DNA of 64,000 bases from Oscillatoria sp. CS-180 (GTDB lineage Bacteria > Cyanobacteriota > Cyanobacteriia > Phormidesmidales > Phormidesmidaceae): NCBI RefSeq assembly GCF_028330965.1, contig NZ_JAQMUB010000044.1, positions 1 to 64,000 on the forward strand, given 5' to 3'. Shown here in pieces: positions 1 through 64,000 of the stretch (position 1 is the stretch's first letter; every line of letters starts with the position of its first letter). The position numbers were made by a program, and so were the translations under genes. A model generated the notes under the pieces. That model made no database searches. It was not told the origin of the DNA and worked only from the letters and a program-made list of their open reading frames with translations.

Positions 1-72
1 CGCGTCGCTATGCAGAATCGCTGCGATTGCGCGGACATGGGAATCCAGTTGCTGACGGTCCTCGGGGGTCAT
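1..72 (-). CDS. Hypothetical protein, N-terminal fragment cut by window edge
   Basis: Reading leftward, an ATG at 70-72 opens a frame that stays open for 24 codons to the window edge (MTPEDRQQLDSHVRAIAAIL then HSDA). The sequence is helical and protein-like, and it resembles the starts of small uncharacterised cyanobacterial proteins that begin MTPED/MTPEE. No function can be assigned from this fragment. The leftward orientation matches the next two genes, but a gap of nearly 400 bases separates them. Confidence 0.5.
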   Translation of the reverse strand, partial: MTPEDRQQLDSHVRAIAAILHSDA

Positions 73-132
73 GACTATCACCGAATAGAAACGATATCTT
101 CTAGGATATTTTTTCTACCATGAGCGGATGAC

Positions 133-377
133 GTGCTCCCCAATCAACTGGCAACAGAAACGCGGCTCGACCTGTGTCAACCTCTATACGTTGAGCCAGG
201 TCGAGCGCGGAATAACGTGGTCAAGCGTGAGTCGCTGCTACGGTAAAGGCGATCGCTCAGCGAGAGGAACGATGCGCTCTGACCAAAGAGCTGATTCTTG
301 CCGGACAGCCAATGTTGCTGGGGCTAACAGAAGATGGGCGCATGGTGGCAATCGCACAACAAAGCGTTAGGGAATAA
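133..377 (+). pseudogene. Possible frameshifted small gene
   Basis: Two adjacent frames each read like protein. From a GTG at 133 one frame runs VLPNQLATETRLDLCQPLYV and on to a stop at 244-246. The frame shifted by one base then continues (AIAQREERCALTKELILAGQ, later GLTEDGRMVAIAQQ) to a TAA at 375-377. Neither frame alone is a convincing gene. Joined, they give a protein of about 80 residues, which suggests a decayed gene or a single sequencing indel. The family is not recognised. Confidence 0.3.
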
Positions 378-464
378 GATGGCCTAATTTGTTCCCTAAC
401 ATTCGGACAAAGTGACGTACATACCCTCGACGAATAGAGGTCCGACTAGCTCAGCTCAAGGGCT

Positions 465-1133
465 TTAGCTATTTGCGCCTGGAGAAACGAGAATCCGTGA
501 ACTATAGAAGGATGGCTCCGTCGTCTCTAACTGGAATCCCCCCAACAGAAGGCTTAACCAGAGTTGGATCAAGGGCCAGCCTAGATTTTGCTGGAGGTCC
601 AACAACGGAATGGGTTGCGGATATTGTTCAAACCACGCTTGAATCTCACTTACCCATTCTTGGACTCGCTCCTCATGGGCGACCGCTAGAGCTGCTGTCT
701 TTCGTGTTTCCAGTTCCACTTGGTCCAGCATCTCTAACAGGTTAGCTTTGGAAACTTCTCCAACAACGGTATCTTGCCCTGGTCGGTGCTTTTTGGAGGT
801 GTTGGTACGTGAACGCCTTTGAGCTGGTGCTGTCAAATCGGACAAATCGACCTGCTGGGTTTGCCGTACTAAGCCTTGAAGCCAATCTCCAGGCAGATTC
901 GGATCTTGAGGGTCGTAAGCATACTCCCAGTCATCGAGCAGCCAGTTCGCTTTAGCTCGATAGATGCGGGCTAAGCATTCGATCGCTTGACTGCCTAACC
1001 GTAGACGCTCTTGAGTCGATAGCTGGGCTGAAGCCACTTCAAACTGCTGCCAAAGTTCGCTTAAATCGGCTTCGGCCGGATCATCTAAGGCCAAATCGAG
1101 AGCTAGTTCTAGTTGCTTGGACTCATCGTTCAT
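465..1133 (-). CDS. Uncharacterised acidic protein
   Basis: A 222-residue soluble protein with no signal peptide or membrane segment. The N-terminal half is acidic and leucine/alanine-rich (ELALDLALDDPAEADLSELW) and probably helical. A basic linker near residues 105-120 (RRSRTNTSKKHRPGQ) joins it to a second helical stretch, followed by a C-terminal part rich in W, Q and L. Its ATG overlaps the stop of the upstream gene at 1130 by four bases (ATGA), so the two are very probably translated together. I recognise no catalytic motif. The mix of acidic helices and a basic linker would suit a nucleic-acid or plasmid-maintenance protein, but that is a guess. Confidence 0.6.
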   Translation of the reverse strand: MNDESKQLELALDLALDDPAEADLSELWQQFEVASAQLSTQERLRLGSQAIECLARIYRAKANWLLDDWEYAYDPQDPNLPGDWLQGLVRQTQQVDLSDLTAPAQRRSRTNTSKKHRPGQDTVVGEVSKANLLEMLDQVELETRKTAALAVAHEERVQEWVSEIQAWFEQYPQPIPLLDLQQNLGWPLIQLWLSLLLGGFQLETTEPSFYSSRILVSPGANS

Positions 1134-1660
1134 TCATCTGCCTCAGCGATCGCAGCGGGTTTCAGGGGACAAGGCACAATCGGACATTCAGTGGGCTCTA
1201 GGCGAATCTCAGGCTCAAATTTAGTGATACCAAACCGTTCCCGCAACGTTTTGAGCACGTCCATCAGATAGCGCTGAATCTGCTGATTCCGCATTCCCGC
1301 ACAGTGGATAGGTTCGACTTCTAACACTCGCTTGCTGCCTTCCCAAACCGAAACCGCAATGGCATGAAGCGGAGCATCCTGTCGTTTCTGTCGATAGAGG
1401 TACAAATACGCAACTGGCTTTATGGCTAGAGGGAAGGTCAGGGTTTCAGGTGCGGTCGCGTCTTTTTGCTGCTGTCGCTCTTGATTGTAGTGACTCCGAC
1501 GAGCGGCGTTATTGTCGCGGCGATTACGGTAGTGCGATCGCTTGCGATGACAGCGGCTCTCGACCCAACAGTTGTCCCCCTGTGGCCCGTGTTGCTCACG
1601 CGCTTCAGCGGTTGAGAGTTGAGTGCAGTCTAGGCACTTGGGGTCGATACGTCGGGGCAT
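1130..1660 (-). CDS. Uncharacterised protein with N-terminal cysteine cluster
   Basis: A 176-residue protein. The N-terminus holds a cysteine/histidine set (PKCLDC near residues 8-12, then C and H residues through DNCWVESRCHRKRSHYRNRR) that could bind zinc, and is followed by a strongly basic, Q-rich segment. Residues from about 75 form a mixed alpha/beta domain (AYLYLYRQKRQDAPLHAIAV). It starts at ATG 1660 and overlaps the following gene by ATGA, forming a two-gene operon. The putative zinc-binding and basic regions suggest DNA or RNA contact. I cannot place it in a named family. Confidence 0.6.
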   Translation of the reverse strand: MPRRIDPKCLDCTQLSTAEAREQHGPQGDNCWVESRCHRKRSHYRNRRDNNAARRSHYNQERQQQKDATAPETLTFPLAIKPVAYLYLYRQKRQDAPLHAIAVSVWEGSKRVLEVEPIHCAGMRNQQIQRYLMDVLKTLRERFGITKFEPEIRLEPTECPIVPCPLKPAAIAEADE

Positions 1661-1900
1661 GGCTCAGGTAAAAGAGAGCGTTGCAATTTTAGTGTAAGTT
1701 TTAGCGTAAATCAACAGTCAATCCACATCAGCATTCCCGACGGCATCGCTATCAGGCAGCTTTCTTACACTACGAATTACACAAATAGAAAAATTGCTTG
1801 CATTGACTCGTTTGAATATTGCTCAAGTGCGATTCTGATTCACCTGTACTATAAATGAAGTGCTGATTGCTCGCTGCTCTGATGGCAAAGGTGTGATGGA
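1661..1900. promoter_or_regulatory. Divergent intergenic region
   Basis: 240 bases separate the leftward two-gene operon from the rightward topoisomerase gene and must hold both promoters. The right half is AT-rich; TACTATAAAT near 1847-1856 is a plausible -10 element for the topoisomerase. No clear operator or terminator was seen. Confidence 0.35.
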
Positions 1901-4129
1901 ATGGCAAATCTATTGCTCATTGAAAGTCCAGGAAAAGTGAAAAAGCTGGGTCAAATCCTGGGTGCTGGCTGGATCATCAAAGCCAGCATGGGGCATGTGC
2001 GAGAACTGGCCAGTGACGGCGTGGATTCTCTGGGGTTTGATTTAGAGGGCAAGACAATCACCTGTCGCTATCAGCCCCGGGATGCTCGCTCCAAGCAGGT
2101 GTTGTCAGACCTCAGACAGGCGGTGAAGAAAGCTGATCGCATCTATATCGCTACTGACCCTGACCGTGAGGGGGAAACGATTGGTTGGCATTTGCAGCAG
2201 GCACTCCGCCTCAAGAATCCTCAGCGCGTCGTCTACAGCGAGATCACGCCCCAGGCAGTGAGGGCCGCGATCGCTCACCCACGCCTTCTTGATCAAAGCC
2301 TGATTGCCGCTGGTCGAGCGCGGGATTGCCTAGACAAACTTGTCGGCTACACCGGCAGCCGTCATGTCGTTTGGCCTTTGAATAATGGCGCAAAATCGAT
2401 GGGGCGAGTCCAGAGCGCGACCTTACATCTGCTCTGCGGGCGTGAACGAGCCATTCAAGCCTTTGTCCCTCAGGACTATTGGAGCGTTTGGATCAGTTAC
2501 GGTGAAGGCTTTAAGGCGTTCTATCGCAGTCGTCTTCAGCCTCAGCGTAAATCGACTAAAGATATTGCTGAAGATAAACGAGCTGAGCCGGAATCAGAAC
2601 GAATCACCTCACAAGCAAGAGCCGATGCGCTGGTGGCGATCGCCCAGGCTCATCCTCATACTGTCGTTCGGATTGAAGGGAAGCAAACGACACAATCGCC
2701 GCTGCCGCCCTTTGTCACCTCAACATTGCAGCAGGCCGCTGGCTCTAAGTTGCATCTGAGTCCAGAGCGTACGATGAAGGTGGCTCAATCACTATACGAA
2801 AAGGGCTACATCACCTACATGCGCACCGATTCGGTCCAGCTCTCGACGTCTTTCTGTGAGTCGGTGTGCCAATACCTTCAGCAGCAGGATCCGACCAACC
2901 TGCCGAAAAAGAGAACTCGGCATCGAGCGGTGAAAGGATCTCAAGAGGCTCACGAAGCCATTCGCCCAACCAATGTGAATCATCCACCTGATGTCCTTCA
3001 GTCAGAACTCGGGGCAGAGGCAGGGCGTCTTTATGAGCTGATCTGGAATCGGGCGGTCGCCTCTCAATGCGCTCCAGCTCGGCTGCGGAAGACACGCATC
3101 GTCACCCAATCTGGCGAAGCCTACTGGGAAGCGCGAGGTCAGGTACTCGAATTTGCCGGATATACCCGCTACTGGAATAACATCAGCGCTGACTCGGTAT
3201 TGCCAGCACTCACACAGGGACAAACGCTGCAACTCAAGCAGGCCCAGGCAGAGCAGAAGCAAACCCAGCCACCGTCGCGCTATAGCGAGCCGAAGCTGGT
3301 CAAGCTGATGGAGCAAAAAGGGATTGGTCGGCCCAGCACCTACGCGCCGACGATTAAAACCCTGAGGCAGCGGGAATATGTACGAGTGGTGAAGGGTAAA
3401 CTGCAACCGACCGCGCTGGGGCTGGAACTGGATGGCGCATTGGAAAAACTTCTGCCGGATCTGATTCAGCCTGAATTCACCGCGCAGATGGAGACGGCAC
3501 TAGATACGATCGCCACCGGCCAGCAAGATTGGCAGGCTTATCTGACGGGTTGGAATGAAAGCTACTTTGCTCCCGCGATCGCTCAAGCCAAATCCCAACT
3601 CTTGTCTCTGCCCACCTCCTCAGAATCACCCGAAAAGGTTTCTCAGAGATCGTCAGCCCCGAAGTCTAAGTCCGCAAAGGGTCAAGTCACTAAGACCAAG
3701 TGCCCCACCTGCGGGAAAGCGATGACCAAAGTGCCGTCTCGTTCCAAAAAGATGAAAGCCAATCACTTCCTGAAATGCTCTGGCACAGGCTGTAGCACCG
3801 TCATGTTCTGGAATGGCAAGGCGAAGCGCTATGAATTGCCTCATACTCAGCGACAAGCATTCAATCCACAGATGTTTGTGGACCAGCCCTGCCCCGTTTG
3901 CGGAGCCATGCTGGAACGCTACGCTTACACCAAAGACGGGCAAGAGAAAGTGATGCTGCGCTGTTCAATCCTGGAGAATCGCCGAGGTAAGTGTAAGGAA
4001 GTGGCATTCTTTCAGAGTCGAGGGGAGTTTTGGTCGCCCAAGTTCGGCACGATGCAATTGCCAACGTCAACGTCAGCCACCTCAGAGGAAACAAGCAAAG
4101 AGCAGAGCACTGCACGAGCGAAACGTTAA
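1901..4129 (+). CDS. topA: Type IA DNA topoisomerase
   Basis: A 742-residue topoisomerase that would relax negatively supercoiled DNA through a covalent 5'-phosphotyrosine. The N-terminus carries the TOPRIM domain, with LLLIESPGKVKKLGQIL and the acidic motif ATDPDREGE near residue 85. The active-site tyrosine is in GYITYMRTDS (Tyr306). PSTYAP near residue 480 is also typical. The C-terminus has two cysteine zinc-ribbon-like segments (CPTCGKAMTK and CPVCGAMLERY). The length is somewhat below many chromosomal cyanobacterial TopA proteins, and the gene stands alone among accessory genes, so it may be a second or plasmid-borne copy. Start ATG 1901 directly precedes the TOPRIM strand. Confidence 0.93.
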   Translation: MANLLLIESPGKVKKLGQILGAGWIIKASMGHVRELASDGVDSLGFDLEGKTITCRYQPRDARSKQVLSDLRQAVKKADRIYIATDPDREGETIGWHLQQALRLKNPQRVVYSEITPQAVRAAIAHPRLLDQSLIAAGRARDCLDKLVGYTGSRHVVWPLNNGAKSMGRVQSATLHLLCGRERAIQAFVPQDYWSVWISYGEGFKAFYRSRLQPQRKSTKDIAEDKRAEPESERITSQARADALVAIAQAHPHTVVRIEGKQTTQSPLPPFVTSTLQQAAGSKLHLSPERTMKVAQSLYEKGYITYMRTDSVQLSTSFCESVCQYLQQQDPTNLPKKRTRHRAVKGSQEAHEAIRPTNVNHPPDVLQSELGAEAGRLYELIWNRAVASQCAPARLRKTRIVTQSGEAYWEARGQVLEFAGYTRYWNNISADSVLPALTQGQTLQLKQAQAEQKQTQPPSRYSEPKLVKLMEQKGIGRPSTYAPTIKTLRQREYVRVVKGKLQPTALGLELDGALEKLLPDLIQPEFTAQMETALDTIATGQQDWQAYLTGWNESYFAPAIAQAKSQLLSLPTSSESPEKVSQRSSAPKSKSAKGQVTKTKCPTCGKAMTKVPSRSKKMKANHFLKCSGTGCSTVMFWNGKAKRYELPHTQRQAFNPQMFVDQPCPVCGAMLERYAYTKDGQEKVMLRCSILENRRGKCKEVAFFQSRGEFWSPKFGTMQLPTSTSATSEETSKEQSTARAKR

Positions 4130-4195
4130 AACGACCAAAAGACAAGCAATTTGTGCAAATCTCGGCTTCTCAGCTCTCTGTTACTGCTGCGCTGC

Positions 4196-4339
4196 TCATC
4201 TCATGGGTCGCAGATAATCCATCTCAGTCGCGAGCGATCGCACGTCTTTTGAAAGCTGACTTACAATTTGCGAGAGTTGGCCCATCGCCATCGCCATCTG
4301 AGCAACGTTCTAGCCGGCATCGGCGATCGCGCCCCTCAT
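4196..4339 (-). pseudogene. Small ORF coupled to Uma2 gene, interrupted by an in-frame TAG
   Basis: The Uma2 stop overlaps an ATG (TAATG, ATG at 4337-4339). That frame encodes nine residues (MRGAIADAG), meets TAG, and then continues open for 37 helical residues (NVAQMAMAMGQLSQIVSQLS, then a short tail) to a TGA at 4196-4198. The coupled start and coding-like sequence on both sides of the TAG suggest a small downstream gene recently inactivated by a nonsense mutation. Family unknown. Confidence 0.3.
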
Positions 4340-4944
4340 TATAGATATTCGGAGAAAATCTGATCGGCTGTCAGCTCTAGCTCTGGAAAAGCAGTCGAGT
4401 CGATTTCGTCTTGCCCGGTAAAGACCTGCTCCGTATAGCGGTGGTCTTTCAATATGAGCACCGTTACCTTCCGAGCAGTGGCATCAACGATCCAGTACTC
4501 AGGAATCCCTCGATGTTCGTACTGCTTCCGCTTGCCAACATAGTCGCGTTGATAATTTTCGTCGCTAGTTCGTTCATAGGGACTGACAAATTCAGCAACT
4601 AACGTTGGATTTGGCATATCGAGCTTGATCGCACTACTCTTTTCGGTTTCCAGGCGTACCAAAAGCTCGGACGTCAGAATCATTAAGTCCGGGTAGCGAT
4701 TTTGTCTAGAGAGCCCAGGCAGGGGTTTGACTTCGATGGTGCTGGCGTGAGTTCGGATCAATTTCCAGCTAACGACTGATCGAAGCAGTTCAGCTAACCA
4801 CAGAGCCAAACGAATATTCAGGTCGCTCTCTGGTGCCACTTCGATAAGTACTCCATTGTCTAGCTCATAGCGCTTATCGGTCCCATCGTCATACTCTAGG
4901 AACTCTTCAAAGGTAAGCTTGGGTTTTGGCTTGGCTTGGGTCAT
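4339..4944 (-). CDS. Uma2 family endonuclease (DUF820)
   Basis: A 201-residue protein of the Uma2/DUF820 family, a PD-(D/E)XK nuclease-fold group greatly expanded in cyanobacteria and often found in many paralogues per genome. Visible family features are the N-terminal KLTFEEFLEYDDGTDKRYEL, the RYPDLMIL segment, the acidic LVAEFVSPYERTSDENYQRD core, and IPEYWIVDATARKVTVLIL near the C-terminus. The physiological substrate of these proteins is unclear. It reads leftward, starts at ATG 4944, and its stop overlaps the start of a broken small ORF. Confidence 0.88.
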   Translation of the reverse strand: MTQAKPKPKLTFEEFLEYDDGTDKRYELDNGVLIEVAPESDLNIRLALWLAELLRSVVSWKLIRTHASTIEVKPLPGLSRQNRYPDLMILTSELLVRLETEKSSAIKLDMPNPTLVAEFVSPYERTSDENYQRDYVGKRKQYEHRGIPEYWIVDATARKVTVLILKDHRYTEQVFTGQDEIDSTAFPELELTADQIFSEYL

Positions 4945-4981
4945 TGTGCTCCCTCCAGCACTGAGATTCGTGCCTCGTCAC

Positions 4982-5116
4982 TTAAAGCTTGATTTGTTCT
5001 GGTAGCAAGCTAGAACGATAGGCAACGACGTAGCGATCGTGCGTCCAAGTGATTCGTTTAATTTGCCTATCGAGCGCCTCTGTCATCAGTGATGATTCCG
5101 CTACAACCTCTATCAT
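4982..5116 (-). CDS. Possible small protein upstream of the Uma2 gene
   Basis: A 44-codon frame (MIEVVAESSLMTEALDRQIK, then RITWTHDRYVVAYRSSLLPE and QIKL) ends 37 bases before the Uma2 start and lies on the same strand. Composition is protein-like and it contains an in-frame CGATCG. It could be a short co-transcribed gene or the tail of a lost one; no family is recognised. The rest of 4945-5371 shows nothing else convincing. Confidence 0.3.
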   Translation of the reverse strand: MIEVVAESSLMTEALDRQIKRITWTHDRYVVAYRSSLLPEQIKL

Positions 5117-5277
5117 CCTACCCAATCAGGAGCTAAGGACAATCGTTAGAGACTTCTCCATCTTAGGGAACGGAATTCCAATCCAGATTAATACTGCGAT
5201 ATCAGGAACAATCGTACGATCCTCACAGACACAACGCAATTCTAGTAACGCAAGAACAACCTATTCGGCTTAGGACT

Positions 5278-5312
5278 GAATGAGTTTTAAGTTCTCAGTT
5301 TTGAGTTTTGAA
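5278..5312. repeat. Degenerate TTCAAAA-type heptamer repeat
   Basis: AGTTTTAAG, CAGTTTTGAG and TTTTGAATGA follow one another, which on the other strand gives repeats of roughly TTCAAAACT. Similar strings lie between other genes in this window (34261-34296, 53780-53806). They resemble the heptamer short tandem repeats known from cyanobacterial intergenic regions. Confidence 0.4.
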
Positions 5313-5371
5313 TGATTGAGTCATCGGCGAATCCAAAGTTCAAAGTTGATACTTAAATACGTTCCCGTTCC

Positions 5372-5608
5372 TTAGGTATCCCAACTAATCACCTCAACCA
5401 AGGGCGCTTGCAGTAAACCGCGTTTCCTCTTCAGCATTGTTTTTTGAATAATCTGGCCTTTTCCAGGCATCGCGAGGAACAAGTCATCGATTGAGTCACA
5501 AACAGTGGACTCCTGATTATTTGCCTCTAGCTGTTCGTGCAAATTCATCGCGCATCTCAGTCGCCCAGTCGTGATCAATCTCGATGCCATTTCCGCAGGA
5601 ATATCCAT
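5372..5608 (-). CDS. Doubtful small ORF
   Basis: From an internal ATG at 5608 a 78-codon frame reads MDIPAEMASRLITTGRLRCA and ends LVEVISWDT. The longer 94-codon version would run into the duplicated promoter element at 5637, so the shorter start is preferred. No family is recognised, and the codon pattern is not strongly coding. Listed because the interval 5117-5636 otherwise holds nothing. Confidence 0.22.
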   Translation of the reverse strand: MDIPAEMASRLITTGRLRCAMNLHEQLEANNQESTVCDSIDDLFLAMPGKGQIIQKTMLKRKRGLLQAPLVEVISWDT

Positions 5609-5636
5609 CAAAACTATCATGACTGTCCAGACCCAG

Positions 5637-5780
5637 ATTACAAAACTGTAATTCAAAGCAGGGTAGCGCTGTAATTTTCTGCCTGCTTAATAGAAACAGT
5701 TCAGGCTTAAACCCCTAACTAATCCGCCTCGGAGATAACCCACCATGAAATTCAACAGAGTTGAAAAAATGAAACTCAAT
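5637..5780 (+). promoter_or_regulatory. Duplicated promoter/operator region, copy A
   Basis: About 144 bases here match 14194-14336 nearly throughout, with one small length difference. The element begins with the palindrome TTACAAAACTGTAA (5638-5651), continues with a second CTGTAA half-site followed by TTTTCTGCCTGCTTAATAG, and runs through the ribosome site CGGAG into the first dozen codons of the downstream gene. TTACA-N4-TGTAA palindromes are typical targets of metal- or stress-responsive OmpR-family regulators such as CusR/CopR. The palindrome is 107 bases before the start codon. Here it would drive the small secreted-protein gene at 5745. Confidence 0.6.
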
Positions 5781-6062
5781 CAAACAGCTAAAGTCCTTTT
5801 GTCCACAGCATTAGTCAGCACTGCTTGCATGGGTTTTATCGCAACTGCGGCTACCAGCGCCCAAGCCCGCGATGTGGAAGAGAGACCGCGTCAGGTTGTG
5901 ATCGCTCAGAGAGTTGAGAGGTCACCGGCCCCACCGGAACTAGCCCCGGAACCAGCCCCACCGGAACCAGCCCCGAGAGCGCCCGTTAGACTGCCTGATA
6001 ACCCTCAAGACAATAGGCCAGAACCTGCCGACGTTTCCCTCGATATTGAGATCCAAATCTAG
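5745..6062 (+). CDS. Small secreted proline-rich protein
   Basis: A 105-residue protein with a clear signal peptide: basic MKFNRVEKMKLNQTAK, hydrophobic VLLSTALVSTACMGFIATAA, then cleavage near SAQARD. The mature part is short, charged and proline-rich, with repeated PEPAPPEPAP, and looks unstructured and periplasmic. A second ATG at 5769 (MKLNQ) is an alternative start; CGGAG before 5745 supports the longer form. The whole promoter and the first codons are duplicated at 14194-14336, upstream of the response regulator. This predicts control by that two-component system and a role in the same envelope or metal response. Function unknown. Confidence 0.6.
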   Translation: MKFNRVEKMKLNQTAKVLLSTALVSTACMGFIATAATSAQARDVEERPRQVVIAQRVERSPAPPELAPEPAPPEPAPRAPVRLPDNPQDNRPEPADVSLDIEIQI

Positions 6063-6502
6063 GCCCGAAATGTCATAAAGGGAGACCGCTGCAGGCATTA
6101 ACTGGAGGGCTCTCCCAAGCTAGGGCGCATCGTCAATCATAGCCCTGTGCAGTTTGGTCAAGTACATCTCAGTGTTTTAAGGGAATAGGGAACGGGGAAT
6201 GCGGTGTGCTTGATTCAAATGCATGCCGCTATAAACCGAAAGCCTGACGGCATCAACATGAACGCGCCCGCTCCGCAAAATTAGCTAGGGGCGATCGGGT
6301 GTCAGCTTCAAGGATTGACGGCTAAACGATGACGGCTACTAGAACAGAACCAATCGTCAGGGGTAGGGCTTCAACAGAGAAAGAAAATTTGCTCAATTTT
6401 TCAACTTCAGAGCGATCGCCCTGAGTAAGCCGTGACCAAACAGTTTTTACGTGAGAATCGTCATTCATAACATCAACTGAAAAAGCTATCTCCGAAAAGA
6501 AG
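6063..6502. other. Intergenic region, no gene seen
   Basis: 440 bases without a convincing frame. GGGAGA at 6080-6085 can pair with TCTCCC at 6111-6116, just after the secreted-protein gene; it could be a weak terminator, but no T-run follows. The rest holds scattered HIP1-like GCGATCG sites and presumably the promoter of the FHA gene near the right end. Confidence 0.35.
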
Positions 6503-7042
6503 ATGCAGAATCACCAACCAATTGCCAATGACAAGAAATCTATGATGTTCTCAAAAGAGAACGATGAGAGTCAGCATCCAACTATTCCGTCCATAATCGG
6601 TAAGCTTAGTTCAAATTCGGTTAGGTCATCTGTAAAAGAGGGTGCTGCTCACCCAACAGCAACTCAGCCCTCAATGTCTCCTCTGGAACTAGCAGAGCCT
6701 ATTTTCCACATCACAATCATCATTCAGCTCAATTGTGAATTCACAATCTATACGGATCTTCCTAACACTAAAGGCTTATTGATTCGTGAGTCTTCCACTT
6801 GGGTGATTGGCCGAGCTCCAGACTGTGCGATCGTGCTTTCCGATCAGATGATTTCTCGGGTTCATGCCATGTTGAGTCACAATGATCAATGTGGTTTTTT
6901 CATTACAGATTTAAGAAGCCAAAACGGCACATTGCTCAATCGTCGGCGTTTGCCTCCTCTACAGCACTATCTGTTAAAGGATAGAGATATTTTGGTACTG
7001 CCTCACAATGCTATCCAAATCAACATTCATTTCCACTCTTGA
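6503..7042 (+). CDS. FHA domain protein
   Basis: A 179-residue protein. The first 70 or so residues are polar and probably flexible. The C-terminal 90 form a forkhead-associated (FHA) domain, a phosphothreonine-peptide binding module. Its hallmarks are visible: WVIGRAPDCAIVLSD (the GR loop), MISRVHAML (the S-R-x-H motif) and DLRSQNGTLLNRRRL (the N-G-T motif). No membrane segment or second catalytic domain is present, so it should act as a cytoplasmic phospho-reader downstream of a Ser/Thr kinase. It stands alone with long flanking gaps; the partner kinase is not in this window. Confidence 0.82.
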   Translation: MQNHQPIANDKKSMMFSKENDESQHPTIPSIIGKLSSNSVRSSVKEGAAHPTATQPSMSPLELAEPIFHITIIIQLNCEFTIYTDLPNTKGLLIRESSTWVIGRAPDCAIVLSDQMISRVHAMLSHNDQCGFFITDLRSQNGTLLNRRRLPPLQHYLLKDRDILVLPHNAIQINIHFHS

Positions 7043-7358
7043 TTTCTCTTTAGTGTCTGAAAACTGATTTCCAGATAATTTTGGCGACGCTACTTGGCTT
7101 GAAGCCGTGACCTACGCTAATAGAATAGTCGGCGTTGGCAACAAACTTGGCTATACCAAATTTTTAGACGTTTTTATCGGCGCTAATGCTGAGTTATCTG
7201 GTTTTCTAATCTGATTTTGAACAATTTTGTGCTGGCCAGAAAAGCCGTTCAGTAATCTTTTTTAGCGGTGAAACTGGCCAAAAATTTAGCTGGAAATCAT
7301 GCCTAAAACACAAGCTTATTTGCGCTATTTAGCGTTCTCTTTGACTGGAGCTATATCC
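7043..7358. other. Intergenic region with an orphan coding-like frame
   Basis: Between the FHA and YHYH genes, the frame 7068-7214 is open for 48 codons and reads FPDNFGDATWLEAVTYANRI, then VGVGNKLGYTKFLDVFIG. It has no ATG or good ribosome site. It may be a gene remnant or chance. The right end must contain the promoter for the YHYH gene and the efflux genes behind it; no TTACA-N4-TGTAA box was seen here. Confidence 0.3.
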
Positions 7359-8432
7359 ATGAAAAAAGTAGGACTAATCATTCTTGCATTGGGCGTTGCG
7401 ATCGCGGTGCTGGCATTCGGATTACATCGTCCGATGGCCCAGCAGGGTCACGAAAGCGTGACTCAAGATGTTGCCCCAAGCAGACCCGAAGGCGGTTCAC
7501 CCAGAGACCGGCCGGGTAGCGATCGGCCAGAAGGTGACCTAGGGGAACCCATTGCATCCACCGAGGCCGACACCTCTGGCGTCCTATGCGATGCCAGTAC
7601 CAACGTGCTGAACGAGCAATTGGGTCTGCCAAGTGAGGCACAGTGGTCTTGTGCTGATGGGCAGCGGCAGCTGGTTGCAAACGGGGTCCCGAATCATCAA
7701 ACGGGTGAACAGTTCGTGGGGGAGCGTAATCCCATTACGACCCATGAGGTCGATGTTGCGATGCCGCTGAATCCGGTTGCGCGTACGGGCGCTGGTCAGC
7801 GGATTATAGTACCGGCCTATGGGCTGAACGGGGTGAACTTTAACCCTGGGACGGGTGGGCGGTGTGCCTCCGGTATCACTAATGTGTCTGAGTGCAGTTT
7901 GAGGCCTGGCAGCACTGGGGAGTGGACGATGGAAGCGCTAGGCCAATCGACCTTTGACTTTGGTGAAGATGCTAATCACGCCCATGTGCAGCGGGGTGGT
8001 GTCTATCACTATCACGGTATTCCCGAAGGTATGCTGTCAGAACAGAATTTGGCAGGCGAATCGATGCAGCTCATTGCTTGGGCGGCAGATGGGTTTCCGC
8101 TCTATGCGCGGTATGGCTACAGCGCTCCCGAATCTAGCACCAGTGTCTTGCAGGCGATGGAACCTAGCTATCAATTGAAAGCCTCGCCAGATCCGGATCG
8201 GCCCAGTGTCGACCTCATACCCATGGGTACGTTTTCCCAAGACTATGAATATGTTGAAGGTTCTGGTGACCTTGACGAATGTAATGGCCGTTTTGCAGTG
8301 ACGCCGGAATTCCCGCAAGGCATCTATCACTACTACGCGACCGACGCTTACCCCTTCGTGCAGCGCTGCGTGAAGGGAACGCCCGAGCCATCAGCACGGC
8401 GCGGACCCCCAGAGGGTGGTGAGCCTTTCTAA
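7359..8432 (+). CDS. Secreted YHYH-domain protein
   Basis: Start ATG 7359 is chosen over the ATG at 7299 because GGAG lies at the right distance and it opens a textbook signal peptide (MKKVGLIILALGVAIAVLAF, cleavage near PMAQQ). The mature protein has a low-complexity P/G/R/D-rich stretch, then a YHYH domain with the diagnostic GGVYHYHGIPEGML, the following aromatic segment AWAADGFPLYARYGY, and a late IYHYYATDAYPFVQRC. YHYH proteins are extracytoplasmic and histidine-rich; their biochemical role is undefined, and metal binding is plausible. It is followed by an efflux-adaptor gene after 32 bases and is probably in the same operon. The C-terminal RRGPPEGGEPF tail is short and disordered. Confidence 0.85.
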   Translation: MKKVGLIILALGVAIAVLAFGLHRPMAQQGHESVTQDVAPSRPEGGSPRDRPGSDRPEGDLGEPIASTEADTSGVLCDASTNVLNEQLGLPSEAQWSCADGQRQLVANGVPNHQTGEQFVGERNPITTHEVDVAMPLNPVARTGAGQRIIVPAYGLNGVNFNPGTGGRCASGITNVSECSLRPGSTGEWTMEALGQSTFDFGEDANHAHVQRGGVYHYHGIPEGMLSEQNLAGESMQLIAWAADGFPLYARYGYSAPESSTSVLQAMEPSYQLKASPDPDRPSVDLIPMGTFSQDYEYVEGSGDLDECNGRFAVTPEFPQGIYHYYATDAYPFVQRCVKGTPEPSARRGPPEGGEPF

Positions 8433-8464
8433 CAAAACTCATACTCCATTAAAGGAGGTGCTCT

Positions 8465-9898
8465 ATGGATATAAATCCGATGAATTTGCGATCGCCCCAA
8501 ACCTCAAAGACCATTTCTAAATCACACGCAGAAATTGCGTTCAAACATCCAGCTAAACATCGCCTCGCTCAGGGTATTGCTGGCCTTTTTATGATTAGTC
8601 TGCTCACCAGCGGCGGTTATCTGCTCTATCGGCAGTTCGTTCTGTTGCCCCAGCAGCAAGAACAAGCTCAAACGCAGACCGTTGAGGTTGAAACCACCAC
8701 CCTACCCATTATGGTGACAGCTAACGGAACGGTCGAAGCAGAGCAACTGACAAACGTTAGCCCTAAAACGTCAGAGCGTTTGGAAGAAGTGACCGTAGCT
8801 GAGGGCGATGCGGTTGAAGCAGGTCAGGCGTTAGCCTACATGGATGATTCTGATTTGCAGGGACAGCTCATCGAGACACAGGGGCAACTTGCTTCGGCCC
8901 GCGCTAATTTGGCCATGCTCGTCGCGGGTAATCGCCCACAAGAGATTGCCCAAGCTGAGGCTAATCTGGCTGACGCCGAAGCCAGTTTAAGCCAGGCTGA
9001 GGAAAACTTCCGCCGCTATGAAGTCCTCTATGAGCAGGGGGCGGTCTCAGCTGAAGAAACGACGGGCTATCGAACCGCTCGTGACACGGCGCAGGCACAG
9101 GTGAAAAGCGCGCAGCAGGCACTTGATCTCAGTCAGTCAGGTAGCCGTCAGGAAGAGATCGCTCAGGCCGAAGCCGCAGTGATGGAGGCGGAAGGAGCGT
9201 TTGTCACGATCATGACTCAGATTGAAGATGCGGTCATTCGAGCTCCTTTTAGCGGCGTTGTGACAGCTCGCTATGCAGACCCAGGTGATTTTGTTTCTCC
9301 TTCTACGGCTGCGAGTGAGACTGATTCGTCTTCGTCTTCTTCTATTCTCTCTTTGGCCTCTAACTATCAAGTAGTCGCAAGCGTAGCGGAAGCAGATATT
9401 GCTCAAATTCAGCCTGGGCAAACGGCTAGCATCACAGCTGATGCTTACCCTGATCGCCAGTTTGAAGGGACCGTAGCCCAGGTTGCCGAACAGGCCACAG
9501 TCTCCTCTGATGTGACCAGTTTTGAGGTCCGAGTCAATCTTTCTGAAGCGGTACAGTCACAACTCCGACCGGGGATGAACGTAGATGTCGAATTTCAAGC
9601 CGGTGAACTGACCGATGTCTTGGTCGTGCCAACCGTTGCTATTGTGCGAGAGGAACAAGGAGAAGGGGTCTTGGTCATGGGTCGCGACGGTACGCCTCGA
9701 TTTCTCTCGATTGAGACGGGGCTGACAGTTGACGATAAAACGGAGGTGATTTCGGGACTGGAAGGGGATGAACAAATCGTTTTGAGCGCGGCCCAGGGAC
9801 TGCCTGAGAATTTGCAAAACCGAGGGGGGTCGCCTCTCCTTCCAGGCGGTGGAGCTGGCGGTAATGGTCCGCCACGAGGAGGGGGCCCTGGTGGTTAA
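8465..9898 (+). CDS. Efflux RND/ABC periplasmic adaptor subunit (HlyD/MacA type)
   Basis: A 477-residue membrane-fusion protein. The N-terminus is cytoplasmic, with one anchor around residues 37-58 (AGLFMISLLTSGGYLLYRQF). It is followed by the barrel/lipoyl start (NVSPKTSERLEEVTVAEGDA), a long alpha-helical hairpin rich in A, E and Q, the second lipoyl half (IRAPFSGVVTARYADPGDFV), the beta-barrel, and a membrane-proximal domain. The C-terminus ends in a glycine/proline-rich tail. AAAGGAGGTG before ATG 8465 is a strong ribosome site. With the permease and ATPase that follow directly, it should form a MacA/MacB- or DevBCA-like exporter spanning the periplasm. The substrate is not evident. Confidence 0.9.
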   Translation: MDINPMNLRSPQTSKTISKSHAEIAFKHPAKHRLAQGIAGLFMISLLTSGGYLLYRQFVLLPQQQEQAQTQTVEVETTTLPIMVTANGTVEAEQLTNVSPKTSERLEEVTVAEGDAVEAGQALAYMDDSDLQGQLIETQGQLASARANLAMLVAGNRPQEIAQAEANLADAEASLSQAEENFRRYEVLYEQGAVSAEETTGYRTARDTAQAQVKSAQQALDLSQSGSRQEEIAQAEAAVMEAEGAFVTIMTQIEDAVIRAPFSGVVTARYADPGDFVSPSTAASETDSSSSSSILSLASNYQVVASVAEADIAQIQPGQTASITADAYPDRQFEGTVAQVAEQATVSSDVTSFEVRVNLSEAVQSQLRPGMNVDVEFQAGELTDVLVVPTVAIVREEQGEGVLVMGRDGTPRFLSIETGLTVDDKTEVISGLEGDEQIVLSAAQGLPENLQNRGGSPLLPGGGAGGNGPPRGGGPGG

Positions 9899-11180
9899 GA
9901 TTAGGTCTAAAAAGCCTCTAGCTTCTATTCAGCCGCCATCGATCTCTATCATGGAGATTTTGGCGATGGCGATCGCCGCACTGTGGAGCAATAAGCTACG
10001 CACCGCGCTCACCATGCTGGGCGTAATCATTGGGATTATGGCTGTGATTGCGGTTACCTCAGTCGGGCAAGGGGTACAGGCTGCTACCGAAGCAAATTTG
10101 CAGAACTTAGGCGCAGATGTTTTGCAAATTAGGGCAGGGGCCGCGAATAGCGGCAATATCAGCCAAGGCCGTGGGAGTGCAACCACACTGACTTGGAGCG
10201 ATGCCCAAGCCATTGCATCTCAGGTGACCGTAGCCGATACGGTAACGGCCTACCTAGAACATACGGCCCAGGTGGTTTATGGAGAAAACAACACGTCTAC
10301 AACTATTTTAGGGACGGATACCGATTACTTAGCGGTTAATAACATCACATTGCAATCAGGACGTTATTTCACCGAGGCGGAACTCACAGAAGCGCAGGCG
10401 GTGGCAATTTTGGGAGCAACTGTGAGAGATGATTTATTCGGCACAGATAGTGAGGCGATTGGGGCCAATATTCGCATTCAGGGGCAGCGCTACAGCGTGC
10501 TTGGGGTAGCCAATGAAAAAGGGGCTCAAGGACGAGAGAATCCGGATGAGCAGATTTATGTCCCCCTCACGAATATGTCAGCTCGGTTGGTGGGCAACAA
10601 TGCGCTGAGCGGTATTGCCGTTCAAGGGATTGCGGTGAAAGTGACTGAGCAGGCCCATTTAGAGGCGGCTGATTTTCAGATGACGAATTTACTGCGTGTG
10701 CGCCACAACATTCATCCCGCTAAAGGCGATGAAGATGATTTTGAGATCGTGAGCGCGGCTGATCTGGTTGAGACTCTCACCAGTACGGTGGGACTTTTCA
10801 CCATTATGGTGGCGGCGATCGCGGCGATTTCCCTCATCGTCGGCGGTATTGGCATTGCCAATATCATGCTGGTCTCAGTAGTCGAGCGGACCCGCGAGAT
10901 TGGCATTCGTAAGGCTGTTGGAGCAACCAATCAAGCAGTTTTAAGTCAGTTTTTGGCTGAGGCGATCGCCATTGCCGCTGCTGGCGGTGTTTTAGGCGTG
11001 GGGCTAGGCGTAGCGATCTCTGGGATAGCCGCGACGCTATTCGATTTTCCCGTTGTGATTGCGCTCTGGGCGATCGCCCTAGGAGTAGGACTCTCTTTTG
11101 TCATTGGCATTGTGGCGGGGGTGATTCCGGCCCGCAGCGCAGCCAAATTAGATCCAATTATTGCCTTAAGAAGTGATTAG
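9891..11180 (+). CDS. MacB-like ABC transporter permease
   Basis: A permease of the MacB/FtsX type. I prefer the GTG start at 9891: AGGAGG at 9877-9882 lies eight bases upstream and the gene then overlaps the adaptor stop by eight bases, as in coupled operons; an ATG at 9849 would extend it further into the adaptor gene. The protein has an N-terminal transmembrane helix (LGVIIGIMAVIAVTSVGQGV), a large periplasmic MacB-PCD domain, and three C-terminal helices of the FtsX domain (IAAISLIVGGIGIANIMLVS, then the VVERTREIGIRKAVGAT coupling helix). It needs the separate ATPase downstream, unlike fused MacB. Confidence 0.9.
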   Translation: MVKIRSKKPLASIQPPSISIMEILAMAIAALWSNKLRTALTMLGVIIGIMAVIAVTSVGQGVQAATEANLQNLGADVLQIRAGAANSGNISQGRGSATTLTWSDAQAIASQVTVADTVTAYLEHTAQVVYGENNTSTTILGTDTDYLAVNNITLQSGRYFTEAELTEAQAVAILGATVRDDLFGTDSEAIGANIRIQGQRYSVLGVANEKGAQGRENPDEQIYVPLTNMSARLVGNNALSGIAVQGIAVKVTEQAHLEAADFQMTNLLRVRHNIHPAKGDEDDFEIVSAADLVETLTSTVGLFTIMVAAIAAISLIVGGIGIANIMLVSVVERTREIGIRKAVGATNQAVLSQFLAEAIAIAAAGGVLGVGLGVAISGIAATLFDFPVVIALWAIALGVGLSFVIGIVAGVIPARSAAKLDPIIALRSD

Positions 11181-11188
11181 CAGGCGTC

Positions 11189-11905
11189 ATGATGACCACC
11201 ATGATTTGGATGACAGGAATTCGTAAAACTTACCGCTTGGGTGAAGTGGAAGTGCCCGTACTGAAGGGCATTGACCTCACCATTGAGGAAGGCGACTATG
11301 TTTCGATTATGGGAGCCTCAGGGTCAGGCAAATCGACGCTGATGAACATTATTGGCTGCCTTGATCGCCCCTCGGCGGGCCACTATGTCCTAGAAGGGCG
11401 CAACTTAACCACGCTGAACAATAAAGGCCTCGCCTACATTCGCAATCAGCGCATTGGCTTTGTGTTTCAGCAGTTTAACCTGTTGCCTCGGTCAACGGCG
11501 TTAGAAAACGTCATGCTACCAATGGTTTATGCCGGTGCGAGTCGGAGCCAGCGACGTCAACAGGCAGCAGTCGCTCTGACTCGGGTGGGCTTGGGCGATC
11601 GCCTAGGCAACCGGCCTAGTCAGCTATCGGGAGGACAACAGCAGCGAGTGGCGATCGCCCGGGCGCTAGTCAACCGTCCAGCATTGGTGCTGGCGGACGA
11701 ACCGACCGGCGCGCTCGATAGTCAAACCTCTCATGAGGTCATGACCCTCCTCACCGAACTCAACCACCAAGGCATCACCGTCATCATTGTGACCCATGAG
11801 CCTGATATTGCCGCACAAACCCATCGCGTCATCCACGTTCAGGACGGGTTGCTTCAAGGACAAGAGCATACAGGGAATAGTGCCAGTCTTCGGATGCAGA
11901 AGTGA
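11189..11905 (+). CDS. ABC transporter ATP-binding protein (MacB/LolD type)
   Basis: A 238-residue ATPase of the MacB/LolD family that powers the permease encoded eight bases upstream. All motifs are present: Walker [15 protein letters not shown]-loop [11 protein letters not shown], signature [16 protein letters not shown], Walker [15 protein letters not shown] and the switch histidine in VIIVTHEPD. Two or three in-frame ATGs near 11189-11201 are possible starts. It completes a three-gene adaptor-permease-ATPase operon that also follows the YHYH gene. No obvious terminator separates it from the convergent kinase gene about 95 bases further on. Confidence 0.93.
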
Positions 11906-11999
11906 CACGTCAGTTAACCCATACGCCTCTGCCTCAACAGTTCTGATAGGCTACCTAAGTTGCTCCTCGGCAACCTACGCGGCAAACTCGAACATTGCT

Positions 12000-13436
12000 T
12001 CATACAACATTGGGCAGGCATAGGATAAAAACGGTTTGATTGCCAAACGTATCATCTAGAATCAGCGTTCCTTGATGGGCACGAATAATTTCTTGTGAAA
12101 GGCTAAGTCCTAGACCAAGGCCATCTACTTTGCGAGTGCGGGCGGGGTCACCTCGGTAAAAGCGATCAAAGATGCGATCTCGCTCTGCTTTTGACAATGG
12201 GTTAGAGGCATTTGCAACGGTAATTTGAACTTGCCCCTGCCGCTGTCTAGCCTCGATACGAATCCATCCATTCGAAAGATTATATTTGACTGCATTGCTG
12301 GTGAGGTTTTGCAGCACCTGAGCAATTAAATCTCGATCTCCTTGAACACCAAGATTGGGAGCAATGTCAGCTTGAATCGAAAGGTCATCTGCAAGCAGGT
12401 CTAAATCCTCCACCAAGACGGTGAGCAATGCCGAAAGGTTAATCGACTCTTTGTTCAGTCTCATCTGTCCAGCGTCAGCCTGCGAGAGTAGCAGCAGCTT
12501 ACGGACAATGCCGCTAAGACGACGGACTTCTTCTAGGAAACTACTCAAGGTTTGCTGAAGCGGGGAACCCGCTTCGGCTTGCTGCAAACCCTGTTCGAGT
12601 TCGCCTTGCAGAACGGCAAGGGGCGTTTTGAGTTCGTGGGCAGCGTCGGCACTGAAGCGAGAAGCTTGCATAAAGCTGCGCTCTAGCCGCGCTAGCATCC
12701 GGTTAAACACCTCGATTAGGGCGGTAAATTCAATGTCCACATCGCTCAAAGAAACGCGCTGGTTGAGGTCAGTGGCGGTGACCTGCTGCATCGTTGCCGT
12801 TAGCTGACGGACCGAACGGAGGGCACTGCCCGACAGCGCCCAGGCCCCAACTGCCACTAGCAGCAAGACAGAGGGAATAGTAACCAGGAAGGTGTTGCGG
12901 ATAACGGCCATGTCTTGGCGGAGCCCCTGCAGATTGGTGGCGATCGCTACTTGATGGGCGGGAAAGCTGGTGGCTCCCACTCGCCAGCTGGCATCTGCTG
13001 TATGTAGCGTCATCAGGCGAGGTCGCAGATTGGGCGGCGGCGGGGGCGGGCGACCATTACTGTCTTCTGGCGGAGGTAAGTCTGATGTTGGTGAGAGCGC
13101 CGGACGGGGCGGATACAGACTAGGTCGGTCGAACGCAGGATCCCAGCTCTCTGACTGGTAAAAGGGCTCACCCTGGGCATCGAGAATTTGTAGCGCAATT
13201 TCACTACCCATTTCGGCGTCTAGGTCTTGTGTGAGATTTGTGTCCCAATCTCGTGAGTCACCGGCAGTGGGCAGCGGCCTATCGAAGCGCTGGATCTGAT
13301 TTTCTAGGCGAGTGTCCAACTGGCTAATTTTAGCGCTATAGATTAGCCGCCAAGCCAAGCCACTGAACCCGACTAAGGCTGAACCGGCCAGCACCGTAGA
13401 CAGCAGGGCCAGACGCAGCCGAAAGGACCGCTTCAC
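12000..13436 (-). CDS. Sensor histidine kinase (RppB/NrsS-like)
   Basis: A 478-residue membrane kinase. It has two transmembrane helices (near residues 9-30 and about 180-200) bracketing a periplasmic sensor of roughly 145 residues with a striking proline run (SNGRPPPPPPNLRPRL). HAMP follows, then the phosphoacceptor DAAHELKTPLAV (His267), the N box NLTSNAVKYN and the G boxes DGLGLGLSLSQEII. Kinases of this layout next to an OmpR regulator resemble cyanobacterial RppB/NrsS-type sensors of metals or redox; the ligand here is unknown. Its start overlaps the regulator stop by four bases, so both are one operon read toward the convergent efflux genes. Confidence 0.9.
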   Translation of the reverse strand: MKRSFRLRLALLSTVLAGSALVGFSGLAWRLIYSAKISQLDTRLENQIQRFDRPLPTAGDSRDWDTNLTQDLDAEMGSEIALQILDAQGEPFYQSESWDPAFDRPSLYPPRPALSPTSDLPPPEDSNGRPPPPPPNLRPRLMTLHTADASWRVGATSFPAHQVAIATNLQGLRQDMAVIRNTFLVTIPSVLLLVAVGAWALSGSALRSVRQLTATMQQVTATDLNQRVSLSDVDIEFTALIEVFNRMLARLERSFMQASRFSADAAHELKTPLAVLQGELEQGLQQAEAGSPLQQTLSSFLEEVRRLSGIVRKLLLLSQADAGQMRLNKESINLSALLTVLVEDLDLLADDLSIQADIAPNLGVQGDRDLIAQVLQNLTSNAVKYNLSNGWIRIEARQRQGQVQITVANASNPLSKAERDRIFDRFYRGDPARTRKVDGLGLGLSLSQEIIRAHQGTLILDDTFGNQTVFILCLPNVV

Positions 13437-14116
13437 GGTGCTGCCTCAGGTGCACGAAACCGATAGCCGACGCCGCGCACGTTCTCAATGTGGCTAGGTT
13501 CACCTGCGCAGTCAATTTTCTTGCGCAGCCGCTGAATGCACACGTCTACTACGTTGGTGCCAGGGTTGAAGTCATAGCCCCATACGTGCTCTAGAATTTG
13601 AGTGCGGGTGAAGACGCGACCGGGCGATCGCATCAGATATTCCAGCAGGTTGAACTCTCGCGTGGTCAGCTCTATCGTTTGTTCCTGACAACTCACCTCC
13701 CGCGTAATCCGGTCCAACCTAAGATCGGCTACCGTCAGCAGGTTCTGCCGTTCGCCCACGCTGCGCCGCACGACCGCGTGAATACGAGCCACTAGCTCTT
13801 CGACAAAAAAGGGCTTGGTGATGTAGTCATCGGCCCCCAGGTTGAGCCCTGTCAGCCGGTCGTCTAGCTCACTGCGGGCTGTCACCAAAATTACGGGCGT
13901 GCTCCGTCCAGACTGCCGTAGCTGTTTAAGAATCGCCAGTCCGTCTTTTCCCGGTACCATAATATCGAGAACTAGCACATCGTAATCTTGGTCTAACGCT
14001 AGCGCTAGTGCCTCGTTGCCGTTTTCACAGTAGTCCACGACAAATCCCTGCTCGGCTAGGCCAGTTCGAACAAAGTTAGCAATTTTGGGTTCGTCTTCTA
14101 CAAACAAAACGCGCAT
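13433..14116 (-). CDS. OmpR/PhoB-family response regulator (RppA-like)
   Basis: A 227-residue two-domain regulator. The receiver domain shows the acidic pocket (VEDEP), the phosphoacceptor Asp51 in VLVLDIMVPGKDG, and LVTA and KPF for the conserved Thr/Ser and Lys. The C-terminal winged helix runs from about residue 130 and ends in the typical IENVRGVGYRF. It should be phosphorylated by the kinase encoded just downstream. A TTACAAAACTGTAA palindrome lies 79 bases before its start, inside a segment duplicated from the secreted-protein gene at 5745. Autoregulation and control of that gene are therefore predicted. Confidence 0.92.
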   Translation of the reverse strand: MRVLFVEDEPKIANFVRTGLAEQGFVVDYCENGNEALALALDQDYDVLVLDIMVPGKDGLAILKQLRQSGRSTPVILVTARSELDDRLTGLNLGADDYITKPFFVEELVARIHAVVRRSVGERQNLLTVADLRLDRITREVSCQEQTIELTTREFNLLEYLMRSPGRVFTRTQILEHVWGYDFNPGTNVVDVCIQRLRKKIDCAGEPSHIENVRGVGYRFRAPEAAP

Positions 14117-14193
14117 CGTTCAATCGGTGGCTTGGGCAGTAGCGGCTTTCTTAAATTACAAAGCCTAGGCACAAAAAGCTCAACCCTATCCGA

Positions 14194-14336
14194 ATTACAA
14201 AACTGTAAGTCAGAGCGGGGCAGTGCTGTAATTTTCTGCCTGCTTAATAGAAACAGTTCGGGCTTAATCCCCTAAATCACCCTATTTGGAGACACCTACC
14301 CTGAAATTCAACAGAGTTGGAAAAATGGAACTCAAT
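14194..14336 (+). repeat. Duplicated promoter/operator region, copy B, with dead gene start
   Basis: About 143 bases match 5637-5780. The palindrome TTACAAAACTGTAA is perfect at 14195-14208, and the CTGTAATTTTCTGCCTGCTT block is unchanged. The duplicated gene start is dead: the ATG has become CTG (14301-14303), and only about a dozen codons of similarity remain before the sequence diverges. What survives best is the operator, which now lies upstream of the leftward response-regulator gene. This is a decayed duplicate whose regulatory part may have been kept. Confidence 0.6.
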
Positions 14337-14446
14337 TTTTTCGGATCATCTCGATGACTTGAGATAAATCTTTTCAATATATAGACCGTCATCATTCTTG
14401 GAAGGTGTGTTGCAGCTACAGTTGCGTCGCTAGACCTGCCAAAACC

Positions 14447-14893
14447 TCATGGCTTTTGGTAACTGGCTACTCGAATTATCAGCTTTCCCTGCTGAGGATT
14501 GCGAGTGAAAACAAAAGCTCCCTCAGTCGTTTCTTGGCTTGATAAAAACTTGAGAATTTGCTCACCTGATTCAACAGTTGCGCCATCGATTTGGAGTTCT
14601 GCAATGACCTGAACTGACTCGGCTGTTTCGCCTCCTATGTTAGTGACTTCAAAGGGAACGTAGAATGATCCTTGCGACTGGCGCATCTCAGCCCGGCTGA
14701 CCTGCAAAATCGGCGGTTGTTGCTGCTGATCGCTAGCCCATAAATACCCAACTAAAGCAATCACACCAAGCAATAGGGCCGAAGCTATGGCAAAACTAGT
14801 CCACTCGGCTATGGAAGAAGGCCAGGAAGACGCTACAGCGTCTTCCTTTGGGTCAGCCTTGTTAGGTGCGGTATTTGATTCCTTTAGCTTCAT
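14447..14893 (-). CDS. TIGR02588 family protein
   Basis: Start ATG 14893 (MKLKESN) is chosen because it overlaps the upstream gene stop by ATGA; the longer frame to 14971 would lie inside that gene. The 148-residue product has one transmembrane helix near residues 32-52 (FAIASALLLGVIALVGYLWA) and a C-terminal extracytoplasmic beta domain (QGSFYVPFEVTNIGGETAES). This layout, and the pairing with a TIGR02587 membrane protein, match the TIGR02588 family, seen in cyanobacteria and some alphaproteobacteria. The function of the pair is unknown. Confidence 0.75.
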   Translation of the reverse strand: MKLKESNTAPNKADPKEDAVASSWPSSIAEWTSFAIASALLLGVIALVGYLWASDQQQQPPILQVSRAEMRQSQGSFYVPFEVTNIGGETAESVQVIAELQIDGATVESGEQILKFLSSQETTEGAFVFTRNPQQGKLIIRVASYQKP

Positions 14894-15798
14894 AAAGCTA
14901 GCCTCCCAGCGGCGCCGCCAATCGTTGTCGGCAATCCCAAAATCAAGATATGGCGAAAGGCAACCTCCCAAGGAGTCGACCAGCTAATCTGCTGGAAAAA
15001 GCCCAGCATTACCGCAGCCGCCCCTAGGGATACTAAATAGGACATAACGGTTTCGCTAGGTGGACTTTGAAAGAGCCCTTGCTGCATCTGTCTTTGACTT
15101 TGGCGAGTGAAATTAGCCTGGAAAACAATCATGTATGAAATGCCTAGCGAGGCTAGCACGACGCCCAATAGCCAAGGGCCTTCGACCGCACCTACCAGGG
15201 TTGGCACTTCTTCAGTAGGGGCAATGCTAAAGGCAACAATTAGAGCCCCCATTAGCGTTACACCAATATCGGCCAGCGTTTCATTGAGATTTTCTTTTGG
15301 GAAAAACTGCTTAAGGGCTTTTGATTTGAGCGTACCTTGTGAATTGGGTGGGCTGTCATTATCACCGTCGGCAGGTTGCAAAAACTGATTCGCTAGCGCT
15401 GCTCCTAAGGCAAAAGGAACACCTTCAAAAATAATTTTGCCAAGGGCTTCCCGGAGCTGGGTTTGTAGCGTAATCTCACGCAGTAGAACAAGCATCAGTG
15501 TGGCACTGACTAAACCAATGGCAACAGCATCAACGGTATCACTGAGGGCCTCACGGGCAGTAGAAGCGCCGCTCTTACGAAACCCTTCAGTGAGGTTAAG
15601 GGCAAACACAACCACTAACATAGCCACGATCGCAGCTAGCATAATCGGCGGCTCTACCCACGACCCAATCCACCAAACCTCCATGGTGTAAAGGAGCGGA
15701 ATCCCAAATAAAAAACCCCCTGCAGCTCCCCGCAGCAGGTCATTGAATTCTTGGTTAAACGCTTTGCGGTAACGACGACGGTGACGGTGAGATGACAT
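14890..15798 (-). CDS. TIGR02587 family integral membrane protein
   Basis: A polytopic membrane protein of about 300 residues. The internal start MSSHRHRRRYRKAFNQEF (ATG 15798) is preferred to the frame start at 15867, because the family begins with a basic cytoplasmic segment followed by NDLLRGAAGGFLFGIPLLYT. About seven or eight hydrophobic segments follow. It is translationally coupled to the TIGR02588 gene downstream. The pair presumably forms a membrane complex of unknown role. Position beside the manganese catalase and the stress-type two-component system is suggestive only. Confidence 0.78.
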   Translation of the reverse strand: MSSHRHRRRYRKAFNQEFNDLLRGAAGGFLFGIPLLYTMEVWWIGSWVEPPIMLAAIVAMLVVVFALNLTEGFRKSGASTAREALSDTVDAVAIGLVSATLMLVLLREITLQTQLREALGKIIFEGVPFALGAALANQFLQPADGDNDSPPNSQGTLKSKALKQFFPKENLNETLADIGVTLMGALIVAFSIAPTEEVPTLVGAVEGPWLLGVVLASLGISYMIVFQANFTRQSQRQMQQGLFQSPPSETVMSYLVSLGAAAVMLGFFQQISWSTPWEVAFRHILILGLPTTIGGAAGRLAL

Positions 15799-16403
15799 CG
15801 AAATATAACTTCTCAGACGGGCAGCAAATTTAGCGTGTTGTAGGTGCAATCTATAAAGCTGGATCACGCTGGCGCTACATGATGTAATGCGGCTGTGAGG
15901 AGGAAACTACCGTTTTGCAGGGATTCTAGGGCTAGTTCTACTAACAGGTCCGCGATCGCTTGTAGCACTGTCTAAAGTTCTAATAGTCGCAGACAGTTGT
16001 AATGCTCCCCAGAGCAGACGTTCCGATAACAAAATAGGATTACCCCTAAAGTATATGGACTCCTTTAGGATTTCAGGAAGTAGCTCTACTGACCTCTGCT
16101 GTGAGTAGGATTCGGCGTGATCACTCCCTCTTTCTAAGTAACGATCTCCTATTAGTATTAAAGTAGATTTTTACCCGCATATCGTCATCCTATATAATCA
16201 TTGATATGAGAGGATTCCATAGGGAAATAATCCTCCAATAAAGTCTTTCTTGATAATCCAAATGGAATCGCTATATCTTTCCAATGAAGGAGTTGAATTA
16301 AAAAATACCCGCTTACTGTTGAAGAACGTCCTTCTGAGGCTTTTTCCCTCAAAGCAATTCCTCAGAAGAAGCGAAAAGAATCATTGCAACTTTCATCGAA
16401 ATC
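15799..16403. other. Intergenic region upstream of the manganese catalase
   Basis: About 600 bases. The left half contains a decayed glycosyltransferase end (listed separately). The right half is AT-rich and presumably carries the catalase promoter; no strong ribosome site precedes ATG 16404. A 61-codon frame at 16250 is not convincing as a gene. Confidence 0.4.
15972..16043 (-). pseudogene. Remnant of a GT9 glycosyltransferase C-terminus
   Basis: Leftward translation gives CYRNVCSGEHYNCLRLLEL followed by a stop at 15972-15974. This matches the intact GT9 protein encoded at 17093-18181, which has CYKSVCPEEHHNCLRLLAP at its C-terminus, and the DNA is also similar (TCGCAGACAGTTGT is shared). 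Upstream the frame decays quickly. So a second copy of this gene end lies on the other side of the catalase gene, implying a duplication, or an insertion that split an older arrangement. Confidence 0.6.
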
Positions 16404-17096
16404 ATGTTTTTTCACAAAAAAGAGCTCATTGCTAAATCCGTTAATGTTGATGCTCCTGATCCCAAATTTGCTCAGCTATTGTTAGAGCAATTTGGTGGTG
16501 CTACAGGTGAACTTTCTGCTGCTCTTCAATACTGGGTGCAGTCTTTTCATGTCGAAGATCAGGGCATTAAGGACATGTTGCAAGACATCGCCGTAGAAGA
16601 GTTTAGTCATCTTGAAATGATTGGAAAATTGATTGAGGTTCACACTAAAAATGTTGATCAATCCGATGCCTTCAAGAGTACTTTGTTTGCCGTTAGAGGT
16701 GTAGGTCCCCACTTCTTGGATTCGCAAGGTAGTAACTGGACAGCTGCGTATCTCAATGAAGGCGGCGACGTCGTACGCGATCTACGGGCTAACATTGCTG
16801 CCGAGGCAGGTGCTCGCCAGACTTATGAGTCACTGATTAAACTGGCTCCCGATTCAGGGACTAAAGAAACGCTTGTGCATCTACTGACGCGCGAAATTTC
16901 TCACACCAAGATGTTCATGAATGCTTTGAACTCGCTTGGTAAATTGACTGATCCATTCTTCGGCAACGTTGAGCCCGATGAGACGGTCGATATTTACTAC
17001 AACCTCTCAAGTGGCAATGGTCAAGATGAAAGGGGTCCCTGGAATTCTGATCAGGATTTCAACTATGTTGCTGATCCCTTGAGCGCTAAGGCTTAG
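16404..17096 (+). CDS. Manganese catalase
   Basis: A 230-residue non-haem catalase that dismutates hydrogen peroxide at a dimanganese site in a four-helix bundle. The expected carboxylate and histidine ligands are present: GELSAALQY (Glu36), AVEEFSHLEM (Glu66, His69), AAEAGARQTYE, and LTREISHTKMF. GPWNSDQDF near the C-terminus is also characteristic. It is complete and of normal length for the short cyanobacterial form. It is the only plus-strand gene between two minus-strand blocks, and its stop overlaps that of the convergent GT9 gene. Composition is a little more AT-rich than the neighbouring sugar genes, compatible with acquisition. Confidence 0.93.
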   Translation: MFFHKKELIAKSVNVDAPDPKFAQLLLEQFGGATGELSAALQYWVQSFHVEDQGIKDMLQDIAVEEFSHLEMIGKLIEVHTKNVDQSDAFKSTLFAVRGVGPHFLDSQGSNWTAAYLNEGGDVVRDLRANIAAEAGARQTYESLIKLAPDSGTKETLVHLLTREISHTKMFMNALNSLGKLTDPFFGNVEPDETVDIYYNLSSGNGQDERGPWNSDQDFNYVADPLSAKA

Positions 17097-18181
17097 CACA
17101 ATGCTTTGTTAGCAGGTTGGGTGAGTTCAGCTGGCATCAACGCTAAAACAGCTTGAACCACCTCCTGTGGGGCCAGCAATCGCAGACAGTTGTGATGTTC
17201 CTCGGGACAAACGCTTTTATAACAGAGGCGACAAGGAACATCGTGGAACAGTACCCGGTGAGGAACTTGCCAGGGGGTGTGCTGCAAATTGGTCAGCGCA
17301 TAGATATCAACTACCGGGGTATTGACGGCAGCAGCGATATGAACTGGCCCCGTATTGTTCGAGAGTAGTAGCGGTGCAGCGGTAAGTAGGGCCGCAAGTT
17401 CTGCCAAGCTCAGCTGTCCCACGAGGGAATGCGAAGGAGCCTTCATTTGTTTACGGATGCGGTCTACCAAGGCCCGTTCGGGTTCGGTGCCGGTGAAGAG
17501 AACAGTTATCCCTCTTTTTACCAGCGATCGCGCTACCTCAGCAAAAGACTCAGGCGGGTAGCGACGCGAAGGGGCTGACGCACCGGGATGAACCACAATC
17601 CAGGGATGCTCTGGGGTAATATCTAGAGTTCTCAGCAGGTCAGCGCTGCGACGATGAGCGGATATAGGCACTGCTAGCTGTAGAGTTTGGTCAGGGGTGT
17701 GATAGCCCACACTGGCGACCAAATCAAGCTGTCGCTGAACTTCGTGCCGAAAAAGTTCAGGTTCGGGGTCGCGGATGGTGTGGGTCAGGAGTTGGTAGGG
17801 ATTTTCGCGACAGTGGGCCAGTCGCAAAGGGATATCGGCCATGTAGGTCATAAAGGCCGATGGCAGCGGATTTTGGCTATAGACGGTGAAGATGATGGCG
17901 GCATCAAATTGACGCGATCGCAGCGCTTCTAATAGGGCATATTCCGGCTGGCTATTAAGGCGTGGTGCCGTTGCTTTGAGCCAGGGAGCGTCATATACCC
18001 AAACATCATCCACCATCGGCAGCTGCGGCACTACGGTAGCCCCAGCTTCTGACGTCATGAGCGTCAAGTGACTCTGAGGTAAGGTTGCTTTAATGGCAGC
18101 CATGGCGGGCGTTGTCATCAATACGTCCCCAAGACTGTCAAGCCGGATGCAAAGAATGCGACGAGCCGTACTCCAGTCCAT
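17093..18181 (-). CDS. Glycosyltransferase family 9 protein (heptosyltransferase-like)
   Basis: A 362-residue GT9 enzyme, the family of ADP-heptose:LPS heptosyltransferases. It begins ARRILCIRLDSLGDVLMTTP, the typical N-terminal G-D motif. The C-terminal nucleotide-sugar domain has VVHPGASAPSRRYP and LSNNTGPVHIAAA. A cysteine set (CRLCYKSVCPEEHHNC) near the end is common in cyanobacterial members. It should transfer heptose or a related sugar to a surface glycolipid or glycan at the cytoplasmic membrane. Its start overlaps the HldE stop (TAATG), consistent with co-translation downstream of the heptose-activation gene. Confidence 0.88.
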   Translation of the reverse strand: MDWSTARRILCIRLDSLGDVLMTTPAMAAIKATLPQSHLTLMTSEAGATVVPQLPMVDDVWVYDAPWLKATAPRLNSQPEYALLEALRSRQFDAAIIFTVYSQNPLPSAFMTYMADIPLRLAHCRENPYQLLTHTIRDPEPELFRHEVQRQLDLVASVGYHTPDQTLQLAVPISAHRRSADLLRTLDITPEHPWIVVHPGASAPSRRYPPESFAEVARSLVKRGITVLFTGTEPERALVDRIRKQMKAPSHSLVGQLSLAELAALLTAAPLLLSNNTGPVHIAAAVNTPVVDIYALTNLQHTPWQVPHRVLFHDVPCRLCYKSVCPEEHHNCLRLLAPQEVVQAVLALMPAELTQPANKALC

Positions 18182-19680
18182 TATTGCTCCCCCGATGTCG
18201 CACGAATTTGCTGAATTAGAGTGGTGGTGGAGCGATCGCCCACGTAAGGCAAGATCACTACTTCACCGCCCTGCTCTTCAATCAGGGGCGTTTCGGGCAG
18301 TGACTGGCGCGTGTAGTCACCTCCTTTGGCATATACATCAGGACGAATCAAGCGGATCAGTTCGCGTGGTGCCCGATCCGCAAAGGGAACGACATAATTG
18401 ACACAGCCCAGAGCCGCTAGCACCGTCAACCGATCCGCGAGGGCGTTGACGGGACGAGAGGGTCCCTTGAGCTGACGAATACTGTCGTCGGTGTTGACTC
18501 CCACAATCAGCACATTCCCCAAAGCTTTCGCCTGCTCCAGACAGGTCACATGGCCAGAATGGAGAATGTCGAAGCAGCCATTGGTGAATACAATCCGCTG
18601 CCCCGCTGCCCTATGTTGTGCTACGACGGAGACCAGTTCCGCCTGATCCGTAATACGTTTGTTGCCTTCCATCAGCGCACGTCGCAGTGCTAGCAAGTTA
18701 CAGCAGGTTGTGCCTGCTTCTGTGGTAGTCACAGCGGTGGCTTTGGCCGCTAAAGAAGCTGCCCCATGGGGGTCGGCTCCTGAGGCTAAGGCTAGGGCCA
18801 GTGTGGCGACATAGGTATCTCCAGCGCCAGTGGCATATGTACTGGGTGCTGGATTGGCGTAGGTCCGAGTGGGTTCTCGAACTATCTCCTCATCTTTAAT
18901 AAAGATGAGCGCCCCATCTCGATCTAGGGTAATTGTAGCTACATCGGCTCCTGTCACTGCCAGCACTTCTTGGCCGCGACGGGTCATCTGGGCAACTCGC
19001 TGCGATCCCGTTAAACGGGGTAGCCCTATCAGTCCAACGGCTTCATCATAGTTGGGCTTAACAGCGGTGACGTGGAGCGAAGCATAGGTCTGAAGGCGTT
19101 TGGAATCAGCCACCAGTATGTAGGGGTAGCGAGCCTGTAGCTGCTGTAGCGCAGCGATTATCTTAGGCGTGAGAATGCCGTAACCGTAGTCTGAAATGAT
19201 AACGGCATCGCAGGTTGGAATAAAACGATCCAGTTGCTTAATGAGCTGATGCTCAAGCTGGGTTGAAATGGCCTCTGTGCTGCCCTGGTCAAAACGAACG
19301 AGTAGTTGATGTTCGGCTAGAAGCCGTTGCTTGGCAAGGGTTTGGCGCTGGGGCGATCGCACGAGTCCCTCTAGTCGTACCCCCCGCTCCTTGAGGGTGA
19401 TACAGAGCTGGTCGCCTGCTGTATCCTCACCGATAACGGACAAAAAGTAGGTTTCTCCCCCCAAGCTGGCAACATTGGCGGCGGTATTCGCAGCACCACC
19501 CGGCACCTGTTCCGCCCCCGCTACATCGACAATGGGTACTGGAGCTTCACGACACAATCGGGTTGCAGTTCCCTGCAGGTAGCTATCAAGGATGGCATCA
19601 CCGATAACCAAAACCTGTAGATGAGGGAAGCGATTGATTTGATTCAGTAAACGTTGCGTTTGAGTGTCTAGGGTAGGCAT
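18181..19680 (-). CDS. hldE: Bifunctional heptose-7-phosphate kinase / heptose-1-phosphate nucleotidyltransferase
   Basis: A 499-residue HldE (RfaE) protein. Residues 1-330 form the ribokinase-type kinase (GGAANTAANVASLGG for sugar binding, ATGAGDTYVATLALAL for the anion hole and catalytic Asp). The C-terminal 140 residues are the cytidylyltransferase-type domain, with FTNGCFDILHSGHVTCLEQA. It phosphorylates D-glycero-manno-heptose 7-phosphate at C1 and, after GmhB dephosphorylates C7, forms the nucleotide-activated heptose. Its 5' end overlaps the GmhB gene by 83 bases, unusually long for this cluster. Both halves are intact. Confidence 0.95.
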   Translation of the reverse strand: MPTLDTQTQRLLNQINRFPHLQVLVIGDAILDSYLQGTATRLCREAPVPIVDVAGAEQVPGGAANTAANVASLGGETYFLSVIGEDTAGDQLCITLKERGVRLEGLVRSPQRQTLAKQRLLAEHQLLVRFDQGSTEAISTQLEHQLIKQLDRFIPTCDAVIISDYGYGILTPKIIAALQQLQARYPYILVADSKRLQTYASLHVTAVKPNYDEAVGLIGLPRLTGSQRVAQMTRRGQEVLAVTGADVATITLDRDGALIFIKDEEIVREPTRTYANPAPSTYATGAGDTYVATLALALASGADPHGAASLAAKATAVTTTEAGTTCCNLLALRRALMEGNKRITDQAELVSVVAQHRAAGQRIVFTNGCFDILHSGHVTCLEQAKALGNVLIVGVNTDDSIRQLKGPSRPVNALADRLTVLAALGCVNYVVPFADRAPRELIRLIRPDVYAKGGDYTRQSLPETPLIEEQGGEVVILPYVGDRSTTTLIQQIRATSGEQ

Positions 19681-20227
19681 AGCTTTGGTGAAGGATGAAG
19701 TCGGCAGCTTGGTCGAATCGCGATACGGTTGCGTGAGGAATTCGTCCTGGCGATAAAACCCACTCGGTCTCGTTGCCGTTGTTAATCAGGACGGTGCGGC
19801 ACCCAGCTTGTTGACCCGCCGCAATATCGTTGAGTATGTCGCCCACCAACCACGATTGGCTGAGGTCAAGGTCAAGGTCTGCGGCTGCCTGCAGCAACAT
19901 ACCAGGAGCGGGTTTCCGACAGTTGCAGGGCTTAGCGTAATTAGGCACAATTCCGTCGGGATGATGGGGGCAGTAGTAAAAGCCCCCCAGAGGAACGTCT
20001 AATAATTGACGGAGGCGGTGCTCGACGGGAGCGATCGCCGCTTCGTCGAAATATCCCCGTGCTACTCCCGACTGATTGGTAACGACCACAAGTACAAACC
20101 CCGCCTCGTGTAGCCATTGGATGCCCGTTGCCACTCCAGCACATAGCCGCATCTGAGCTGGGTCCACGTTGTAAGGCACGTCGTGGATGAGGGTTCCGTC
20201 TTTGTCGAGGAAGATGGCGGGAAGCAT
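19598..20227 (-). CDS. gmhB: D,D-heptose 1,7-bisphosphate phosphatase
   Basis: A 209-residue HAD-IIIA phosphatase that removes the C7 phosphate between the two HldE reactions. Motif I is AIFLDKDGTLIHDVPYN, motif II VTNQSGVARGYF, and the zinc-binding Cys/His set is YYCPHHPDG followed by CNCRKPAPGM. Motif IV is SWLVGDILNDIAAGQQAG. The C-terminal 27 residues extend into the start of hldE in another frame and look unconserved (FTESNQSLPSSTGFGYR), so the real constraint on this tail may be weak. An upstream G-rich spacer separates it from the SDR gene. Confidence 0.92.
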   Translation of the reverse strand: MLPAIFLDKDGTLIHDVPYNVDPAQMRLCAGVATGIQWLHEAGFVLVVVTNQSGVARGYFDEAAIAPVEHRLRQLLDVPLGGFYYCPHHPDGIVPNYAKPCNCRKPAPGMLLQAAADLDLDLSQSWLVGDILNDIAAGQQAGCRTVLINNGNETEWVLSPGRIPHATVSRFDQAADFILHQSYAYPRHSNATFTESNQSLPSSTGFGYR

Positions 20228-20332
20228 AGGAGGGTGGGAGGGTAATCAGGGGTCAAGGGGGTAGAAGGGTAGGGACTGTGAGAGTCAGGAGGGTAAAACT
20301 AAAACGCCATCACGCCATCGCCCCGTCACTCC
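20228..20332. repeat. G-rich spacer between sugar genes
   Basis: On the plus strand this gap is built of runs such as GGAGGGTGGGAGGG, GGGGTCAAGGGGG and GAAGGGTAGGG. Similar G-rich strings fill two other gaps of the cluster (23220-23262, 24250-24298). They lie between minus-strand genes, so the transcript would be C-rich. They resemble degenerate short tandem repeats rather than a terminator. Confidence 0.4.
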
Positions 20333-21097
20333 CTACGGCCAAGAGGTTTCCTTCATTGGAAGGACCATCATTTCAGAAATCACTGTTCCCTCTGGCTGCA
20401 TCATGAGATACCGGATGGTGGCAGCAACGTTGGCGGGGTCTTGTAGGGTGGTTTGGTCGATGTCGGGGAAGCGATCAAGGAGGAAGGGGGTCCGCATGCC
20501 GCCGGCGATGAGCGAAGTAACTTTGATGTTGTGGGGGCGACCTTCGACGTGAAGGGCTTGGGAGAGACCTAAGAGACCCCATTTGCTGGCGTGATAGGCA
20601 GAGGCATTAGCCCAGGCTCGCTTCGCTGCGGTGGAAACAACATTGATAATATGACCGCCACCGTTTTCGCGTAGGTAAGGAAAGACTGCTTTGGCCATAA
20701 AGAAGGGACCATTGAGATTGACGTCAATGACTCGCTGCCATTGCTCAACCGTCAAGTCTTCCACTGATTCAGTGATATCGATACCGGCGTTGTTTACCAA
20801 GCCGTCAATGTGGCCATAGCGGTCAATAACTTGTTCAATGCAGGCCGTGATTTGATCGGGACTGGTAACATCAAGAGCGATCGCGATCGCGTTACCAGCA
20901 GTGCCATCAGTCGTGTTTAATTCCTCAGTCAACGCTGCTGCTTGCTCATGTCGTAAGTCAGCAACGACAACAGGCGCACCGGCCTCAGCTAGGCAGCGAC
21001 AGGTTGCCGCTCCCAGCCCTCGCGCTCCGCCTGTAACGAGAACGACTCTGCCATCGAGTGACAGAATTGGGCTAGTCGGTTTAGATAACGTTTGCAT
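20333..21097 (-). CDS. SDR family oxidoreductase
   Basis: A 254-residue classical short-chain dehydrogenase. The NAD(P)-binding TGGARGLGAAT motif, LVNNAGIDI, the catalytic serine in NVVSTAAKRAW and the YHASKWG tyrosine-lysine pair are all present. It is encoded inside a heptose and glycosyltransferase cluster on the same strand, so a sugar or nucleotide-sugar intermediate is a reasonable substrate guess, but classical SDRs act on many molecules. Residues after NVDLR-type position 40 (VVADLRHEQAAALTE) suggest NAD preference by an acidic residue at the end of the second strand; that is tentative. Confidence 0.88.
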   Translation of the reverse strand: MQTLSKPTSPILSLDGRVVLVTGGARGLGAATCRCLAEAGAPVVVADLRHEQAAALTEELNTTDGTAGNAIAIALDVTSPDQITACIEQVIDRYGHIDGLVNNAGIDITESVEDLTVEQWQRVIDVNLNGPFFMAKAVFPYLRENGGGHIINVVSTAAKRAWANASAYHASKWGLLGLSQALHVEGRPHNIKVTSLIAGGMRTPFLLDRFPDIDQTTLQDPANVAATIRYLMMQPEGTVISEMMVLPMKETSWP

Positions 21098-21245
21098 CAG
21101 TATCTCCTTACCAAGAGTTGTAAACGGTTATGGGTCTTAAGCCAGTTTGAAGAACCAGCTATCTTCACAAGTGTTGCCTCCTACCTGTTTGTGTCTTCTG
21201 CCTCCCACCTTCGACCTTTCCTATCACCAGCCACCAAAAGCTCCC
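21098..21245. other. Spacer between SDR gene and fusion gene
   Basis: 148 bases between two minus-strand genes, pyrimidine-rich on the plus strand with repeated CTCCTACC/CTCCCACC-like strings. No gene or clear terminator. Confidence 0.3.
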
Positions 21246-23207
21246 TCAAAAGCGCTGACTCGCGGAGATGACCGCAGCCGTAGAGCCAGGACTACTGATG
21301 GCCTGACGCGATCGCCAAGGCATGACGTCCTCAGGATGCGACTGCAGGATTGGCGTATCGAGTCGCTGCAAATCCGCTTCAATCCACTCACAGATCAGGT
21401 GCAGTACTAGCAGCTGAATCTCTTGAATACGTTGGGGATCAGGGCTGGGAATACAGATAGCCTGATCGACCAAGGGCAGTAAGTCGCCGCCATCCCTGCC
21501 AAGCAGCCCGATGCAGGTGACATTTTGAGCTTTGGCAGCGGCGACTGCTTGAATAAGATTTGGCGATCGCCCACTTGTACTGATGACCAGCAACACATCT
21601 TCAGGGTGGGCAAAAGTCTGCACCTGACGGGCAAAGATATCGCTGTAGTTCACATCATTCGCCCAAGCCGTCAATAGGGTCGTGTCCGCTGTCAGAGCCA
21701 TAACAGGCAGCCCAGCTCGATTGGTTGAGCCAAAGCGCCCTACTAGTTCAGCAGCAAAGTGTTGCGATTCGGCAGCACTGCCGCCATTGCCACACACTAA
21801 TACTTTGCCGCCCTGGTTAAAACATTGGCTGATGCGGCGAGACACTGCCAGGATGTCAGTGCTTAACAGCCGTCGGGACTGTCGCATCGCTAAAATGGCA
21901 GCGTCAAAGCGGGCTTCCATCTGAACCAAATCGCTTAGCCTCGCTTCAGCCATGGGGCTAGAATGCCGGCGGTCAGCCAGGAGGGCTTCATAAATGCCAG
22001 CTAACGCGCTGGCTACTTTTGTCCAGGTAAACCGCCGAGCGACGTGACGAATGGCCTGCTGACCCAACAGACTTAGCATGGCAGGATGTCGATAAAGAAA
22101 AGTGATGCGATCGCACACTGCCTCAGGATCCTTTGGCGATACCAGATAGCCCGTCTCCCCATCCTTAACCGTAAATTTGATGCCGCCTACGTTGCTGCCA
22201 ATTACGGGGGTGCCGCAGGCCATGGATTCTAGAGGAGTGATGCCAAAAGGCTCATACCAAGGCGTTGTTACAAAAATGTCAGCAGCACTGTAAAAGTATT
22301 TCAGGACCTCTCTGCCCCGTTGACCGACAAAAGTCACTTGTTTCCTAATCCCTAGGTCTGTCGCGATCGCTTGTAAGCGGCCAATCTCTGGAGTTTGCTG
22401 CGGATCAGGTACAGCTGATTCACCACCAACCACCAGCAGCCTTGTCGGGAGCTGCTGCTGCGCCAACAGCGCCATTGCCCGAATTACGGTCTCTACCCCT
22501 TTGCGGGGCACCATGCGCCCCAACTGGAGCACCACTCTTTCTTGAGTAGGCAACCCCAAGGTGGCCCTAGCCTGAGCTTTAGGAATCGACCAGAATTCGT
22601 CAGAATCAACCCCACAGGGCACGACATAAATGCGATCAGCAGCTGCCCCATAAAGCTGTATCAGGTCATCTCGATCCTGGGGACATTCGGCAATAATGCC
22701 ATCGGCCTCCTGCACGACCTGCGTCTCAATCGTAAAGCGATCGTCCGGGAAGCCATCCGCTTGCCCCTGATGCTGTCGGCGCACTTTGCCTAAGGCATGG
22801 AACGTCACCACAAAGGGGATGCCCAACTGCTGCTTAATCCGGCTTGCCACCAGCGCTGACATCCAAAAATTAGCGTGAATCAGATGGTAGCCTCCAGACG
22901 GCTGTTCCTGCTGCGCAAAGCCCGCCACGAAGCGAGTGAACTCATCCATGTGGGGCAGTAACTGCTCCTTGGCAATCAACCGAGGCGGTCCTGCGGGAAC
23001 GTGAACAATGCGTACGCCGTTGTGCCAAAGGACAATTTCTGGCCAGTGTTGAGCATCCCGACGCGTGAACACGTCAACCTGATACCCCAATGCTGCGAGC
23101 TGCTTTGCTATTTGCCCAACATAGACGTTTTGCCCACCACTATCGGTCCCGCCAAAGGTACCCAGAGGCGATGCGTGTTCACTGATCATGGCAATCCGTT
23201 TAGTCAT
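21246..23207 (-). CDS. Fusion of GT4 glycosyltransferase and GmhA-like phosphoheptose isomerase
   Basis: A 653-residue two-domain protein. Residues 1 to about 410 form a GT4 (GT-B) glycosyltransferase: MISEHASPLGTFGGTDSGGQ for the sucrose-synthase-like N-terminus, VVLQLGRMVPRKGVETVIRA, and the EX7E segment in TTPWYEPFGITPLESMACG. From about residue 430 a SIS domain follows with VCGNGGSAAESQHFAAELVG near residue 472 and VISTSGRSPNLIQA, the signature of GmhA sedoheptulose-7-phosphate isomerase. The fusion supplies the first step of heptose synthesis and a transferase in one chain, next to hldE and gmhB. Both domains look complete. Separate enzymes are the usual arrangement. Confidence 0.9.
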   Translation of the reverse strand: MTKRIAMISEHASPLGTFGGTDSGGQNVYVGQIAKQLAALGYQVDVFTRRDAQHWPEIVLWHNGVRIVHVPAGPPRLIAKEQLLPHMDEFTRFVAGFAQQEQPSGGYHLIHANFWMSALVASRIKQQLGIPFVVTFHALGKVRRQHQGQADGFPDDRFTIETQVVQEADGIIAECPQDRDDLIQLYGAAADRIYVVPCGVDSDEFWSIPKAQARATLGLPTQERVVLQLGRMVPRKGVETVIRAMALLAQQQLPTRLLVVGGESAVPDPQQTPEIGRLQAIATDLGIRKQVTFVGQRGREVLKYFYSAADIFVTTPWYEPFGITPLESMACGTPVIGSNVGGIKFTVKDGETGYLVSPKDPEAVCDRITFLYRHPAMLSLLGQQAIRHVARRFTWTKVASALAGIYEALLADRRHSSPMAEARLSDLVQMEARFDAAILAMRQSRRLLSTDILAVSRRISQCFNQGGKVLVCGNGGSAAESQHFAAELVGRFGSTNRAGLPVMALTADTTLLTAWANDVNYSDIFARQVQTFAHPEDVLLVISTSGRSPNLIQAVAAAKAQNVTCIGLLGRDGGDLLPLVDQAICIPSPDPQRIQEIQLLVLHLICEWIEADLQRLDTPILQSHPEDVMPWRSRQAISSPGSTAAVISASQRF

Positions 23208-23265
23208 GGCGTTTCAGGTGATTAGAAATAAGGGAAGAGGGTGAGGGGGATGGCAGGTTGGTATC

Positions 23266-24249
23266 TCAAATCAGGGCTGAACTAGTCCGCTCTTGACCCT
23301 GCCGCAAATTCAGTGCAGCAGAGAAAACGGCATTCCAATCCTGCACAAACCGCTGAATGTTGAATCGCGATCGCCCCGCCTGTCGTGAGCCGTGACTCAA
23401 GCGATGAGCTAGGTCAGGGTCGGCAATGAGCCGCTGCATGAATGGCACCAGCGCGGCTGGATCGGTACTGATGTAGCCGGCAACATCATTGGCAATAACG
23501 GTCGGTAACTCGGTTGTGGCTAATCCTACGATCGGCAGTCCTAGGCACATGGCCTCACAGACAGCCAGGCCCAAACTGGTGTAGCGAATAGGATGAAAGA
23601 AAAATCGATAGCGAGCCATCAGCTGGGGTAGTTCCTCATGCGCAACTTCGCCTAGGCCCCCTAAACTTTCAGAGTCGATGCCGACCAGGTCCAGCGGTAC
23701 TTGCTGACGAATCTGCTGAAAGACATCAGCGCCTAATCGACGACCCCGCGATCGCAGCCCATTGACTACCACAATTCCCCTGGGAATGTCGCCCGAGTAA
23801 GGTACCGCCTCTGGCACGGTAACCCCATGCTCAACGACCCGGGTTGGGGTGTTGCCACAGTCCCACATCAGCTGATTAAATGCCGTGACATGGACTAAGA
23901 GCACCTGGGGATCGTCCACCCCATGACGAGTATCAGTCGGATGCTGACGCGGCGGATCATGCTCTAGAAACAGACGGGGCAATTGCCGCTGTTCAGCGCT
24001 GAGAATGTCATACTGATCCTGCTGATAGTTACGGGCTGACTGAAACAGGATGCAATCAAAGGTCTGATGCCGCACCGCTTCAGCAGGAATGTCATGAACA
24101 TTACGACCCCAATCAAATCCTGGCAGACGCCCACCGTAGCCCTCGGGTTTACCGGGTTTAGTCGGCAGGTAAAAGTCGTGGGGAGCTTGGGTTAGGTAGT
24201 AGAGGTAGCTGCCGTGGACGTGCCAGGTAAGGATTCGGAGCCTTTGCAT
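23266..24249 (-). CDS. GT4-type glycosyltransferase
   Basis: I place the start at ATG 24249 (MQRLRILTWHVHGSYLYYLT), because this is the typical beginning of this family; the 49 residues before it, in the longer frame, look non-coding. The product of about 327 residues has a GT-B C-terminal half with GVTVPEAVPYSGDIPRGIVV, FFFHPIRYTSLGLAVCEAMC (the EX7E-like nucleotide-sugar region) and LPIVGLATTELPTVI. It probably transfers a sugar in surface glycan assembly with its neighbours. It is separated from the next gene by a short G-rich spacer. Confidence 0.8.
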   Translation of the reverse strand: MQRLRILTWHVHGSYLYYLTQAPHDFYLPTKPGKPEGYGGRLPGFDWGRNVHDIPAEAVRHQTFDCILFQSARNYQQDQYDILSAEQRQLPRLFLEHDPPRQHPTDTRHGVDDPQVLLVHVTAFNQLMWDCGNTPTRVVEHGVTVPEAVPYSGDIPRGIVVVNGLRSRGRRLGADVFQQIRQQVPLDLVGIDSESLGGLGEVAHEELPQLMARYRFFFHPIRYTSLGLAVCEAMCLGLPIVGLATTELPTVIANDVAGYISTDPAALVPFMQRLIADPDLAHRLSHGSRQAGRSRFNIQRFVQDWNAVFSAALNLRQGQERTSSALI

Positions 24250-24304
24250 GATTGGGAGAGGAGAGGTAGGTGGACGGGTAGATAGGGAGGAAAAGTCAGC
24301 GGAA

Positions 24305-24700
24305 TTAGGTTTGATGGGCAATCTGCTGCAGAAAGGGTTCTTGAGGTTTGAGGCAGTGGCTGAGGACTTGACCGCCAAACTCATAGGATGAGCCAATGCG
24401 GATGGGGATGGCCGCGAGATAGCATAGGTAGCCGAGGGTGTAGGGCGAATACCCTGGCGCAGTTAGGATAATGGCGGCCTCAAACTGATTTCGGCGGAGT
24501 TGGTTGACCGCTTCACCCCAGTTGAGCGAAGTGGTGTCTGAGTGACTCAAGAGCCAAGCTGTTTGGTTCGGGTCAATGACTGTGAAGTCAGCCGAAGGGA
24601 ATATGTGTTGCAATTCTGCAAAATCGGCGTTAAAGGTATCCGATGGGTTGGGCGCAAAGACGACGATCCTTTGTAGAGCTGAACTGAGGTTAGCGAGCAT
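24305..24700 (-). CDS. Small GT9-like companion protein
   Basis: Start ATG 24700 (MLANLSSALQRIVVFAPNPS) overlaps the stop of the upstream GT9 gene by 11 bases, and this fits better than the longer frame. The 131-residue product has EAAIILTAPGYSPYTLGYLC and LAAIPIRIGSSYEFGG, a segment seen in the N-terminal half of GT9 enzymes, but the nucleotide-sugar domain with HPG and SNDTG is missing. So it is either a conserved short partner encoded in such clusters or the surviving N-terminal half of a GT9 enzyme. Coupled translation supports expression. Confidence 0.6.
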   Translation of the reverse strand: MLANLSSALQRIVVFAPNPSDTFNADFAELQHIFPSADFTVIDPNQTAWLLSHSDTTSLNWGEAVNQLRRNQFEAAIILTAPGYSPYTLGYLCYLAAIPIRIGSSYEFGGQVLSHCLKPQEPFLQQIAHQT

Positions 24701-25748
24701 GACAAACCTCCGCGATCGCTCGATGCTGGAACTGAGTTGACAACAGAGATTCAGCCTGAAGTAAAACGGCTTCTGCCGTGGCGGCACCCATCTGGCGACT
24801 ATCAACAATGCGGTGACATGTGCGATCGCTGGGTGCCCACCGCTGGATGTCAGAGTTGCTAAACACCACCACGCTAGGGACTTTTAAGGCTGATGCAAGA
24901 TGTGAAATTCCTGTGTCATTACTAATCAGCAGGGCTGAATACTGTAGTAAAACGGCCAGCGTAGATAGAGAGGTCTGACCCGTTAAGTTGATAGGCGATT
25001 GAATGCTAGCCCCGATGGCAGCCAAAACTTGGCGAGCCAGGTTTTGCTCGGCGGCTGTGCCAGTTAGGACAACACGATATCCCCGATGAGTCAGCCTGTG
25101 CACCACTTGGGCAAACCCAGCAGTTGACCAGCGACGCTCCTCAGAACTTGCCCCTGGATGCACGCAAACATACTGGCCAGGAGTTAAGGAATGCGCCTTT
25201 AAAGTCTCTAAGCCCAATTGATATTCAGTTTGACTCAGCGGAAATTCTAGCTCTGTGCCTGGCTCTGGCATCCCTAAGAACGCCATGAACTGCAGCAGCC
25301 GGTTCACCTCTGAAGTGTCTTGAGGGTAGGGTAAAAAATAATCAGGATCAGGACAGTATTGTCCTGGCAAGTAGAAGCCTGCCTGCTGTCGCCCCTTTAA
25401 TAGAGTCAGGAAGCAATTCATGGCGCTACCGTTGCCGTGGAACTGTAGCGTTAAATCGTAGGGATGGCGATGCACTTGGTGCAGAAAGCGGACGATCGCG
25501 TCAGGCCCTTGCCAGCCCTCTGGAATACCTGGGAAGCCAGGAAACAGTCGCCAATCATCCAGTAGATGAGCAAACCGCTGCCCAAACCACTCAGTCCCCG
25601 ATAACCCTAACCAGGTGATGCGAGCAAAGGGAAAAGCAGCCCGTAGCGATCGCAGTGCTGGCACACTACAAAGTAAATCGCCTAGGCCAGGAAGCGATCG
25701 CACCACTAAGATGCGAGCATCTGCAGGTATTAGGAGGCGACAGGCCAT
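24690..25748 (-). CDS. Glycosyltransferase family 9 protein
   Basis: A 352-residue GT9 (heptosyltransferase-type) enzyme and the first gene of the minus-strand sugar cluster. N-terminal features are RILVVRSLPGLGDLLCSVPA; the C-terminal domain carries VCVHPGASSEERRW and LISNDTGISHLASAL followed by VVVFSNSDIQRWAP. It is clearly diverged from the second GT9 protein at 17093, so the two probably add sugars at different positions. The promoter for the cluster should lie in the AT-rich gap upstream. Confidence 0.88.
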   Translation of the reverse strand: MACRLLIPADARILVVRSLPGLGDLLCSVPALRSLRAAFPFARITWLGLSGTEWFGQRFAHLLDDWRLFPGFPGIPEGWQGPDAIVRFLHQVHRHPYDLTLQFHGNGSAMNCFLTLLKGRQQAGFYLPGQYCPDPDYFLPYPQDTSEVNRLLQFMAFLGMPEPGTELEFPLSQTEYQLGLETLKAHSLTPGQYVCVHPGASSEERRWSTAGFAQVVHRLTHRGYRVVLTGTAAEQNLARQVLAAIGASIQSPINLTGQTSLSTLAVLLQYSALLISNDTGISHLASALKVPSVVVFSNSDIQRWAPSDRTCHRIVDSRQMGAATAEAVLLQAESLLSTQFQHRAIAEVCHAR

Positions 25749-26219
25749 ATTCGCATGCCCTAACTAATCACGATGTGAGTCATCCTAGAAAGACTTAGAC
25801 CTAACTTCATTGGACATTTGACAGAAAATCTCCACCCTTTTCGCGTCTTGTTTTGTACATTTTGACAGTCTATATTTTTGATGAAATTTGACTGAAATCG
25901 TAACCTTTATAGTGCTATAAACAGTCTGTTTATTCTCTGTATATCTCTCCTTAGATAGATGCTTATTTAAACTCTTAAAGTGAAATTTTACAACTAATAG
26001 AAATTATTCAAGGCATTTCAACTCTACCTTGAGAGGGGTTTTCCTCATTGCTCATATTCAAGAAGAGAGCGGTAAGTTAGGCTTTTGAACATTGACCGTT
26101 TAGAATTTGAATTTAGACGTGCATCCCATTGAACTATTAGAAAGATTCTGTACTCAAGAAATTGCATTAACTTACTGACATCTTTGAGTTTTCTTCCTGT
26201 TTGAAAGTTTTGCGTCTTT
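25749..26219. promoter_or_regulatory. AT-rich divergent intergenic region
   Basis: 470 bases between the leftward sugar cluster and the rightward CdaR-like regulator gene. It is much richer in A and T than its surroundings (TATATTTTTGATG, TATAGTGCTATAAACAG near 25873-25925) and should contain both promoters. CTATAAACAG-type strings could be -10 elements. No gene, terminator or defined operator recognised. Confidence 0.4.
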
Positions 26220-27401
26220 TTGGCTGTGTCAAAGGTATTTGAGCAAATTGCCCAAATGGTTGCGAGAAAGCTGTCGTCCCTCTTGGATACAGCTGTCTTT
26301 ATTAGCGATTCAAAACAGACTATCGTTGCGAGTTGGCGCTGCGATATTCCCTGCCCTTTAAATGGAATCAACTCAAATCATCAAGAACGTAATAATCGTT
26401 ATTTGAAGCTACCGTTCTACATACAGGATCAAGTTGGTGAAGTAATAATTGAGCAAAGATCAGATAGCGAAATACTCCCTCAAAAATATGCTAAAGCTTT
26501 TGTCGACCTTATAGTGACTCAGGTAATTGATCCTGCCTTTTCTAGTCAACAAGCCTATAAGAATCGAGTTATCTTTGACCTTTTGCATGGCTATATCAGT
26601 GATGAAGCCGTAGCTTTACAACAGGCCGGTTTACTGAGTATCGACCTGACACTGCCCAGAGCTGTCATTCTAATTGAAATAGAGGCATTTCTATCCCAGA
26701 ACGACGATGCAAAACCCTCTAATCGTGATCAGCAACGGTACTATGGCTCTGTTATCAATAGCATCGTCAAATTTTTTAATCTGCCTGATGACACTATTTG
26801 TGCAGATTTGGGTGGAGGGCAATTTGTCGTGCTTAAAGCCAGTGATAGCAAAAGTTTAAGCCCTTGGACTATCCAGACTGGGACAACCTCCGATGTTTTA
26901 GGTGCTTCTTGGACTAACCTAGATGCCCTGAAACGAGCCAGCAAAGATTTACTCACGCGATTGCGGCAAGAAACCGAAACGGCTCTCAACATTGGTGTTG
27001 GCCGTTATCATCCTGGCATTTTGGGATTGTCCCGCTCTTATCAGGATGCTCAAGTCGCTTTGCGGTTAGGGCGCAGGTTCAATGGGCAAAACGGCGTCTA
27101 TTGCTTGGATGACTTAGGAATTGCGGCCTTTGCCTGTGTTGCTGATGAGCGTACTAAAGTGGAGCTAGCGCTGCATTTGCTGAGTCCCCTAGACAACGAG
27201 CCGGAGTTGATTAATACACTACAGGTCTTTTTCGCCCAAGACTGCGCTCTCTCACCTACAGCTAAACAGCTCTGTATTCATCGCAACACACTGACTTACC
27301 GCTTGGAAAAAATCACCTCTCTAACTGGCCTCGATCTCCGTCGTTTTGATGAAGCCGTGCAGGTTCGTTTAGCACTCCTGTTGAAGGGGCTCATTGATTA
27401 A
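26220..27401 (+). CDS. PucR/CdaR-type transcriptional regulator
   Basis: A protein of about 390 residues related to CdaR (sugar-diacid regulator) and PucR families. The N-terminal part (VFEQIAQMVARKLSSLLDTA, VFISDSKQTIVASW) is the small-ligand sensing region. A GGDEF-like middle follows (GVGRYHPGILGLSRSYQDA), then the C-terminal PucR helix-turn-helix TAKQLCIHRNTLTYRLEKIT. The frame opens with TTG at 26220; GTG 26226 and ATG 26254 are alternatives and no ribosome site decides between them. It is divergent from the sugar cluster and could regulate it, although CdaR-type regulators often control carbohydrate catabolism elsewhere. Confidence 0.8.
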   Translation: MAVSKVFEQIAQMVARKLSSLLDTAVFISDSKQTIVASWRCDIPCPLNGINSNHQERNNRYLKLPFYIQDQVGEVIIEQRSDSEILPQKYAKAFVDLIVTQVIDPAFSSQQAYKNRVIFDLLHGYISDEAVALQQAGLLSIDLTLPRAVILIEIEAFLSQNDDAKPSNRDQQRYYGSVINSIVKFFNLPDDTICADLGGGQFVVLKASDSKSLSPWTIQTGTTSDVLGASWTNLDALKRASKDLLTRLRQETETALNIGVGRYHPGILGLSRSYQDAQVALRLGRRFNGQNGVYCLDDLGIAAFACVADERTKVELALHLLSPLDNEPELINTLQVFFAQDCALSPTAKQLCIHRNTLTYRLEKITSLTGLDLRRFDEAVQVRLALLLKGLID

Positions 27402-27899
27402 AGCAGCGCGGATTTAGGTCTTTGAGAGGTACTGTCGACTTGATTTGCCGCTTGTCCTGCTCCCGAAGCGATGGATAGTGAGACGCCCTGATGGCTGGCT
27501 TCATGGGTGTCGTCTTCTCAATGTCGATTATGAGCGCTTCCCTAAGTCTTTGGCAGCCTTCGTTCACATTGCCATGATTGGTCTGATGCTATGCAGACTG
27601 GGGTGATCAGTTTTTATCTCTCTGTATTTCTAAATATCCTCTCAACGAGTTCACAGATATTAATGGTTTGAAGTGCGAAAAAGTAACGGCTTCACAGTGG
27701 AAATAAATAGCTGTTCTGGCTTAACGAACTGAGGAAATTCTCTAACTCGGCACTTCCTACAGCGGAGTGTAGCCGTTGTTCAGAAACTGATCAAGATTGC
27801 ATACGGATACGGACATGGTCACCTTTAGTCTGGTTGTCATCCAGATCATTGGTTTTAATGCAACAACTTCCATCGGAGGTTGTGTAGGAGAGCAGATGT
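27402..27899. other. Intergenic region with transposase scar
   Basis: About 500 bases between the regulator and the first gene of the injection-system block. It holds a short transposase remnant (27526-27606) and otherwise nothing convincing. The final 60 bases contain GTAGGAGAGCAG, the ribosome site of the following gene. Confidence 0.4.
27526..27606 (+). pseudogene. Transposase C-terminal remnant (IS4/IS5-type DDE)
   Basis: The frame reads DYERFPKSLAAFVHIAMIG then LMLCRLG and stops with TGA. A leucine/arginine-rich stretch (CRLLNV) precedes it, and a shifted frame upstream gives WLASW. The D-Y-E-R...A-M...L-M-L-x-R-L pattern is the usual end of IS5-like DDE transposases. Only the tail survives, with frame breaks before it and no visible terminal inverted repeats. 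It marks old transposition at the edge of the injection-system locus. Confidence 0.5.
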
Positions 27900-29078
27900 A
27901 TGGCAAGAGCACCCTACCCCATGCCTGATTTGGTCCCACTCACGCGATTACACGTGAGTGACAGTTTGCGTGTCAATGCGGACCGCTGGTCAGTGGCTCA
28001 TGATTATCATCGCCAGCGGCAAAATCTGCACTATCAGTCTTTGTGGCAACCGGGTATTGTGCATGGCTTGGGCGTCAAGCTGATTGCTCCTCCGGAGGTA
28101 GCCCACAGCCAGTTTAAGGAAGCTTACTGGGTTGAGGTGCAGCCGGGGTTGGCGATTGATGGGGAGGGGAACCCCATTGTGGTGGAACCTGAACCGATAG
28201 CCAATCGAGTCTATCCGTTGGTGTTTCCAAGGCCTTTGCAATCGGATGGAGTCCTTTATATTGTGGTGCGATACGTTGATCCCAACACCCTAGCGATAGA
28301 GCCAGATACTGATCGCAGTCCAGAACGCTTTCGATTTGACCAACGCATTGATGCGCTCGAACCTCAAGACATCGAACTTTGTCGGATTCAACTGCGTCGT
28401 GGTGAAGCCAGAATTGAGGAACCTCCCAATCCTCTAGTTCCCCAAGACCATCAGCTCGATTTTCGATATCGACCTCAGGCGCAGGTGCGATCGCGGAGTT
28501 GGCTGTCGGTGGGTACAGTGACTCAACTTTCCCAACATACCGTTCGGAGCTTTGAAACGTTAATTCAGGCCATTCCAGGACTGTACGCTCAAATGCAGGT
28601 GAGCTTCGACGCAGCACCGTTATCGTTAGCGACCCCAGAACAGTGGGCTGCAACTCATCTGATCTATTGCCAAGCCAGCGCGATCGCTCCAGCGGAGGGT
28701 GCTCAGCAGTCTAATCGAATTAGCGCTTTAAGGGAGTACCTCAAGGGGGGGGGAGTCCTTTTGGTAGAGGCCGAACATCGAAGTGTTGAATGGTTGAGCA
28801 GCTTAGAGTTTCTCAAACGCGATTTACATTTGCAACCTGTTGCGGCTGACCATTTGCTCCGACGCTGTCCTTTCTTCTTCAATGCCTGGCCGCAGCCCGT
28901 AGATCATTCTATTGAGTTGCTGTGGGATGACGGCCTGCTCGTTGTTATCGGCAGTTTGGTTGACCTATGGAGTCACCCTCAGCTCAGTCGCACAGACGTG
29001 CGCGAGGCACACGAATGGGGCCTTAACCTTTTGCACTATGCGTGGCAGCATCACCATTTTTACCAGCTTTTGCGTTGA
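27900..29078 (+). CDS. Uncharacterised protein at CIS locus (possible DUF4159-like C-terminus)
   Basis: A 392-residue soluble protein. The first half (PDLVPLTRLHVSDSLRVNAD, GIVHGLGVKLIAP, VQPGLAIDGEGNPIVV) resembles structural proteins of phage tails and contractile injection systems. The second half (REYLKGGGVLLVEAEH, then LRRCPFFFNAWPQ) looks like the alpha/beta DUF4159 fold. It starts at ATG 27900, has a GGAGAG ribosome site, and leads a rightward run with the next two genes. Its presence beside CIS structural genes suggests an accessory or assembly role; no catalytic motif is obvious. Confidence 0.65.
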   Translation: MARAPYPMPDLVPLTRLHVSDSLRVNADRWSVAHDYHRQRQNLHYQSLWQPGIVHGLGVKLIAPPEVAHSQFKEAYWVEVQPGLAIDGEGNPIVVEPEPIANRVYPLVFPRPLQSDGVLYIVVRYVDPNTLAIEPDTDRSPERFRFDQRIDALEPQDIELCRIQLRRGEARIEEPPNPLVPQDHQLDFRYRPQAQVRSRSWLSVGTVTQLSQHTVRSFETLIQAIPGLYAQMQVSFDAAPLSLATPEQWAATHLIYCQASAIAPAEGAQQSNRISALREYLKGGGVLLVEAEHRSVEWLSSLEFLKRDLHLQPVAADHLLRRCPFFFNAWPQPVDHSIELLWDDGLLVVIGSLVDLWSHPQLSRTDVREAHEWGLNLLHYAWQHHHFYQLLR

Positions 29079-29132
29079 GGACTGTAGGGCTTCGACGTTC
29101 GTACTCAATCTATTTTCGGTAACGGTTTACTT

Positions 29133-31526
29133 GTGAATTATTCATCCAAAGTTCAACCCAAAATAGAGCTGTCTACTCGACAAATTATCTTCAAGCCTGG
29201 AGACCAACAGGACTTTGCACGGGAGGATGCAGCGGATTCCAGCGATCGCACCTCAGCGAGTGCAAACCCTGATCTCACCGTTACGGTCACCAACACAACA
29301 GAGAACTTTGTCAGCTTTCAGCTTGAACTAGACGTTGAGGGACAGAACCGTCACAGTCAAGCTAATTGGTATGTAGTGGAACCCAATGTGTGTGCTAAAA
29401 AGCCGCCGGGCGATCGCACTCAATTCCATGTCCATCTGTTGAGAGCACCCATTCCAGCCTACGACACAACCGTTCCCCTGCGGGTCAAAATCTTCTCTGC
29501 AGAACTGGCCTCACTGTCGGCTATTGAAACGGTTTATCTCAAAGTCCTACGACCCACCAAGACGCTGAGAGTCTTTTTTCCATTTCAAGACCTCAGCGTT
29601 TATCCCGGAGCTAGACTCAAGATTCCGGTACTGGTGTATAACCTTAATCCCCAACTGAGGGAAATTACCCTGCGCCTGGAAGGGATCAACCCAGAATGGT
29701 TTCCAGACGGAATTGAACAAACAACCTGGGTGGATGTTGGTAGTTCGTCGGAGGTGGAATTTTGGTGTGCGCCTCCTGCTGTATCCAGTACAGAGCATCG
29801 ACTGTATCAGCTCAGCGTGCAGGCGATCGATGCGGATGGCAATAGTGCGAGTACGGGAGGGTACTTCCAGATTTTGCCGTTTGGCCAACTCCGCCATGCC
29901 GTGGAAGACGCGGAAAAAGTGATTCCTGACCAAAGTACGGTTCTCAGCGCGGTCAAAGGTCGGGGCGTGGCTTATGACTGGCTGTTAGAGAATGCCAGCA
30001 ACGTTCCTCAAACCATCTATTTGCAAGCGAATGAAGCTAGCCTTCCCTCTGGCATTCAGACATTTGCGGCACCGCTAACGCTATTACCCGATGCCACCAG
30101 TCATATTGCTTTTCAAATGCAGGTGCATCGCCCTTGGTTAGGTTGGACCCGCACTCATTTTGTTGAAGTCTGGCCAACCCTTGAACATCCTGATTCTGAG
30201 GAGCCAATTCCTGAAATTACGGTCAATCCAGCCAGTCAACTCCTGACGCTGAAGGTAAGACCCCGGATTCCGCTCATTGTTCAGTTTTTGATTGCCGCAA
30301 TCAGCGGTCTGACACTGTGGACACTGTGGTTTTTATCGCCTAAACCGCTGCATAGTGCTCCTGTCAACGTCGTCCGCCTGTTAGGGAACGCCAACCTTGT
30401 CATTAGCGGTTCCAGCGATCAAACGCTGCGACAGTGGCAAGTTAACCGGGCACCCTGGCAACCCGATGTCCGTCGTCTCACTGCCCAGGGGCTAATTGAG
30501 GAACCGGCTCATACCTTTGGCAAAGCTATTCGAGTGGCCGAACTGATGCCCGCTGACTTGAAACAGGTGGCAGTGGGGTTAGAGAATGGTGAAATTCAGC
30601 TTTGGGACGTGGACCCGCCACGATATCTAGAAACGCTTTTGGATGGTGGACAGTACGATCGCGTCTTTGATCTTGCGTTCACCAATGATTCTCGCTATCT
30701 CTTCAGCGGTCACGGGAGCGGTACTGTTCGAGGCTGGACTCAACGGCAGGGACAGTGGCATCCTGACACAAAACTGTATTGGGGACTCCCCACGGATTTA
30801 TCGTTTGCGATCGCGAGCATTGCAGTCAGTCCTGATGATGAATTAGTCGCGATCGCAGGCCAATTCAATCGACTCACCTTGTGGGATTGGCAAGTTACCC
30901 GACGAACTCAGCAGGCGATCGCCTACGACATTCCTTATGACTACCTGCCCTCTCAAGCGGATACCGATAACACGGTAGAGGAAGCGAGTATTCCACCAGT
31001 CACCAGCCACAACAGCTACCTCACTAACATCGATTTTGCCAGCCAAAATCCCCGTCTCATGGCGACAGCTGACAGCTTGGGAATTATCACCGTCTGGGAT
31101 TTGCAGCAACTACGTCGCTGTATGCCAACTGCCAAAGCCAATCCACGGGCAACTCAAGACCAGCATAGGAATCAGTTAAAGGTTTTGCGAACAGTTGATT
31201 GCCCAACTAGCGAAACAATCTTGGCACAGTGGCAGGCGGGACGACAGGGCAGCGTAATTCGAGAAATCGCCTTTGACAAGACGGGATGCTACCTTGCCAG
31301 TACCGGGGATGATGGCCGCATTAGCGTCTGGCCACTCACATCAGAGGGCGCCCTCACAGAATCACCTCGTCGCGCCCGCATCGACATTGCCACCTTCCCC
31401 AATCAACCCCTCAACAGCGTCGATATCCATCGCACCCAGGCCAACGTTTTGCTTGTCGCCGCCGATACGCCGGGGCATCGCGTACAGCTCTACCGTAAAC
31501 AAGTATTAGATCATGGTTGTCAGTAA
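29133..31526 (+). CDS. Single-pass membrane protein with N-terminal beta domains and C-terminal WD40 repeats
   Basis: A 797-residue protein starting at GTG 29133. Residues 1-370 are beta-rich, with repeated Ig-like modules of the NEW3/COG1470 kind (VTVTNTTENFVSFQLELDVE, PVLVYNLNPQLREITLRLEG). A transmembrane helix follows near residues 380-402 (FLIAAISGLTLWTLWFLS). The C-terminal 400 residues contain WD40 repeats ending in W-D or similar (IQLWDVD, LTLWDWQ, ITVWDLQ, ISVWPL), which would make a propeller for protein contacts. The next gene overlaps by 14 bases. A membrane anchor plus scaffold beside injection-system genes suggests a docking role, which is inference. Confidence 0.75.
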   Translation: MNYSSKVQPKIELSTRQIIFKPGDQQDFAREDAADSSDRTSASANPDLTVTVTNTTENFVSFQLELDVEGQNRHSQANWYVVEPNVCAKKPPGDRTQFHVHLLRAPIPAYDTTVPLRVKIFSAELASLSAIETVYLKVLRPTKTLRVFFPFQDLSVYPGARLKIPVLVYNLNPQLREITLRLEGINPEWFPDGIEQTTWVDVGSSSEVEFWCAPPAVSSTEHRLYQLSVQAIDADGNSASTGGYFQILPFGQLRHAVEDAEKVIPDQSTVLSAVKGRGVAYDWLLENASNVPQTIYLQANEASLPSGIQTFAAPLTLLPDATSHIAFQMQVHRPWLGWTRTHFVEVWPTLEHPDSEEPIPEITVNPASQLLTLKVRPRIPLIVQFLIAAISGLTLWTLWFLSPKPLHSAPVNVVRLLGNANLVISGSSDQTLRQWQVNRAPWQPDVRRLTAQGLIEEPAHTFGKAIRVAELMPADLKQVAVGLENGEIQLWDVDPPRYLETLLDGGQYDRVFDLAFTNDSRYLFSGHGSGTVRGWTQRQGQWHPDTKLYWGLPTDLSFAIASIAVSPDDELVAIAGQFNRLTLWDWQVTRRTQQAIAYDIPYDYLPSQADTDNTVEEASIPPVTSHNSYLTNIDFASQNPRLMATADSLGIITVWDLQQLRRCMPTAKANPRATQDQHRNQLKVLRTVDCPTSETILAQWQAGRQGSVIREIAFDKTGCYLASTGDDGRISVWPLTSEGALTESPRRARIDIATFPNQPLNSVDIHRTQANVLLVAADTPGHRVQLYRKQVLDHGCQ

Positions 31527-34248
31527 CTCGCTACACAATCTACGGCTCGATATTCAAGGCAGCACCCTGGGAGCCAAATCGGGCAGCGACCCGGTTGAGC
31601 GCGTCATCACCATTCAGAATCGTGGGCAGGAAATCGCCAACGTTGAACTCTGGCTAAAACCGACAGATGCTCAATCTGAGCCACTGTTGCAGTGGAGCCT
31701 GTTTGATAAATCTGACGCAGAGCTGACTCTGGAGCCGGACGAACGTATCGACGTTACCCTGTCGTTTTTGATTCCTTTGCAAGCCGAGCCGGGATTTTAC
31801 AGCTACGAGATTCGGCTACGATCGCCCCAATATCCCAACGAGGATTTGCGACGTTCTCAACAGCTCCAGGTTTTGCCGTCCGCTCAAGAGGTCCGACTAC
31901 GCAACGAGCCGAAAATTACTCTAGATCCGGTTACCGATTCTGACCATCCCTATCAGCTACAGGCAGGGGGAACGTTTGCTATTGCGGTGACTGTGGAAAA
32001 TCCCTCCCGTCGCACTGATCGCTTCTTTCTGACCTGTCCCGATTTGGACGACGATTGGTACAGCGTCATCTATCCAGAAAACACGGCGATCGCGGCTGGA
32101 AAACTGTCCTATACGGATGGCCTAGAACTCAATCCCGGAGAGCAGGGAATCATTCGCTGTCAAATTCATCCCCCTCAACATGCCCCGGCAGGTCATTACT
32201 TTCCCCTGCTTCGACTTCATTCAAAGGTGCGGACAGAGTTGATGCTGCTCAAAGTGGTGTACTTTGTGCTGGTTGTAAGCGATCGCCTCACTGCTGACCT
32301 AACCCCTAAGGTGCAGTCCTTACCCTCTCCGGATCCTGGCTTTCAGCTAGCCTTGACTAATCAGGGCAATATTCAGCGGCAGCTTTGGCTAGAAGCTTGG
32401 GATGTTGAACGGCAGCTCCAGTATCGGTTCACCCCGGCTGAAGTTTCCCTAGCACCAGGGGAAGAGAAAGTTGCTGGGCTGACTCTACAGCCGCGACGGT
32501 GGTGGCACCGCATTTGGCGACTGCGCGATCGCGATATCGATTTTGAAGTACTCGTTGATAACTTGCTTTCCCAGCCCATTGGTGAAACGGATGATGCCTT
32601 GCAGCCCGCTTTGCCAGAACCCGTCACCGGGAAAGTGTTGTACAAGGCTCAGCGACGCTGGCTGTTCCGTTTGCTTGTTCTGATTCTGGGACTCGGGGCT
32701 GCCCTGACGCTGCTATGGCTTATCTGGGAATTTTTCATCTGGCGACCCAGCTTGAAACCTAGCATTGTCGAGTTTTCTACCCCTCAAGAAACCTACAAAG
32801 AAGAAGGCGAACCCATTACGTTTAGCTGGGAAATTACTAATCCTGAACGGATTACTCGTCTTGTGCTGAGTCCGAAGGACGTTCAAATTAATGGTGTCGA
32901 TGACGTTGTCTATCGGCTGAACGATTCAGCGATTGAGGGCAATTTTCCGCTCACAGACGACTCCACGACTGAAGGTGCGTCGTCTGACATTGAAATTTTA
33001 CTACCGCCTGACTTGGACAACGCCAACTGCACCTTGGAAGAGACTAAAGCAGGCTTCTTAAGCCCTTTGCTGAAAGCCTATCGCTGGCTGTTGCGAAAAC
33101 CCCTGGAAAGGCAGTCTTTAAATTGTCAGGTAGCGCAAGTGGCTGGACTGGCAACAGAGACTAGAACGCTGCTGGAAGAAGGTAAGTATGCATTTGAGTT
33201 GGAAGTCTTTTGGGATCGTCAGCTTCGGACTGCGGCGACAACTCAGGGCAGTTCAGAAGAAGCCCGATCGCAGCGACTCAGATTACCTGGCAGAGCCCCA
33301 GCGGCTGACCGTTCTGCTTCAGCGGATCGACTGGCGGATCGCGCCGTCTTGCCCGATGTCGTCATTGCCGCCCCAGACCTACCCAAGATCCTTGCCTTCA
33401 GTACTGCGGCCACAGATTATCAGGTGGCAGACGGCAACGCCCCTACTGCGGTCAATGAGGCAGACCAACCAACAGCGACAGGGGCTTCAGCAGTGCCAGC
33501 GATCGCCCCAGTGCAACTTGATTGGACCATTGCTAATCCTTCAGAAATTCAAGCTATTCAGGTCTTTGGTCTCGCGCCCGATGGGTCAGTCAATGCCCAA
33601 CCGATTACATTTGAGTTTGTCGAAGGGCAACTGCCGTCGGGCCTCTTGCCCTATTGTTCAAGCGGCACAACAGGACAATTGCAGTGCGAAAACGTGCCTA
33701 CAACGGCAACCAAGGTCGGAGAATACACCTTCTACCTGCGAGTCATTGCGGGACGTGATGGGACTGTGGAAGCGATCGCTGAACAAGCACCGATGGTTGC
33801 AATCAAGCCCCTCGCACCTATCATCAACAGCTTTCAGGTTGATGGCAACAGCGCTCTGGAACAACCCCGCCAGGTGTATTCCCTCAATCCAAATCTTGAA
33901 ACGTTTAAAGTTTTACTGTCATGGGAGATAGAAAATGCCACGAAAATCGAGTTGTCTCCTGCGCCCGGTGAAATTGAAGGAGACAGCATTGTGTATACGC
34001 TTAGCGCATCTCCTGGCGCTGAGACCATTGAACTTCGAGTGACCAACGAGGCTGGAGAGGTAGCAACGCGATCGGTCGTAATTGAAAAAACGGAAGCCTT
34101 TATGCCTGAGTTAGCTCTGCCATTTGGTGCGCCTGGAGAAGTACCGCCCCCACCCCCACCTCCTGGTAGCGCTGGTGCTGCTGGCAACCCCCTGCCCCCT
34201 GCTTTAGAAGGATTAGAACCCGTAGGAGCCCCTCCACAAGCAGACTAA
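31513..34248 (+). CDS. Large single-pass membrane protein with NEW3-like domains
   Basis: A 911-residue protein overlapping the WD40 gene by 14 bases. Residues 1-380 carry repeated Ig-like beta modules with COG1470/NEW3 character (VERVITIQNRGQEIANVELW, FAIAVTVENPSRRTDRFFLT, FQLALTNQGNIQRQLWLEAW). A basic-flanked transmembrane helix follows near residues 386-408 (LVLILGLGAALTLLWLIWEF). The C-terminal half has more beta modules separated by low-complexity linkers and ends in a proline/glycine-rich tail (EVPPPPPPPGSAGAAGNP). The layout parallels the preceding protein, so they may form a hetero-complex on the membrane. Biochemical function unknown. Confidence 0.7.
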   Translation: MVVSNSLHNLRLDIQGSTLGAKSGSDPVERVITIQNRGQEIANVELWLKPTDAQSEPLLQWSLFDKSDAELTLEPDERIDVTLSFLIPLQAEPGFYSYEIRLRSPQYPNEDLRRSQQLQVLPSAQEVRLRNEPKITLDPVTDSDHPYQLQAGGTFAIAVTVENPSRRTDRFFLTCPDLDDDWYSVIYPENTAIAAGKLSYTDGLELNPGEQGIIRCQIHPPQHAPAGHYFPLLRLHSKVRTELMLLKVVYFVLVVSDRLTADLTPKVQSLPSPDPGFQLALTNQGNIQRQLWLEAWDVERQLQYRFTPAEVSLAPGEEKVAGLTLQPRRWWHRIWRLRDRDIDFEVLVDNLLSQPIGETDDALQPALPEPVTGKVLYKAQRRWLFRLLVLILGLGAALTLLWLIWEFFIWRPSLKPSIVEFSTPQETYKEEGEPITFSWEITNPERITRLVLSPKDVQINGVDDVVYRLNDSAIEGNFPLTDDSTTEGASSDIEILLPPDLDNANCTLEETKAGFLSPLLKAYRWLLRKPLERQSLNCQVAQVAGLATETRTLLEEGKYAFELEVFWDRQLRTAATTQGSSEEARSQRLRLPGRAPAADRSASADRLADRAVLPDVVIAAPDLPKILAFSTAATDYQVADGNAPTAVNEADQPTATGASAVPAIAPVQLDWTIANPSEIQAIQVFGLAPDGSVNAQPITFEFVEGQLPSGLLPYCSSGTTGQLQCENVPTTATKVGEYTFYLRVIAGRDGTVEAIAEQAPMVAIKPLAPIINSFQVDGNSALEQPRQVYSLNPNLETFKVLLSWEIENATKIELSPAPGEIEGDSIVYTLSASPGAETIELRVTNEAGEVATRSVVIEKTEAFMPELALPFGAPGEVPPPPPPPGSAGAAGNPLPPALEGLEPVGAPPQAD

Positions 34249-34260
34249 TACCGCTACGCG

Positions 34261-34296
34261 GAATTCAAAATTCAAAATTCAGAATTCAAAACTCAA
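34261..34296. repeat. AATTCAAA heptamer-type tandem repeat
   Basis: GAATTCAAAATTCAAAATTC and then AGAATTCAAAACTCAA, built from a seven-base ATTCAAA unit with small changes. It lies just after the 911-residue protein gene. The same unit recurs before the baseplate gene (53780-53806). Confidence 0.6.
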
Positions 34297-34397
34297 GTGG
34301 ATAAGCTTCTCAATGTTTTGAATGGTGAGCCTATTTCTGCCGTGGTGTACTAGGAAAAGTTATAGCTCTTTTACCTATTTGCTATATGACTCAGATG

Positions 34398-36239
34398 CTA
34401 GAAATCGTCAGGAAATATCAAAACCTCAACCATTTCTCTATTCGCGTTTCTATCCCTGTCTCGGTGCAAATAACCCACCGTTTCTCCCCATGGAAAAAGA
34501 CAGTAACCCGTTTCCAAATCTAATACTCCTGGATGACTGGCTTTCCTGTAATAGCCTTCACTCGTCTTTTGCCCATATTCAGCTCGACAAACCAATAAAT
34601 CCAAATCAGGATTTACGGGCAGCACACGTTCTGGAATTTCATCCCCTTCAAAAGTAATCCATCTATTTTTTTCAAGCGGAATAAAGACTTCATATTCATC
34701 CCTGATCTCTATTCGCCTCGATTCATTTACGATTTCTTCATTGCTAAATTCGTAGATAGGAATATGACACTCACCAAATATCAATTTTCCTACAAGTAGC
34801 TGATTAGTTGAAAGGCTATGGCTACGACATAGATATAGAGGTAAACTCTTAACTCCATCTTCATATTCATAATCAACCAAGAAAATATCTTTAGGATGAA
34901 TATCAAACTGATTATTCGAGATCCATTTATAACTGCTATCACTAGCTTTAATCAGATCTTTCTTCGAAAAAGATCTATCGTGTTGATGTCTTGAGTCTTC
35001 CTCTGAAGAGATTGCTTCGAATTCCTCTTTTGCTGTTTCATCCAGTTGAATATCACGATCATTAGATGAATAAGTATAGGCAGGTATATTCTGCTCCAAA
35101 TTATCTTGCGGAATGGAATATGAACTTTTTGAAATTGAAGCGTCATCTAAATCTTCTTCAGAATGTGTTTCTAATCCCTCTTTTACTGGTCTATCTAAAG
35201 TTCCTTCATTTCCTTCGGATGAAAGAAGTAAAGGGCCTCTAGATAAAATAATGCGCGATCGCTCTATACCAGCTCCTGTTATCAGAAACGCTATTGAAAG
35301 TGAAGTAAACATTAGGCGTTGATACAGTTTAGGATTCTTCTGGATGAAAGAAGTCACTAGAATCTTACTCCTAACAATAGGATTTGAGCTAGTATGCGGC
35401 ATCAAAGCATCAATGCTGCTACCCAAGACTTTCTTTTCGATCCTTGCACACTCTTTGTGGGATAAAGATAGATCAACCTGTCTTTTTTTCAGAATTTCTA
35501 TAGATGACTCATCTATAAATCCTTCTTCATTATAGATTTCCTCTAAAAAATTCTCATATTTTCTGTGATTTTTTAATTCATTTTTCAGTTTATCTTCTCT
35601 GCTCCTCATACTTTTACTGACTTCTGATTCTTCAATTTTTTTTGCAATATTGTCATCTAACCCAATGCCCCAAGCCATTCGATTTAATTTCTTCCTTTGC
35701 ACATCATTTAATTCGCTTGTTTTACTAATTTCAGAAATAAGGAGCTTTCTATAATCTTCTTTTTTCTTTCGCAGACTATAGAGAGCATCAACACATTTTT
35801 CTATTTCTTCTGTAACCGAAAAATAGGCAGCTTCTCTATCTGCATAGCTGCTGATTGGCTTTTGACTTCGAGGTAAAATATTAATATGTGCAATAGGTGT
35901 ATCGTGCCAAAGACAAGGGCGCAACAACACAGGAATAATTCTGGCTTCTCCATCTCTATGTCTTTCAAGAGAAGCACTCAAATCAAAATCCCAAAACTGA
36001 GAGGACGCTAATGAGTCGGAACTTATTAAAAGCAAAATGATATCGGCATATTGGATTGCTGCTTTAGCTTCTTTCTGTATTTCCTTTCCTGGTTCAATCT
36101 TATATAAGTGAGAAATTCTAATCTTCTTACGATGTACTAGCGGGAAAAGATAGGTTTCTAACTTTTCAAGATATTCTTTATCATTACTAGTAAAAGAAAC
36201 AAATACCGATGCAGGAGCAGAATTCGTTGTTAGTTGCAT
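34398..36239 (-). CDS. TIR-domain membrane protein
   Basis: A 613-residue protein. Residues 10-140 form a TIR domain (SVFVSFTSNDKEYLEKLETY, ADIILLLISSDSL, ARIIPVLLRPCLWHDTP). Many bacterial TIR domains hydrolyse NAD. The usual catalytic glutamate (as in DVEM) seems replaced by aspartate in FWDFDLSASLERH, so activity is uncertain. A charged coiled-coil-like region follows, then a transmembrane helix near residues 308-328 (LMFTSLSIAFLITGAG), a polar low-complexity region, and a C-terminal domain of 150 residues of unknown type. The gene is much more AT-rich than its neighbours and reads against the CIS genes, consistent with recent acquisition. Confidence 0.78.
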   Translation of the reverse strand: MQLTTNSAPASVFVSFTSNDKEYLEKLETYLFPLVHRKKIRISHLYKIEPGKEIQKEAKAAIQYADIILLLISSDSLASSQFWDFDLSASLERHRDGEARIIPVLLRPCLWHDTPIAHINILPRSQKPISSYADREAAYFSVTEEIEKCVDALYSLRKKKEDYRKLLISEISKTSELNDVQRKKLNRMAWGIGLDDNIAKKIEESEVSKSMRSREDKLKNELKNHRKYENFLEEIYNEEGFIDESSIEILKKRQVDLSLSHKECARIEKKVLGSSIDALMPHTSSNPIVRSKILVTSFIQKNPKLYQRLMFTSLSIAFLITGAGIERSRIILSRGPLLLSSEGNEGTLDRPVKEGLETHSEEDLDDASISKSSYSIPQDNLEQNIPAYTYSSNDRDIQLDETAKEEFEAISSEEDSRHQHDRSFSKKDLIKASDSSYKWISNNQFDIHPKDIFLVDYEYEDGVKSLPLYLCRSHSLSTNQLLVGKLIFGECHIPIYEFSNEEIVNESRRIEIRDEYEVFIPLEKNRWITFEGDEIPERVLPVNPDLDLLVCRAEYGQKTSEGYYRKASHPGVLDLETGYCLFPWGETVGYLHRDRDRNANREMVEVLIFPDDF

Positions 36240-36496
36240 GGGGGAACTACTTTAAATATGGGGGTTAAGCTTGAGAAAGATTCAGCCTCTTTATGCTTGC
36301 AAATTATAGTGAGGAGGATTTTGAGAAAAAACCGCAAAAAATTCAGAAAAATTCAGTGTTATACTCAGCTAACTTGTGTTTTTTTTGAAGCACTCAAAGA
36401 TTAGGACTAATGTATTGACAAAAAATGAATTGAATGTGCCGTCCTGAACAGATCGAACACGATGTATGAGACTGCTTTGGCAATGAAAATTAAGCG
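36240..36496. promoter_or_regulatory. AT-rich divergent promoter region
   Basis: 257 bases between the leftward TIR gene and the rightward CHAT gene. A-rich runs (AAAAAACCGCAAAAAATTC) and TTGACAAAAAATG near 36416-36428 could provide a -35 element for the CHAT gene. Divergent arrangement would allow joint control. Confidence 0.4.
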
Positions 36497-39319
36497 GTGT
36501 ATCCATTGAATCAGCTACTAACTCAACGTTCGATAGTAGCCCGCAGGGTCTTAGACCGCTACGCGGCAGGAGAACGTAACTTTCAAGGGCAGAATTTGAG
36601 GGGTGTTGTGCTCAGGGGGCAATGCCTCTGTGATGCTGATTTCAGTCAGGCTGACATTCGAGGCGCTGATTTCTCGAACGCTAATTTAAGCAGAGTCCGG
36701 TTTAGGCAAGCCAAAGCAGGCGTGGGACAGCCTTGGCAATGGACTGCTCGGCTGCTCGCGTCCATTTTGGGACTAATGTTTGGTTTTCTGAGCACGCGCC
36801 TTGCAGTGCCTCTTGTCAGTTCTGATGGCTCTGAGCTGATATCTGGCATTGCCAGCATAATGGTTCTGGGGCTGCTCTGCTGGACAATTAACCGATTCAG
36901 CCTACTCAAAGGCGTAACAATTACATTACTACTAGCCGCCCTAGTCGGGATGACAACAGGCATCCTAGCGGTCATTTTTGACTACGTGAGGTTGGGGATA
37001 ATCACTTTATACACCGCTGAAACAACGGTTTTGTGCGTCGGTGTTGTGGGTGTCTTTCATCTAGGGCTGCCGATCGCTCAAGCGTTGACGAAACACAGCA
37101 CTCTCTTGGCTTGTGTGAGTGCGGTGATGGGTGCCATCAGCGTGCCGACGCTGGCATCGGGGCCGTTAGCAGATAATTTGACACCAAAAGGGACTGTTTT
37201 CGCGATCATAATCTCCCTTATTGTGGTGCGACTGGGCGCTCGGTTTGCTCAGCAGGTCTTGTCTGGAGAGTCGCGTCATGCCCTAATGCGATCCTTCACA
37301 ATCGGCGTGGCAGCCGCCTTAGGGACCCGTTTTCGAAATGCCAATTTGACTGAAGTGGATTTTGCTCAAGCTCAGCTATGTTACACCGACCTAGGCGCAG
37401 CCTGTCTGGATTATGGGCGCTGGGATGGCGCTTATGGGCTAGCCTTAGCTCGTTGGGGGAACAGTCCAATGGCAGATCCCGTTGTGCAAAGTTTGTTGGT
37501 TTGGCGTGATCTCAAAGGTCAGTTCGATTTAAGTCGAGCGAATCTTGCGGGAATGGATCTTTCCTATCTCAATTTACAAGGAGCTAATTTCAAAGGCGCA
37601 AACCTCCTCTGCACGAACCTACGAGGTAGCAACCTGAGTCATGCCAATCTGACGCTGGCACAGGGACTAGGGGCTGATTTTAGTCAAGCAACACTGACGG
37701 GAGCTTGTATTGAAGGTTGGGCGATCGATAGTCACACCTGCCTGGCCGATGTGACCTGCCAGTTTGTCTATCGCTTAGAGTTTCCTCGAACGGACACTGA
37801 CGATCGCGAGCGTTATCCCAGCAGTGGTGTCTTTAACCCAGGAGATTTTACGAAGCTGTTCCAGGTTGTCTTGAATACGGTTGAACTGATCTTTCGCAAC
37901 GGCATTGATCGAGGGGCGATCGCCAAAACCTTAGAACATATCCAAGCAACCGTTGATGACCGAATTAATCTACGCAGCGTAGAAGACACGGGAGACGGCT
38001 TATTCAAAATTGCTCTTGGGATCCCGGACGGGATGAACAAGGCTCAACTCCATCATGAATTCAAATCAATCTATCAGGAACACCTTAGGCAAATTGAAAA
38101 TCGGTATCAGGCTCAGCTGTCCACGGCGCAGCAGCAGATTGAACACTATCAAAAAACAACTTCAGAACTCACTCATATCCTGAGGCAATTAACAAATAGT
38201 TCAATGCTTGAGGTAGGACAAGCTGCGACTGATGATAGGCGTGTCATCCTCACCTTTTGGGATGGCAGCCTTGAACAAGGCTATCCGGTGACTGCGGATA
38301 TTCGTCTAGGAGCACTGGCGGAACCTTTGAAATTTCATGCCAGTCTACCTCCTATCCCGGATTTGGCAGTGCTCTATCAAGAGTGGCAAACGCTTTACCG
38401 GCAAGCATTTGGCAACTGCTCACGAATTCAGTTTAAGCATCACCAGGAAATCACGAACGTCTCTCACCAGGAACTCTATCTTTTGGCCGAGCGGTTAGTA
38501 GAGACACTTCAATCCTGGCTGCGATCGCCCACTTTTCGGTTGATCTCCGACAAGCTGCGAGAAAAATTTCTCCCTGATCAGGAAATACGAATATTGATCC
38601 AAACGGAAGATATCTGGCTAAGACGATTGCCTTGGCATACCTGGCACTTTCTACAGGACTATCCGAAAGTAGAAATTGCGCTAAGTGGCATGACGCTAGA
38701 AAACAACAACTATCAGCGGCCAACTCGACGTCGGACTCGTGTCTTAGCCGTTTTAGGTAGCAGTTCAGGCATTGACGTGGGGGTCGATCAGCAGCTTTTA
38801 GAGGCTTTGGGCCGTTCCAACATAGACGTTGTTTTTCTCTCAGAACCTAATCGCAAACAGTTTCACGATACGCTTTGGGATCGTCAAGGTTGGGATGTAT
38901 TTTATTTCTCAGGCCATAGCTACAGCGAGCATGATGGTCATAGTGGCGTGATGCAGCTCAATGCCTTTGAACAACTTTCGATTAAAGATTTACAGTTTGC
39001 TCTGTCAGAAGCAGTGGAGCAAGGGTTACAACTCGCGATCCTTAATTCCTGTGATGGTCTCGGCTTAGCCAAAGAGCTTTGCGCCCTGAAAATTCCTCAG
39101 ATTGTCGTCATGAAGGAAGCCGTACCTGACCAAGTAGCTCAAAGCTTTTTGGAGTACTTATTACAAGCCCTTACTACCCAAAAATCTCTATATTCAGCGA
39201 TTAGAGAAGCCCGTCAGCAACTGTCGAGTTTGGAGGATCAATATCCCTTTGCAAGCTGGCTTCCTACGCTGTTTCAGACCACAACGGAGGCGATCGCGCC
39301 ACGGCTCAGTTCAAAATAA
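36497..39319 (+). CDS. Pentapeptide-repeat, transmembrane, CHAT-protease protein (copy 1)
   Basis: A 940-residue protein starting at GTG 36497. Pentapeptide repeats (LRGVVLRGQCLCDADFSQAD) open it, a membrane region of roughly six or seven helices spans about residues 85-270, and more pentapeptides (LQGANFKGANLLCTNLRGSN) follow. A middle domain with coiled-coil character leads to a C-terminal CHAT domain, a caspase-like cysteine protease fold. The catalytic dyad is visible: His807 in YFSGHS and Cys852 in LNSCDG. CHAT proteases act in bacterial death-type defence when activated by a sensor. A paralogue of the same layout is at 57269-60217 on the other side of the CIS core. Confidence 0.87.
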   Translation: MYPLNQLLTQRSIVARRVLDRYAAGERNFQGQNLRGVVLRGQCLCDADFSQADIRGADFSNANLSRVRFRQAKAGVGQPWQWTARLLASILGLMFGFLSTRLAVPLVSSDGSELISGIASIMVLGLLCWTINRFSLLKGVTITLLLAALVGMTTGILAVIFDYVRLGIITLYTAETTVLCVGVVGVFHLGLPIAQALTKHSTLLACVSAVMGAISVPTLASGPLADNLTPKGTVFAIIISLIVVRLGARFAQQVLSGESRHALMRSFTIGVAAALGTRFRNANLTEVDFAQAQLCYTDLGAACLDYGRWDGAYGLALARWGNSPMADPVVQSLLVWRDLKGQFDLSRANLAGMDLSYLNLQGANFKGANLLCTNLRGSNLSHANLTLAQGLGADFSQATLTGACIEGWAIDSHTCLADVTCQFVYRLEFPRTDTDDRERYPSSGVFNPGDFTKLFQVVLNTVELIFRNGIDRGAIAKTLEHIQATVDDRINLRSVEDTGDGLFKIALGIPDGMNKAQLHHEFKSIYQEHLRQIENRYQAQLSTAQQQIEHYQKTTSELTHILRQLTNSSMLEVGQAATDDRRVILTFWDGSLEQGYPVTADIRLGALAEPLKFHASLPPIPDLAVLYQEWQTLYRQAFGNCSRIQFKHHQEITNVSHQELYLLAERLVETLQSWLRSPTFRLISDKLREKFLPDQEIRILIQTEDIWLRRLPWHTWHFLQDYPKVEIALSGMTLENNNYQRPTRRRTRVLAVLGSSSGIDVGVDQQLLEALGRSNIDVVFLSEPNRKQFHDTLWDRQGWDVFYFSGHSYSEHDGHSGVMQLNAFEQLSIKDLQFALSEAVEQGLQLAILNSCDGLGLAKELCALKIPQIVVMKEAVPDQVAQSFLEYLLQALTTQKSLYSAIREARQQLSSLEDQYPFASWLPTLFQTTTEAIAPRLSSK

Positions 39320-39444
39320 TTGCGTTCAGCCCTATCCCGGTCTTCCGACTCCCAACCTGTTGCCTTCAGCTCTAGTCCAGCGGTCCTATTCCAAAACCAT
39401 AAAGCTAAAATCGGCAAGACTTTTCAGCACCTTCACTACAACAC

Positions 39445-40398
39445 CTACAGCTGAAAATGCTGACTTATTGCGCCGTTTTCGGTCGAAATTTGAATAGTGA
39501 AACGTTCCCCAAAATAACCCTGAAAGAGAGGCAGCTGAATACAGTTGTCGCGGGGAAAGGTGCGTGAGACGACCTCTTTGGACAGGAAATTCTCCTCTGT
39601 TTTTAGAGATAGCCTGATGTTAGGTATCAAGCAGTCTATAAGCGAATAAACCAGGCGAGTTCCGTTGGGATGACTTTCGGCCAGAACGGCTGGATGGAGC
39701 TGGACTCTGAGATCGACCCTATCTTGCTGCGGCATGATTGAAACCAGCAGGATGACGTCCCGATAGTCTGAATCCAAATTCAATCCCAGCTGTTTAGCTC
39801 TTTGAAACTTTGTTTGAGGGTGGCTGAGGGCTAGTTGCTTAGGTCGCAGTAGTTTTTCAGGAGGCTGCCAATCAAGCTGATAAGCCCCTTCCAGCCACTG
39901 TCTCAAATCAACTACGGGTTCCCGATGAGCGAGATAGCGCGGCAATTCTGCCATAGGACGTAATTGTTGCAGAGATACCTGTTCAGAATTGACGTAATCA
40001 ACAAACCCAAGCAGCGTAGCCATTTGATCACTGTCAAGACGCACCATGACATAACCGATGCGATCGCGCTGACTTTCCAGAGGAATAGTGCAGACTTCAT
40101 CACCGGGCTGAACCGGGCGACAATCCATGGAGCCGTGACCCACAATCACTAAATCAGCGACATCGTCAGCTAGACGGACAGCTGCGTTCCAGCTGTCTGA
40201 GGCTGCCAAGTCTGTCTGTATGTCCAACAAGGCAAGATAATTATTGACAACATAGACCGCTAAGGTGTTCTGATAAACCTGCGCAGCTTTCTGTGAATTG
40301 GGTTGCTGATGGGCAAAGTCTTCAGCCTTATGTCTGGCCGATTGAGTGATCCATACGGGTACGTGAGCATCATCTGATAAGGGTTTCAAGGAATTCAT
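39445..40398 (-). CDS. DUF1822 family protein
   Basis: A protein of about 318 residues with ATG 40398 (MNSLKPLSDDAHVPVWITQS); a TTG at 40416 would overlap the upstream gene by four bases and is an alternative. Features such as YQNTLAVYVVNNYLALLDI, CRPVQPGDEVCTIPLESQRD and GYVMVRLDSDQ identify the cyanobacteria-specific DUF1822 family. These proteins are commonly encoded next to a sigma-like factor and near CHAT proteins, exactly as here. Biochemical function is unknown; a signalling or anti-sigma-like role has to be inferred from neighbourhood. It is convergent with the CHAT gene. Confidence 0.82.
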   Translation of the reverse strand: MNSLKPLSDDAHVPVWITQSARHKAEDFAHQQPNSQKAAQVYQNTLAVYVVNNYLALLDIQTDLAASDSWNAAVRLADDVADLVIVGHGSMDCRPVQPGDEVCTIPLESQRDRIGYVMVRLDSDQMATLLGFVDYVNSEQVSLQQLRPMAELPRYLAHREPVVDLRQWLEGAYQLDWQPPEKLLRPKQLALSHPQTKFQRAKQLGLNLDSDYRDVILLVSIMPQQDRVDLRVQLHPAVLAESHPNGTRLVYSLIDCLIPNIRLSLKTEENFLSKEVVSRTFPRDNCIQLPLFQGYFGERFTIQISTENGAISQHFQL

Positions 40399-40412
40399 GA
40401 ATACCTTTGCAC

Positions 40413-41093
40413 TCAATCATCGACATTTTCGAGATAACCTTCTGCCCGACCCCACTCTCTTAAAAAAGAATTGCAATAGCGGCTATACCATTGCGCAATA
40501 TATTTTTTGTCGGCTGAGAACTCTGCAGCGATCGCGTCCCAAGACTGCTCGTTCGGCGGCAAGCGCTTGAGCAAAAGAATTTGAGCATTAATCTTGGGAT
40601 ATCTCATACATTTTCGATTTCGTAATTTTTCGTCCGGATCAGCTTGTACCCAGCGGATCAAATGGGTCCAGATTCTCATGGCCGTATGGGAATCCGCAGG
40701 CGAAACGAGCATCTCAGTTGGGTCTATAAATTGACCTTCGTCTGATATGAAAGCAGTCATGTGCCGCTTTTGTTGCCGATGCTTGCGATCACGATAGCGC
40801 CGTAACGTTCTCTTCAAGCAATCATCCAACCACGTTGTCAGAGTACATACACCAGGGTCATACCCTTTTTCCGGATCATCAATATATCGAAAGCAGTATT
40901 CCCACATTTCCTGTAGAGAATCTGGATAATAGGCGGTTGATTCACGCCAGAGTTTGCCCGAACGCATCACCAAACGCACAATTTCGGCAAACGCCATCTG
41001 CCGTTCCTGACTACCGACAGGAGAATGACAAGCTTTTGAAACGAGCACTTTGAGTTGCTGATTCAAATCCTGACTCAGATCACCACCATCCAT
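40413..41093 (-). CDS. Sigma-70-like regulatory protein associated with DUF1822
   Basis: A protein of about 226 residues. ATG 41093 (MDGGDLSQDLNQQL) is chosen over the TTG at 41108. The core (EMWEYCFRYIDDPEKGYDPG, LTTWLDDCLKRTLRRYRDRK) resembles sigma region 2, and the C-terminal helices (SWDAIAAEFSADKKYIAQWY) resemble region 4. Cyanobacteria often pair such divergent sigma-like proteins with DUF1822. It is transcribed away from the sheath operon across a 460-base gap that contains 11-base repeats. It might direct transcription of the CIS genes. Confidence 0.72.
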   Translation of the reverse strand: MDGGDLSQDLNQQLKVLVSKACHSPVGSQERQMAFAEIVRLVMRSGKLWRESTAYYPDSLQEMWEYCFRYIDDPEKGYDPGVCTLTTWLDDCLKRTLRRYRDRKHRQQKRHMTAFISDEGQFIDPTEMLVSPADSHTAMRIWTHLIRWVQADPDEKLRNRKCMRYPKINAQILLLKRLPPNEQSWDAIAAEFSADKKYIAQWYSRYCNSFLREWGRAEGYLENVDD

Positions 41094-41557
41094 ACCCAAC
41101 TGAGGCAACTGAGATATAAGACCACATAACCAGGGTTATCCGGCCTTATAAAGGGCAAGTTTGACGACAAAATATCGTCTTTTAATGTGTTTCACGGCGA
41201 TCGCCCACACTTTTCGCAACGGTGTGAACTTAATATTTCTTTTCATCATGAACTGCGAAAACGAAGGCTGCAAAACGGCAGAAACTCATAAGCCGCATGG
41301 GGGAATTTTCGAATTAGCTCTCACCCTTGACCAACCAGTACTTAAAACGTTCAAAACGAGTTTGAAAACGACGTCTTGTTATTAGCCAGGACGACGAATG
41401 AGTGAGTCTGGTGCAACGGGTCGTTGGGTGCTCAATATTCCCTCTCAATAGGTCCCTGTAGATCTATCAGTGATCTATCAGTGATCTATCAGTCAGAGAA
41501 CACACGAAATGCGGTGACGCTCAATCCTCTGCCAATATTGCTTGAAGGAGAAAATGT
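41094..41557. promoter_or_regulatory. Divergent promoter region of the CIS core
   Basis: 464 bases between the sigma-like gene and the sheath gene. It holds a triple 11-base repeat (41461-41493), then AAGGAG (41545-41550), the ribosome site for the sheath gene. No convincing ORF. Long spacing and the phased repeats suggest a regulated promoter. Confidence 0.5.
41461..41493 (+). repeat. Three exact 11-base direct repeats
   Basis: GATCTATCAGT occurs three times in direct succession with no spacer. The unit length is about one helical turn, so bound protein monomers would align on one DNA face. The array ends 64 bases before the sheath start codon, a plausible site for an activator or repressor of the injection-system operon. 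A partial further copy was not seen. Confidence 0.75.
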
Positions 41558-43270
41558 ATGGCTCGACTGGATTATTTCGCTCCTGGAGTTTATGTCGAAG
41601 AAGTTTCACGGGGTAGTCGTGCAATTCAGGGGATTAATCTCAGCGTGGCGGGTTTTGTTGGGTTCACCGAAGATATTCGAGGCGATGCCGAACTCTTCGA
41701 GCCGATTTTAGTGACCAGTTGGAGCCAATACCTCGAAAACTTTTCCAAGATTGGATCTGATGGTTTTACAGACTTTGGCGCTTACCTGCCGTTTGCCGTC
41801 AAAGGCTGGTTTGAAAATGGCGGTGGACGATGTTGGGTTGTCAGCATCGGGACAGAATTGCCCATGCCTGACACGACGCCAACCCACGAATTAGACGACG
41901 CCCCCCCAGCCTTAACGCCAGTTAGCACTTCGGGCAACAAGCCGTCTTTGAGGTTTGCTCTAAAACCCGAAAAAGAAGCCGAAGGTCGAGTCCGGGTCTT
42001 CATTGAGCCGGATGAGCCCCTGCCGCCGGATAACCCCGATGAGGAACCCTTCAACAGCGGTGAATTCTTCCAAGTTAAGGTAGTGCCCCGCGATGGCGAC
42101 CCTGAAGTCTTTCGCTATCTCACCATGCAAAACCCTGAAGGTGTGAGCGAAGAAGATCAATCCGCTGGAATTTTTGTGCAAGAGGCCCTGAGCCAGTCTG
42201 AGTACGTCAACGTGGAGCTCACGGCCCCTGAAGGAATGCCGCTGGCGCAGCGTCCCGCCAACGGTGTTTATGAAGTCAGACCCCGCCCGATTCCCTACCG
42301 GACCAAGCAGTGGTATCGGGAAATGTATGGCTCAACGAAGCGGCGATCGGGCGTCCAAGGCCTGTTCGAAGTAGACGAAGTGGCAATGGTTGCCTGCCCT
42401 GACCTGATGCTGGTTTATCAGCGAGGACTCCTCTCCTTACAGCAGGTGCACGGCGTTATGGAGATGATGATCACCAATTGCGAAACGGCGGCTCCTGGAC
42501 CCGCCTATCGCATGGCGGTGATCGATCCGCCCCCAGTCAAGCCCCGTAAAAGCGATTTGCCCGTTCTTCCTGAGCAGCAAAAACCCCAAGACATCGAAGC
42601 ATGGCGCATGGATAGCTTCGGTCGCTTTAGTCAATTCGCGGCCCTCTACTATCCCTGGCTGCAAGTACCGGATCCCCGCAGCGCAGGCAAACCGATCGCG
42701 GTTCCCCCCTGCGGTCACATGATGGGACTCTGGTGCCGCACGGATGAATCACGAGGGATTCACAAGGCCCCTGCCAATGAAATTCCCAGAGGCGTGGTTG
42801 GCCTGGCCTACGATACCAACTTCCGGGAACAAGAATTCTTGAATCCTAAAGGGATCAACTGCGTTCGTAAGTTCCGCAATCGCGGCACGCTGGTTTGGGG
42901 TGCTCGGACCCTGGCGCAACTTGACGATACGGATTGGCGCTACGTTAGCGTTCGACGACTGATGTGCTACATCGCCAAGTCAATTGAAGAGGGCACCCAG
43001 TGGGCCGTCTTTGAACCCAACGATGAGGACTTGTGGGCACGAGTCACCCGCACGGTCAAAAACTTCTTAGAACGGATTTGGCGGCAGGGTGCTTTGTTTG
43101 GCAGCACTCCCGAAGAGGCGTTCTACGTGAAATGCGATGCCGAGTTGAACACACCTGAAACCATGAAGCTAGGACAGCTCTTTGTCGAAATTGGTGTCTG
43201 TCCTGTCCGTCCGGCTGAGTTTGTGATTTTCCGCATTAGCCAATGGGATCAGTCTCAGGATGCGGCGTAG
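41558..43270 (+). CDS. Contractile injection system sheath protein
   Basis: A 570-residue tail-sheath protein whose subunits polymerise around the tube and contract to drive it outward. The N-terminus YFAPGVYVEEVSRGSRAIQG and VAGFVGFTEDIRGDAE is typical, as is the C-terminal TVKNFLERIWRQGALFGSTP followed by VRPAEFVIFRISQWD. Length is within the range of extracellular CIS and T4-like sheaths. It is the first gene of the plus-strand core operon, with AAGGAG 8 bases before ATG and phased repeats upstream. A single sheath gene is visible in the window. Confidence 0.94.
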   Translation: MARLDYFAPGVYVEEVSRGSRAIQGINLSVAGFVGFTEDIRGDAELFEPILVTSWSQYLENFSKIGSDGFTDFGAYLPFAVKGWFENGGGRCWVVSIGTELPMPDTTPTHELDDAPPALTPVSTSGNKPSLRFALKPEKEAEGRVRVFIEPDEPLPPDNPDEEPFNSGEFFQVKVVPRDGDPEVFRYLTMQNPEGVSEEDQSAGIFVQEALSQSEYVNVELTAPEGMPLAQRPANGVYEVRPRPIPYRTKQWYREMYGSTKRRSGVQGLFEVDEVAMVACPDLMLVYQRGLLSLQQVHGVMEMMITNCETAAPGPAYRMAVIDPPPVKPRKSDLPVLPEQQKPQDIEAWRMDSFGRFSQFAALYYPWLQVPDPRSAGKPIAVPPCGHMMGLWCRTDESRGIHKAPANEIPRGVVGLAYDTNFREQEFLNPKGINCVRKFRNRGTLVWGARTLAQLDDTDWRYVSVRRLMCYIAKSIEEGTQWAVFEPNDEDLWARVTRTVKNFLERIWRQGALFGSTPEEAFYVKCDAELNTPETMKLGQLFVEIGVCPVRPAEFVIFRISQWDQSQDAA

Positions 43271-43327
43271 GAGATGGCTGAGTGGCTTTTTGGACGTTGA
43301 ATTGAGATAAGGAGATTACTGAAAACG

Positions 43328-43786
43328 ATGGCTGAGTTGTTGACGGCTTGTCGGTTTTATTTTGAAGCTGATGGCATTGCTGAAAAGTTGGTTCTGGAAG
43401 TGGCCGGGCTGTCGGTAGAGTCCCCCGTCGCGGGTGATGGCGGCGTACACGGATCGGGCAAATCGGGTGTCCGCATTCGTCAAGCAACGCCTACGGTGGA
43501 GAAATTTTCCAACGTAACGGTAAAGATGGTGGCGACTACAGATAAGGATCTGTATCTCTGGTACAAGGACTGTAATACGAATGATGGCGGGTCGTCTCAG
43601 TGGACGGGCAACCGGAAAGCGGCTTCTGTGAGTGCCTATGATCAGGCGGGCGGAATGCAGGCTCGTTGGGAACTGGTCAATGCCTATCCTTGCAAGTATG
43701 AGGGACCAAGCTTCACGGCGGGGGATAGCAATATGGCGAATGAAACGCTGGAGTTGGTGCACGAAGGCATTGAGCGAGTTCAGTAA
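43328..43786 (+). CDS. Inner tube protein 1 (T4 gp19/Hcp-like)
   Basis: A 152-residue tube subunit. Typical parts are the start AELLTACRFYFEADGIAEKL, FSNVTVKMVATTDKDLYLWY, SVSAYDQAGGMQARWELVNA and a C-terminal VHEGIERVQ. Such proteins stack as hexamer rings inside the sheath. It is separated from the sheath by 57 bases and followed after 3 bases by a second tube gene, so the two are probably made in matched amounts and might form mixed or specialised rings. Confidence 0.9.
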   Translation: MAELLTACRFYFEADGIAEKLVLEVAGLSVESPVAGDGGVHGSGKSGVRIRQATPTVEKFSNVTVKMVATTDKDLYLWYKDCNTNDGGSSQWTGNRKAASVSAYDQAGGMQARWELVNAYPCKYEGPSFTAGDSNMANETLELVHEGIERVQ

Positions 43787-43789
43787 GCG

Positions 43790-44281
43790 ATGGCTACCGA
43801 GGACTTTTCTGAGCTGCTTTTAGCCAGTCGATTTTATTTGAAGCTGGAGCTGCAAATTGGTGGCGGTAGCGAAACGGTGGACGCGGTATTCCTGGAATGT
43901 CGGCGGTTTCAACGATCGCAAAAAGCCATCTCCATCGTGGAAGTGACGGCGAACCAATGGGCTAAGGCCAAGTATGGGCAGCTTTTGACGACCCACGTTC
44001 CAGGACATGTTGCTACGGAGAATCTCATGTTGAAGCGGGGGCTCACCAATTCCATGACGTTGTGGAATTGGTTTAACCAGGTGGAACTTGGTCAGTGGAA
44101 AGATCACGAAGCTGAGGGAGCTTTGAGCATTTTTGATCAGGCTGGTGGTGAGCAAGCCCGCTATGACTTTCAAGGAGCTTGGCCTATGCGATACACGATG
44201 TCCGAAGTGAACGCGAAGAGCACCGAGGTTGCGATCGAGGAGTTGGAGCTAGCCGTCTCGTCGTTGACGCGATCGCAGTGA
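43790..44281 (+). CDS. Inner tube protein 2 (T4 gp19-like)
   Basis: A 163-residue paralogue of the preceding tube protein, starting three bases after its stop. It shares the same plan: LLLASRFYLKLELQIGGG, FQRSQKAISIVEVTA, TLWNWFNQVELGQW, LSIFDQAGGEQARYDFQGAW. Extracellular CIS often encode two or three tube paralogues, with the minor forms near the baseplate. The first has a shorter central loop than this one. No sign of degradation. Confidence 0.88.
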   Translation: MATEDFSELLLASRFYLKLELQIGGGSETVDAVFLECRRFQRSQKAISIVEVTANQWAKAKYGQLLTTHVPGHVATENLMLKRGLTNSMTLWNWFNQVELGQWKDHEAEGALSIFDQAGGEQARYDFQGAWPMRYTMSEVNAKSTEVAIEELELAVSSLTRSQ

Positions 44282-44425
44282 GGTGACGGAGAAATGCTCA
44301 TTGGGGATTGACAATTTTGGATGGATTAACACAAATAACCCACTTTTCAAGCCTCTACATCAGTGAGGACTCAATCAGTAAGGACTACGAAGTGAAACCA
44401 AGGGGGATAGGAGAGGTGTATCCGT

Positions 44426-44794
44426 ATGTTTCAGACAGAGTTTGACTTCACACTACCCAAGGGTTATCTCGATGGCGAGGGCAATCTCCATCGCCAGGGC
44501 GTGATGCGCCTAGCAAAAGCGATGGATGAAATTGTGCCGCTGAAAGATCCGCGCGTGAAGAGCAACCCTGCCTATGCCACGGTGTTGATTCTGTCGCGAG
44601 TAGTTGTGCGTTTAGGGGCTTTGGAATCAGTCAGTCCGCGCGTGATCGAAAACCTGTATGCCGTAGACCTGAACCATCTTTATGATCTCTATCGTCACAT
44701 CAATGACCTCGATCCCCTCCCACCAGAAAACGGACAATCTGTAGCTCAGCCGAGTGGCTCAACGATGCCCCCTGAGCAAGGAGGTGCGCCATGA
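44426..44794 (+). CDS. CIS-associated protein, homologue of the 60874 gene
   Basis: A 122-residue protein, EFDFTLPKGYLDGEGNLHRQ then GVMRLAKAMDEIVPLKDPRV and ILSRVVVRLGALESVSPRVI. It is clearly homologous to the product of 60874-61254 (EFDFILPKGLIDDRGHLHRQ). Proteins of this kind accompany tail genes of extracellular injection systems and resemble phage tail-assembly chaperones. The C-terminus lacks the cysteine pair seen in the paralogue. AGGAGAGG precedes ATG 44426, and its stop overlaps the start of the next gene (ATGA). Confidence 0.7.
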   Translation: MFQTEFDFTLPKGYLDGEGNLHRQGVMRLAKAMDEIVPLKDPRVKSNPAYATVLILSRVVVRLGALESVSPRVIENLYAVDLNHLYDLYRHINDLDPLPPENGQSVAQPSGSTMPPEQGGAP

Positions 44795-47283
44795 GACTGC
44801 CGGACTTTGTAAATCGCATTCGCCGCAAATTCAGCGAAGTTGGCAACTTTGTTAGGAATCCTGAGCAGGTGATTTATCGCCACGGACGTAAAGTTGCTCT
44901 GGAAAAATATGAACAAATGCCTCTTCCGGGAAAAGGGGCAAAGCAGCAGGGGGCAGAGGAGGCTGTCAAACAAAAGGGAACCGTTCAGGAACGATTATCG
45001 CAGGCGATCGCCCGTCCTAAGCGAGCAAAGACCGCGATCGCAACCGCTTCACACGCTCCAACTCCAATCACTGCCACGGCGATCGCGCCCTCTCCTGAAG
45101 CACCGACCTGGGTCGATCCAGACTTTGCGGTTCTGCAACCGGGTGATGTATTAACCCGGGGATGGGTGGGTCGATACACCGTGGGTGAATGTCTGCAAGA
45201 GCGAGGTTGGATGCGGCTTTATGAAGGCATTCAGGACAACGGGCAGGACGCAGTCTGGATTTATGAATATCGTTTGAGCGATTCTGTTTTTCGGTCGAGA
45301 GATATTCAAGCACGTCGCACCGCATTCAAGCAAATTATCGACCTCAACTCTCGATTGGGCGATGGGTCTGACTTTCGCATTCTGAAACTGCGGGATGTGA
45401 TTACGGCGGTGCAGCAGCCCTGCTACCTAATCACCAAAGCATTGCCCGGCAGCCAGGGCTTGACTGAATATTTAGAAAATCGCCATCAGCCGTTTTCGCC
45501 CAGTCAGGTGCGGGAGTTCCTGCGGCAGGTGCTTCAGTCATTGCAGTATTTGCAGGCTTACCAAGTTCACTGGCCGGACGGTTCTTCACAAACCGGCTTG
45601 CCCCACGGACGCCTGACCCCAGAAAGTCTATGGATACGGTTTTCTGAGGCGAAGCTGCCGACTCAAGGAGACTCCTTTTTTGTTTATCTCTCTCGCCTAG
45701 CGTTGTGGGAGCATTTGTTTTACGCAGGGGAGTTGCCGATTCAAGACATCGCTAAAACAACTCAAGCATTGGGCGCGATCGCAGACGACTTCAATGCATT
45801 GGGAAGGATGGCGTTCCTATTACTGACCGATAATGCTCAAGCTAATCCAGCAGATTTGCAGGCATGGCCCGATGACCCCCAGGCGCGATCGCTCTATCCC
45901 TTTATTTGTCGCTTGCTAGGGGTCGGACCTGAAGAACCGTTCAAAAGTCCGGACACGGCGATCACAGCGCTCAGGGCTTTGCCACCAACTTTTGTTACCC
46001 CCATTGAAACAACTCCCTCAGAAGACACGCCGGTAGAAACTTCTGTTGACGAGTCGAGACGCTGGCTGTGGTGGCTCATGGGCCTCATTTTATTGGGAGC
46101 AGGGTTCTCAATGGTGTGGCAATTACTGCGAGGGAGAGCACCATTGGAACTGGTTGGCCCCGTCTGTGAAGAAGCCGATGGCTGCATTCTCAGTCTTGGT
46201 CGCTTTGGTGAATCCACGAGCCTGACCTATGGATTTGAACCGGGTAGTTACTGGAAAGAAAGCTTTTCCAGGTCGCTGAGGAGTCCTGTTGAAAGTCCAA
46301 ACCGCTCCGTCATGCTGGAGGAGAGCCTTGAAAGACGAGCCGATGTCCCGTCTGCAACTTTGATACGGACGAATGTTGCCCTGCGCGATCGCCAAGATTT
46401 GCTCACTCAAATTCAACGGGGGCAGTTGCAGGCCGGTTTTGTGCGGGGAGGGCAAGCGCTGCCTCCGGGCCTTGCTGAAACGACCGTCGCCTATGACGGC
46501 ATTGCTGTTTTCGTGATTTATAGCGATGCCCAGCGCGATCGCACTCTTCCCAAACTCGTGAATGGGCAAATCTCGCTGACGGAACTGCGGCGGTTGTTCA
46601 CTCAGCAGCAGCAGACTCTCGGTCAGGAGGACACGCCGGTCCAGCTTTACGTCCCACAGGGCTATCTCAAATCTAACGAAGCGGCAGAGACGATCGCCCT
46701 TTTCCGCGAACTCGTTTTTGACACTCCTGAAGACAAAGCTCAGTTCGATGCGGTGCAGCGCCAAGTTTTAACTGAAGTCACCGCCTTGGATACTCGACCT
46801 GATAGCATCTATGCCCATATGCTCAACGATTTTGAGACTCAGGCAAATACAGACCAGCCCATTATGGGAGTCGGTTTTGATCGCATCAGCCGCATGAATG
46901 GACAATGCTCCGTCTATCCGCTCGCGATCGCGCATCAAGGAAAAACCTATCCCGTTCTGGTGGGCAACAACGGACCAACCGATTGGGAAACGGACCTGTG
47001 CGCTGATAGAGGAGCGTACTGGGTGAACTCAGATAGTTTTCAGCCGCCGAATGGCAACGTCAACCACCGCTATCCCTTGGCCTATCCGATGGCGGTGGCT
47101 CATCCCGAAAGGTGCTTAGACGTTGGTGCTGATCCAGAATGCCAGCCTCCCGGTCAAGCATTGGTCGATCAGCTCTTAAGTGTAGAGGGTCAATATTTAC
47201 TGAGTGAAGTAGGGCTGGTGCCTATTGAACCTATCGGGCGGATTCGTCGTTTTTTATGGAGGGGAAATGATGTCATCCAATAA
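44791..47283 (+). CDS. Pseudokinase, transmembrane, phosphate-binding-protein-like fusion
   Basis: An 830-residue protein. After a basic, alanine/proline-rich linker, residues 115-390 look like a Ser/Thr-kinase fold (GRYTVGECLQERGWMRLYEG). The catalytic loop reads LPHGRLTPESLWI (His272), so the catalytic Asp is Arg, and no DFG is visible; it should be a pseudokinase. One transmembrane helix lies near residues 424-446 (RWLWWLMGLILLGAGFSMVW). The C-terminal part resembles a PstS-like substrate-binding domain (VAYDGIAVFVIYSDAQ, VNGQISLTELRRLF). AAGGAGGTG precedes the ATG. A ligand sensor across the membrane linked to the injection machine is a possible role. Confidence 0.78.
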   Translation: MRLPDFVNRIRRKFSEVGNFVRNPEQVIYRHGRKVALEKYEQMPLPGKGAKQQGAEEAVKQKGTVQERLSQAIARPKRAKTAIATASHAPTPITATAIAPSPEAPTWVDPDFAVLQPGDVLTRGWVGRYTVGECLQERGWMRLYEGIQDNGQDAVWIYEYRLSDSVFRSRDIQARRTAFKQIIDLNSRLGDGSDFRILKLRDVITAVQQPCYLITKALPGSQGLTEYLENRHQPFSPSQVREFLRQVLQSLQYLQAYQVHWPDGSSQTGLPHGRLTPESLWIRFSEAKLPTQGDSFFVYLSRLALWEHLFYAGELPIQDIAKTTQALGAIADDFNALGRMAFLLLTDNAQANPADLQAWPDDPQARSLYPFICRLLGVGPEEPFKSPDTAITALRALPPTFVTPIETTPSEDTPVETSVDESRRWLWWLMGLILLGAGFSMVWQLLRGRAPLELVGPVCEEADGCILSLGRFGESTSLTYGFEPGSYWKESFSRSLRSPVESPNRSVMLEESLERRADVPSATLIRTNVALRDRQDLLTQIQRGQLQAGFVRGGQALPPGLAETTVAYDGIAVFVIYSDAQRDRTLPKLVNGQISLTELRRLFTQQQQTLGQEDTPVQLYVPQGYLKSNEAAETIALFRELVFDTPEDKAQFDAVQRQVLTEVTALDTRPDSIYAHMLNDFETQANTDQPIMGVGFDRISRMNGQCSVYPLAIAHQGKTYPVLVGNNGPTDWETDLCADRGAYWVNSDSFQPPNGNVNHRYPLAYPMAVAHPERCLDVGADPECQPPGQALVDQLLSVEGQYLLSEVGLVPIEPIGRIRRFLWRGNDVIQ

Positions 47284-47440
47284 TCCGCCAGAACAGGCTG
47301 CACTGATTCAACTCGCCAGTGAAGTGCTGGATTCGCCCACGCTATTGCGCCAGCTGAGCGATCGCGTCTATGGCCTCTTGTTGACTGAATTGCACTATCA
47401 GCGCGATCGCTCTGGTTCCCTTCGTCGGAGGCTGCCATGA
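47267..47440 (+). CDS. Small CIS-associated protein
   Basis: A 57-residue protein with ATG 47267, overlapping the previous gene by 17 bases and the next by four (ATGA). It is helical: MMSSNNPPEQAALIQLASEV, then TLLRQLSDRVYGLLLTEL and a basic tail. Short proteins of this kind sit between tube and baseplate genes in extracellular CIS loci. GGAGGGGAAATG provides a ribosome site. Function unknown. Confidence 0.65.
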   Translation: MMSSNNPPEQAALIQLASEVLDSPTLLRQLSDRVYGLLLTELHYQRDRSGSLRRRLP

Positions 47441-47952
47441 CTCAAGGTCCCCAGTTCAACTACGTCACTGCCAATCGGTTTTATGTCGAAATCGATAGCG
47501 AAATTGCCGCTTCATTCAGCGAATGTGCAGGACTTGGAATTACTTTACAGGTGCAGCCTTTGGTGGAAGGGGGCGTCAACGACCAGCAGCGGTTTTTGCT
47601 AGATGCCCCTAAATTCTCAAACGTCACGCTGAAGCGGGGCGTCACTGACAGTCTAGATTTTTGGAACTGGTTGCAAAAGATTCTTGACAATGAAACGAAT
47701 CAGCGCCGCAATGTCAGCATTTTGCTCTTCAGCCAGGCGGGAGAGACTATGCAGTGCTGGACCCTGATCGGCGCTGTGCCCATCGGGTGGAAGGCTGACG
47801 CCCTACAGGCCCGATCAGAAGCCGTGGCGCTGGAGGAACTGACGCTTGCCTATGAAGGGTTGAAGATCGAAGGCAATAATTCCGGCAGCGGATTTGCCCA
47901 ACAATCTCAAGGGCGGGATACAAGCTCCGGCTACTTTGCAGGGAAATCGTGA
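47437..47952 (+). CDS. Third tube-like protein (T4 gp19-like)
   Basis: A 171-residue tube-family protein: FNYVTANRFYVEIDSEIAAS, FSECAGLGITLQVQPLVEGG, FSNVTLKRGVTDSLDFWNWL, and ALEELTLAYEGLKIEGN. It is more distant from the two tube proteins at 43328 and 43790 than they are from each other, and may cap the tube or join it to the spike. The C-terminal 25 residues are polar and probably disordered. The ATG overlaps the preceding stop. Confidence 0.85.
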   Translation: MTQGPQFNYVTANRFYVEIDSEIAASFSECAGLGITLQVQPLVEGGVNDQQRFLLDAPKFSNVTLKRGVTDSLDFWNWLQKILDNETNQRRNVSILLFSQAGETMQCWTLIGAVPIGWKADALQARSEAVALEELTLAYEGLKIEGNNSGSGFAQQSQGRDTSSGYFAGKS

Positions 47953-47954
47953 TT

Positions 47955-50279
47955 ATGGCTGATTGGAATCGCTGGCAAACGCTACCACTGCTGAACTGGG
48001 GACGTCCCCTGGGTCGTCGGGTAAGAGTACCCTTGGGACGATTTACAGACGTGTCCAGCCGCGATAGGGGTATGCCGCATGGGCAACCCCTGGCAGCTTA
48101 TCTATTGGGCTATCCGATTCCGCCGATTGAGGAGTTGCAGACCGCCCTTTCGCTCCCTGCTTCAGCCTCCTCTTCCGAATTGCAGGACCTGCCTTTTATA
48201 GGGCAAGCCTCTTCCCTGCAACAAAAACCACCGCCCGAAGTATCCCCTGACGATCAATTCAAACCAGCTGCCGACACCCCTCCCCTACAAGCCCAGTTCA
48301 CGTCCCCACCTGCTGCTGCCGCTCCGGTACCGAACCGCTCAGACGATCCCCCGGTTGAGACCACGCCGTTTGATCCTCTGGAGTCGCAGAGCAATGGGGT
48401 TTCTACGGAGTTGGATGTCACTCGCGTTGAGAGGGAAGACCTACCTCAATCGGCACTGGCAACACCCGAGGGAACGAGGTCAGCGATCGCCCCTGAAACG
48501 ATCACGATGCCGGAAGATGAGCCAGAACCTCTAGCTGCCGGTGACTCAAACCACATTCAGCCCAGCTCCGTCTTAAACAAAAGCGACGATCCTTTACGGC
48601 TAGGCGATACACCAACTGAGCCTCCAGCCAATAGAGACCTCATTCAGCCTCAAATGCTGAACAACGCTGTGCCCCCTGATGCCTCCAATCCAGACTTGGC
48701 CAAAAGCGACACCGGTTTTGATTACGTCACGTCCACAGATCCCTTACCTAGTCCCTCTACCCCAGAGGTTGTTGCAACAGACATAACCGGATTTCGCGAA
48801 CAGCCCTCCCTGCGAGACTCATCAGCGCTTAAGACTGTGCCGTCTGGAGAGGAGATCCCAGCTGAACAGCCAACTCGACAAGACGCCCCAACCCCTGAAA
48901 CTCTGCCATCCATCGCCACAACTTCAGATCAACCCCCTTCAGCAAAAGAGACAAGCAACCTCCCTGACTTGCCAGAATTAGACTCAAAGTCTGCTGCCCC
49001 TGCTGCCCTGCCCTCAAAACCTGGAGTTCCTGACAAATCTGGAGAGAAAATCACAAGCCCCGCAGCTCCCACAGCCCCTGCAAAGATCCCTGATCAAGAC
49101 GTGGAGATTAGCGAGTCCAGTTTTTCTGAGGATGAAGCGATCGCTCAGCCTCATCTTCCCTTCGAACAGGCCGTTGTTCAACGCACCACTGAACTCGCCC
49201 ATTCCGATACGGACATCGCAAATGCTGACCAACCTGGCCCCCAGCCTGTCATCCCTAATGCGGAACTTCAGACGGTGGTTCCTGCTGAGCACCTGAAGAA
49301 CAGTGACATTAACGCCGCCCCTGTTGACTTTCAGGAGGCGTCCACTACATCCCAAACGCCCTATCAGCCTGAACAAATCCCACGACTACCATCCGTTCAG
49401 CGATATGGGGAATCTGCCAAGTTTCGAGGTTTACCGCGATCGCACCGCTCTCCTTTGGTCGAGCTAGAAGACTACCAGGTTCAGCCAATCTCTACGCCGT
49501 CTGTAGACCCACCTGCTCTGACGCCTGCTGACTTCTCCAGCAAAGACCCACTACCCCCAATGTCACCAACATCGCCGTCAACTTTAGAACGGTCCCTACA
49601 AAACCTAACTTCGCCAACCGTAGATTCTGCAAACTTGCCCTCTCAGCAGCCCTCGTCTTTTCAGCTACGGACGCCAGAGCCTCCTGGCTGGCCTACCAAG
49701 CAGCAGCCGAACCTGGGGAAGATTCAGCCGACCTTACCGGTTCAGATGCGATCGCTAGAGTCTCCTGTTGCTAATGAGTGGGCAACTCAGTTCGATTTAG
49801 AATCCAACTTTGACAATTCTGACTTTGATCTTGAAGCAGACGATTTTTCCTTGGATGATCTGGAGCCAGATGACGCGATCGCCCCTGAAACCGATACCGA
49901 AGCTGCGTCTATCAACATCACTGAATCCCCCGAAGTTCCTGCTTCCGAAACTGACCCAGCGGCAGAGACAAACCACGAAGCAATAACCCTCACTGCCGAC
50001 ATTGCCAGGGCTAGCGCTGATGACGAAAGGCTGGATCACTTAGCGGAATGGGTATACGGAGAATTGCGATCGCACCTCCGCCTCAAACCAGAAACCCATT
50101 TTGGTCGATCAGCTTCCTTCACACTTTGGTACCCGCAGCATCCCAGCTTTGCCACACCAACAGCGCGATCGGAACGAAGTTTTCCGATGCTGCCCTTGCC
50201 GCCCAAATTACATCAGCTCACTACTCTCGTTCGCCAGGAAGTAGAGTCTCGCCTACAACACGATTGGGAAAGAACATAG
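47955..50279 (+). CDS. Long proline-rich, probably disordered CIS protein
   Basis: A protein of about 774 residues; ATG 47955 (MADWNRWQTLPLLNWGRPLG) is preferred to the GTG at 47949. The first 60 residues may be structured. About 600 residues then consist of S, P, D, E and T with few hydrophobic groups and no repeat unit, so they are probably unfolded. A folded C-terminal end (LDHLAEWVYGELRSHLRLKP) follows, of about 80 residues. Position in the core operon suggests a structural or tethering role; a tape-measure function is possible, but helical character is absent. No homologue is recognised. Confidence 0.6.
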   Translation: MADWNRWQTLPLLNWGRPLGRRVRVPLGRFTDVSSRDRGMPHGQPLAAYLLGYPIPPIEELQTALSLPASASSSELQDLPFIGQASSLQQKPPPEVSPDDQFKPAADTPPLQAQFTSPPAAAAPVPNRSDDPPVETTPFDPLESQSNGVSTELDVTRVEREDLPQSALATPEGTRSAIAPETITMPEDEPEPLAAGDSNHIQPSSVLNKSDDPLRLGDTPTEPPANRDLIQPQMLNNAVPPDASNPDLAKSDTGFDYVTSTDPLPSPSTPEVVATDITGFREQPSLRDSSALKTVPSGEEIPAEQPTRQDAPTPETLPSIATTSDQPPSAKETSNLPDLPELDSKSAAPAALPSKPGVPDKSGEKITSPAAPTAPAKIPDQDVEISESSFSEDEAIAQPHLPFEQAVVQRTTELAHSDTDIANADQPGPQPVIPNAELQTVVPAEHLKNSDINAAPVDFQEASTTSQTPYQPEQIPRLPSVQRYGESAKFRGLPRSHRSPLVELEDYQVQPISTPSVDPPALTPADFSSKDPLPPMSPTSPSTLERSLQNLTSPTVDSANLPSQQPSSFQLRTPEPPGWPTKQQPNLGKIQPTLPVQMRSLESPVANEWATQFDLESNFDNSDFDLEADDFSLDDLEPDDAIAPETDTEAASINITESPEVPASETDPAAETNHEAITLTADIARASADDERLDHLAEWVYGELRSHLRLKPETHFGRSASFTLWYPQHPSFATPTARSERSFPMLPLPPKLHQLTTLVRQEVESRLQHDWERT

Positions 50280-50317
50280 GCCAGAGTTTTTAAAGCCTAG
50301 CTTCACCCAGTTCAATG

Positions 50318-50373
50318 CCAACAACCAACAACCAACAACCAATAACCAATAACCAACAACCAACAACCAACAA
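50318..50373 (+). repeat. Eight CCAACAA-type heptamers running into a start codon
   Basis: Eight consecutive seven-base units, CCAACAA or CCAATAA, fill positions 50318-50373; CC then ATG follows at 50376. The units are nearly exact. Heptamer STRR families are known from cyanobacteria. No purine-rich ribosome site lies between repeat and ATG. Confidence 0.85.
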
Positions 50374-50375
50374 CC

Positions 50376-50900
50376 ATGAAATTCTTCAAAGCTCAGCTTA
50401 AAGCTAAATCTGGCGGTGAGGACATCACCTTCATGTTCAATCCTAAAGAATTGTCATTTTCAAGCACTGTTCAAACAACGGATAATCCAGGGGCAAGATC
50501 GACTCGTTCTGGCAGTCCTCGCGTGAGTTTCAATAATCTGTCGCCTCGGCAAATTATGATCAAAGAAATCTGGTTCGATACTTACGAAACAGGCAAAGAC
50601 GTTATCAAAGAACATATGAAGCTTTTTATCAATTCAGTGAAATTCGACAAAAAAGAAAGCTTCCAGCGCCCACCCATCTATTCATTTATATGGGGTGGAA
50701 ATATCTATTTTGAATATTGCTTTATTGAGCAGCTAAGTTACCGCCTAACCAAGTTTTTACCTAATGGTCAACCCGTGCGAGCTGTGATTGATTCGTTAGT
50801 GCTTAAAGAAACCGAAAAACTATCAGACGATGCAGCAGGTCTGCGTAGTTCTCAAGAAGATTCAGGAGATAACCGTCAAAATCGCAATAAAGGAGGATAG
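50376..50900 (+). CDS. CIS tube/LysM-region protein (Afp7/gp53-like)
   Basis: A 174-residue protein with FFKAQLKAKSGGEDITFMFN at its start and IWGGNIYFEYCFIEQLSYRL, the conserved core of the injection-system tube-initiator family (Afp7/Pvc7-like, related to T4 gp53). Many members carry a C-terminal LysM domain; here the C-terminus is a short polar tail instead. The product sits between tube and spike in other systems and starts tube assembly. The heptamer repeat directly upstream leaves no Shine-Dalgarno site. A spacer of about 120 bases precedes the spike gene. Confidence 0.85.
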   Translation: MKFFKAQLKAKSGGEDITFMFNPKELSFSSTVQTTDNPGARSTRSGSPRVSFNNLSPRQIMIKEIWFDTYETGKDVIKEHMKLFINSVKFDKKESFQRPPIYSFIWGGNIYFEYCFIEQLSYRLTKFLPNGQPVRAVIDSLVLKETEKLSDDAAGLRSSQEDSGDNRQNRNKGG

Positions 50901-51024
50901 GTTCACCGTGTAAATCAAAGGATAGAACCCAATATTTTCACAATACGAACTTCGATTTTTTAATTCTCTAATTGAAACAGTAACTCATTCAAAACTCAAA
51001 ACCTAAAACCCCAATCTTTTACCC

Positions 51025-52731
51025 ATGCCCACCAGCTATCGCGCCCTACCAACTCTCAAACTTGATGATAAGGCTGCTCCAGACGACATCCTAGAAAATA
51101 TTTTGCAGATTATTGTTGAAGAAAGCCTGCATCGTCCTAGTTTGTTTACGCTGGTGATTCGTAACGATTATCAGTCAGGGATGACCAAAGATGATCCCTG
51201 GCGGCGGCAGAAGCAATTCTATATTGGACAAAAGATTTCCGTTGGATTTAAACCTAGTGTGCAAGAGGCTGAATCTAACTCTCGAAAAGGTTCAAATAAA
51301 GACTCCAAACAGCCTGAAAAAGGGGACCTTATTCACGGCGAAATTACAGCCTTTGAAACCCACTTTTCAGAGCGAACCCAAGCCCCCATCATTATTAGAG
51401 GCTATGACATTTCTCATCGACTCCATCGAGGAGTCCATAATCGCTCGTTTCAAGATATGACGGATAGCGATGTGGTCGAAAAGATTGCCGAAGAGGTATC
51501 GATCAAAACGGATCAAATTGACGCCAGTGGCGAACCCCATGATTATTTGTTTCAAGAGAATCAAACCAACATGGCCTTTTTGCGATCGCGGGCTGCCCGC
51601 ATTGGATTTGAACTTTTCATTCGTGATGGCAAACTCAATTTTCGCAAACCTCAGGCCCATGGTGACCCACTCAAACTGACCTGGCTGGAAGATGTGCGAA
51701 GCTTCCACGTGCGCGTGTCCAGCACAGAGCAGGTGCAGTCGGTTGAGGTGCGCGGTTGGGATTACACTACTAAGTCGCCAATTGTCTCCACGGCGCAGCG
51801 GGAGGAACTCATTACCGAAACCGATCAGGAAAAGACGGGTAGCGAGACGAGTACTGTCTTTAACGGGATGAAGGAATCTCCCAAAATGATCGTGTGCGAT
51901 CGCCCTATGTTCAAACGCAAAGAAGCCGATGCCATGGCCCAGGCGCTGTGCGATGAAATCGGCGGTGAATACGTAGTCGCCGATGCCAGAGCTGAGGGCA
52001 ATCCAGAGATTCGACCCGGTTTGCAGGTAGAGCTAGACGAACTGGGTCCCTATACGGGCAAGTACTACGTCACTGAAACCCGCCACGTCTACGCCGAGCG
52101 GAACTACGACACTGAGTTTTCTGTCCGAGGACTGCGCGGTGGCGACTTCCTCAATCTGCTGGTTCCCCCAACACCCACCAAGCCAGGACAAACACTCCTC
52201 GTCGGCATCGTCACCGACAACGAAGATCCCGACGACATGGGCCGGGTGAAGGTCAATTTCCCAACGCTGACCGAAGACCACAACAGCAACTGGGCACGAG
52301 TCGTCAGCATTGGAGCCGCTAACAGTCGTGGCTTCGACTGCTTACCCGAAATCAACGACGAAGTTTTAGTTGCCTTCGAACACGGCGATATCCATCGCCC
52401 TTATGTATTAGGCGGCGTTTGGAACGGAGAAGACGCCCCACCCAACCCCGTCAGCAAAAACGTGCAAGACGGCAAAGTCCGCCTCCGCACAATCCAGACT
52501 CGCACCGGACACAAGATTCAGTTTGTTGAAGAGAATCAGGCAGGCATTTGTATCAAAACGACAGGTGGACATGTTTTTCATTTAAATGATTCTGCCAAAG
52601 ATATCACCATGAGCTCTACAGGCAGCATCAACATTCAAGCTGTAGGCGAAATTAGCGTTAAAGGCGCAAAGATTATGCTGAACTCTGTAGGCGAAATTAG
52701 CGTTGAAGGCAAAAAGATTATGCTGAACTAA
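51025..52731 (+). CDS. VgrG-like baseplate spike protein
   Basis: A 568-residue spike protein. The N-terminal 370 residues correspond to the gp27/phage late control D domain (MTDSDVVEKIAEEVSIKTDQ). The OB-fold gp5-like domain follows with GIVTDNEDPDDMGRVKVNF and LPEINDEVLVAFEHGDIHRP, then a beta-helix start (SMSSTGSINIQAVGEISV). A 15-residue segment, VGEISVKGAKIMLNS, is repeated almost exactly at the C-terminus. It forms the trimeric needle under the tube; the PAAR protein encoded next should cap it. Extended at the end by repeat growth, it is otherwise normal. Confidence 0.93.
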   Translation: MPTSYRALPTLKLDDKAAPDDILENILQIIVEESLHRPSLFTLVIRNDYQSGMTKDDPWRRQKQFYIGQKISVGFKPSVQEAESNSRKGSNKDSKQPEKGDLIHGEITAFETHFSERTQAPIIIRGYDISHRLHRGVHNRSFQDMTDSDVVEKIAEEVSIKTDQIDASGEPHDYLFQENQTNMAFLRSRAARIGFELFIRDGKLNFRKPQAHGDPLKLTWLEDVRSFHVRVSSTEQVQSVEVRGWDYTTKSPIVSTAQREELITETDQEKTGSETSTVFNGMKESPKMIVCDRPMFKRKEADAMAQALCDEIGGEYVVADARAEGNPEIRPGLQVELDELGPYTGKYYVTETRHVYAERNYDTEFSVRGLRGGDFLNLLVPPTPTKPGQTLLVGIVTDNEDPDDMGRVKVNFPTLTEDHNSNWARVVSIGAANSRGFDCLPEINDEVLVAFEHGDIHRPYVLGGVWNGEDAPPNPVSKNVQDGKVRLRTIQTRTGHKIQFVEENQAGICIKTTGGHVFHLNDSAKDITMSSTGSINIQAVGEISVKGAKIMLNSVGEISVEGKKIMLN

Positions 52732-52787
52732 GTTGCTACAAAGCTCATGAGACCTACTCCATTTCACTTCTTAAGGATTTAATTGTC

Positions 52788-53243
52788 ATGCCTGGTCCCC
52801 CTGCTGCCCGTATTTTCGATGCTACTGCTCATGGAGATCCTTTAAAGCCGGGTCCCTGTAGCTCCGACGTTTTTATTGGTGGGAAAAAAGCCTGGCGTGC
52901 GCTTGATCCTGCGGCAGCACAGCAGTTATTGAGCTTGGCTAAAAAAGCGGCGAAAAGCGTTACAAAGGCTGCCAATGCCATTACTGAGGTCGATAGAACT
53001 AAACACTTAGATGACCTAGCAGATACAGCAGAAGAAATGGTAAAGATTATGGGTTCGACTGATCAACATGCTTGTACGGTTGTTAAGCTCCTAATTCCTG
53101 ATGGAAATGGAGTTGTAATTAAAGGAAGTTCGAGCGTTTTTATCAATGGATTACCTGCTTGTCGAATTGGTGATCTTATTCAAGAAGTAACAAGTGTTAA
53201 CAGTATTGTCGCTGGAGAACCTACTGTCTTAATTGGTGGTTGA
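52788..53243 (+). CDS. PAAR-domain spike tip protein
   Basis: A 151-residue protein that should sharpen the spike. The PAAR repeat is split: residues 1-38 (PAARIFDATAHGDPLKPGPC), an inserted helical segment of about 50 residues rich in A and K, and a second half from DQHACTVVKLLIP to GLPACRIGDLIQEV and VLIGG. The His and Cys residues that bind the tip zinc are present. It follows the spike gene directly. No toxin extension is attached, so cargo is carried elsewhere. Confidence 0.9.
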   Translation: MPGPPAARIFDATAHGDPLKPGPCSSDVFIGGKKAWRALDPAAAQQLLSLAKKAAKSVTKAANAITEVDRTKHLDDLADTAEEMVKIMGSTDQHACTVVKLLIPDGNGVVIKGSSSVFINGLPACRIGDLIQEVTSVNSIVAGEPTVLIGG

Positions 53244-53347
53244 GAATTATTTTTGGTCCAGACAATAAGGTGGTCAGAAAGTAGGATGGGCATGGCCCAC
53301 CATCTCCAAAAAAGACGCTACAAGCCAGCAAACCAAAGAGATTTGAA

Positions 53348-53776
53348 ATGGTATTTACAAACGATTCAACTAACTATATCGGTGCAGGGTTGGCCTTTCC
53401 TGTTAACACCAACGTACAGGGCAGTTTTCAACTCAGCAGCGACACTCAAAACCTAGAAGAATCCATTCGAATCATCCTAGGCACTCGTCTAGGCGAACGG
53501 GTCTATCGCCCCAATTTTGGCTCTCGATTATCCGAAATGGTCTTTGAGCCAATGAACACCCAAACTCTCCTCATGATTCGGCTACACGTGCAAGAAGCGC
53601 TGGAAATTTGGGAACCCCGAATTGACCTCATCGAAGTCATCACAGAGCCTGACCCAATGACCGGAAGAGTCAATATCAATATCATCTATCAGCCCCGCAA
53701 CAGCTATGACAGTCGCAGCATGGTCTACCCCTTTTACCTGATTCCACCAGACGAAATGCGCGAACGAGAAGACTAG
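53348..53776 (+). CDS. GPW/gp25-like baseplate wedge protein
   Basis: A 142-residue baseplate protein. The gp25 family core is present: NLEESIRIILGTRLGERVYR, PNFGSRLSEMVFEPMNT, and VQEALEIWEPRIDLIEVITE. In contractile systems it links the baseplate wedge to the first sheath ring and helps trigger contraction. The spacer before it is about 100 bases without a gene. A heptamer repeat follows its stop. Confidence 0.92.
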   Translation: MVFTNDSTNYIGAGLAFPVNTNVQGSFQLSSDTQNLEESIRIILGTRLGERVYRPNFGSRLSEMVFEPMNTQTLLMIRLHVQEALEIWEPRIDLIEVITEPDPMTGRVNINIIYQPRNSYDSRSMVYPFYLIPPDEMRERED

Positions 53777-53779
53777 GGA

Positions 53780-53806
53780 ACTCAAAATTCAAAATTCAAA
53801 ACTTAC
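53780..53806. repeat. ATTCAAA-type tandem repeat
   Basis: CTCAAAATTCAAAATTC then AAAACTTA, the same seven-base unit as at 34261-34296, directly before the baseplate J gene. Confidence 0.55.
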
Positions 53807-53816
53807 ACAGCGCATT

Positions 53817-56162
53817 ATGGCCACTCCCGACTCCACAACCGACTTCGATTTCCTGCCCAAGTTGCCCAAAGCCAACTTAGACGATCGCGCCTTCGAGGAT
53901 CTGGTCGAAGAATGTCTGCTGCGAATTCCTCGCTACTGCCCTGAATGGACGAACTATAATCCTGGTGATCCCGGCGTCACGCTGATTGAGCTGTTTGCCT
54001 GGTTAGTGCATCAGATGCTCTATCGGTTCAATCAGGTCCCCCGTCGGCATTACGTAGCCTTCTTAGAACTGCTAGGCATTCGCCTACTGCCACCCTCTCC
54101 GGCTCAAGCCGAACTGACGTTTTATCTCACCCAAGCGCAAGTGACGCCGAGAAGCATTCCCCAAGGAACGGAAGTGGCGACCGTACGGACCGAAACGCAG
54201 GAAGCGGTCATTTTTACAACGGATCGAGATCTAACCATAGGACGACCGCAGATTAAACATTTATTGTTCGCCCATGAAGCGACATCGGCTAGGACACCGC
54301 CTGACTTAGAAACGCTGAGTAATCCCTTCCGTGATGCCCCCTTTGAGCAAAACGGTGACTGGTCAACTTTGGAGACCACCGCCGACTTGTTGATTTCCTG
54401 CCAGCCAGGGAACTGTTTCTACCTTGTGCTGGACGCTAATCCAAACAGCAGACTTAATTCCACCGTTGAAGTCACTTCGAACGATCTAGCGGGTAATGTC
54501 CTTGCGCTGACCTTCAAAGGACCCGCCGCCGTGACAACGGGGATCAACCCCAATAATCCTCCTTTGGAATGGCAGGTTTGGGACGGATATCAGTGGCAGA
54601 GCGGCATCTTGCGATCGCCTACCGACGACCAAACCAAAGGCTTCAGTTTTGACCAGTTGGGTCAGTCCGGGCCTAATCCAGAACAAGAAGGAGCCAATAT
54701 TATCTTACACTTGCCCCAGCAATGGCCGATCGCAACTTGGGGGGACTACCGAGGTCGCTGGATTCGCTGTGTGTATACGCCAGTTAATGCCGAGCGGCAA
54801 CAGTATGAATATCAGCGATCGCCTGAAATTACCGGCTTGAGTGCTCGCACCATAGGCGGCGTTGTGTCGGCGAGCGAATGCGTACAACTGTCTGATGAAC
54901 TGATTGGCACAAGCAATGGTAAGCCGGGCCAAACCTTTCAACTCAGTCGACGTCCTATTCTCAGTCGACGTCCAGAAGAATACCTCGACATTCGTTTGCC
55001 AAACGGCTTAGTCGAAACATGGCAGGAGGTGAGCGACTTTGGGGACTCGACCGCCGACGATACTCATTACACCATTGATGATGAGAGCGGCATGATCCAG
55101 TTTGGTCCGCTAATTCGTGAGCCTTATCAGTTGCGGCAGCAAACGCAGGAGCGCAGTCAAGTCCAGTCTTGGGGACGTCCTGTGCGGGTCCGGCAATCAT
55201 TGACGACCGTCACGGTGCAGGAAACCGCTATCCCAGCGGTACTCGAAGCCGCTGATCGTCAGCCCGAACGCCAATACGGCAAGGTGCCGCCGATGGGAGC
55301 TGAGATATACATGCGGGCCTATCGTACCGGTGGTGGCAGTCAGGGCAATGTTCAAGCGGGACGATTGACTGTCCTCAAATCCTCAATGCCCTACGTGAAA
55401 AAGGTTACCAATTATGTTGAAGCTACAGGTGGACGAGAAGCTGAATCGTTGGAAGAGGCCATGATCCGGGTTCCGGCACTATTACGGACGCGCGAAACGG
55501 CACTGACCCCGGAGGAGTTCGAGCACAAAGCGAGTCGCTTTCAGGACGGCACTGCTGTAGCCCGATCTCATTGTGTGACCGCCGATCATCTCACCACTCC
55601 TGGCGTCATTCGTTTGCTGATTGTGCCTACCCTACCGAATTATCGACAGCTAACCTTCGAGCAGGGTTTATCTCCTGAACGGTTACAGCTCTCGGATGAG
55701 TTTCAGCGATCGCTCAAAGCTCATTTAGATCAGCATCGTGCTTTGGGCATTCGCGTATCCATCGAAGCGCCTGAGTACATCGGCATCAAGGTGCAGGCTC
55801 AAGTCTATCTGAAGCCCCAATATATCTATGATCGCGCCACCATTGCTAGCAAAATTAAACGGGCTCTATATCGATTTCTCAATCCTTTAGTTGGCGGAGT
55901 TGAAGGGCACGGTTGGCCACGCGGTCGATCCGTCGAGAGTTCCGATGTCATTGCGCTAATTCAGCACGTGTCAGAGGTGCATTCAGTTGCGCAAGTTCAG
56001 TTGTTTGCGCTCAGGCCGTATCGCTATCAAGAGGAAACAGGCTGGATGCAAATACCGATCCCACAACCCAAAGTGGAGTTAGGGGAACTGGCGATCGCGA
56101 TTGCTTGGGAAGAGGACAGTGACCTAAATCCGGGGCACGAAATCGAGTTTTTGGATCTTTGA
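53817..56162 (+). CDS. Baseplate J-type protein (Afp11-like)
   Basis: A 781-residue baseplate component. The start FDFLPKLPKANLDDRAFEDL and NYNPGDPGVTLIELFAWLV are typical of the Afp11/gp6-J type of extracellular injection systems. The central part is beta-rich and varied; the C-terminal third has the baseplate J core (GGREAESLEEAMIRVPALLR, LGIRVSIEAPEYIGIKVQAQ). It assembles with gp25- and tail I-type proteins to form the wedge. The gene is intact and about the expected size for these systems. Confidence 0.9.
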   Translation: MATPDSTTDFDFLPKLPKANLDDRAFEDLVEECLLRIPRYCPEWTNYNPGDPGVTLIELFAWLVHQMLYRFNQVPRRHYVAFLELLGIRLLPPSPAQAELTFYLTQAQVTPRSIPQGTEVATVRTETQEAVIFTTDRDLTIGRPQIKHLLFAHEATSARTPPDLETLSNPFRDAPFEQNGDWSTLETTADLLISCQPGNCFYLVLDANPNSRLNSTVEVTSNDLAGNVLALTFKGPAAVTTGINPNNPPLEWQVWDGYQWQSGILRSPTDDQTKGFSFDQLGQSGPNPEQEGANIILHLPQQWPIATWGDYRGRWIRCVYTPVNAERQQYEYQRSPEITGLSARTIGGVVSASECVQLSDELIGTSNGKPGQTFQLSRRPILSRRPEEYLDIRLPNGLVETWQEVSDFGDSTADDTHYTIDDESGMIQFGPLIREPYQLRQQTQERSQVQSWGRPVRVRQSLTTVTVQETAIPAVLEAADRQPERQYGKVPPMGAEIYMRAYRTGGGSQGNVQAGRLTVLKSSMPYVKKVTNYVEATGGREAESLEEAMIRVPALLRTRETALTPEEFEHKASRFQDGTAVARSHCVTADHLTTPGVIRLLIVPTLPNYRQLTFEQGLSPERLQLSDEFQRSLKAHLDQHRALGIRVSIEAPEYIGIKVQAQVYLKPQYIYDRATIASKIKRALYRFLNPLVGGVEGHGWPRGRSVESSDVIALIQHVSEVHSVAQVQLFALRPYRYQEETGWMQIPIPQPKVELGELAIAIAWEEDSDLNPGHEIEFLDL

Positions 56163-56222
56163 GGAAGGTTTGAAGGTTGAGTGCTTAGGTTTGAATTTTG
56201 AGTTTCTGGATGACTGGTTTCT

Positions 56223-57302
56223 ATGGTGCAAAATGTTCCTCAGGCTGATATCGATCTGACGGTTAGCCCGTCTGAAACCATTGATTGGGATGTGGCGATC
56301 GCAGAGACCGATTTGATGGCGGTGGAGCGATCGCCGACTGACCTCAAGCTGATACCAGGGCAGCGCTGTGATTTGACAGTGCGGTTGAGGAACAACAGTG
56401 CTCGGCAGCTGAATTTACATTTAGCGCTAGCAGGAGGGTTTCCCGTTGACTGGTTTACGCCTGACTCGCCCTGGCTCCAGTCCAGTCTGGAAAATCAACA
56501 GTTCACCAGTTTGCCTTTTGAGATAGAGACCCGACAGACGCTCTATCACACCCTCAGTTTTACGGTACCCAAGCATTTTTTTGAAGAGCCTCAAGCGCTT
56601 GTTCAACACCCGCATCTGCCACTGCGGTATGGCTGCGAGTTATTTCTCTATGCCACAGCATCCTCCGAATCTTCAGCCCAGTTGGTCGGGCATCGTCCCT
56701 TTCAATTGCACCCTCGCCCTGAGCAAGTGTATGTAGACTTTCTGCCCGAAATCTATCAGCAGTCAGACTTCTTAGGACGGTTTTTGAGTCTTTGTGAGCA
56801 AGCTCTGGAACCCTCTTTTGAGATGCTGGATTTGTTTTGGGCTTATCTCAATCCGCTTACGGCTCCTAAAGAATTGGTGCCCTTTTTGGCGCATTGGGTC
56901 GCATGGCCGATGAATCCTCGCTGGACTTTGAGCCAGCAGCGTAAGCTGATTCGTCACGCGGTAGAAATTTACCAATGGCGGGGGACTCGTCGGGGATTGC
57001 AGTTTTGTCTACACCTTTGCACAGGGCTGCCGCTGAGCGATCGCGCCATTCATATTCAAGACGCGGATGAAGCGGGGTTCGTCCTCGGAGAAATCACGTT
57101 ATCCGATGAACCGTGCCTAGGTGGTGGCCAGTCGCATCACTTTTCAGTCACACTGCGCCCCGAAACGCTCGACCAGTCCCAACAGCTCAGAGCAGACGAA
57201 GCTCTCCTACGCGATCTAATCGAACAGGAAAAACCTGCCTTCTGCACTTACGAATTACAGATTGTTGATTACCAAACACCGGGTTCCTCAGCCGAGTTTT
57301 GA
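56223..57302 (+). CDS. Tail protein I-type baseplate protein with N-terminal NEW3-like domain
   Basis: A 359-residue protein. The C-terminal 190 residues match the phage tail protein I domain (Afp12-like): YVDFLPEIYQQSDFLGRFLS, FEMLDLFWAYLNPLTAPKEL, HAVEIYQWRGTRRGLQFCLH. The N-terminal 150 residues form an Ig-like beta module (GQRCDLTVRLRNNSARQLNL) similar in character to those in the 29133 and 31513 proteins. This added module might connect the baseplate to the membrane proteins of the locus. Its stop lies 34 bases inside the convergent CHAT gene. Confidence 0.85.
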   Translation: MVQNVPQADIDLTVSPSETIDWDVAIAETDLMAVERSPTDLKLIPGQRCDLTVRLRNNSARQLNLHLALAGGFPVDWFTPDSPWLQSSLENQQFTSLPFEIETRQTLYHTLSFTVPKHFFEEPQALVQHPHLPLRYGCELFLYATASSESSAQLVGHRPFQLHPRPEQVYVDFLPEIYQQSDFLGRFLSLCEQALEPSFEMLDLFWAYLNPLTAPKELVPFLAHWVAWPMNPRWTLSQQRKLIRHAVEIYQWRGTRRGLQFCLHLCTGLPLSDRAIHIQDADEAGFVLGEITLSDEPCLGGGQSHHFSVTLRPETLDQSQQLRADEALLRDLIEQEKPAFCTYELQIVDYQTPGSSAEF

Positions 57303-60217
57303 AACAATATTGGTAGCCAACTGGCGTAGGGAAATCGATCTTGAATGCTTTCCAACTGTTGGCGAGCTTCTCGTAGGGCTACCTGCAAAGGTTCTCCTAC
57401 AGCGAAGGCTTTCAAGAAGTTTTTTAGAAATAGCTGCGCGACTTGATCGGGGACAGGTTCTTTCATGACGACTACAAGTGGAATTTGTAGGCTTTCGAGC
57501 TGCTGAGCTAGACCGATGCCGTCACAGGAATTAAAGATGGCGAGCTGGAGACCCTGTTCGATCGCTCTGGATAGTGCAAATCGCAGCTCAGCGAACTGTA
57601 AGTGGTCGAAGCCGTTGAGTTGAATGGTTCCTAACAATGCCTCGTTGCCGCTATCCTGTTCTGTTTCGCTGTGGCCAGCAAAGTACAAAATGTCCCAACC
57701 TTTGGGGTCGCGCAGCATATCGTGAAAATCCTGACGAGACGGCTCATGCAGAAAGACAACCTCCATCGCTGAATCGGACAGCTGTTCCAGCAATTTCTGG
57801 TCGGCGCTGATATCAATCCCCCGGCTACTGCCAAAAACGGCCAGAATCCGTCGCTGCTGTCGCGGTAAAGCATTTCGGGAAGGCACACTGGCGAAGGAGC
57901 GGCCAAACGCGAACTCGACTTTTGGATAGGTGTCCATGAAGTTCCAGCTTTGCCAAGGCAGACAGCATACTTCTGGCGACGTCGTTTGCACTACGATACG
58001 AATTTCGTCCGAAGCAGCGAACCGTTCTCGCAAGTGATCGCAAATCGTCAAAAAGGTATCGGATCGCAACCAGGTGTTGAAGGTTTTGACCAGTTGAGCT
58101 GCTCGGTCATCCAGTTCGGACAAAGAGATATTGTTGAGTGCATGGGCATCAGACGAGAAGCTGATACGACTGCTGGTGCTATAGATCGCTTTATAAAGCT
58201 GACTCCAATCTTGATAGGCACTGCTGACTTCTGGCGCAGGCGGTAAATGGCTAGTGGTGATTTCTGGCAGCGTGCTTTGGTGAGGCCAGATCAAAACGCT
58301 CATAGAGAATCCCTGGCTAAAGTCGCCATGTGTGAGGGTAAATACCACTAAATTACCTAGCCGTTTTGAAATCGCAGCAGAGGATTCAGCCATCTCGTTC
58401 AGCTGACCGAGCATACTCTCAATGCGCTGAGTCAATAGATTGATGTGGAAATTCTGCTCAGCGACCAGCAATAGCAGACTGTCTTTAGGCAGCTGTTTGA
58501 GCTGTCGATAGGTCTTCAAATAGGCATCGCTTAACTCAGATAGGTTGGCATCCCTAGCGGCTTCCACTTTCAAGAGAATCTGCTCTTTGTCCCGACCTCG
58601 TTTTTCAATCGCCACGATGTCTAGTTGGGCTTCAGGATGGGTTTCCTCTAGATGTTTGTAGGAGATGGCGATCGCCCTTGGATCGATGTCTTGCGTATGA
58701 TACAAATCCAGAGTTGTAAAAAGAGGCTGGATGAAATCGACAAACTGCCCCTCTTCAAAAGTTTCGGTATAGCTATCTGGTTTGCGCAGCGGATTTTGGT
58801 CTGTATCTCCCGGTTTCACCCACTTCATAAAGACATACTGGCAGACTACATCATGAAGCTCGGTTCGATGGGTAATGCTCCAATCCTCAATCACTGCTCC
58901 GGTCAGGATTGCTCCGGTCAAATTCGAGTTATCCAGCTGCGTTCGAGTCAAATTTGCCCTCGATAAGTCAGCATTTTGCAAATCGGCTTCGCTCAAGTCA
59001 GCACCCACAAAACTGCTTTCCGCCAGCCTTGCTCCCTGTAAATTAATGCCCTGTAAATTCAGACCATTAAAGTTGCAAAAGCCATTCTGCCGGACTCGTT
59101 TTTCAACCACGAGTTGCTTCACCGCAGAGTTATCGAGATAGGTACCGTTCAATCGAGCATGATCTAGTCCTGTTACGTTGGCAAAACACGTTCGCCTTAA
59201 ACAGACCTTTGGGCCGAACTTAACCTTACCGAGAGTGGCACTGGTGAAATTGGCGTCTGATAAATCGGCCTCAGAAAAATCAGTTTTGTCAAAAAGCGTG
59301 ATCAGAAAAACGGCTAAGCGACGCATCCAAACGAAATTGGGTTGTCCCTGACAGGCTTTCCACGCCAGGTAGCCCCCCAAGCCATCGAAGAAACAGGCTA
59401 CAATCCAGGCTTCAGGATGGTGCCATGAGGTGAGGAAATCGGGTTCGATCGCGGTTAATCCCACCGTACCCAAGCTAGCAATGAGTGAAACCAGCGGAAT
59501 CCAACTGGCAGAGGTCAAAACACCCAGCATTGTCCCATTGATCGCCAACGTTACACTCCCAAATGCCGCCCAGGCCATTGATCCAGCAACGCCCCAAAGC
59601 GAGTAATCGACAACACTCCAAAGAGAGTCTCGAAAGAATCCTAAGGCCACAATGGTTGCCGTCAAAAAGATACCGGTTACCGTCAGCGCTACAGCAGCCA
59701 GGCTCTTGCTAATCCCATTCCAAATCGCTACCGTTGCGTAGATCATGAGAGCCGACAGCATCACAGTGCGGGGAATCAGGAGATAGCGCTGATACTCTTC
59801 ATTGTTTAGAGAAGAAACCAGTGGCGTATCGCTAAAGGTAATCCCCACAGCATGGCCGTGAGCCACCCCCGAAATCGCAGCCAGTAGCACTAACAGGATA
59901 ATGAGAGCGATTTTTACGGCAGGCCGAATACCTGCTTTAGCCTCAGAAAAATTAGCTCTTTGCAAATTAGCATTGGCAAAATTGGCGCCTTGAATGACGG
60001 CATTTTGGAAGCAAGTATCAGATGCCTGTACTTCACAAAAATTAGCCCCTTTTAGAAGCGTTCCGGTAAAATCAGTACCCTGAATATTCGCTCCTCTAAG
60101 GTCAATGTCTGATAGGTCTTGATGACTAAGATTTACGTTAAAAAGCTGAATATTCGCAAAATTTCTGCGTTTTTCGCTGCAATACTGCCTTAAAAGTTCT
60201 TCAGCATCTACGTTCAT
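57269..60217 (-). CDS. Pentapeptide-repeat, transmembrane, CHAT-protease protein (copy 2)
   Basis: A 982-residue paralogue of the protein at 36497. N-terminal pentapeptides (DLSDIDLRGANIQGTDFTGT), about seven transmembrane segments from residue 85 to 300, more pentapeptides (LQGINLQGARLAESSFVGAD), a long middle region, and the C-terminal CHAT protease. The dyad is His849 in YFAGHS and Cys898 in FNSCDG. ATG 60217 starts it. It is convergent with the tail I gene and overlaps it by 34 bases. Two intact paralogues on either side of one CIS core suggests a lasting functional link or divergent triggers. Confidence 0.87.
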   Translation of the reverse strand: MNVDAEELLRQYCSEKRRNFANIQLFNVNLSHQDLSDIDLRGANIQGTDFTGTLLKGANFCEVQASDTCFQNAVIQGANFANANLQRANFSEAKAGIRPAVKIALIILLVLLAAISGVAHGHAVGITFSDTPLVSSLNNEEYQRYLLIPRTVMLSALMIYATVAIWNGISKSLAAVALTVTGIFLTATIVALGFFRDSLWSVVDYSLWGVAGSMAWAAFGSVTLAINGTMLGVLTSASWIPLVSLIASLGTVGLTAIEPDFLTSWHHPEAWIVACFFDGLGGYLAWKACQGQPNFVWMRRLAVFLITLFDKTDFSEADLSDANFTSATLGKVKFGPKVCLRRTCFANVTGLDHARLNGTYLDNSAVKQLVVEKRVRQNGFCNFNGLNLQGINLQGARLAESSFVGADLSEADLQNADLSRANLTRTQLDNSNLTGAILTGAVIEDWSITHRTELHDVVCQYVFMKWVKPGDTDQNPLRKPDSYTETFEEGQFVDFIQPLFTTLDLYHTQDIDPRAIAISYKHLEETHPEAQLDIVAIEKRGRDKEQILLKVEAARDANLSELSDAYLKTYRQLKQLPKDSLLLLVAEQNFHINLLTQRIESMLGQLNEMAESSAAISKRLGNLVVFTLTHGDFSQGFSMSVLIWPHQSTLPEITTSHLPPAPEVSSAYQDWSQLYKAIYSTSSRISFSSDAHALNNISLSELDDRAAQLVKTFNTWLRSDTFLTICDHLRERFAASDEIRIVVQTTSPEVCCLPWQSWNFMDTYPKVEFAFGRSFASVPSRNALPRQQRRILAVFGSSRGIDISADQKLLEQLSDSAMEVVFLHEPSRQDFHDMLRDPKGWDILYFAGHSETEQDSGNEALLGTIQLNGFDHLQFAELRFALSRAIEQGLQLAIFNSCDGIGLAQQLESLQIPLVVVMKEPVPDQVAQLFLKNFLKAFAVGEPLQVALREARQQLESIQDRFPYASWLPILFQNSAEEPGVW

Positions 60218-60724
60218 TTATTCAAATTTACCTATAGAGCTTCAGTGAAAATCTAAATTCTCAGGGCTTTCAAGTAAAGCAATAATCAAGAAATTTAATC
60301 AGTCCATCTGCTTGAGGTTAGGTTGTTGTAGGTATCCATTGCACTTGTTATGCCGATTGAATCAGGGTGGAACCGAGATAAATCAACACATTGTGTGAGC
60401 TTGAGATTTCTCCCTTCGCTCGGAATGACCGTTCAGAAATGCTTCAGATGATACCGACTTAGTAAAGACAGAAGGAGTGTAACAAGCAGGATTCAATGCT
60501 TATGAAATCTTGCTTTTAGTATTCTTGATTGTTTGAGTTAGAGACCTGCGGCTTAAATTTTCAGGAGAGATTGAAAACCAGAGGTTTAAGCAGTGAGTAA
60601 AGCCGAATTCCACCCACAGATATATCCAATTAAGTTTGGAAGAGCTATCTCAAAGCCTATTAGGTAATTAACAGAAAACAACACTCTCAGTAGCAGAAAG
60701 CTGCAATGCTACAGTATCCTCGTA
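60218..60724. other. Intergenic region, no gene seen
   Basis: 507 bases upstream of the second CHAT gene and downstream of the small CIS genes. No convincing frame. The left side should contain the CHAT promoter. TCTCCCTTCGCTCGGAATGA near 60410-60429 resembles widespread intergenic repeat debris; I draw nothing from it. Confidence 0.35.
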
Positions 60725-60931
60725 CTATTTTCGAGCTTGATTATTGTGCTTCTTGATAGCTTGGACCCAACGATCGCGGCTCAGATGGTCCAATTCAAGA
60801 ATGTCGCTGAGAGACCAGTGAAAGTGGTAAGCGATCGCGGCTACCTCCTCTTTCAATTGTTGAGAGGGGTAGCCTAGTGCTCCCCCACAGGCGATAACTC
60901 CGCTGCGAACTGATGTTGACACTGAGGACAC
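60725..60931 (-). CDS. DUF6760-type small CIS protein
   Basis: A 68-residue protein with GYPSQQLKEEVAAIAYHFHW and SLSDILELDHLSRDRWVQAI, matching the DUF6760 type seen with phage-tail-like loci. The only ATG is at 60931, which lies 58 bases inside the preceding gene; the conserved part starts about where that gene ends, so a non-ATG start is possible. Overlap implies translational coupling. Function is unknown; a tail-assembly chaperone role is likely. Confidence 0.65.
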   Translation of the reverse strand: MSSVSTSVRSGVIACGGALGYPSQQLKEEVAAIAYHFHWSLSDILELDHLSRDRWVQAIKKHNNQARK

Positions 60932-61254
60932 TGTACGGCGAGATGAGGCTGTCCCGACTGGTGGATCTGCTCGTAGAACACCTTTAAGTACTGAATATCA
61001 GGCCGAAAGAGGTTTTCTAACTGCTCTGGAGTGACTGGTTCCAGTTCTCCTAGCCTGAGGATTACCTGAGACAGCAATACCAGTGAGCCATAAGCAGGAT
61101 TCGCCTGAAGGCGAGCGTCTTGCAGCAGGCGAATTTCATCTTTGGCCGTTGCCAAACGCATACGACCCTGGCGATGCAGATGACCGCGATCGTCAATAAG
61201 CCCTTTGGGCAAGATGAAATCAAATTCGGTGGGGAAGAAGGCGGTGTTATTCAT
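60874..61254 (-). CDS. CIS-associated protein, homologue of the 44426 gene
   Basis: Start ATG 61254 (MNNTAFFPTEFDFILPKGL) is chosen rather than 61302 because similarity to the 44426 product begins here. About 126 residues; the shared core is EFDFILPKGLIDDRGHLHRQ and LLSQVILRLGELEPVTPEQL. Unlike the paralogue it ends with VQCPQCQHQF, a C-x-x-C pair plus a histidine that could bind a metal. It and the overlapping DUF6760 gene form a minus-strand pair apart from the core operon. Confidence 0.7.
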   Translation of the reverse strand: MNNTAFFPTEFDFILPKGLIDDRGHLHRQGRMRLATAKDEIRLLQDARLQANPAYGSLVLLSQVILRLGELEPVTPEQLENLFRPDIQYLKVFYEQIHQSGQPHLAVQCPQCQHQFAAELSPVGEH

Positions 61255-61317
61255 GGGTAGAGATGTTCCATATAAACTCGTGCGATGCAGGCCTATAGAC
61301 ACAAGGTCAATCCATTC

Positions 61318-63048
61318 CTACGATGATGGGACGAGAGGACAAACAAAAGTCGTATCGGTTTCGTCATTGGGAAGCACGATCGCCTGCTGTTGAGCTTCTA
61401 AAAGTTGCAGATATTCCTGCCGTGCTTGCAGGTTATTGGGATCGAGATTGAGGAGTACGCCAAAGACCTGAAAAGCGGCTTGAGGACATCCTGCGCGTTT
61501 GAGGGTAATGCCCTGCCCCATCAGGACATCAGGACGATTGGGTTGCAACCGAGCTGCTTGCTGATAAGCCTCCCAAGCGCTAACCTCATCGTTATTGGCT
61601 AAATGGGCCAATGCCAAGGTGTACCAAGCGTCTGTCTCATTAGGATACTGCTGGGTAGCGGTAGTTGCTGCCAGGATGGCATCCACAAATCGACCATCGG
61701 CTAGCTGTGTCGTCGCTAAGTTAATCCATAGATCAGCCAGAAAATGATTGCTGACTAATAAGCCGCTATCGCCCAGATAGTCCTGACCCAGTTGCTGCAA
61801 GGCGATCGCCTGGGAATAGGCAGAAGCGGCCTGTTGATAAAGCCCTAGATCATACAAGATGCGCCCGCGATTGAACGCCATCAACACCTGACGGCGACGC
61901 TCAAACACAAACGGTTCTACAAGGCGAGTTTCACCCTGGGCATCAATGGCTCGCAAGGCGTCCTCCGGTTGTCCTAAATACCAAAGGCTGACGGCTCGAT
62001 TGTTCCAGCCACTGAGATAGTCTTCATTCAAGGCGATGGCGCGATCAGCAGCGGCTAGGGCAGCTTCATATTCTCCTAAACCGACCTGCGCTACGCTGAT
62101 TTGACTCCAGCCATAAGCGGGGCCAAGGGTATCCCAGCGAGCATCGCCTTGAAGAGCCGCTTCACAAGCCGCGATCGCCCCTTCAAAGTTGTCGAGTTCA
62201 TTCAGGACAGCACACTGATGGGCCAGCGCTAGGGTACTGTCTGGCCGCAGCGCGATCGCCTGCTCATAAGAGGTTAGCGCTTGATGGTATCGCCCTAGTT
62301 GTTCCAGCACTAGGCCCTGACGATACCAAAGCCTAAAGTTTTGGGGATCGTCAACCAAAGCCTGATCGTAGGCACTAGCCGCTTTGACTAAAGGACAGCC
62401 ACTGCCGTGGTCCAACGCTTCTTTCAAAATGCAGAGTTCAGCCTCTAAACGCGGATCGCTAGGAGCAAAGACCTGTGCTCGTGAAAAAGCATTAAAAGCC
62501 CTTTGCCTCAGCCCCAGTTCCAATAAAGCAACTCCCTTGTGATACCAAGCAGCCAGAGGAGAACTATCGCCCCAGTCATTATCAAGCTCGATGGCATGCT
62601 GACACGTGTTAATGGCGGCTTCAAATTGGTCCAGGTAGACCAATGTGACACACTGATGGGTCAGAGCCGGAGAGCTTTCCGGGCGCAGCGCTGTCACGTA
62701 TTGATGGGACGCCAGAGCTTCCACATACAGACCCAGATGAAACTGGGCGGTGCCCCGAGCAGTCCACAAATCAATATTCTCAGCATCGGGCTGTAGGCTA
62801 ATAGCGCGATCGCAGCTAGCCAGTGCCGTTTCATAGTCCTCAGCAGCCTGCGACAGGAGACACTGCTCTGCCCAAAAGTCAAAATCATCGTAGTCAAACT
62901 CCGCAGCTTGAGCCCATTCAGCTTGAGATAATCGTGCCGCAGTCGAGGACACTGAAGCACCACTAGCCGCGCGAGTGGTCGAACTGAAGTTGCCGATGGA
63001 TAACCAAAAACATCCGGCGATCGCCCATTCCAATCCTGAAAGTTTCAT
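61318..63048 (-). CDS. Exported TPR-repeat protein
   Basis: ATG 63048 (MKLSGLEWAIAGCFWLSIGN) is chosen rather than TTG 63063 because it opens a signal peptide. The product of about 576 residues is mostly tetratricopeptide repeats, at least eight, with units such as YETALASCDRAISLQPDAEN, YHQALTSYEQAIALRPDST and YEAALAAADRAIALNEDYLS. TPR proteins are scaffolds for protein contacts; an exported one could act in the periplasm or thylakoid lumen. It is divergent from the DUF4255 gene. A specific role in the injection system is possible but not shown. Confidence 0.8.
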   Translation of the reverse strand: MKLSGLEWAIAGCFWLSIGNFSSTTRAASGASVSSTAARLSQAEWAQAAEFDYDDFDFWAEQCLLSQAAEDYETALASCDRAISLQPDAENIDLWTARGTAQFHLGLYVEALASHQYVTALRPESSPALTHQCVTLVYLDQFEAAINTCQHAIELDNDWGDSSPLAAWYHKGVALLELGLRQRAFNAFSRAQVFAPSDPRLEAELCILKEALDHGSGCPLVKAASAYDQALVDDPQNFRLWYRQGLVLEQLGRYHQALTSYEQAIALRPDSTLALAHQCAVLNELDNFEGAIAACEAALQGDARWDTLGPAYGWSQISVAQVGLGEYEAALAAADRAIALNEDYLSGWNNRAVSLWYLGQPEDALRAIDAQGETRLVEPFVFERRRQVLMAFNRGRILYDLGLYQQAASAYSQAIALQQLGQDYLGDSGLLVSNHFLADLWINLATTQLADGRFVDAILAATTATQQYPNETDAWYTLALAHLANNDEVSAWEAYQQAARLQPNRPDVLMGQGITLKRAGCPQAAFQVFGVLLNLDPNNLQARQEYLQLLEAQQQAIVLPNDETDTTFVCPLVPSS

Positions 63049-63091
63049 GAACGGGTTAGTCAATTCTACAGCGTCATACTAGGCGACTCAG

Positions 63092-63109
63092 CCCCTTTCA
63101 GGAAAGGGG
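63092..63109. other. Perfect short inverted repeat
   Basis: CCCCTTTC, two bases, then GAAAGGGG: an exact eight-base palindrome arm pair, 44 bases upstream of the TPR start codon. It might be an operator or a 5'-leader hairpin. TTT but no long T-run follows on the plus strand, so it is not a typical terminator. Confidence 0.45.
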
Positions 63110-63329
63110 TTTGGGCAAATTTGAATTTATGTATGTGCTGTGAGAAAAGTTGTTTTCAGCCTCGTGTAACTGGTGAAGGTATCTTCCAAAAACTGGATAA
63201 AACCTTAGCAAAGGGTCTTCGGCTAGTGTCTCAATCTAGCGGGGACTGGCCAAGAACGAGAAAATTTCGATTAGGTCTGATTTCTGAATTCTGACCCAGA
63301 TTCCACAACGTTGGTTTTTGAGCAGCGCT

Positions 63330-64000
63330 ATGAGCAACCACCTTGCGATCGCAACCGTAACAGCAGCCTTAAAGAAAATGCTGCAAGAAGGGATTAGTCA
63401 AGATATTCCCGGTGCTCAGGTCACCACAGTGCGCCCCGATGCCGCAAGTAGCAGCGTTTCAGGGGCTTGCATCAACTTGTTCATGTACCATGCCATGCCT
63501 AATGCAGCTTGGCGTAATGCTGATCTCCGGACTCGCCGCCCCAAAGGAGAACTTGTCAAACATGGACAGGCCAGCCTAGATCTGTATTACCTGCTGACGT
63601 TTTACGGCAATGAGCAACGGTTAGAACCGCAGCGACTCATGGGCAGTGCAGTGCAAACGCTGGTTGATCGCCCTCAGCTCACTCAACCCATCATTCAAGA
63701 AACAGTAGATAGTACAGCGGACTTGATTGACTCTACCTTGGGTGAGCAAATGCAGCTCGTCCGCTTTTTTCCAGCTGAAATTACAACAGAAGAACTATCT
63801 CGCATCTGGTCAGTATTCTTTCAGATTCCCTACGCCTTGTCCTTTGCCTATCAGGGTACCGCTGTCATCATTCAGGGGCGCAAACCAGGGCGATCAGCTC
63901 TGCCCGTCCGCAGTCGTCGCTTCTATGCCACCCCACAGCGTCCCGTTATCGAAAAAATCACCACGTCTGGTGAACTTAATGAACCCATCACGCTGGATAG
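63330..64000 (+). CDS. Pvc16/DUF4255 family CIS protein, partial
   Basis: From ATG 63330 the frame is open to the window edge (about 223 residues). The start MSNHLAIATVTAALKKMLQE, the following segment SSSVSGACINLFMYHAMPNA, and LDLYYLLTFYGNEQRLEPQR identify the DUF4255 N-terminal domain of Pvc16/Afp16-type proteins, which terminate tube and sheath at the distal end. It is the first gene of a new rightward block, so further CIS genes (ATPase, tape measure) may lie beyond the edge. The 3' end is missing. Confidence 0.9.
   Translation, partial: MSNHLAIATVTAALKKMLQEGISQDIPGAQVTTVRPDAASSSVSGACINLFMYHAMPNAAWRNADLRTRRPKGELVKHGQASLDLYYLLTFYGNEQRLEPQRLMGSAVQTLVDRPQLTQPIIQETVDSTADLIDSTLGEQMQLVRFFPAEITTEELSRIWSVFFQIPYALSFAYQGTAVIIQGRKPGRSALPVRSRRFYATPQRPVIEKITTSGELNEPITLD

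What the first reader, a model, noticed from the sequence alone, without database searches (positions are those of the whole stretch)
44791..47283. Pseudokinase joined through a membrane helix to a PstS-like domain inside the CIS operon
The catalytic loop reads HGRLTPESLW where kinases have HRDLKPENxx; Asp is Arg. After a membrane helix near residue 424 comes a domain with the YDGIAVF and NGQISLxxLRRLF patterns of phosphate-binding proteins. Translational coupling with its CIS neighbours implies a stoichiometric part. It may report an outside or luminal ligand to the assembled particle.
Basis: partly seen in the sequence, partly recalled or inferred. Interest (0 to 1): 0.65.

Follow-up and report, generated by a model that had tools for sequence, protein, structure and literature searches.

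The report
Membrane-tethered pseudokinase of cyanobacterial injection machines
A cyanobacterial gene inside a phage-tail-like injection machine encodes a dead kinase tied through the membrane to a sensor-like domain; relatives accompany one subtype of these machines across the cyanobacteria, and it most likely tethers the machine to the membrane or triggers it.

Summary
The 830-aa ORF at 44791-47283 has a conserved N-terminal helix, a disordered linker, a kinase fold (Z 20.0 to S. aureus Stk1), one membrane helix (421-447) and a PstS fold (Z 17.0). It lacks the beta3 Lys, HRD Asp and DFG Asp. The fusion is not unique: 103 relatives were found; in 39 of the 80 kept loci a tail-tube gene starts within 1.5 kb downstream. 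In 174 genomes of the phylum, 13 carry the fusion; all 13 have three or more tube (gp19) genes, while of the other 161 eight have one or two and none three. So it marks a CIS subtype. All 60 aligned relatives lack the catalytic Asp, and none has the GGT clamp that two PstS-like paralogues of this genome keep. The layout resembles CisA, the Streptomyces membrane protein needed for CIS firing, whose outer domain also resembles solute-binding proteins (PMC12237407). I propose that it works like CisA: a membrane adaptor and trigger with an N-terminal hook. Not shown: contact with the particle, orientation, ligand, membrane, role in firing.

The parts
44791..47283 (+). the pseudokinase-membrane helix-PstS-like protein, 830 aa
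   Evidence: ORF; relatives; model, mean pLDDT 78.6
44791..44925 (+). residues 1-45: conserved N-terminal helices, candidate hook for the particle (role inferred)
   Evidence: helices 3-22 and 24-42 in the model, pLDDT only 44-69 by block; pairwise identity 0.39 (1-22) and 0.28 (23-45) among 13 rows against 0.12-0.13 for the linker
44926..45120 (+). residues 46-110: disordered, fast-changing linker
   Evidence: pLDDT under 50 in 46-103; identity 0.12-0.13
45124..45996 (+). residues 112-402: pseudokinase domain; Tyr158, Arg274, Arg302 stand where Lys, Asp, Asp are in active kinases
   Evidence: VIA-align Z 20.0 to 9ymt and 19.6 to 4eqm; alignment columns
46051..46131 (+). residues 421-447: single membrane helix
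   Evidence: helix in model; hydropathy segment 425-446
46204..47235 (+). residues 472-815: PstS-like domain with invariant Cys706 and Cys737
   Evidence: model of residues 450-830: pLDDT 84.3, pTM 0.86; Z 17.0 to 1twy, 16.8 to 4n13; Cys columns 60 of 60
44426..44794 (+). p122, small gene directly upstream, overlaps by 4 bases; no Pfam (E up to 1) or NCBIfam match
   Evidence: a homologue ends within 1.5 kb upstream in 12 of 80 loci
41558..43270 (+). tail sheath
   Evidence: PF17482 and PF04984
43328..43786 (+). tail tube, gp19 family, first copy
   Evidence: PF06841
43790..44281 (+). tail tube, gp19 family, second copy
   Evidence: PF06841
47437..47952 (+). tail tube, gp19 family, third copy, next gene downstream
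   Evidence: PF06841; a tube gene starts within 1.5 kb downstream on the same strand in 39 of 80 loci
47949..50279 (+). 776-aa Pro/Ser-rich protein, role unknown
   Evidence: no Pfam or NCBIfam match; sequence read
50376..50900 (+). CIS tube-type protein (PF19266)
51025..52731 (+). VgrG-like spike base
   Evidence: PF04717, PF05954
52788..53243 (+). PAAR spike tip
   Evidence: PF05488
53348..53776 (+). gp25 baseplate wedge
   Evidence: PF04965
53817..56162 (+). baseplate J-like protein
   Evidence: PF04865, TIGR02243
56223..57302 (+). short Tail_P2_I / TIGR02242 baseplate protein, about 100 aa of it like CIS12_fam
   Evidence: PF09684, TIGR02242 and NF053768 (58.7 bits, cut-off 860)
63318..64000 (+). 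Pvc16-type cap protein, runs past the window end
   Evidence: PF14065; followed on the contig by an AAA ATPase and an eCIS_core protein

Best explanation
A single-pass membrane adaptor and trigger of a cyanobacterial contractile injection system with three or more tube genes, working like Streptomyces CisA. The C-terminal PstS-like domain lies outside the cytoplasm (thylakoid lumen or periplasm) and senses a ligand, a partner or a state of the envelope, but not phosphate in the usual way. The pseudokinase inside the cytoplasm is a non-catalytic scaffold or relay. The N-terminal conserved helix on a loose linker is the hook that catches the particle and brings it to the membrane, where it can fire. 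Shown by sequence and model: domain order, folds, loss of catalytic and clamp residues, single membrane helix, genomic link with CIS. Inferred: orientation, contact with the particle, sensing, role in firing.
For: Folds: kinase Z 20.0, PstS Z 17.0. Genome association: 13 of 13 fusion-bearing genomes have gp19 against 8 of 161 (P 1.5e-14, not corrected for kinship); within the order 26 of 27 against 16 of 36. Location: 49 of 80 loci carry CIS genes in the flanks and 39 of 80 have a tube gene starting within 1.5 kb downstream; 11 of the 13 genomes have fusion and gp19 on one contig within about 25 kb (positions). Topology: 59 of 60 rows have an even number of Cys after the membrane helix, two of them invariant; Lys/Arg in 15 residues before against after the helix: more in 34 rows, fewer in 10, equal in 16. 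Hook: conserved N-terminus, divergent linker. Baseplate: the Cis12-like protein has 359 aa, without the long Cis12 extension that tCIS use as a membrane connector (PMC8894136 passages), and the gene after it is on the other strand, so no fibre gene is at the usual place (PMC12923769 passages). Parallel: CisA is bitopic, its C-terminal domain resembles solute-binding proteins, and contraction in the cell depends on it (PMC12237407, Discussion and passages).
Against: No interaction, localisation or mutant data. Homology with CisA could not be tested (its sequence was not at hand). 31 of 80 loci show no CIS gene in the flanks held, and a 25-row clade of the tree has no tube gene beside it, though 4 of its rows (L082, L101, L102, L131) have another CIS gene in the flanks; so part of the family may do something else. 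The N-terminal motif is nearly confined to the operon-embedded group, so other members would need another hook. The N-terminal helix model is of low confidence. Charge bias of the window protein itself is neutral (2 against 2). Co-occurrence does not prove contact, and the counted genomes are related to each other.
Confidence: 0.56

Rival explanations
1. A built-in subunit of the particle: present in fixed numbers at the baseplate or tube, anchoring it permanently to the membrane as Cis13 does in tCIS.
For: Gene inside the structural operon between tube genes, 4-base overlap with the upstream gene; a tube gene starts within 1.5 kb downstream in 39 of 80 loci.
Against: No CIS gene in the flanks held in 31 of 80 loci; overlap not conserved; the two confident domains match kinases and solute-binding proteins, not tail parts.
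Confidence: 0.18
2. A membrane sensor that controls expression or assembly of CIS by signalling, without touching the particle; the pseudokinase would regulate another protein.
For: Pseudokinases commonly act as allosteric partners (general knowledge); 45 of 60 rows keep both Lys and DFG Asp and so may still bind nucleotide; copies away from tube genes exist.
Against: No kinase or regulator among the operon genes scanned; the nearest regulator-like genes seen are a PucR-type protein at 26220 and a histidine kinase at 12000. Position among structural genes suggests structural rather than regulatory coupling.
Confidence: 0.13
3. Cargo, effector or self-protection protein of the CIS, not part of firing control.
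For: CIS clusters carry cargo genes; an eCIS_core protein is encoded further on this contig.
Against: No eCIS_core domain in the window protein or among the families matched by the 60 rows; a membrane helix with a folded outer domain is unusual for tube cargo (general knowledge); found widely over the phylum.
Confidence: 0.06
4. A phosphate-related sensor that sits in the CIS operon by chance.
For: PstS fold.
Against: GGT clamp intact in 0 of 60; linkage with CIS far above chance; no pst transporter family among the neighbours scanned.
Confidence: 0.03

Closest known systems
CisA (SCO4242) of the Streptomyces coelicolor CIS
   Same: Encoded with a CIS that lacks clear fibre genes; single-pass; extracytoplasmic C-terminal domain resembling solute-binding proteins; loose cytoplasmic N-terminal part (paper Discussion and passages).
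   Different: CisA has 468 aa with a largely unstructured N-terminus and no mention of 'kinase' in the paper; here a whole pseudokinase and a complete PstS-type domain. CisA's gene is just downstream of the baseplate genes, this one is among tube genes. Sequence kinship untested.
thylakoid-anchored CIS (tCIS) of Anabaena PCC 7120
   Same: Cyanobacterial CIS with a membrane link.
   Different: tCIS are held by extensions of Cis12 and a membrane helix in Cis13 (PMC8894136, abstract and passages); here the Cis12-like protein is short. 'Kinase' occurs 0 times in that paper.
PknB-type bacterial Ser/Thr kinases (Stk1, PknB, PknA)
   Same: Kinase fold, Z 18-20; one membrane helix between kinase and outer domain (recalled for the PknB type).
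   Different: Catalytic residues lost; outer domain is PstS-like, not PASTA (PASTA recalled).
PstS and membrane-anchored PstS-like proteins (two paralogues in the same genome, L067 and L068)
   Same: Fold; GQC...C cysteine pair; N-terminal hydrophobic segment before the domain; hhalign E 2.8e-25 and 3.8e-25.
   Different: Paralogues keep GGSTT and GGT loops; the fusion family does not keep the GGT clamp.

Membership tests
CisA-type CIS membrane adaptor | single membrane helix with N-terminus in, C-terminus out | tested here: inconclusive
   one helix; orientation only from charge bias and paired Cys, charge bias neutral in the window protein itself
CisA-type CIS membrane adaptor | C-terminal domain like solute-binding proteins | tested here: met
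   Z 17.0 to a PstS
CisA-type CIS membrane adaptor | encoded in CIS loci | tested here: met
   window operon; 49 of 80 loci
CisA-type CIS membrane adaptor | sequence homology with CisA | not tested
CisA-type CIS membrane adaptor | needed for contraction in the cell | not testable with these tools
   needs a mutant
tCIS | Cis12 with a long extension | tested here: not met
   the Cis12-like protein has 359 aa and 58.7 bits against a cut-off of 860
tCIS | Cis13 with membrane helix, Cis19 crown | not tested
   their sequences were not at hand
active Ser/Thr protein kinase | kinase fold | tested here: met
active Ser/Thr protein kinase | beta3 Lys, HRD Asp, DFG Asp | tested here: not met
   Tyr158, Arg274, Arg302; HRD Asp absent in 60 of 60
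PstS phosphate-binding protein | fold | tested here: met
PstS phosphate-binding protein | GGT/SGT oxyanion clamp (role recalled) | tested here: not met
   second clamp position (column 633) is Gly in 0 of 60, placed by alignment to two paralogues
PstS phosphate-binding protein | ABC transporter genes next to it | tested here: not met
   none among the neighbours scanned with Pfam

The most novel reading that the evidence does not exclude
Cyanobacterial CIS with three or more tube genes and no fibre at the usual place are a membrane-triggered subtype whose firing is gated by a pseudokinase that carries a signal from a PstS-derived lumenal or periplasmic domain to a particle-binding hook: a dead-receptor-kinase trigger for an intracellular injection machine, reached by cyanobacteria and Streptomyces through the same plan (membrane helix plus solute-binding domain), by descent or by convergence.
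Probability: 0.35. Interest if true: 0.8.

Novelty: new variant of a known kind. Interest (0 to 1): 0.62.

Why it matters
How intracellular CIS are told to fire is open: Streptomyces needs CisA, and tCIS are anchored by their baseplate and fibre (papers above). If the reading is right, this family offers a second, large set of proteins with the CisA plan, marks a CIS subtype over a phylum, and gives testable parts: a hook, a dead kinase and an outer sensor. It would also show a receptor-kinase layout turned into a non-enzymatic part beside a phage-tail machine.

Tried and rejected
Unique to this genome: rejected. Active kinase: rejected on three residues; an odd chemistry without the catalytic Asp is not excluded. 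Phosphate sensor: unlikely, clamp lost. Gene fusion artefact: rejected, full-length relatives with the same gene order. First scan with the single protein gave no relatives; the alignment query did. Literature (open-licence library only): 'contractile injection system' with 'pseudokinase' gave 0 papers; with 'kinase domain', 'transmembrane' and 'baseplate' one paper, off topic by title; 'eCIS' with 'protein kinase' and 'cyanobacteria' five, off topic by title; kinase with phosphate-binding fusion terms, 20 of 2,657 listed, none on such a fusion by title; CIS with solute-binding terms, 10 of 137 listed, the CisA paper the only CIS one. The paper on hot-spring CIS notes no close cisA homologue in Roseiflexus (PMC12998442, passages). 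A very long open frame in one relative seemed to join a cargo-like gene to this one; it runs through a stretch of N and was rejected as an artefact. NCBIfam CIS12_fam passed its cut-off in 0 of 63 genomes, so it served only as a weak marker. The tree is the quick kind, with long branches and weak deep forks. Rows dropped: of 80 loci, 79 gave one protein (L139 was split), 59 went with the window into the 60-row alignments A2 and A3; 20 were left out as near copies, truncated, over-long or of unsure start. The 80 loci are the best 80 of 103 and were found with one conserved motif, so strongly changed members are missed; one such (L153) was added to the phylum count after I read it.
Full report
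WHAT IS THERE. It lies in a CIS operon: sheath, two gp19 tubes, a 122-aa gene, this gene, a third gp19 tube, a 776-aa Pro/Ser-rich protein, CIS_tube, VgrG, PAAR, gp25, baseplate J and Tail_P2_I. A Pvc16 cap gene starts at 63318 and, past the window on the same contig, an AAA ATPase and an eCIS_core protein follow. So the CIS looks nearly complete; a fibre and a tape measure were not identified. By gp19 it is the only CIS in the genome (three copies, all here).

ANATOMY. AlphaFold2 with 60 rows gives mean pLDDT 78.6: two N-terminal helices (low confidence), a disordered stretch 46-103, a confident domain about 112-402, a helix 421-447 and a second confident domain. The first matches Ser/Thr kinases: 9ymt Z 20.0, 236 residues, 3.5 A; 4eqm Z 19.6. 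The second, folded alone (pLDDT 84.3, pTM 0.86), matches phosphate-binding proteins: 1twy Z 17.0, 234 residues, 3.3 A; the first 30 rows are phosphate-binding proteins by title, iron-binding proteins follow from Z 13.2. By sequence, Pfam sees only a weak kinase stretch in the window protein (17.1 bits, cut-off 31.7), but of 60 family members 49 match PBP_like_2 and 27 match Pkinase at E 0.01 or better; a profile of the family finds PstS (4q8r, 2.4e-9) and S. aureus PknB (4eqm, 2.7e-6).

DEAD ON BOTH SIDES. In 60 aligned proteins the HRD Asp is never Asp (Asn in 56; Arg in the window). Beta3 Lys is kept in 47 and DFG Asp in 53, both in 45, neither in 5 (window, L071-L073, L138). Most of the family may still bind nucleotide; the window's branch probably not (inference). 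In the outer domain the GGT clamp is intact in 0 of 60, while two PstS-like paralogues of the same genome, related over 274-276 columns (E 2.8e-25, 3.8e-25), keep it and share the cysteine pair. So the outer half most likely came from such a protein and changed or lost its ligand.

TOPOLOGY. One hydropathy segment at 425-446 in the window. Of the 60 rows, 34 have more Lys/Arg in the 15 residues before the peak than after, 10 fewer, 16 equal, the window among the equal ones (for L079 the script picked a peak elsewhere, and a few rows show a second segment above the threshold). After the helix 59 of 60 rows have an even number of Cys (four in 50), with Cys706 and Cys737 invariant, as expected for disulphides outside the cytoplasm. 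Which membrane is unknown.

A FAMILY THAT FOLLOWS ONE KIND OF CIS. Within the order, 27 of 63 genomes have the protein; 26 of these have gp19, against 16 of the other 36 (Fisher P 9e-6). The exception is a 70% complete genome with one Phage_base_V match. Three or more gp19 copies occur in 25 of 27 against 3 of 36 (counted, P). In 174 genomes drawn from the phylum, each at least 90% complete, 22 match the profile at E 1e-20; 12 match over both halves and one more (G122) is a degenerate copy beside a gp19 gene; the other 9 match the PstS-like half alone. All 13 have gp19, three or more copies each, against 8 of 161 others, which have one or two (E 1e-10; P 1.5e-14 and 7e-20; kinship not corrected). 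In 11 of the 13 the two lie on one contig within about 25 kb; in G116 and G172 they are on different contigs. Among the best 80 of 103 relatives in genome contigs, cyanobacterial by record title, 49 have CIS genes in the flanks held, 39 have a tube gene starting within 1.5 kb downstream, 12 have the 122-aa gene within 1.5 kb upstream; 31 have no CIS gene, some with short flanks. In the tree the operon-embedded rows need 2 changes (shuffled mean 12.3), and the window sits with L071-L073 (SH-aLRT 99).

THE BASEPLATE. The window's Cis12-like protein has 359 aa and matches CIS12_fam over about 100 aa. A CIS12_fam match at E 1e-6 occurs in 25 of 27 fusion-bearing genomes of the order, against 8 of 36. 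Long Cis12-like open frames (975-1123 aa) occur in G032 and G045, which lack the fusion, and as one of two matches in G057 and G058, which have it. tCIS use a long Cis12 extension as a membrane connector (PMC8894136, abstract and passages). Fibre genes lie after Tail_P2_I and Afp11/12 in about 90% of cases (PMC12923769, passages); here the next gene there is on the other strand. So this CIS shows neither known membrane link, though Cis13 or fibre equivalents were not searched for by sequence.

MECHANISM. The nearest parallel is CisA (PMC12237407, Discussion and passages): bitopic, N-terminus in, C-terminal domain like solute-binding proteins, needed for contraction in the cell, not in the purified particle, predicted to bind Cis11. 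I propose the same job here. The N-terminus supports a hook: among 13 rows, nearly all of the embedded kind, identity is 0.39 in residues 1-22 and 0.28 in 23-45, falls to 0.12-0.13 in the linker, and is 0.31-0.46 in the kinase stretches. Steps shown: parts, folds, residue losses, association. Steps inferred: orientation, docking, sensing, firing.

WHAT SPEAKS AGAINST. A clade of 25 rows has no tube gene beside it; 21 of these have no CIS gene at all in the flanks held, 4 have one. N-termini of members outside the embedded group differ, some with a Cys pattern like a zinc ribbon. If the hook reading is right they must dock in another way or serve another end. The degenerate copy in G122 has the N-terminal motif but hardly a kinase, so the kinase half may be dispensable. 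Co-occurrence is counted on related genomes. No experiment was possible.

NOVELTY. No paper in the open library holds both 'contractile injection system' and 'pseudokinase'; in the passages of Geller 2021 that hold 'kinase' the only kinase named near eCIS is a histidine kinase (PMC8213781). CisA makes the principle known; the pseudokinase, the full PstS-type domain and the phylum-wide link are, as far as I searched, new.

Noticed in passing
window 60874-61302 (-): A second copy of the 122-aa gene that precedes the pseudokinase gene (137 bits to the iterated profile); several relatives (L098, L109, L114, L130, L143) have two copies beside the tube genes.
   Followed up: partly
window 36497-39319 (+) and 57269-60217 (-): Two large proteins with pentapeptide repeats and a CHAT domain flank the CIS operon on both sides.
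   Followed up: no
window 34398-36239 (-): TIR-domain protein of 613 aa near the CIS operon.
   Followed up: no
window 47949-50279 (+): 776-aa Pro/Ser-rich, probably disordered protein between third tube and CIS_tube; by tblastn only parts near its C-terminus were seen in two relatives. Possible tape-measure or spacer role, untested.
   Followed up: partly
L067 and L068 (same genome, other contigs): PstS-like proteins with an N-terminal hydrophobic segment and intact clamp loops, close kin of the outer domain; matches to this half alone occur also in genomes without gp19.
   Followed up: partly
L153: A strongly degenerate member (kinase part hardly recognisable by eye, N-terminal NFAENP motif and outer domain kept) beside a gp19 gene.
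   Followed up: partly
L152:11444-12754 (contig positions about 67443-68753, past the window): eCIS_core (DUF4157-type) protein, a likely cargo marker of this CIS.
   Followed up: no
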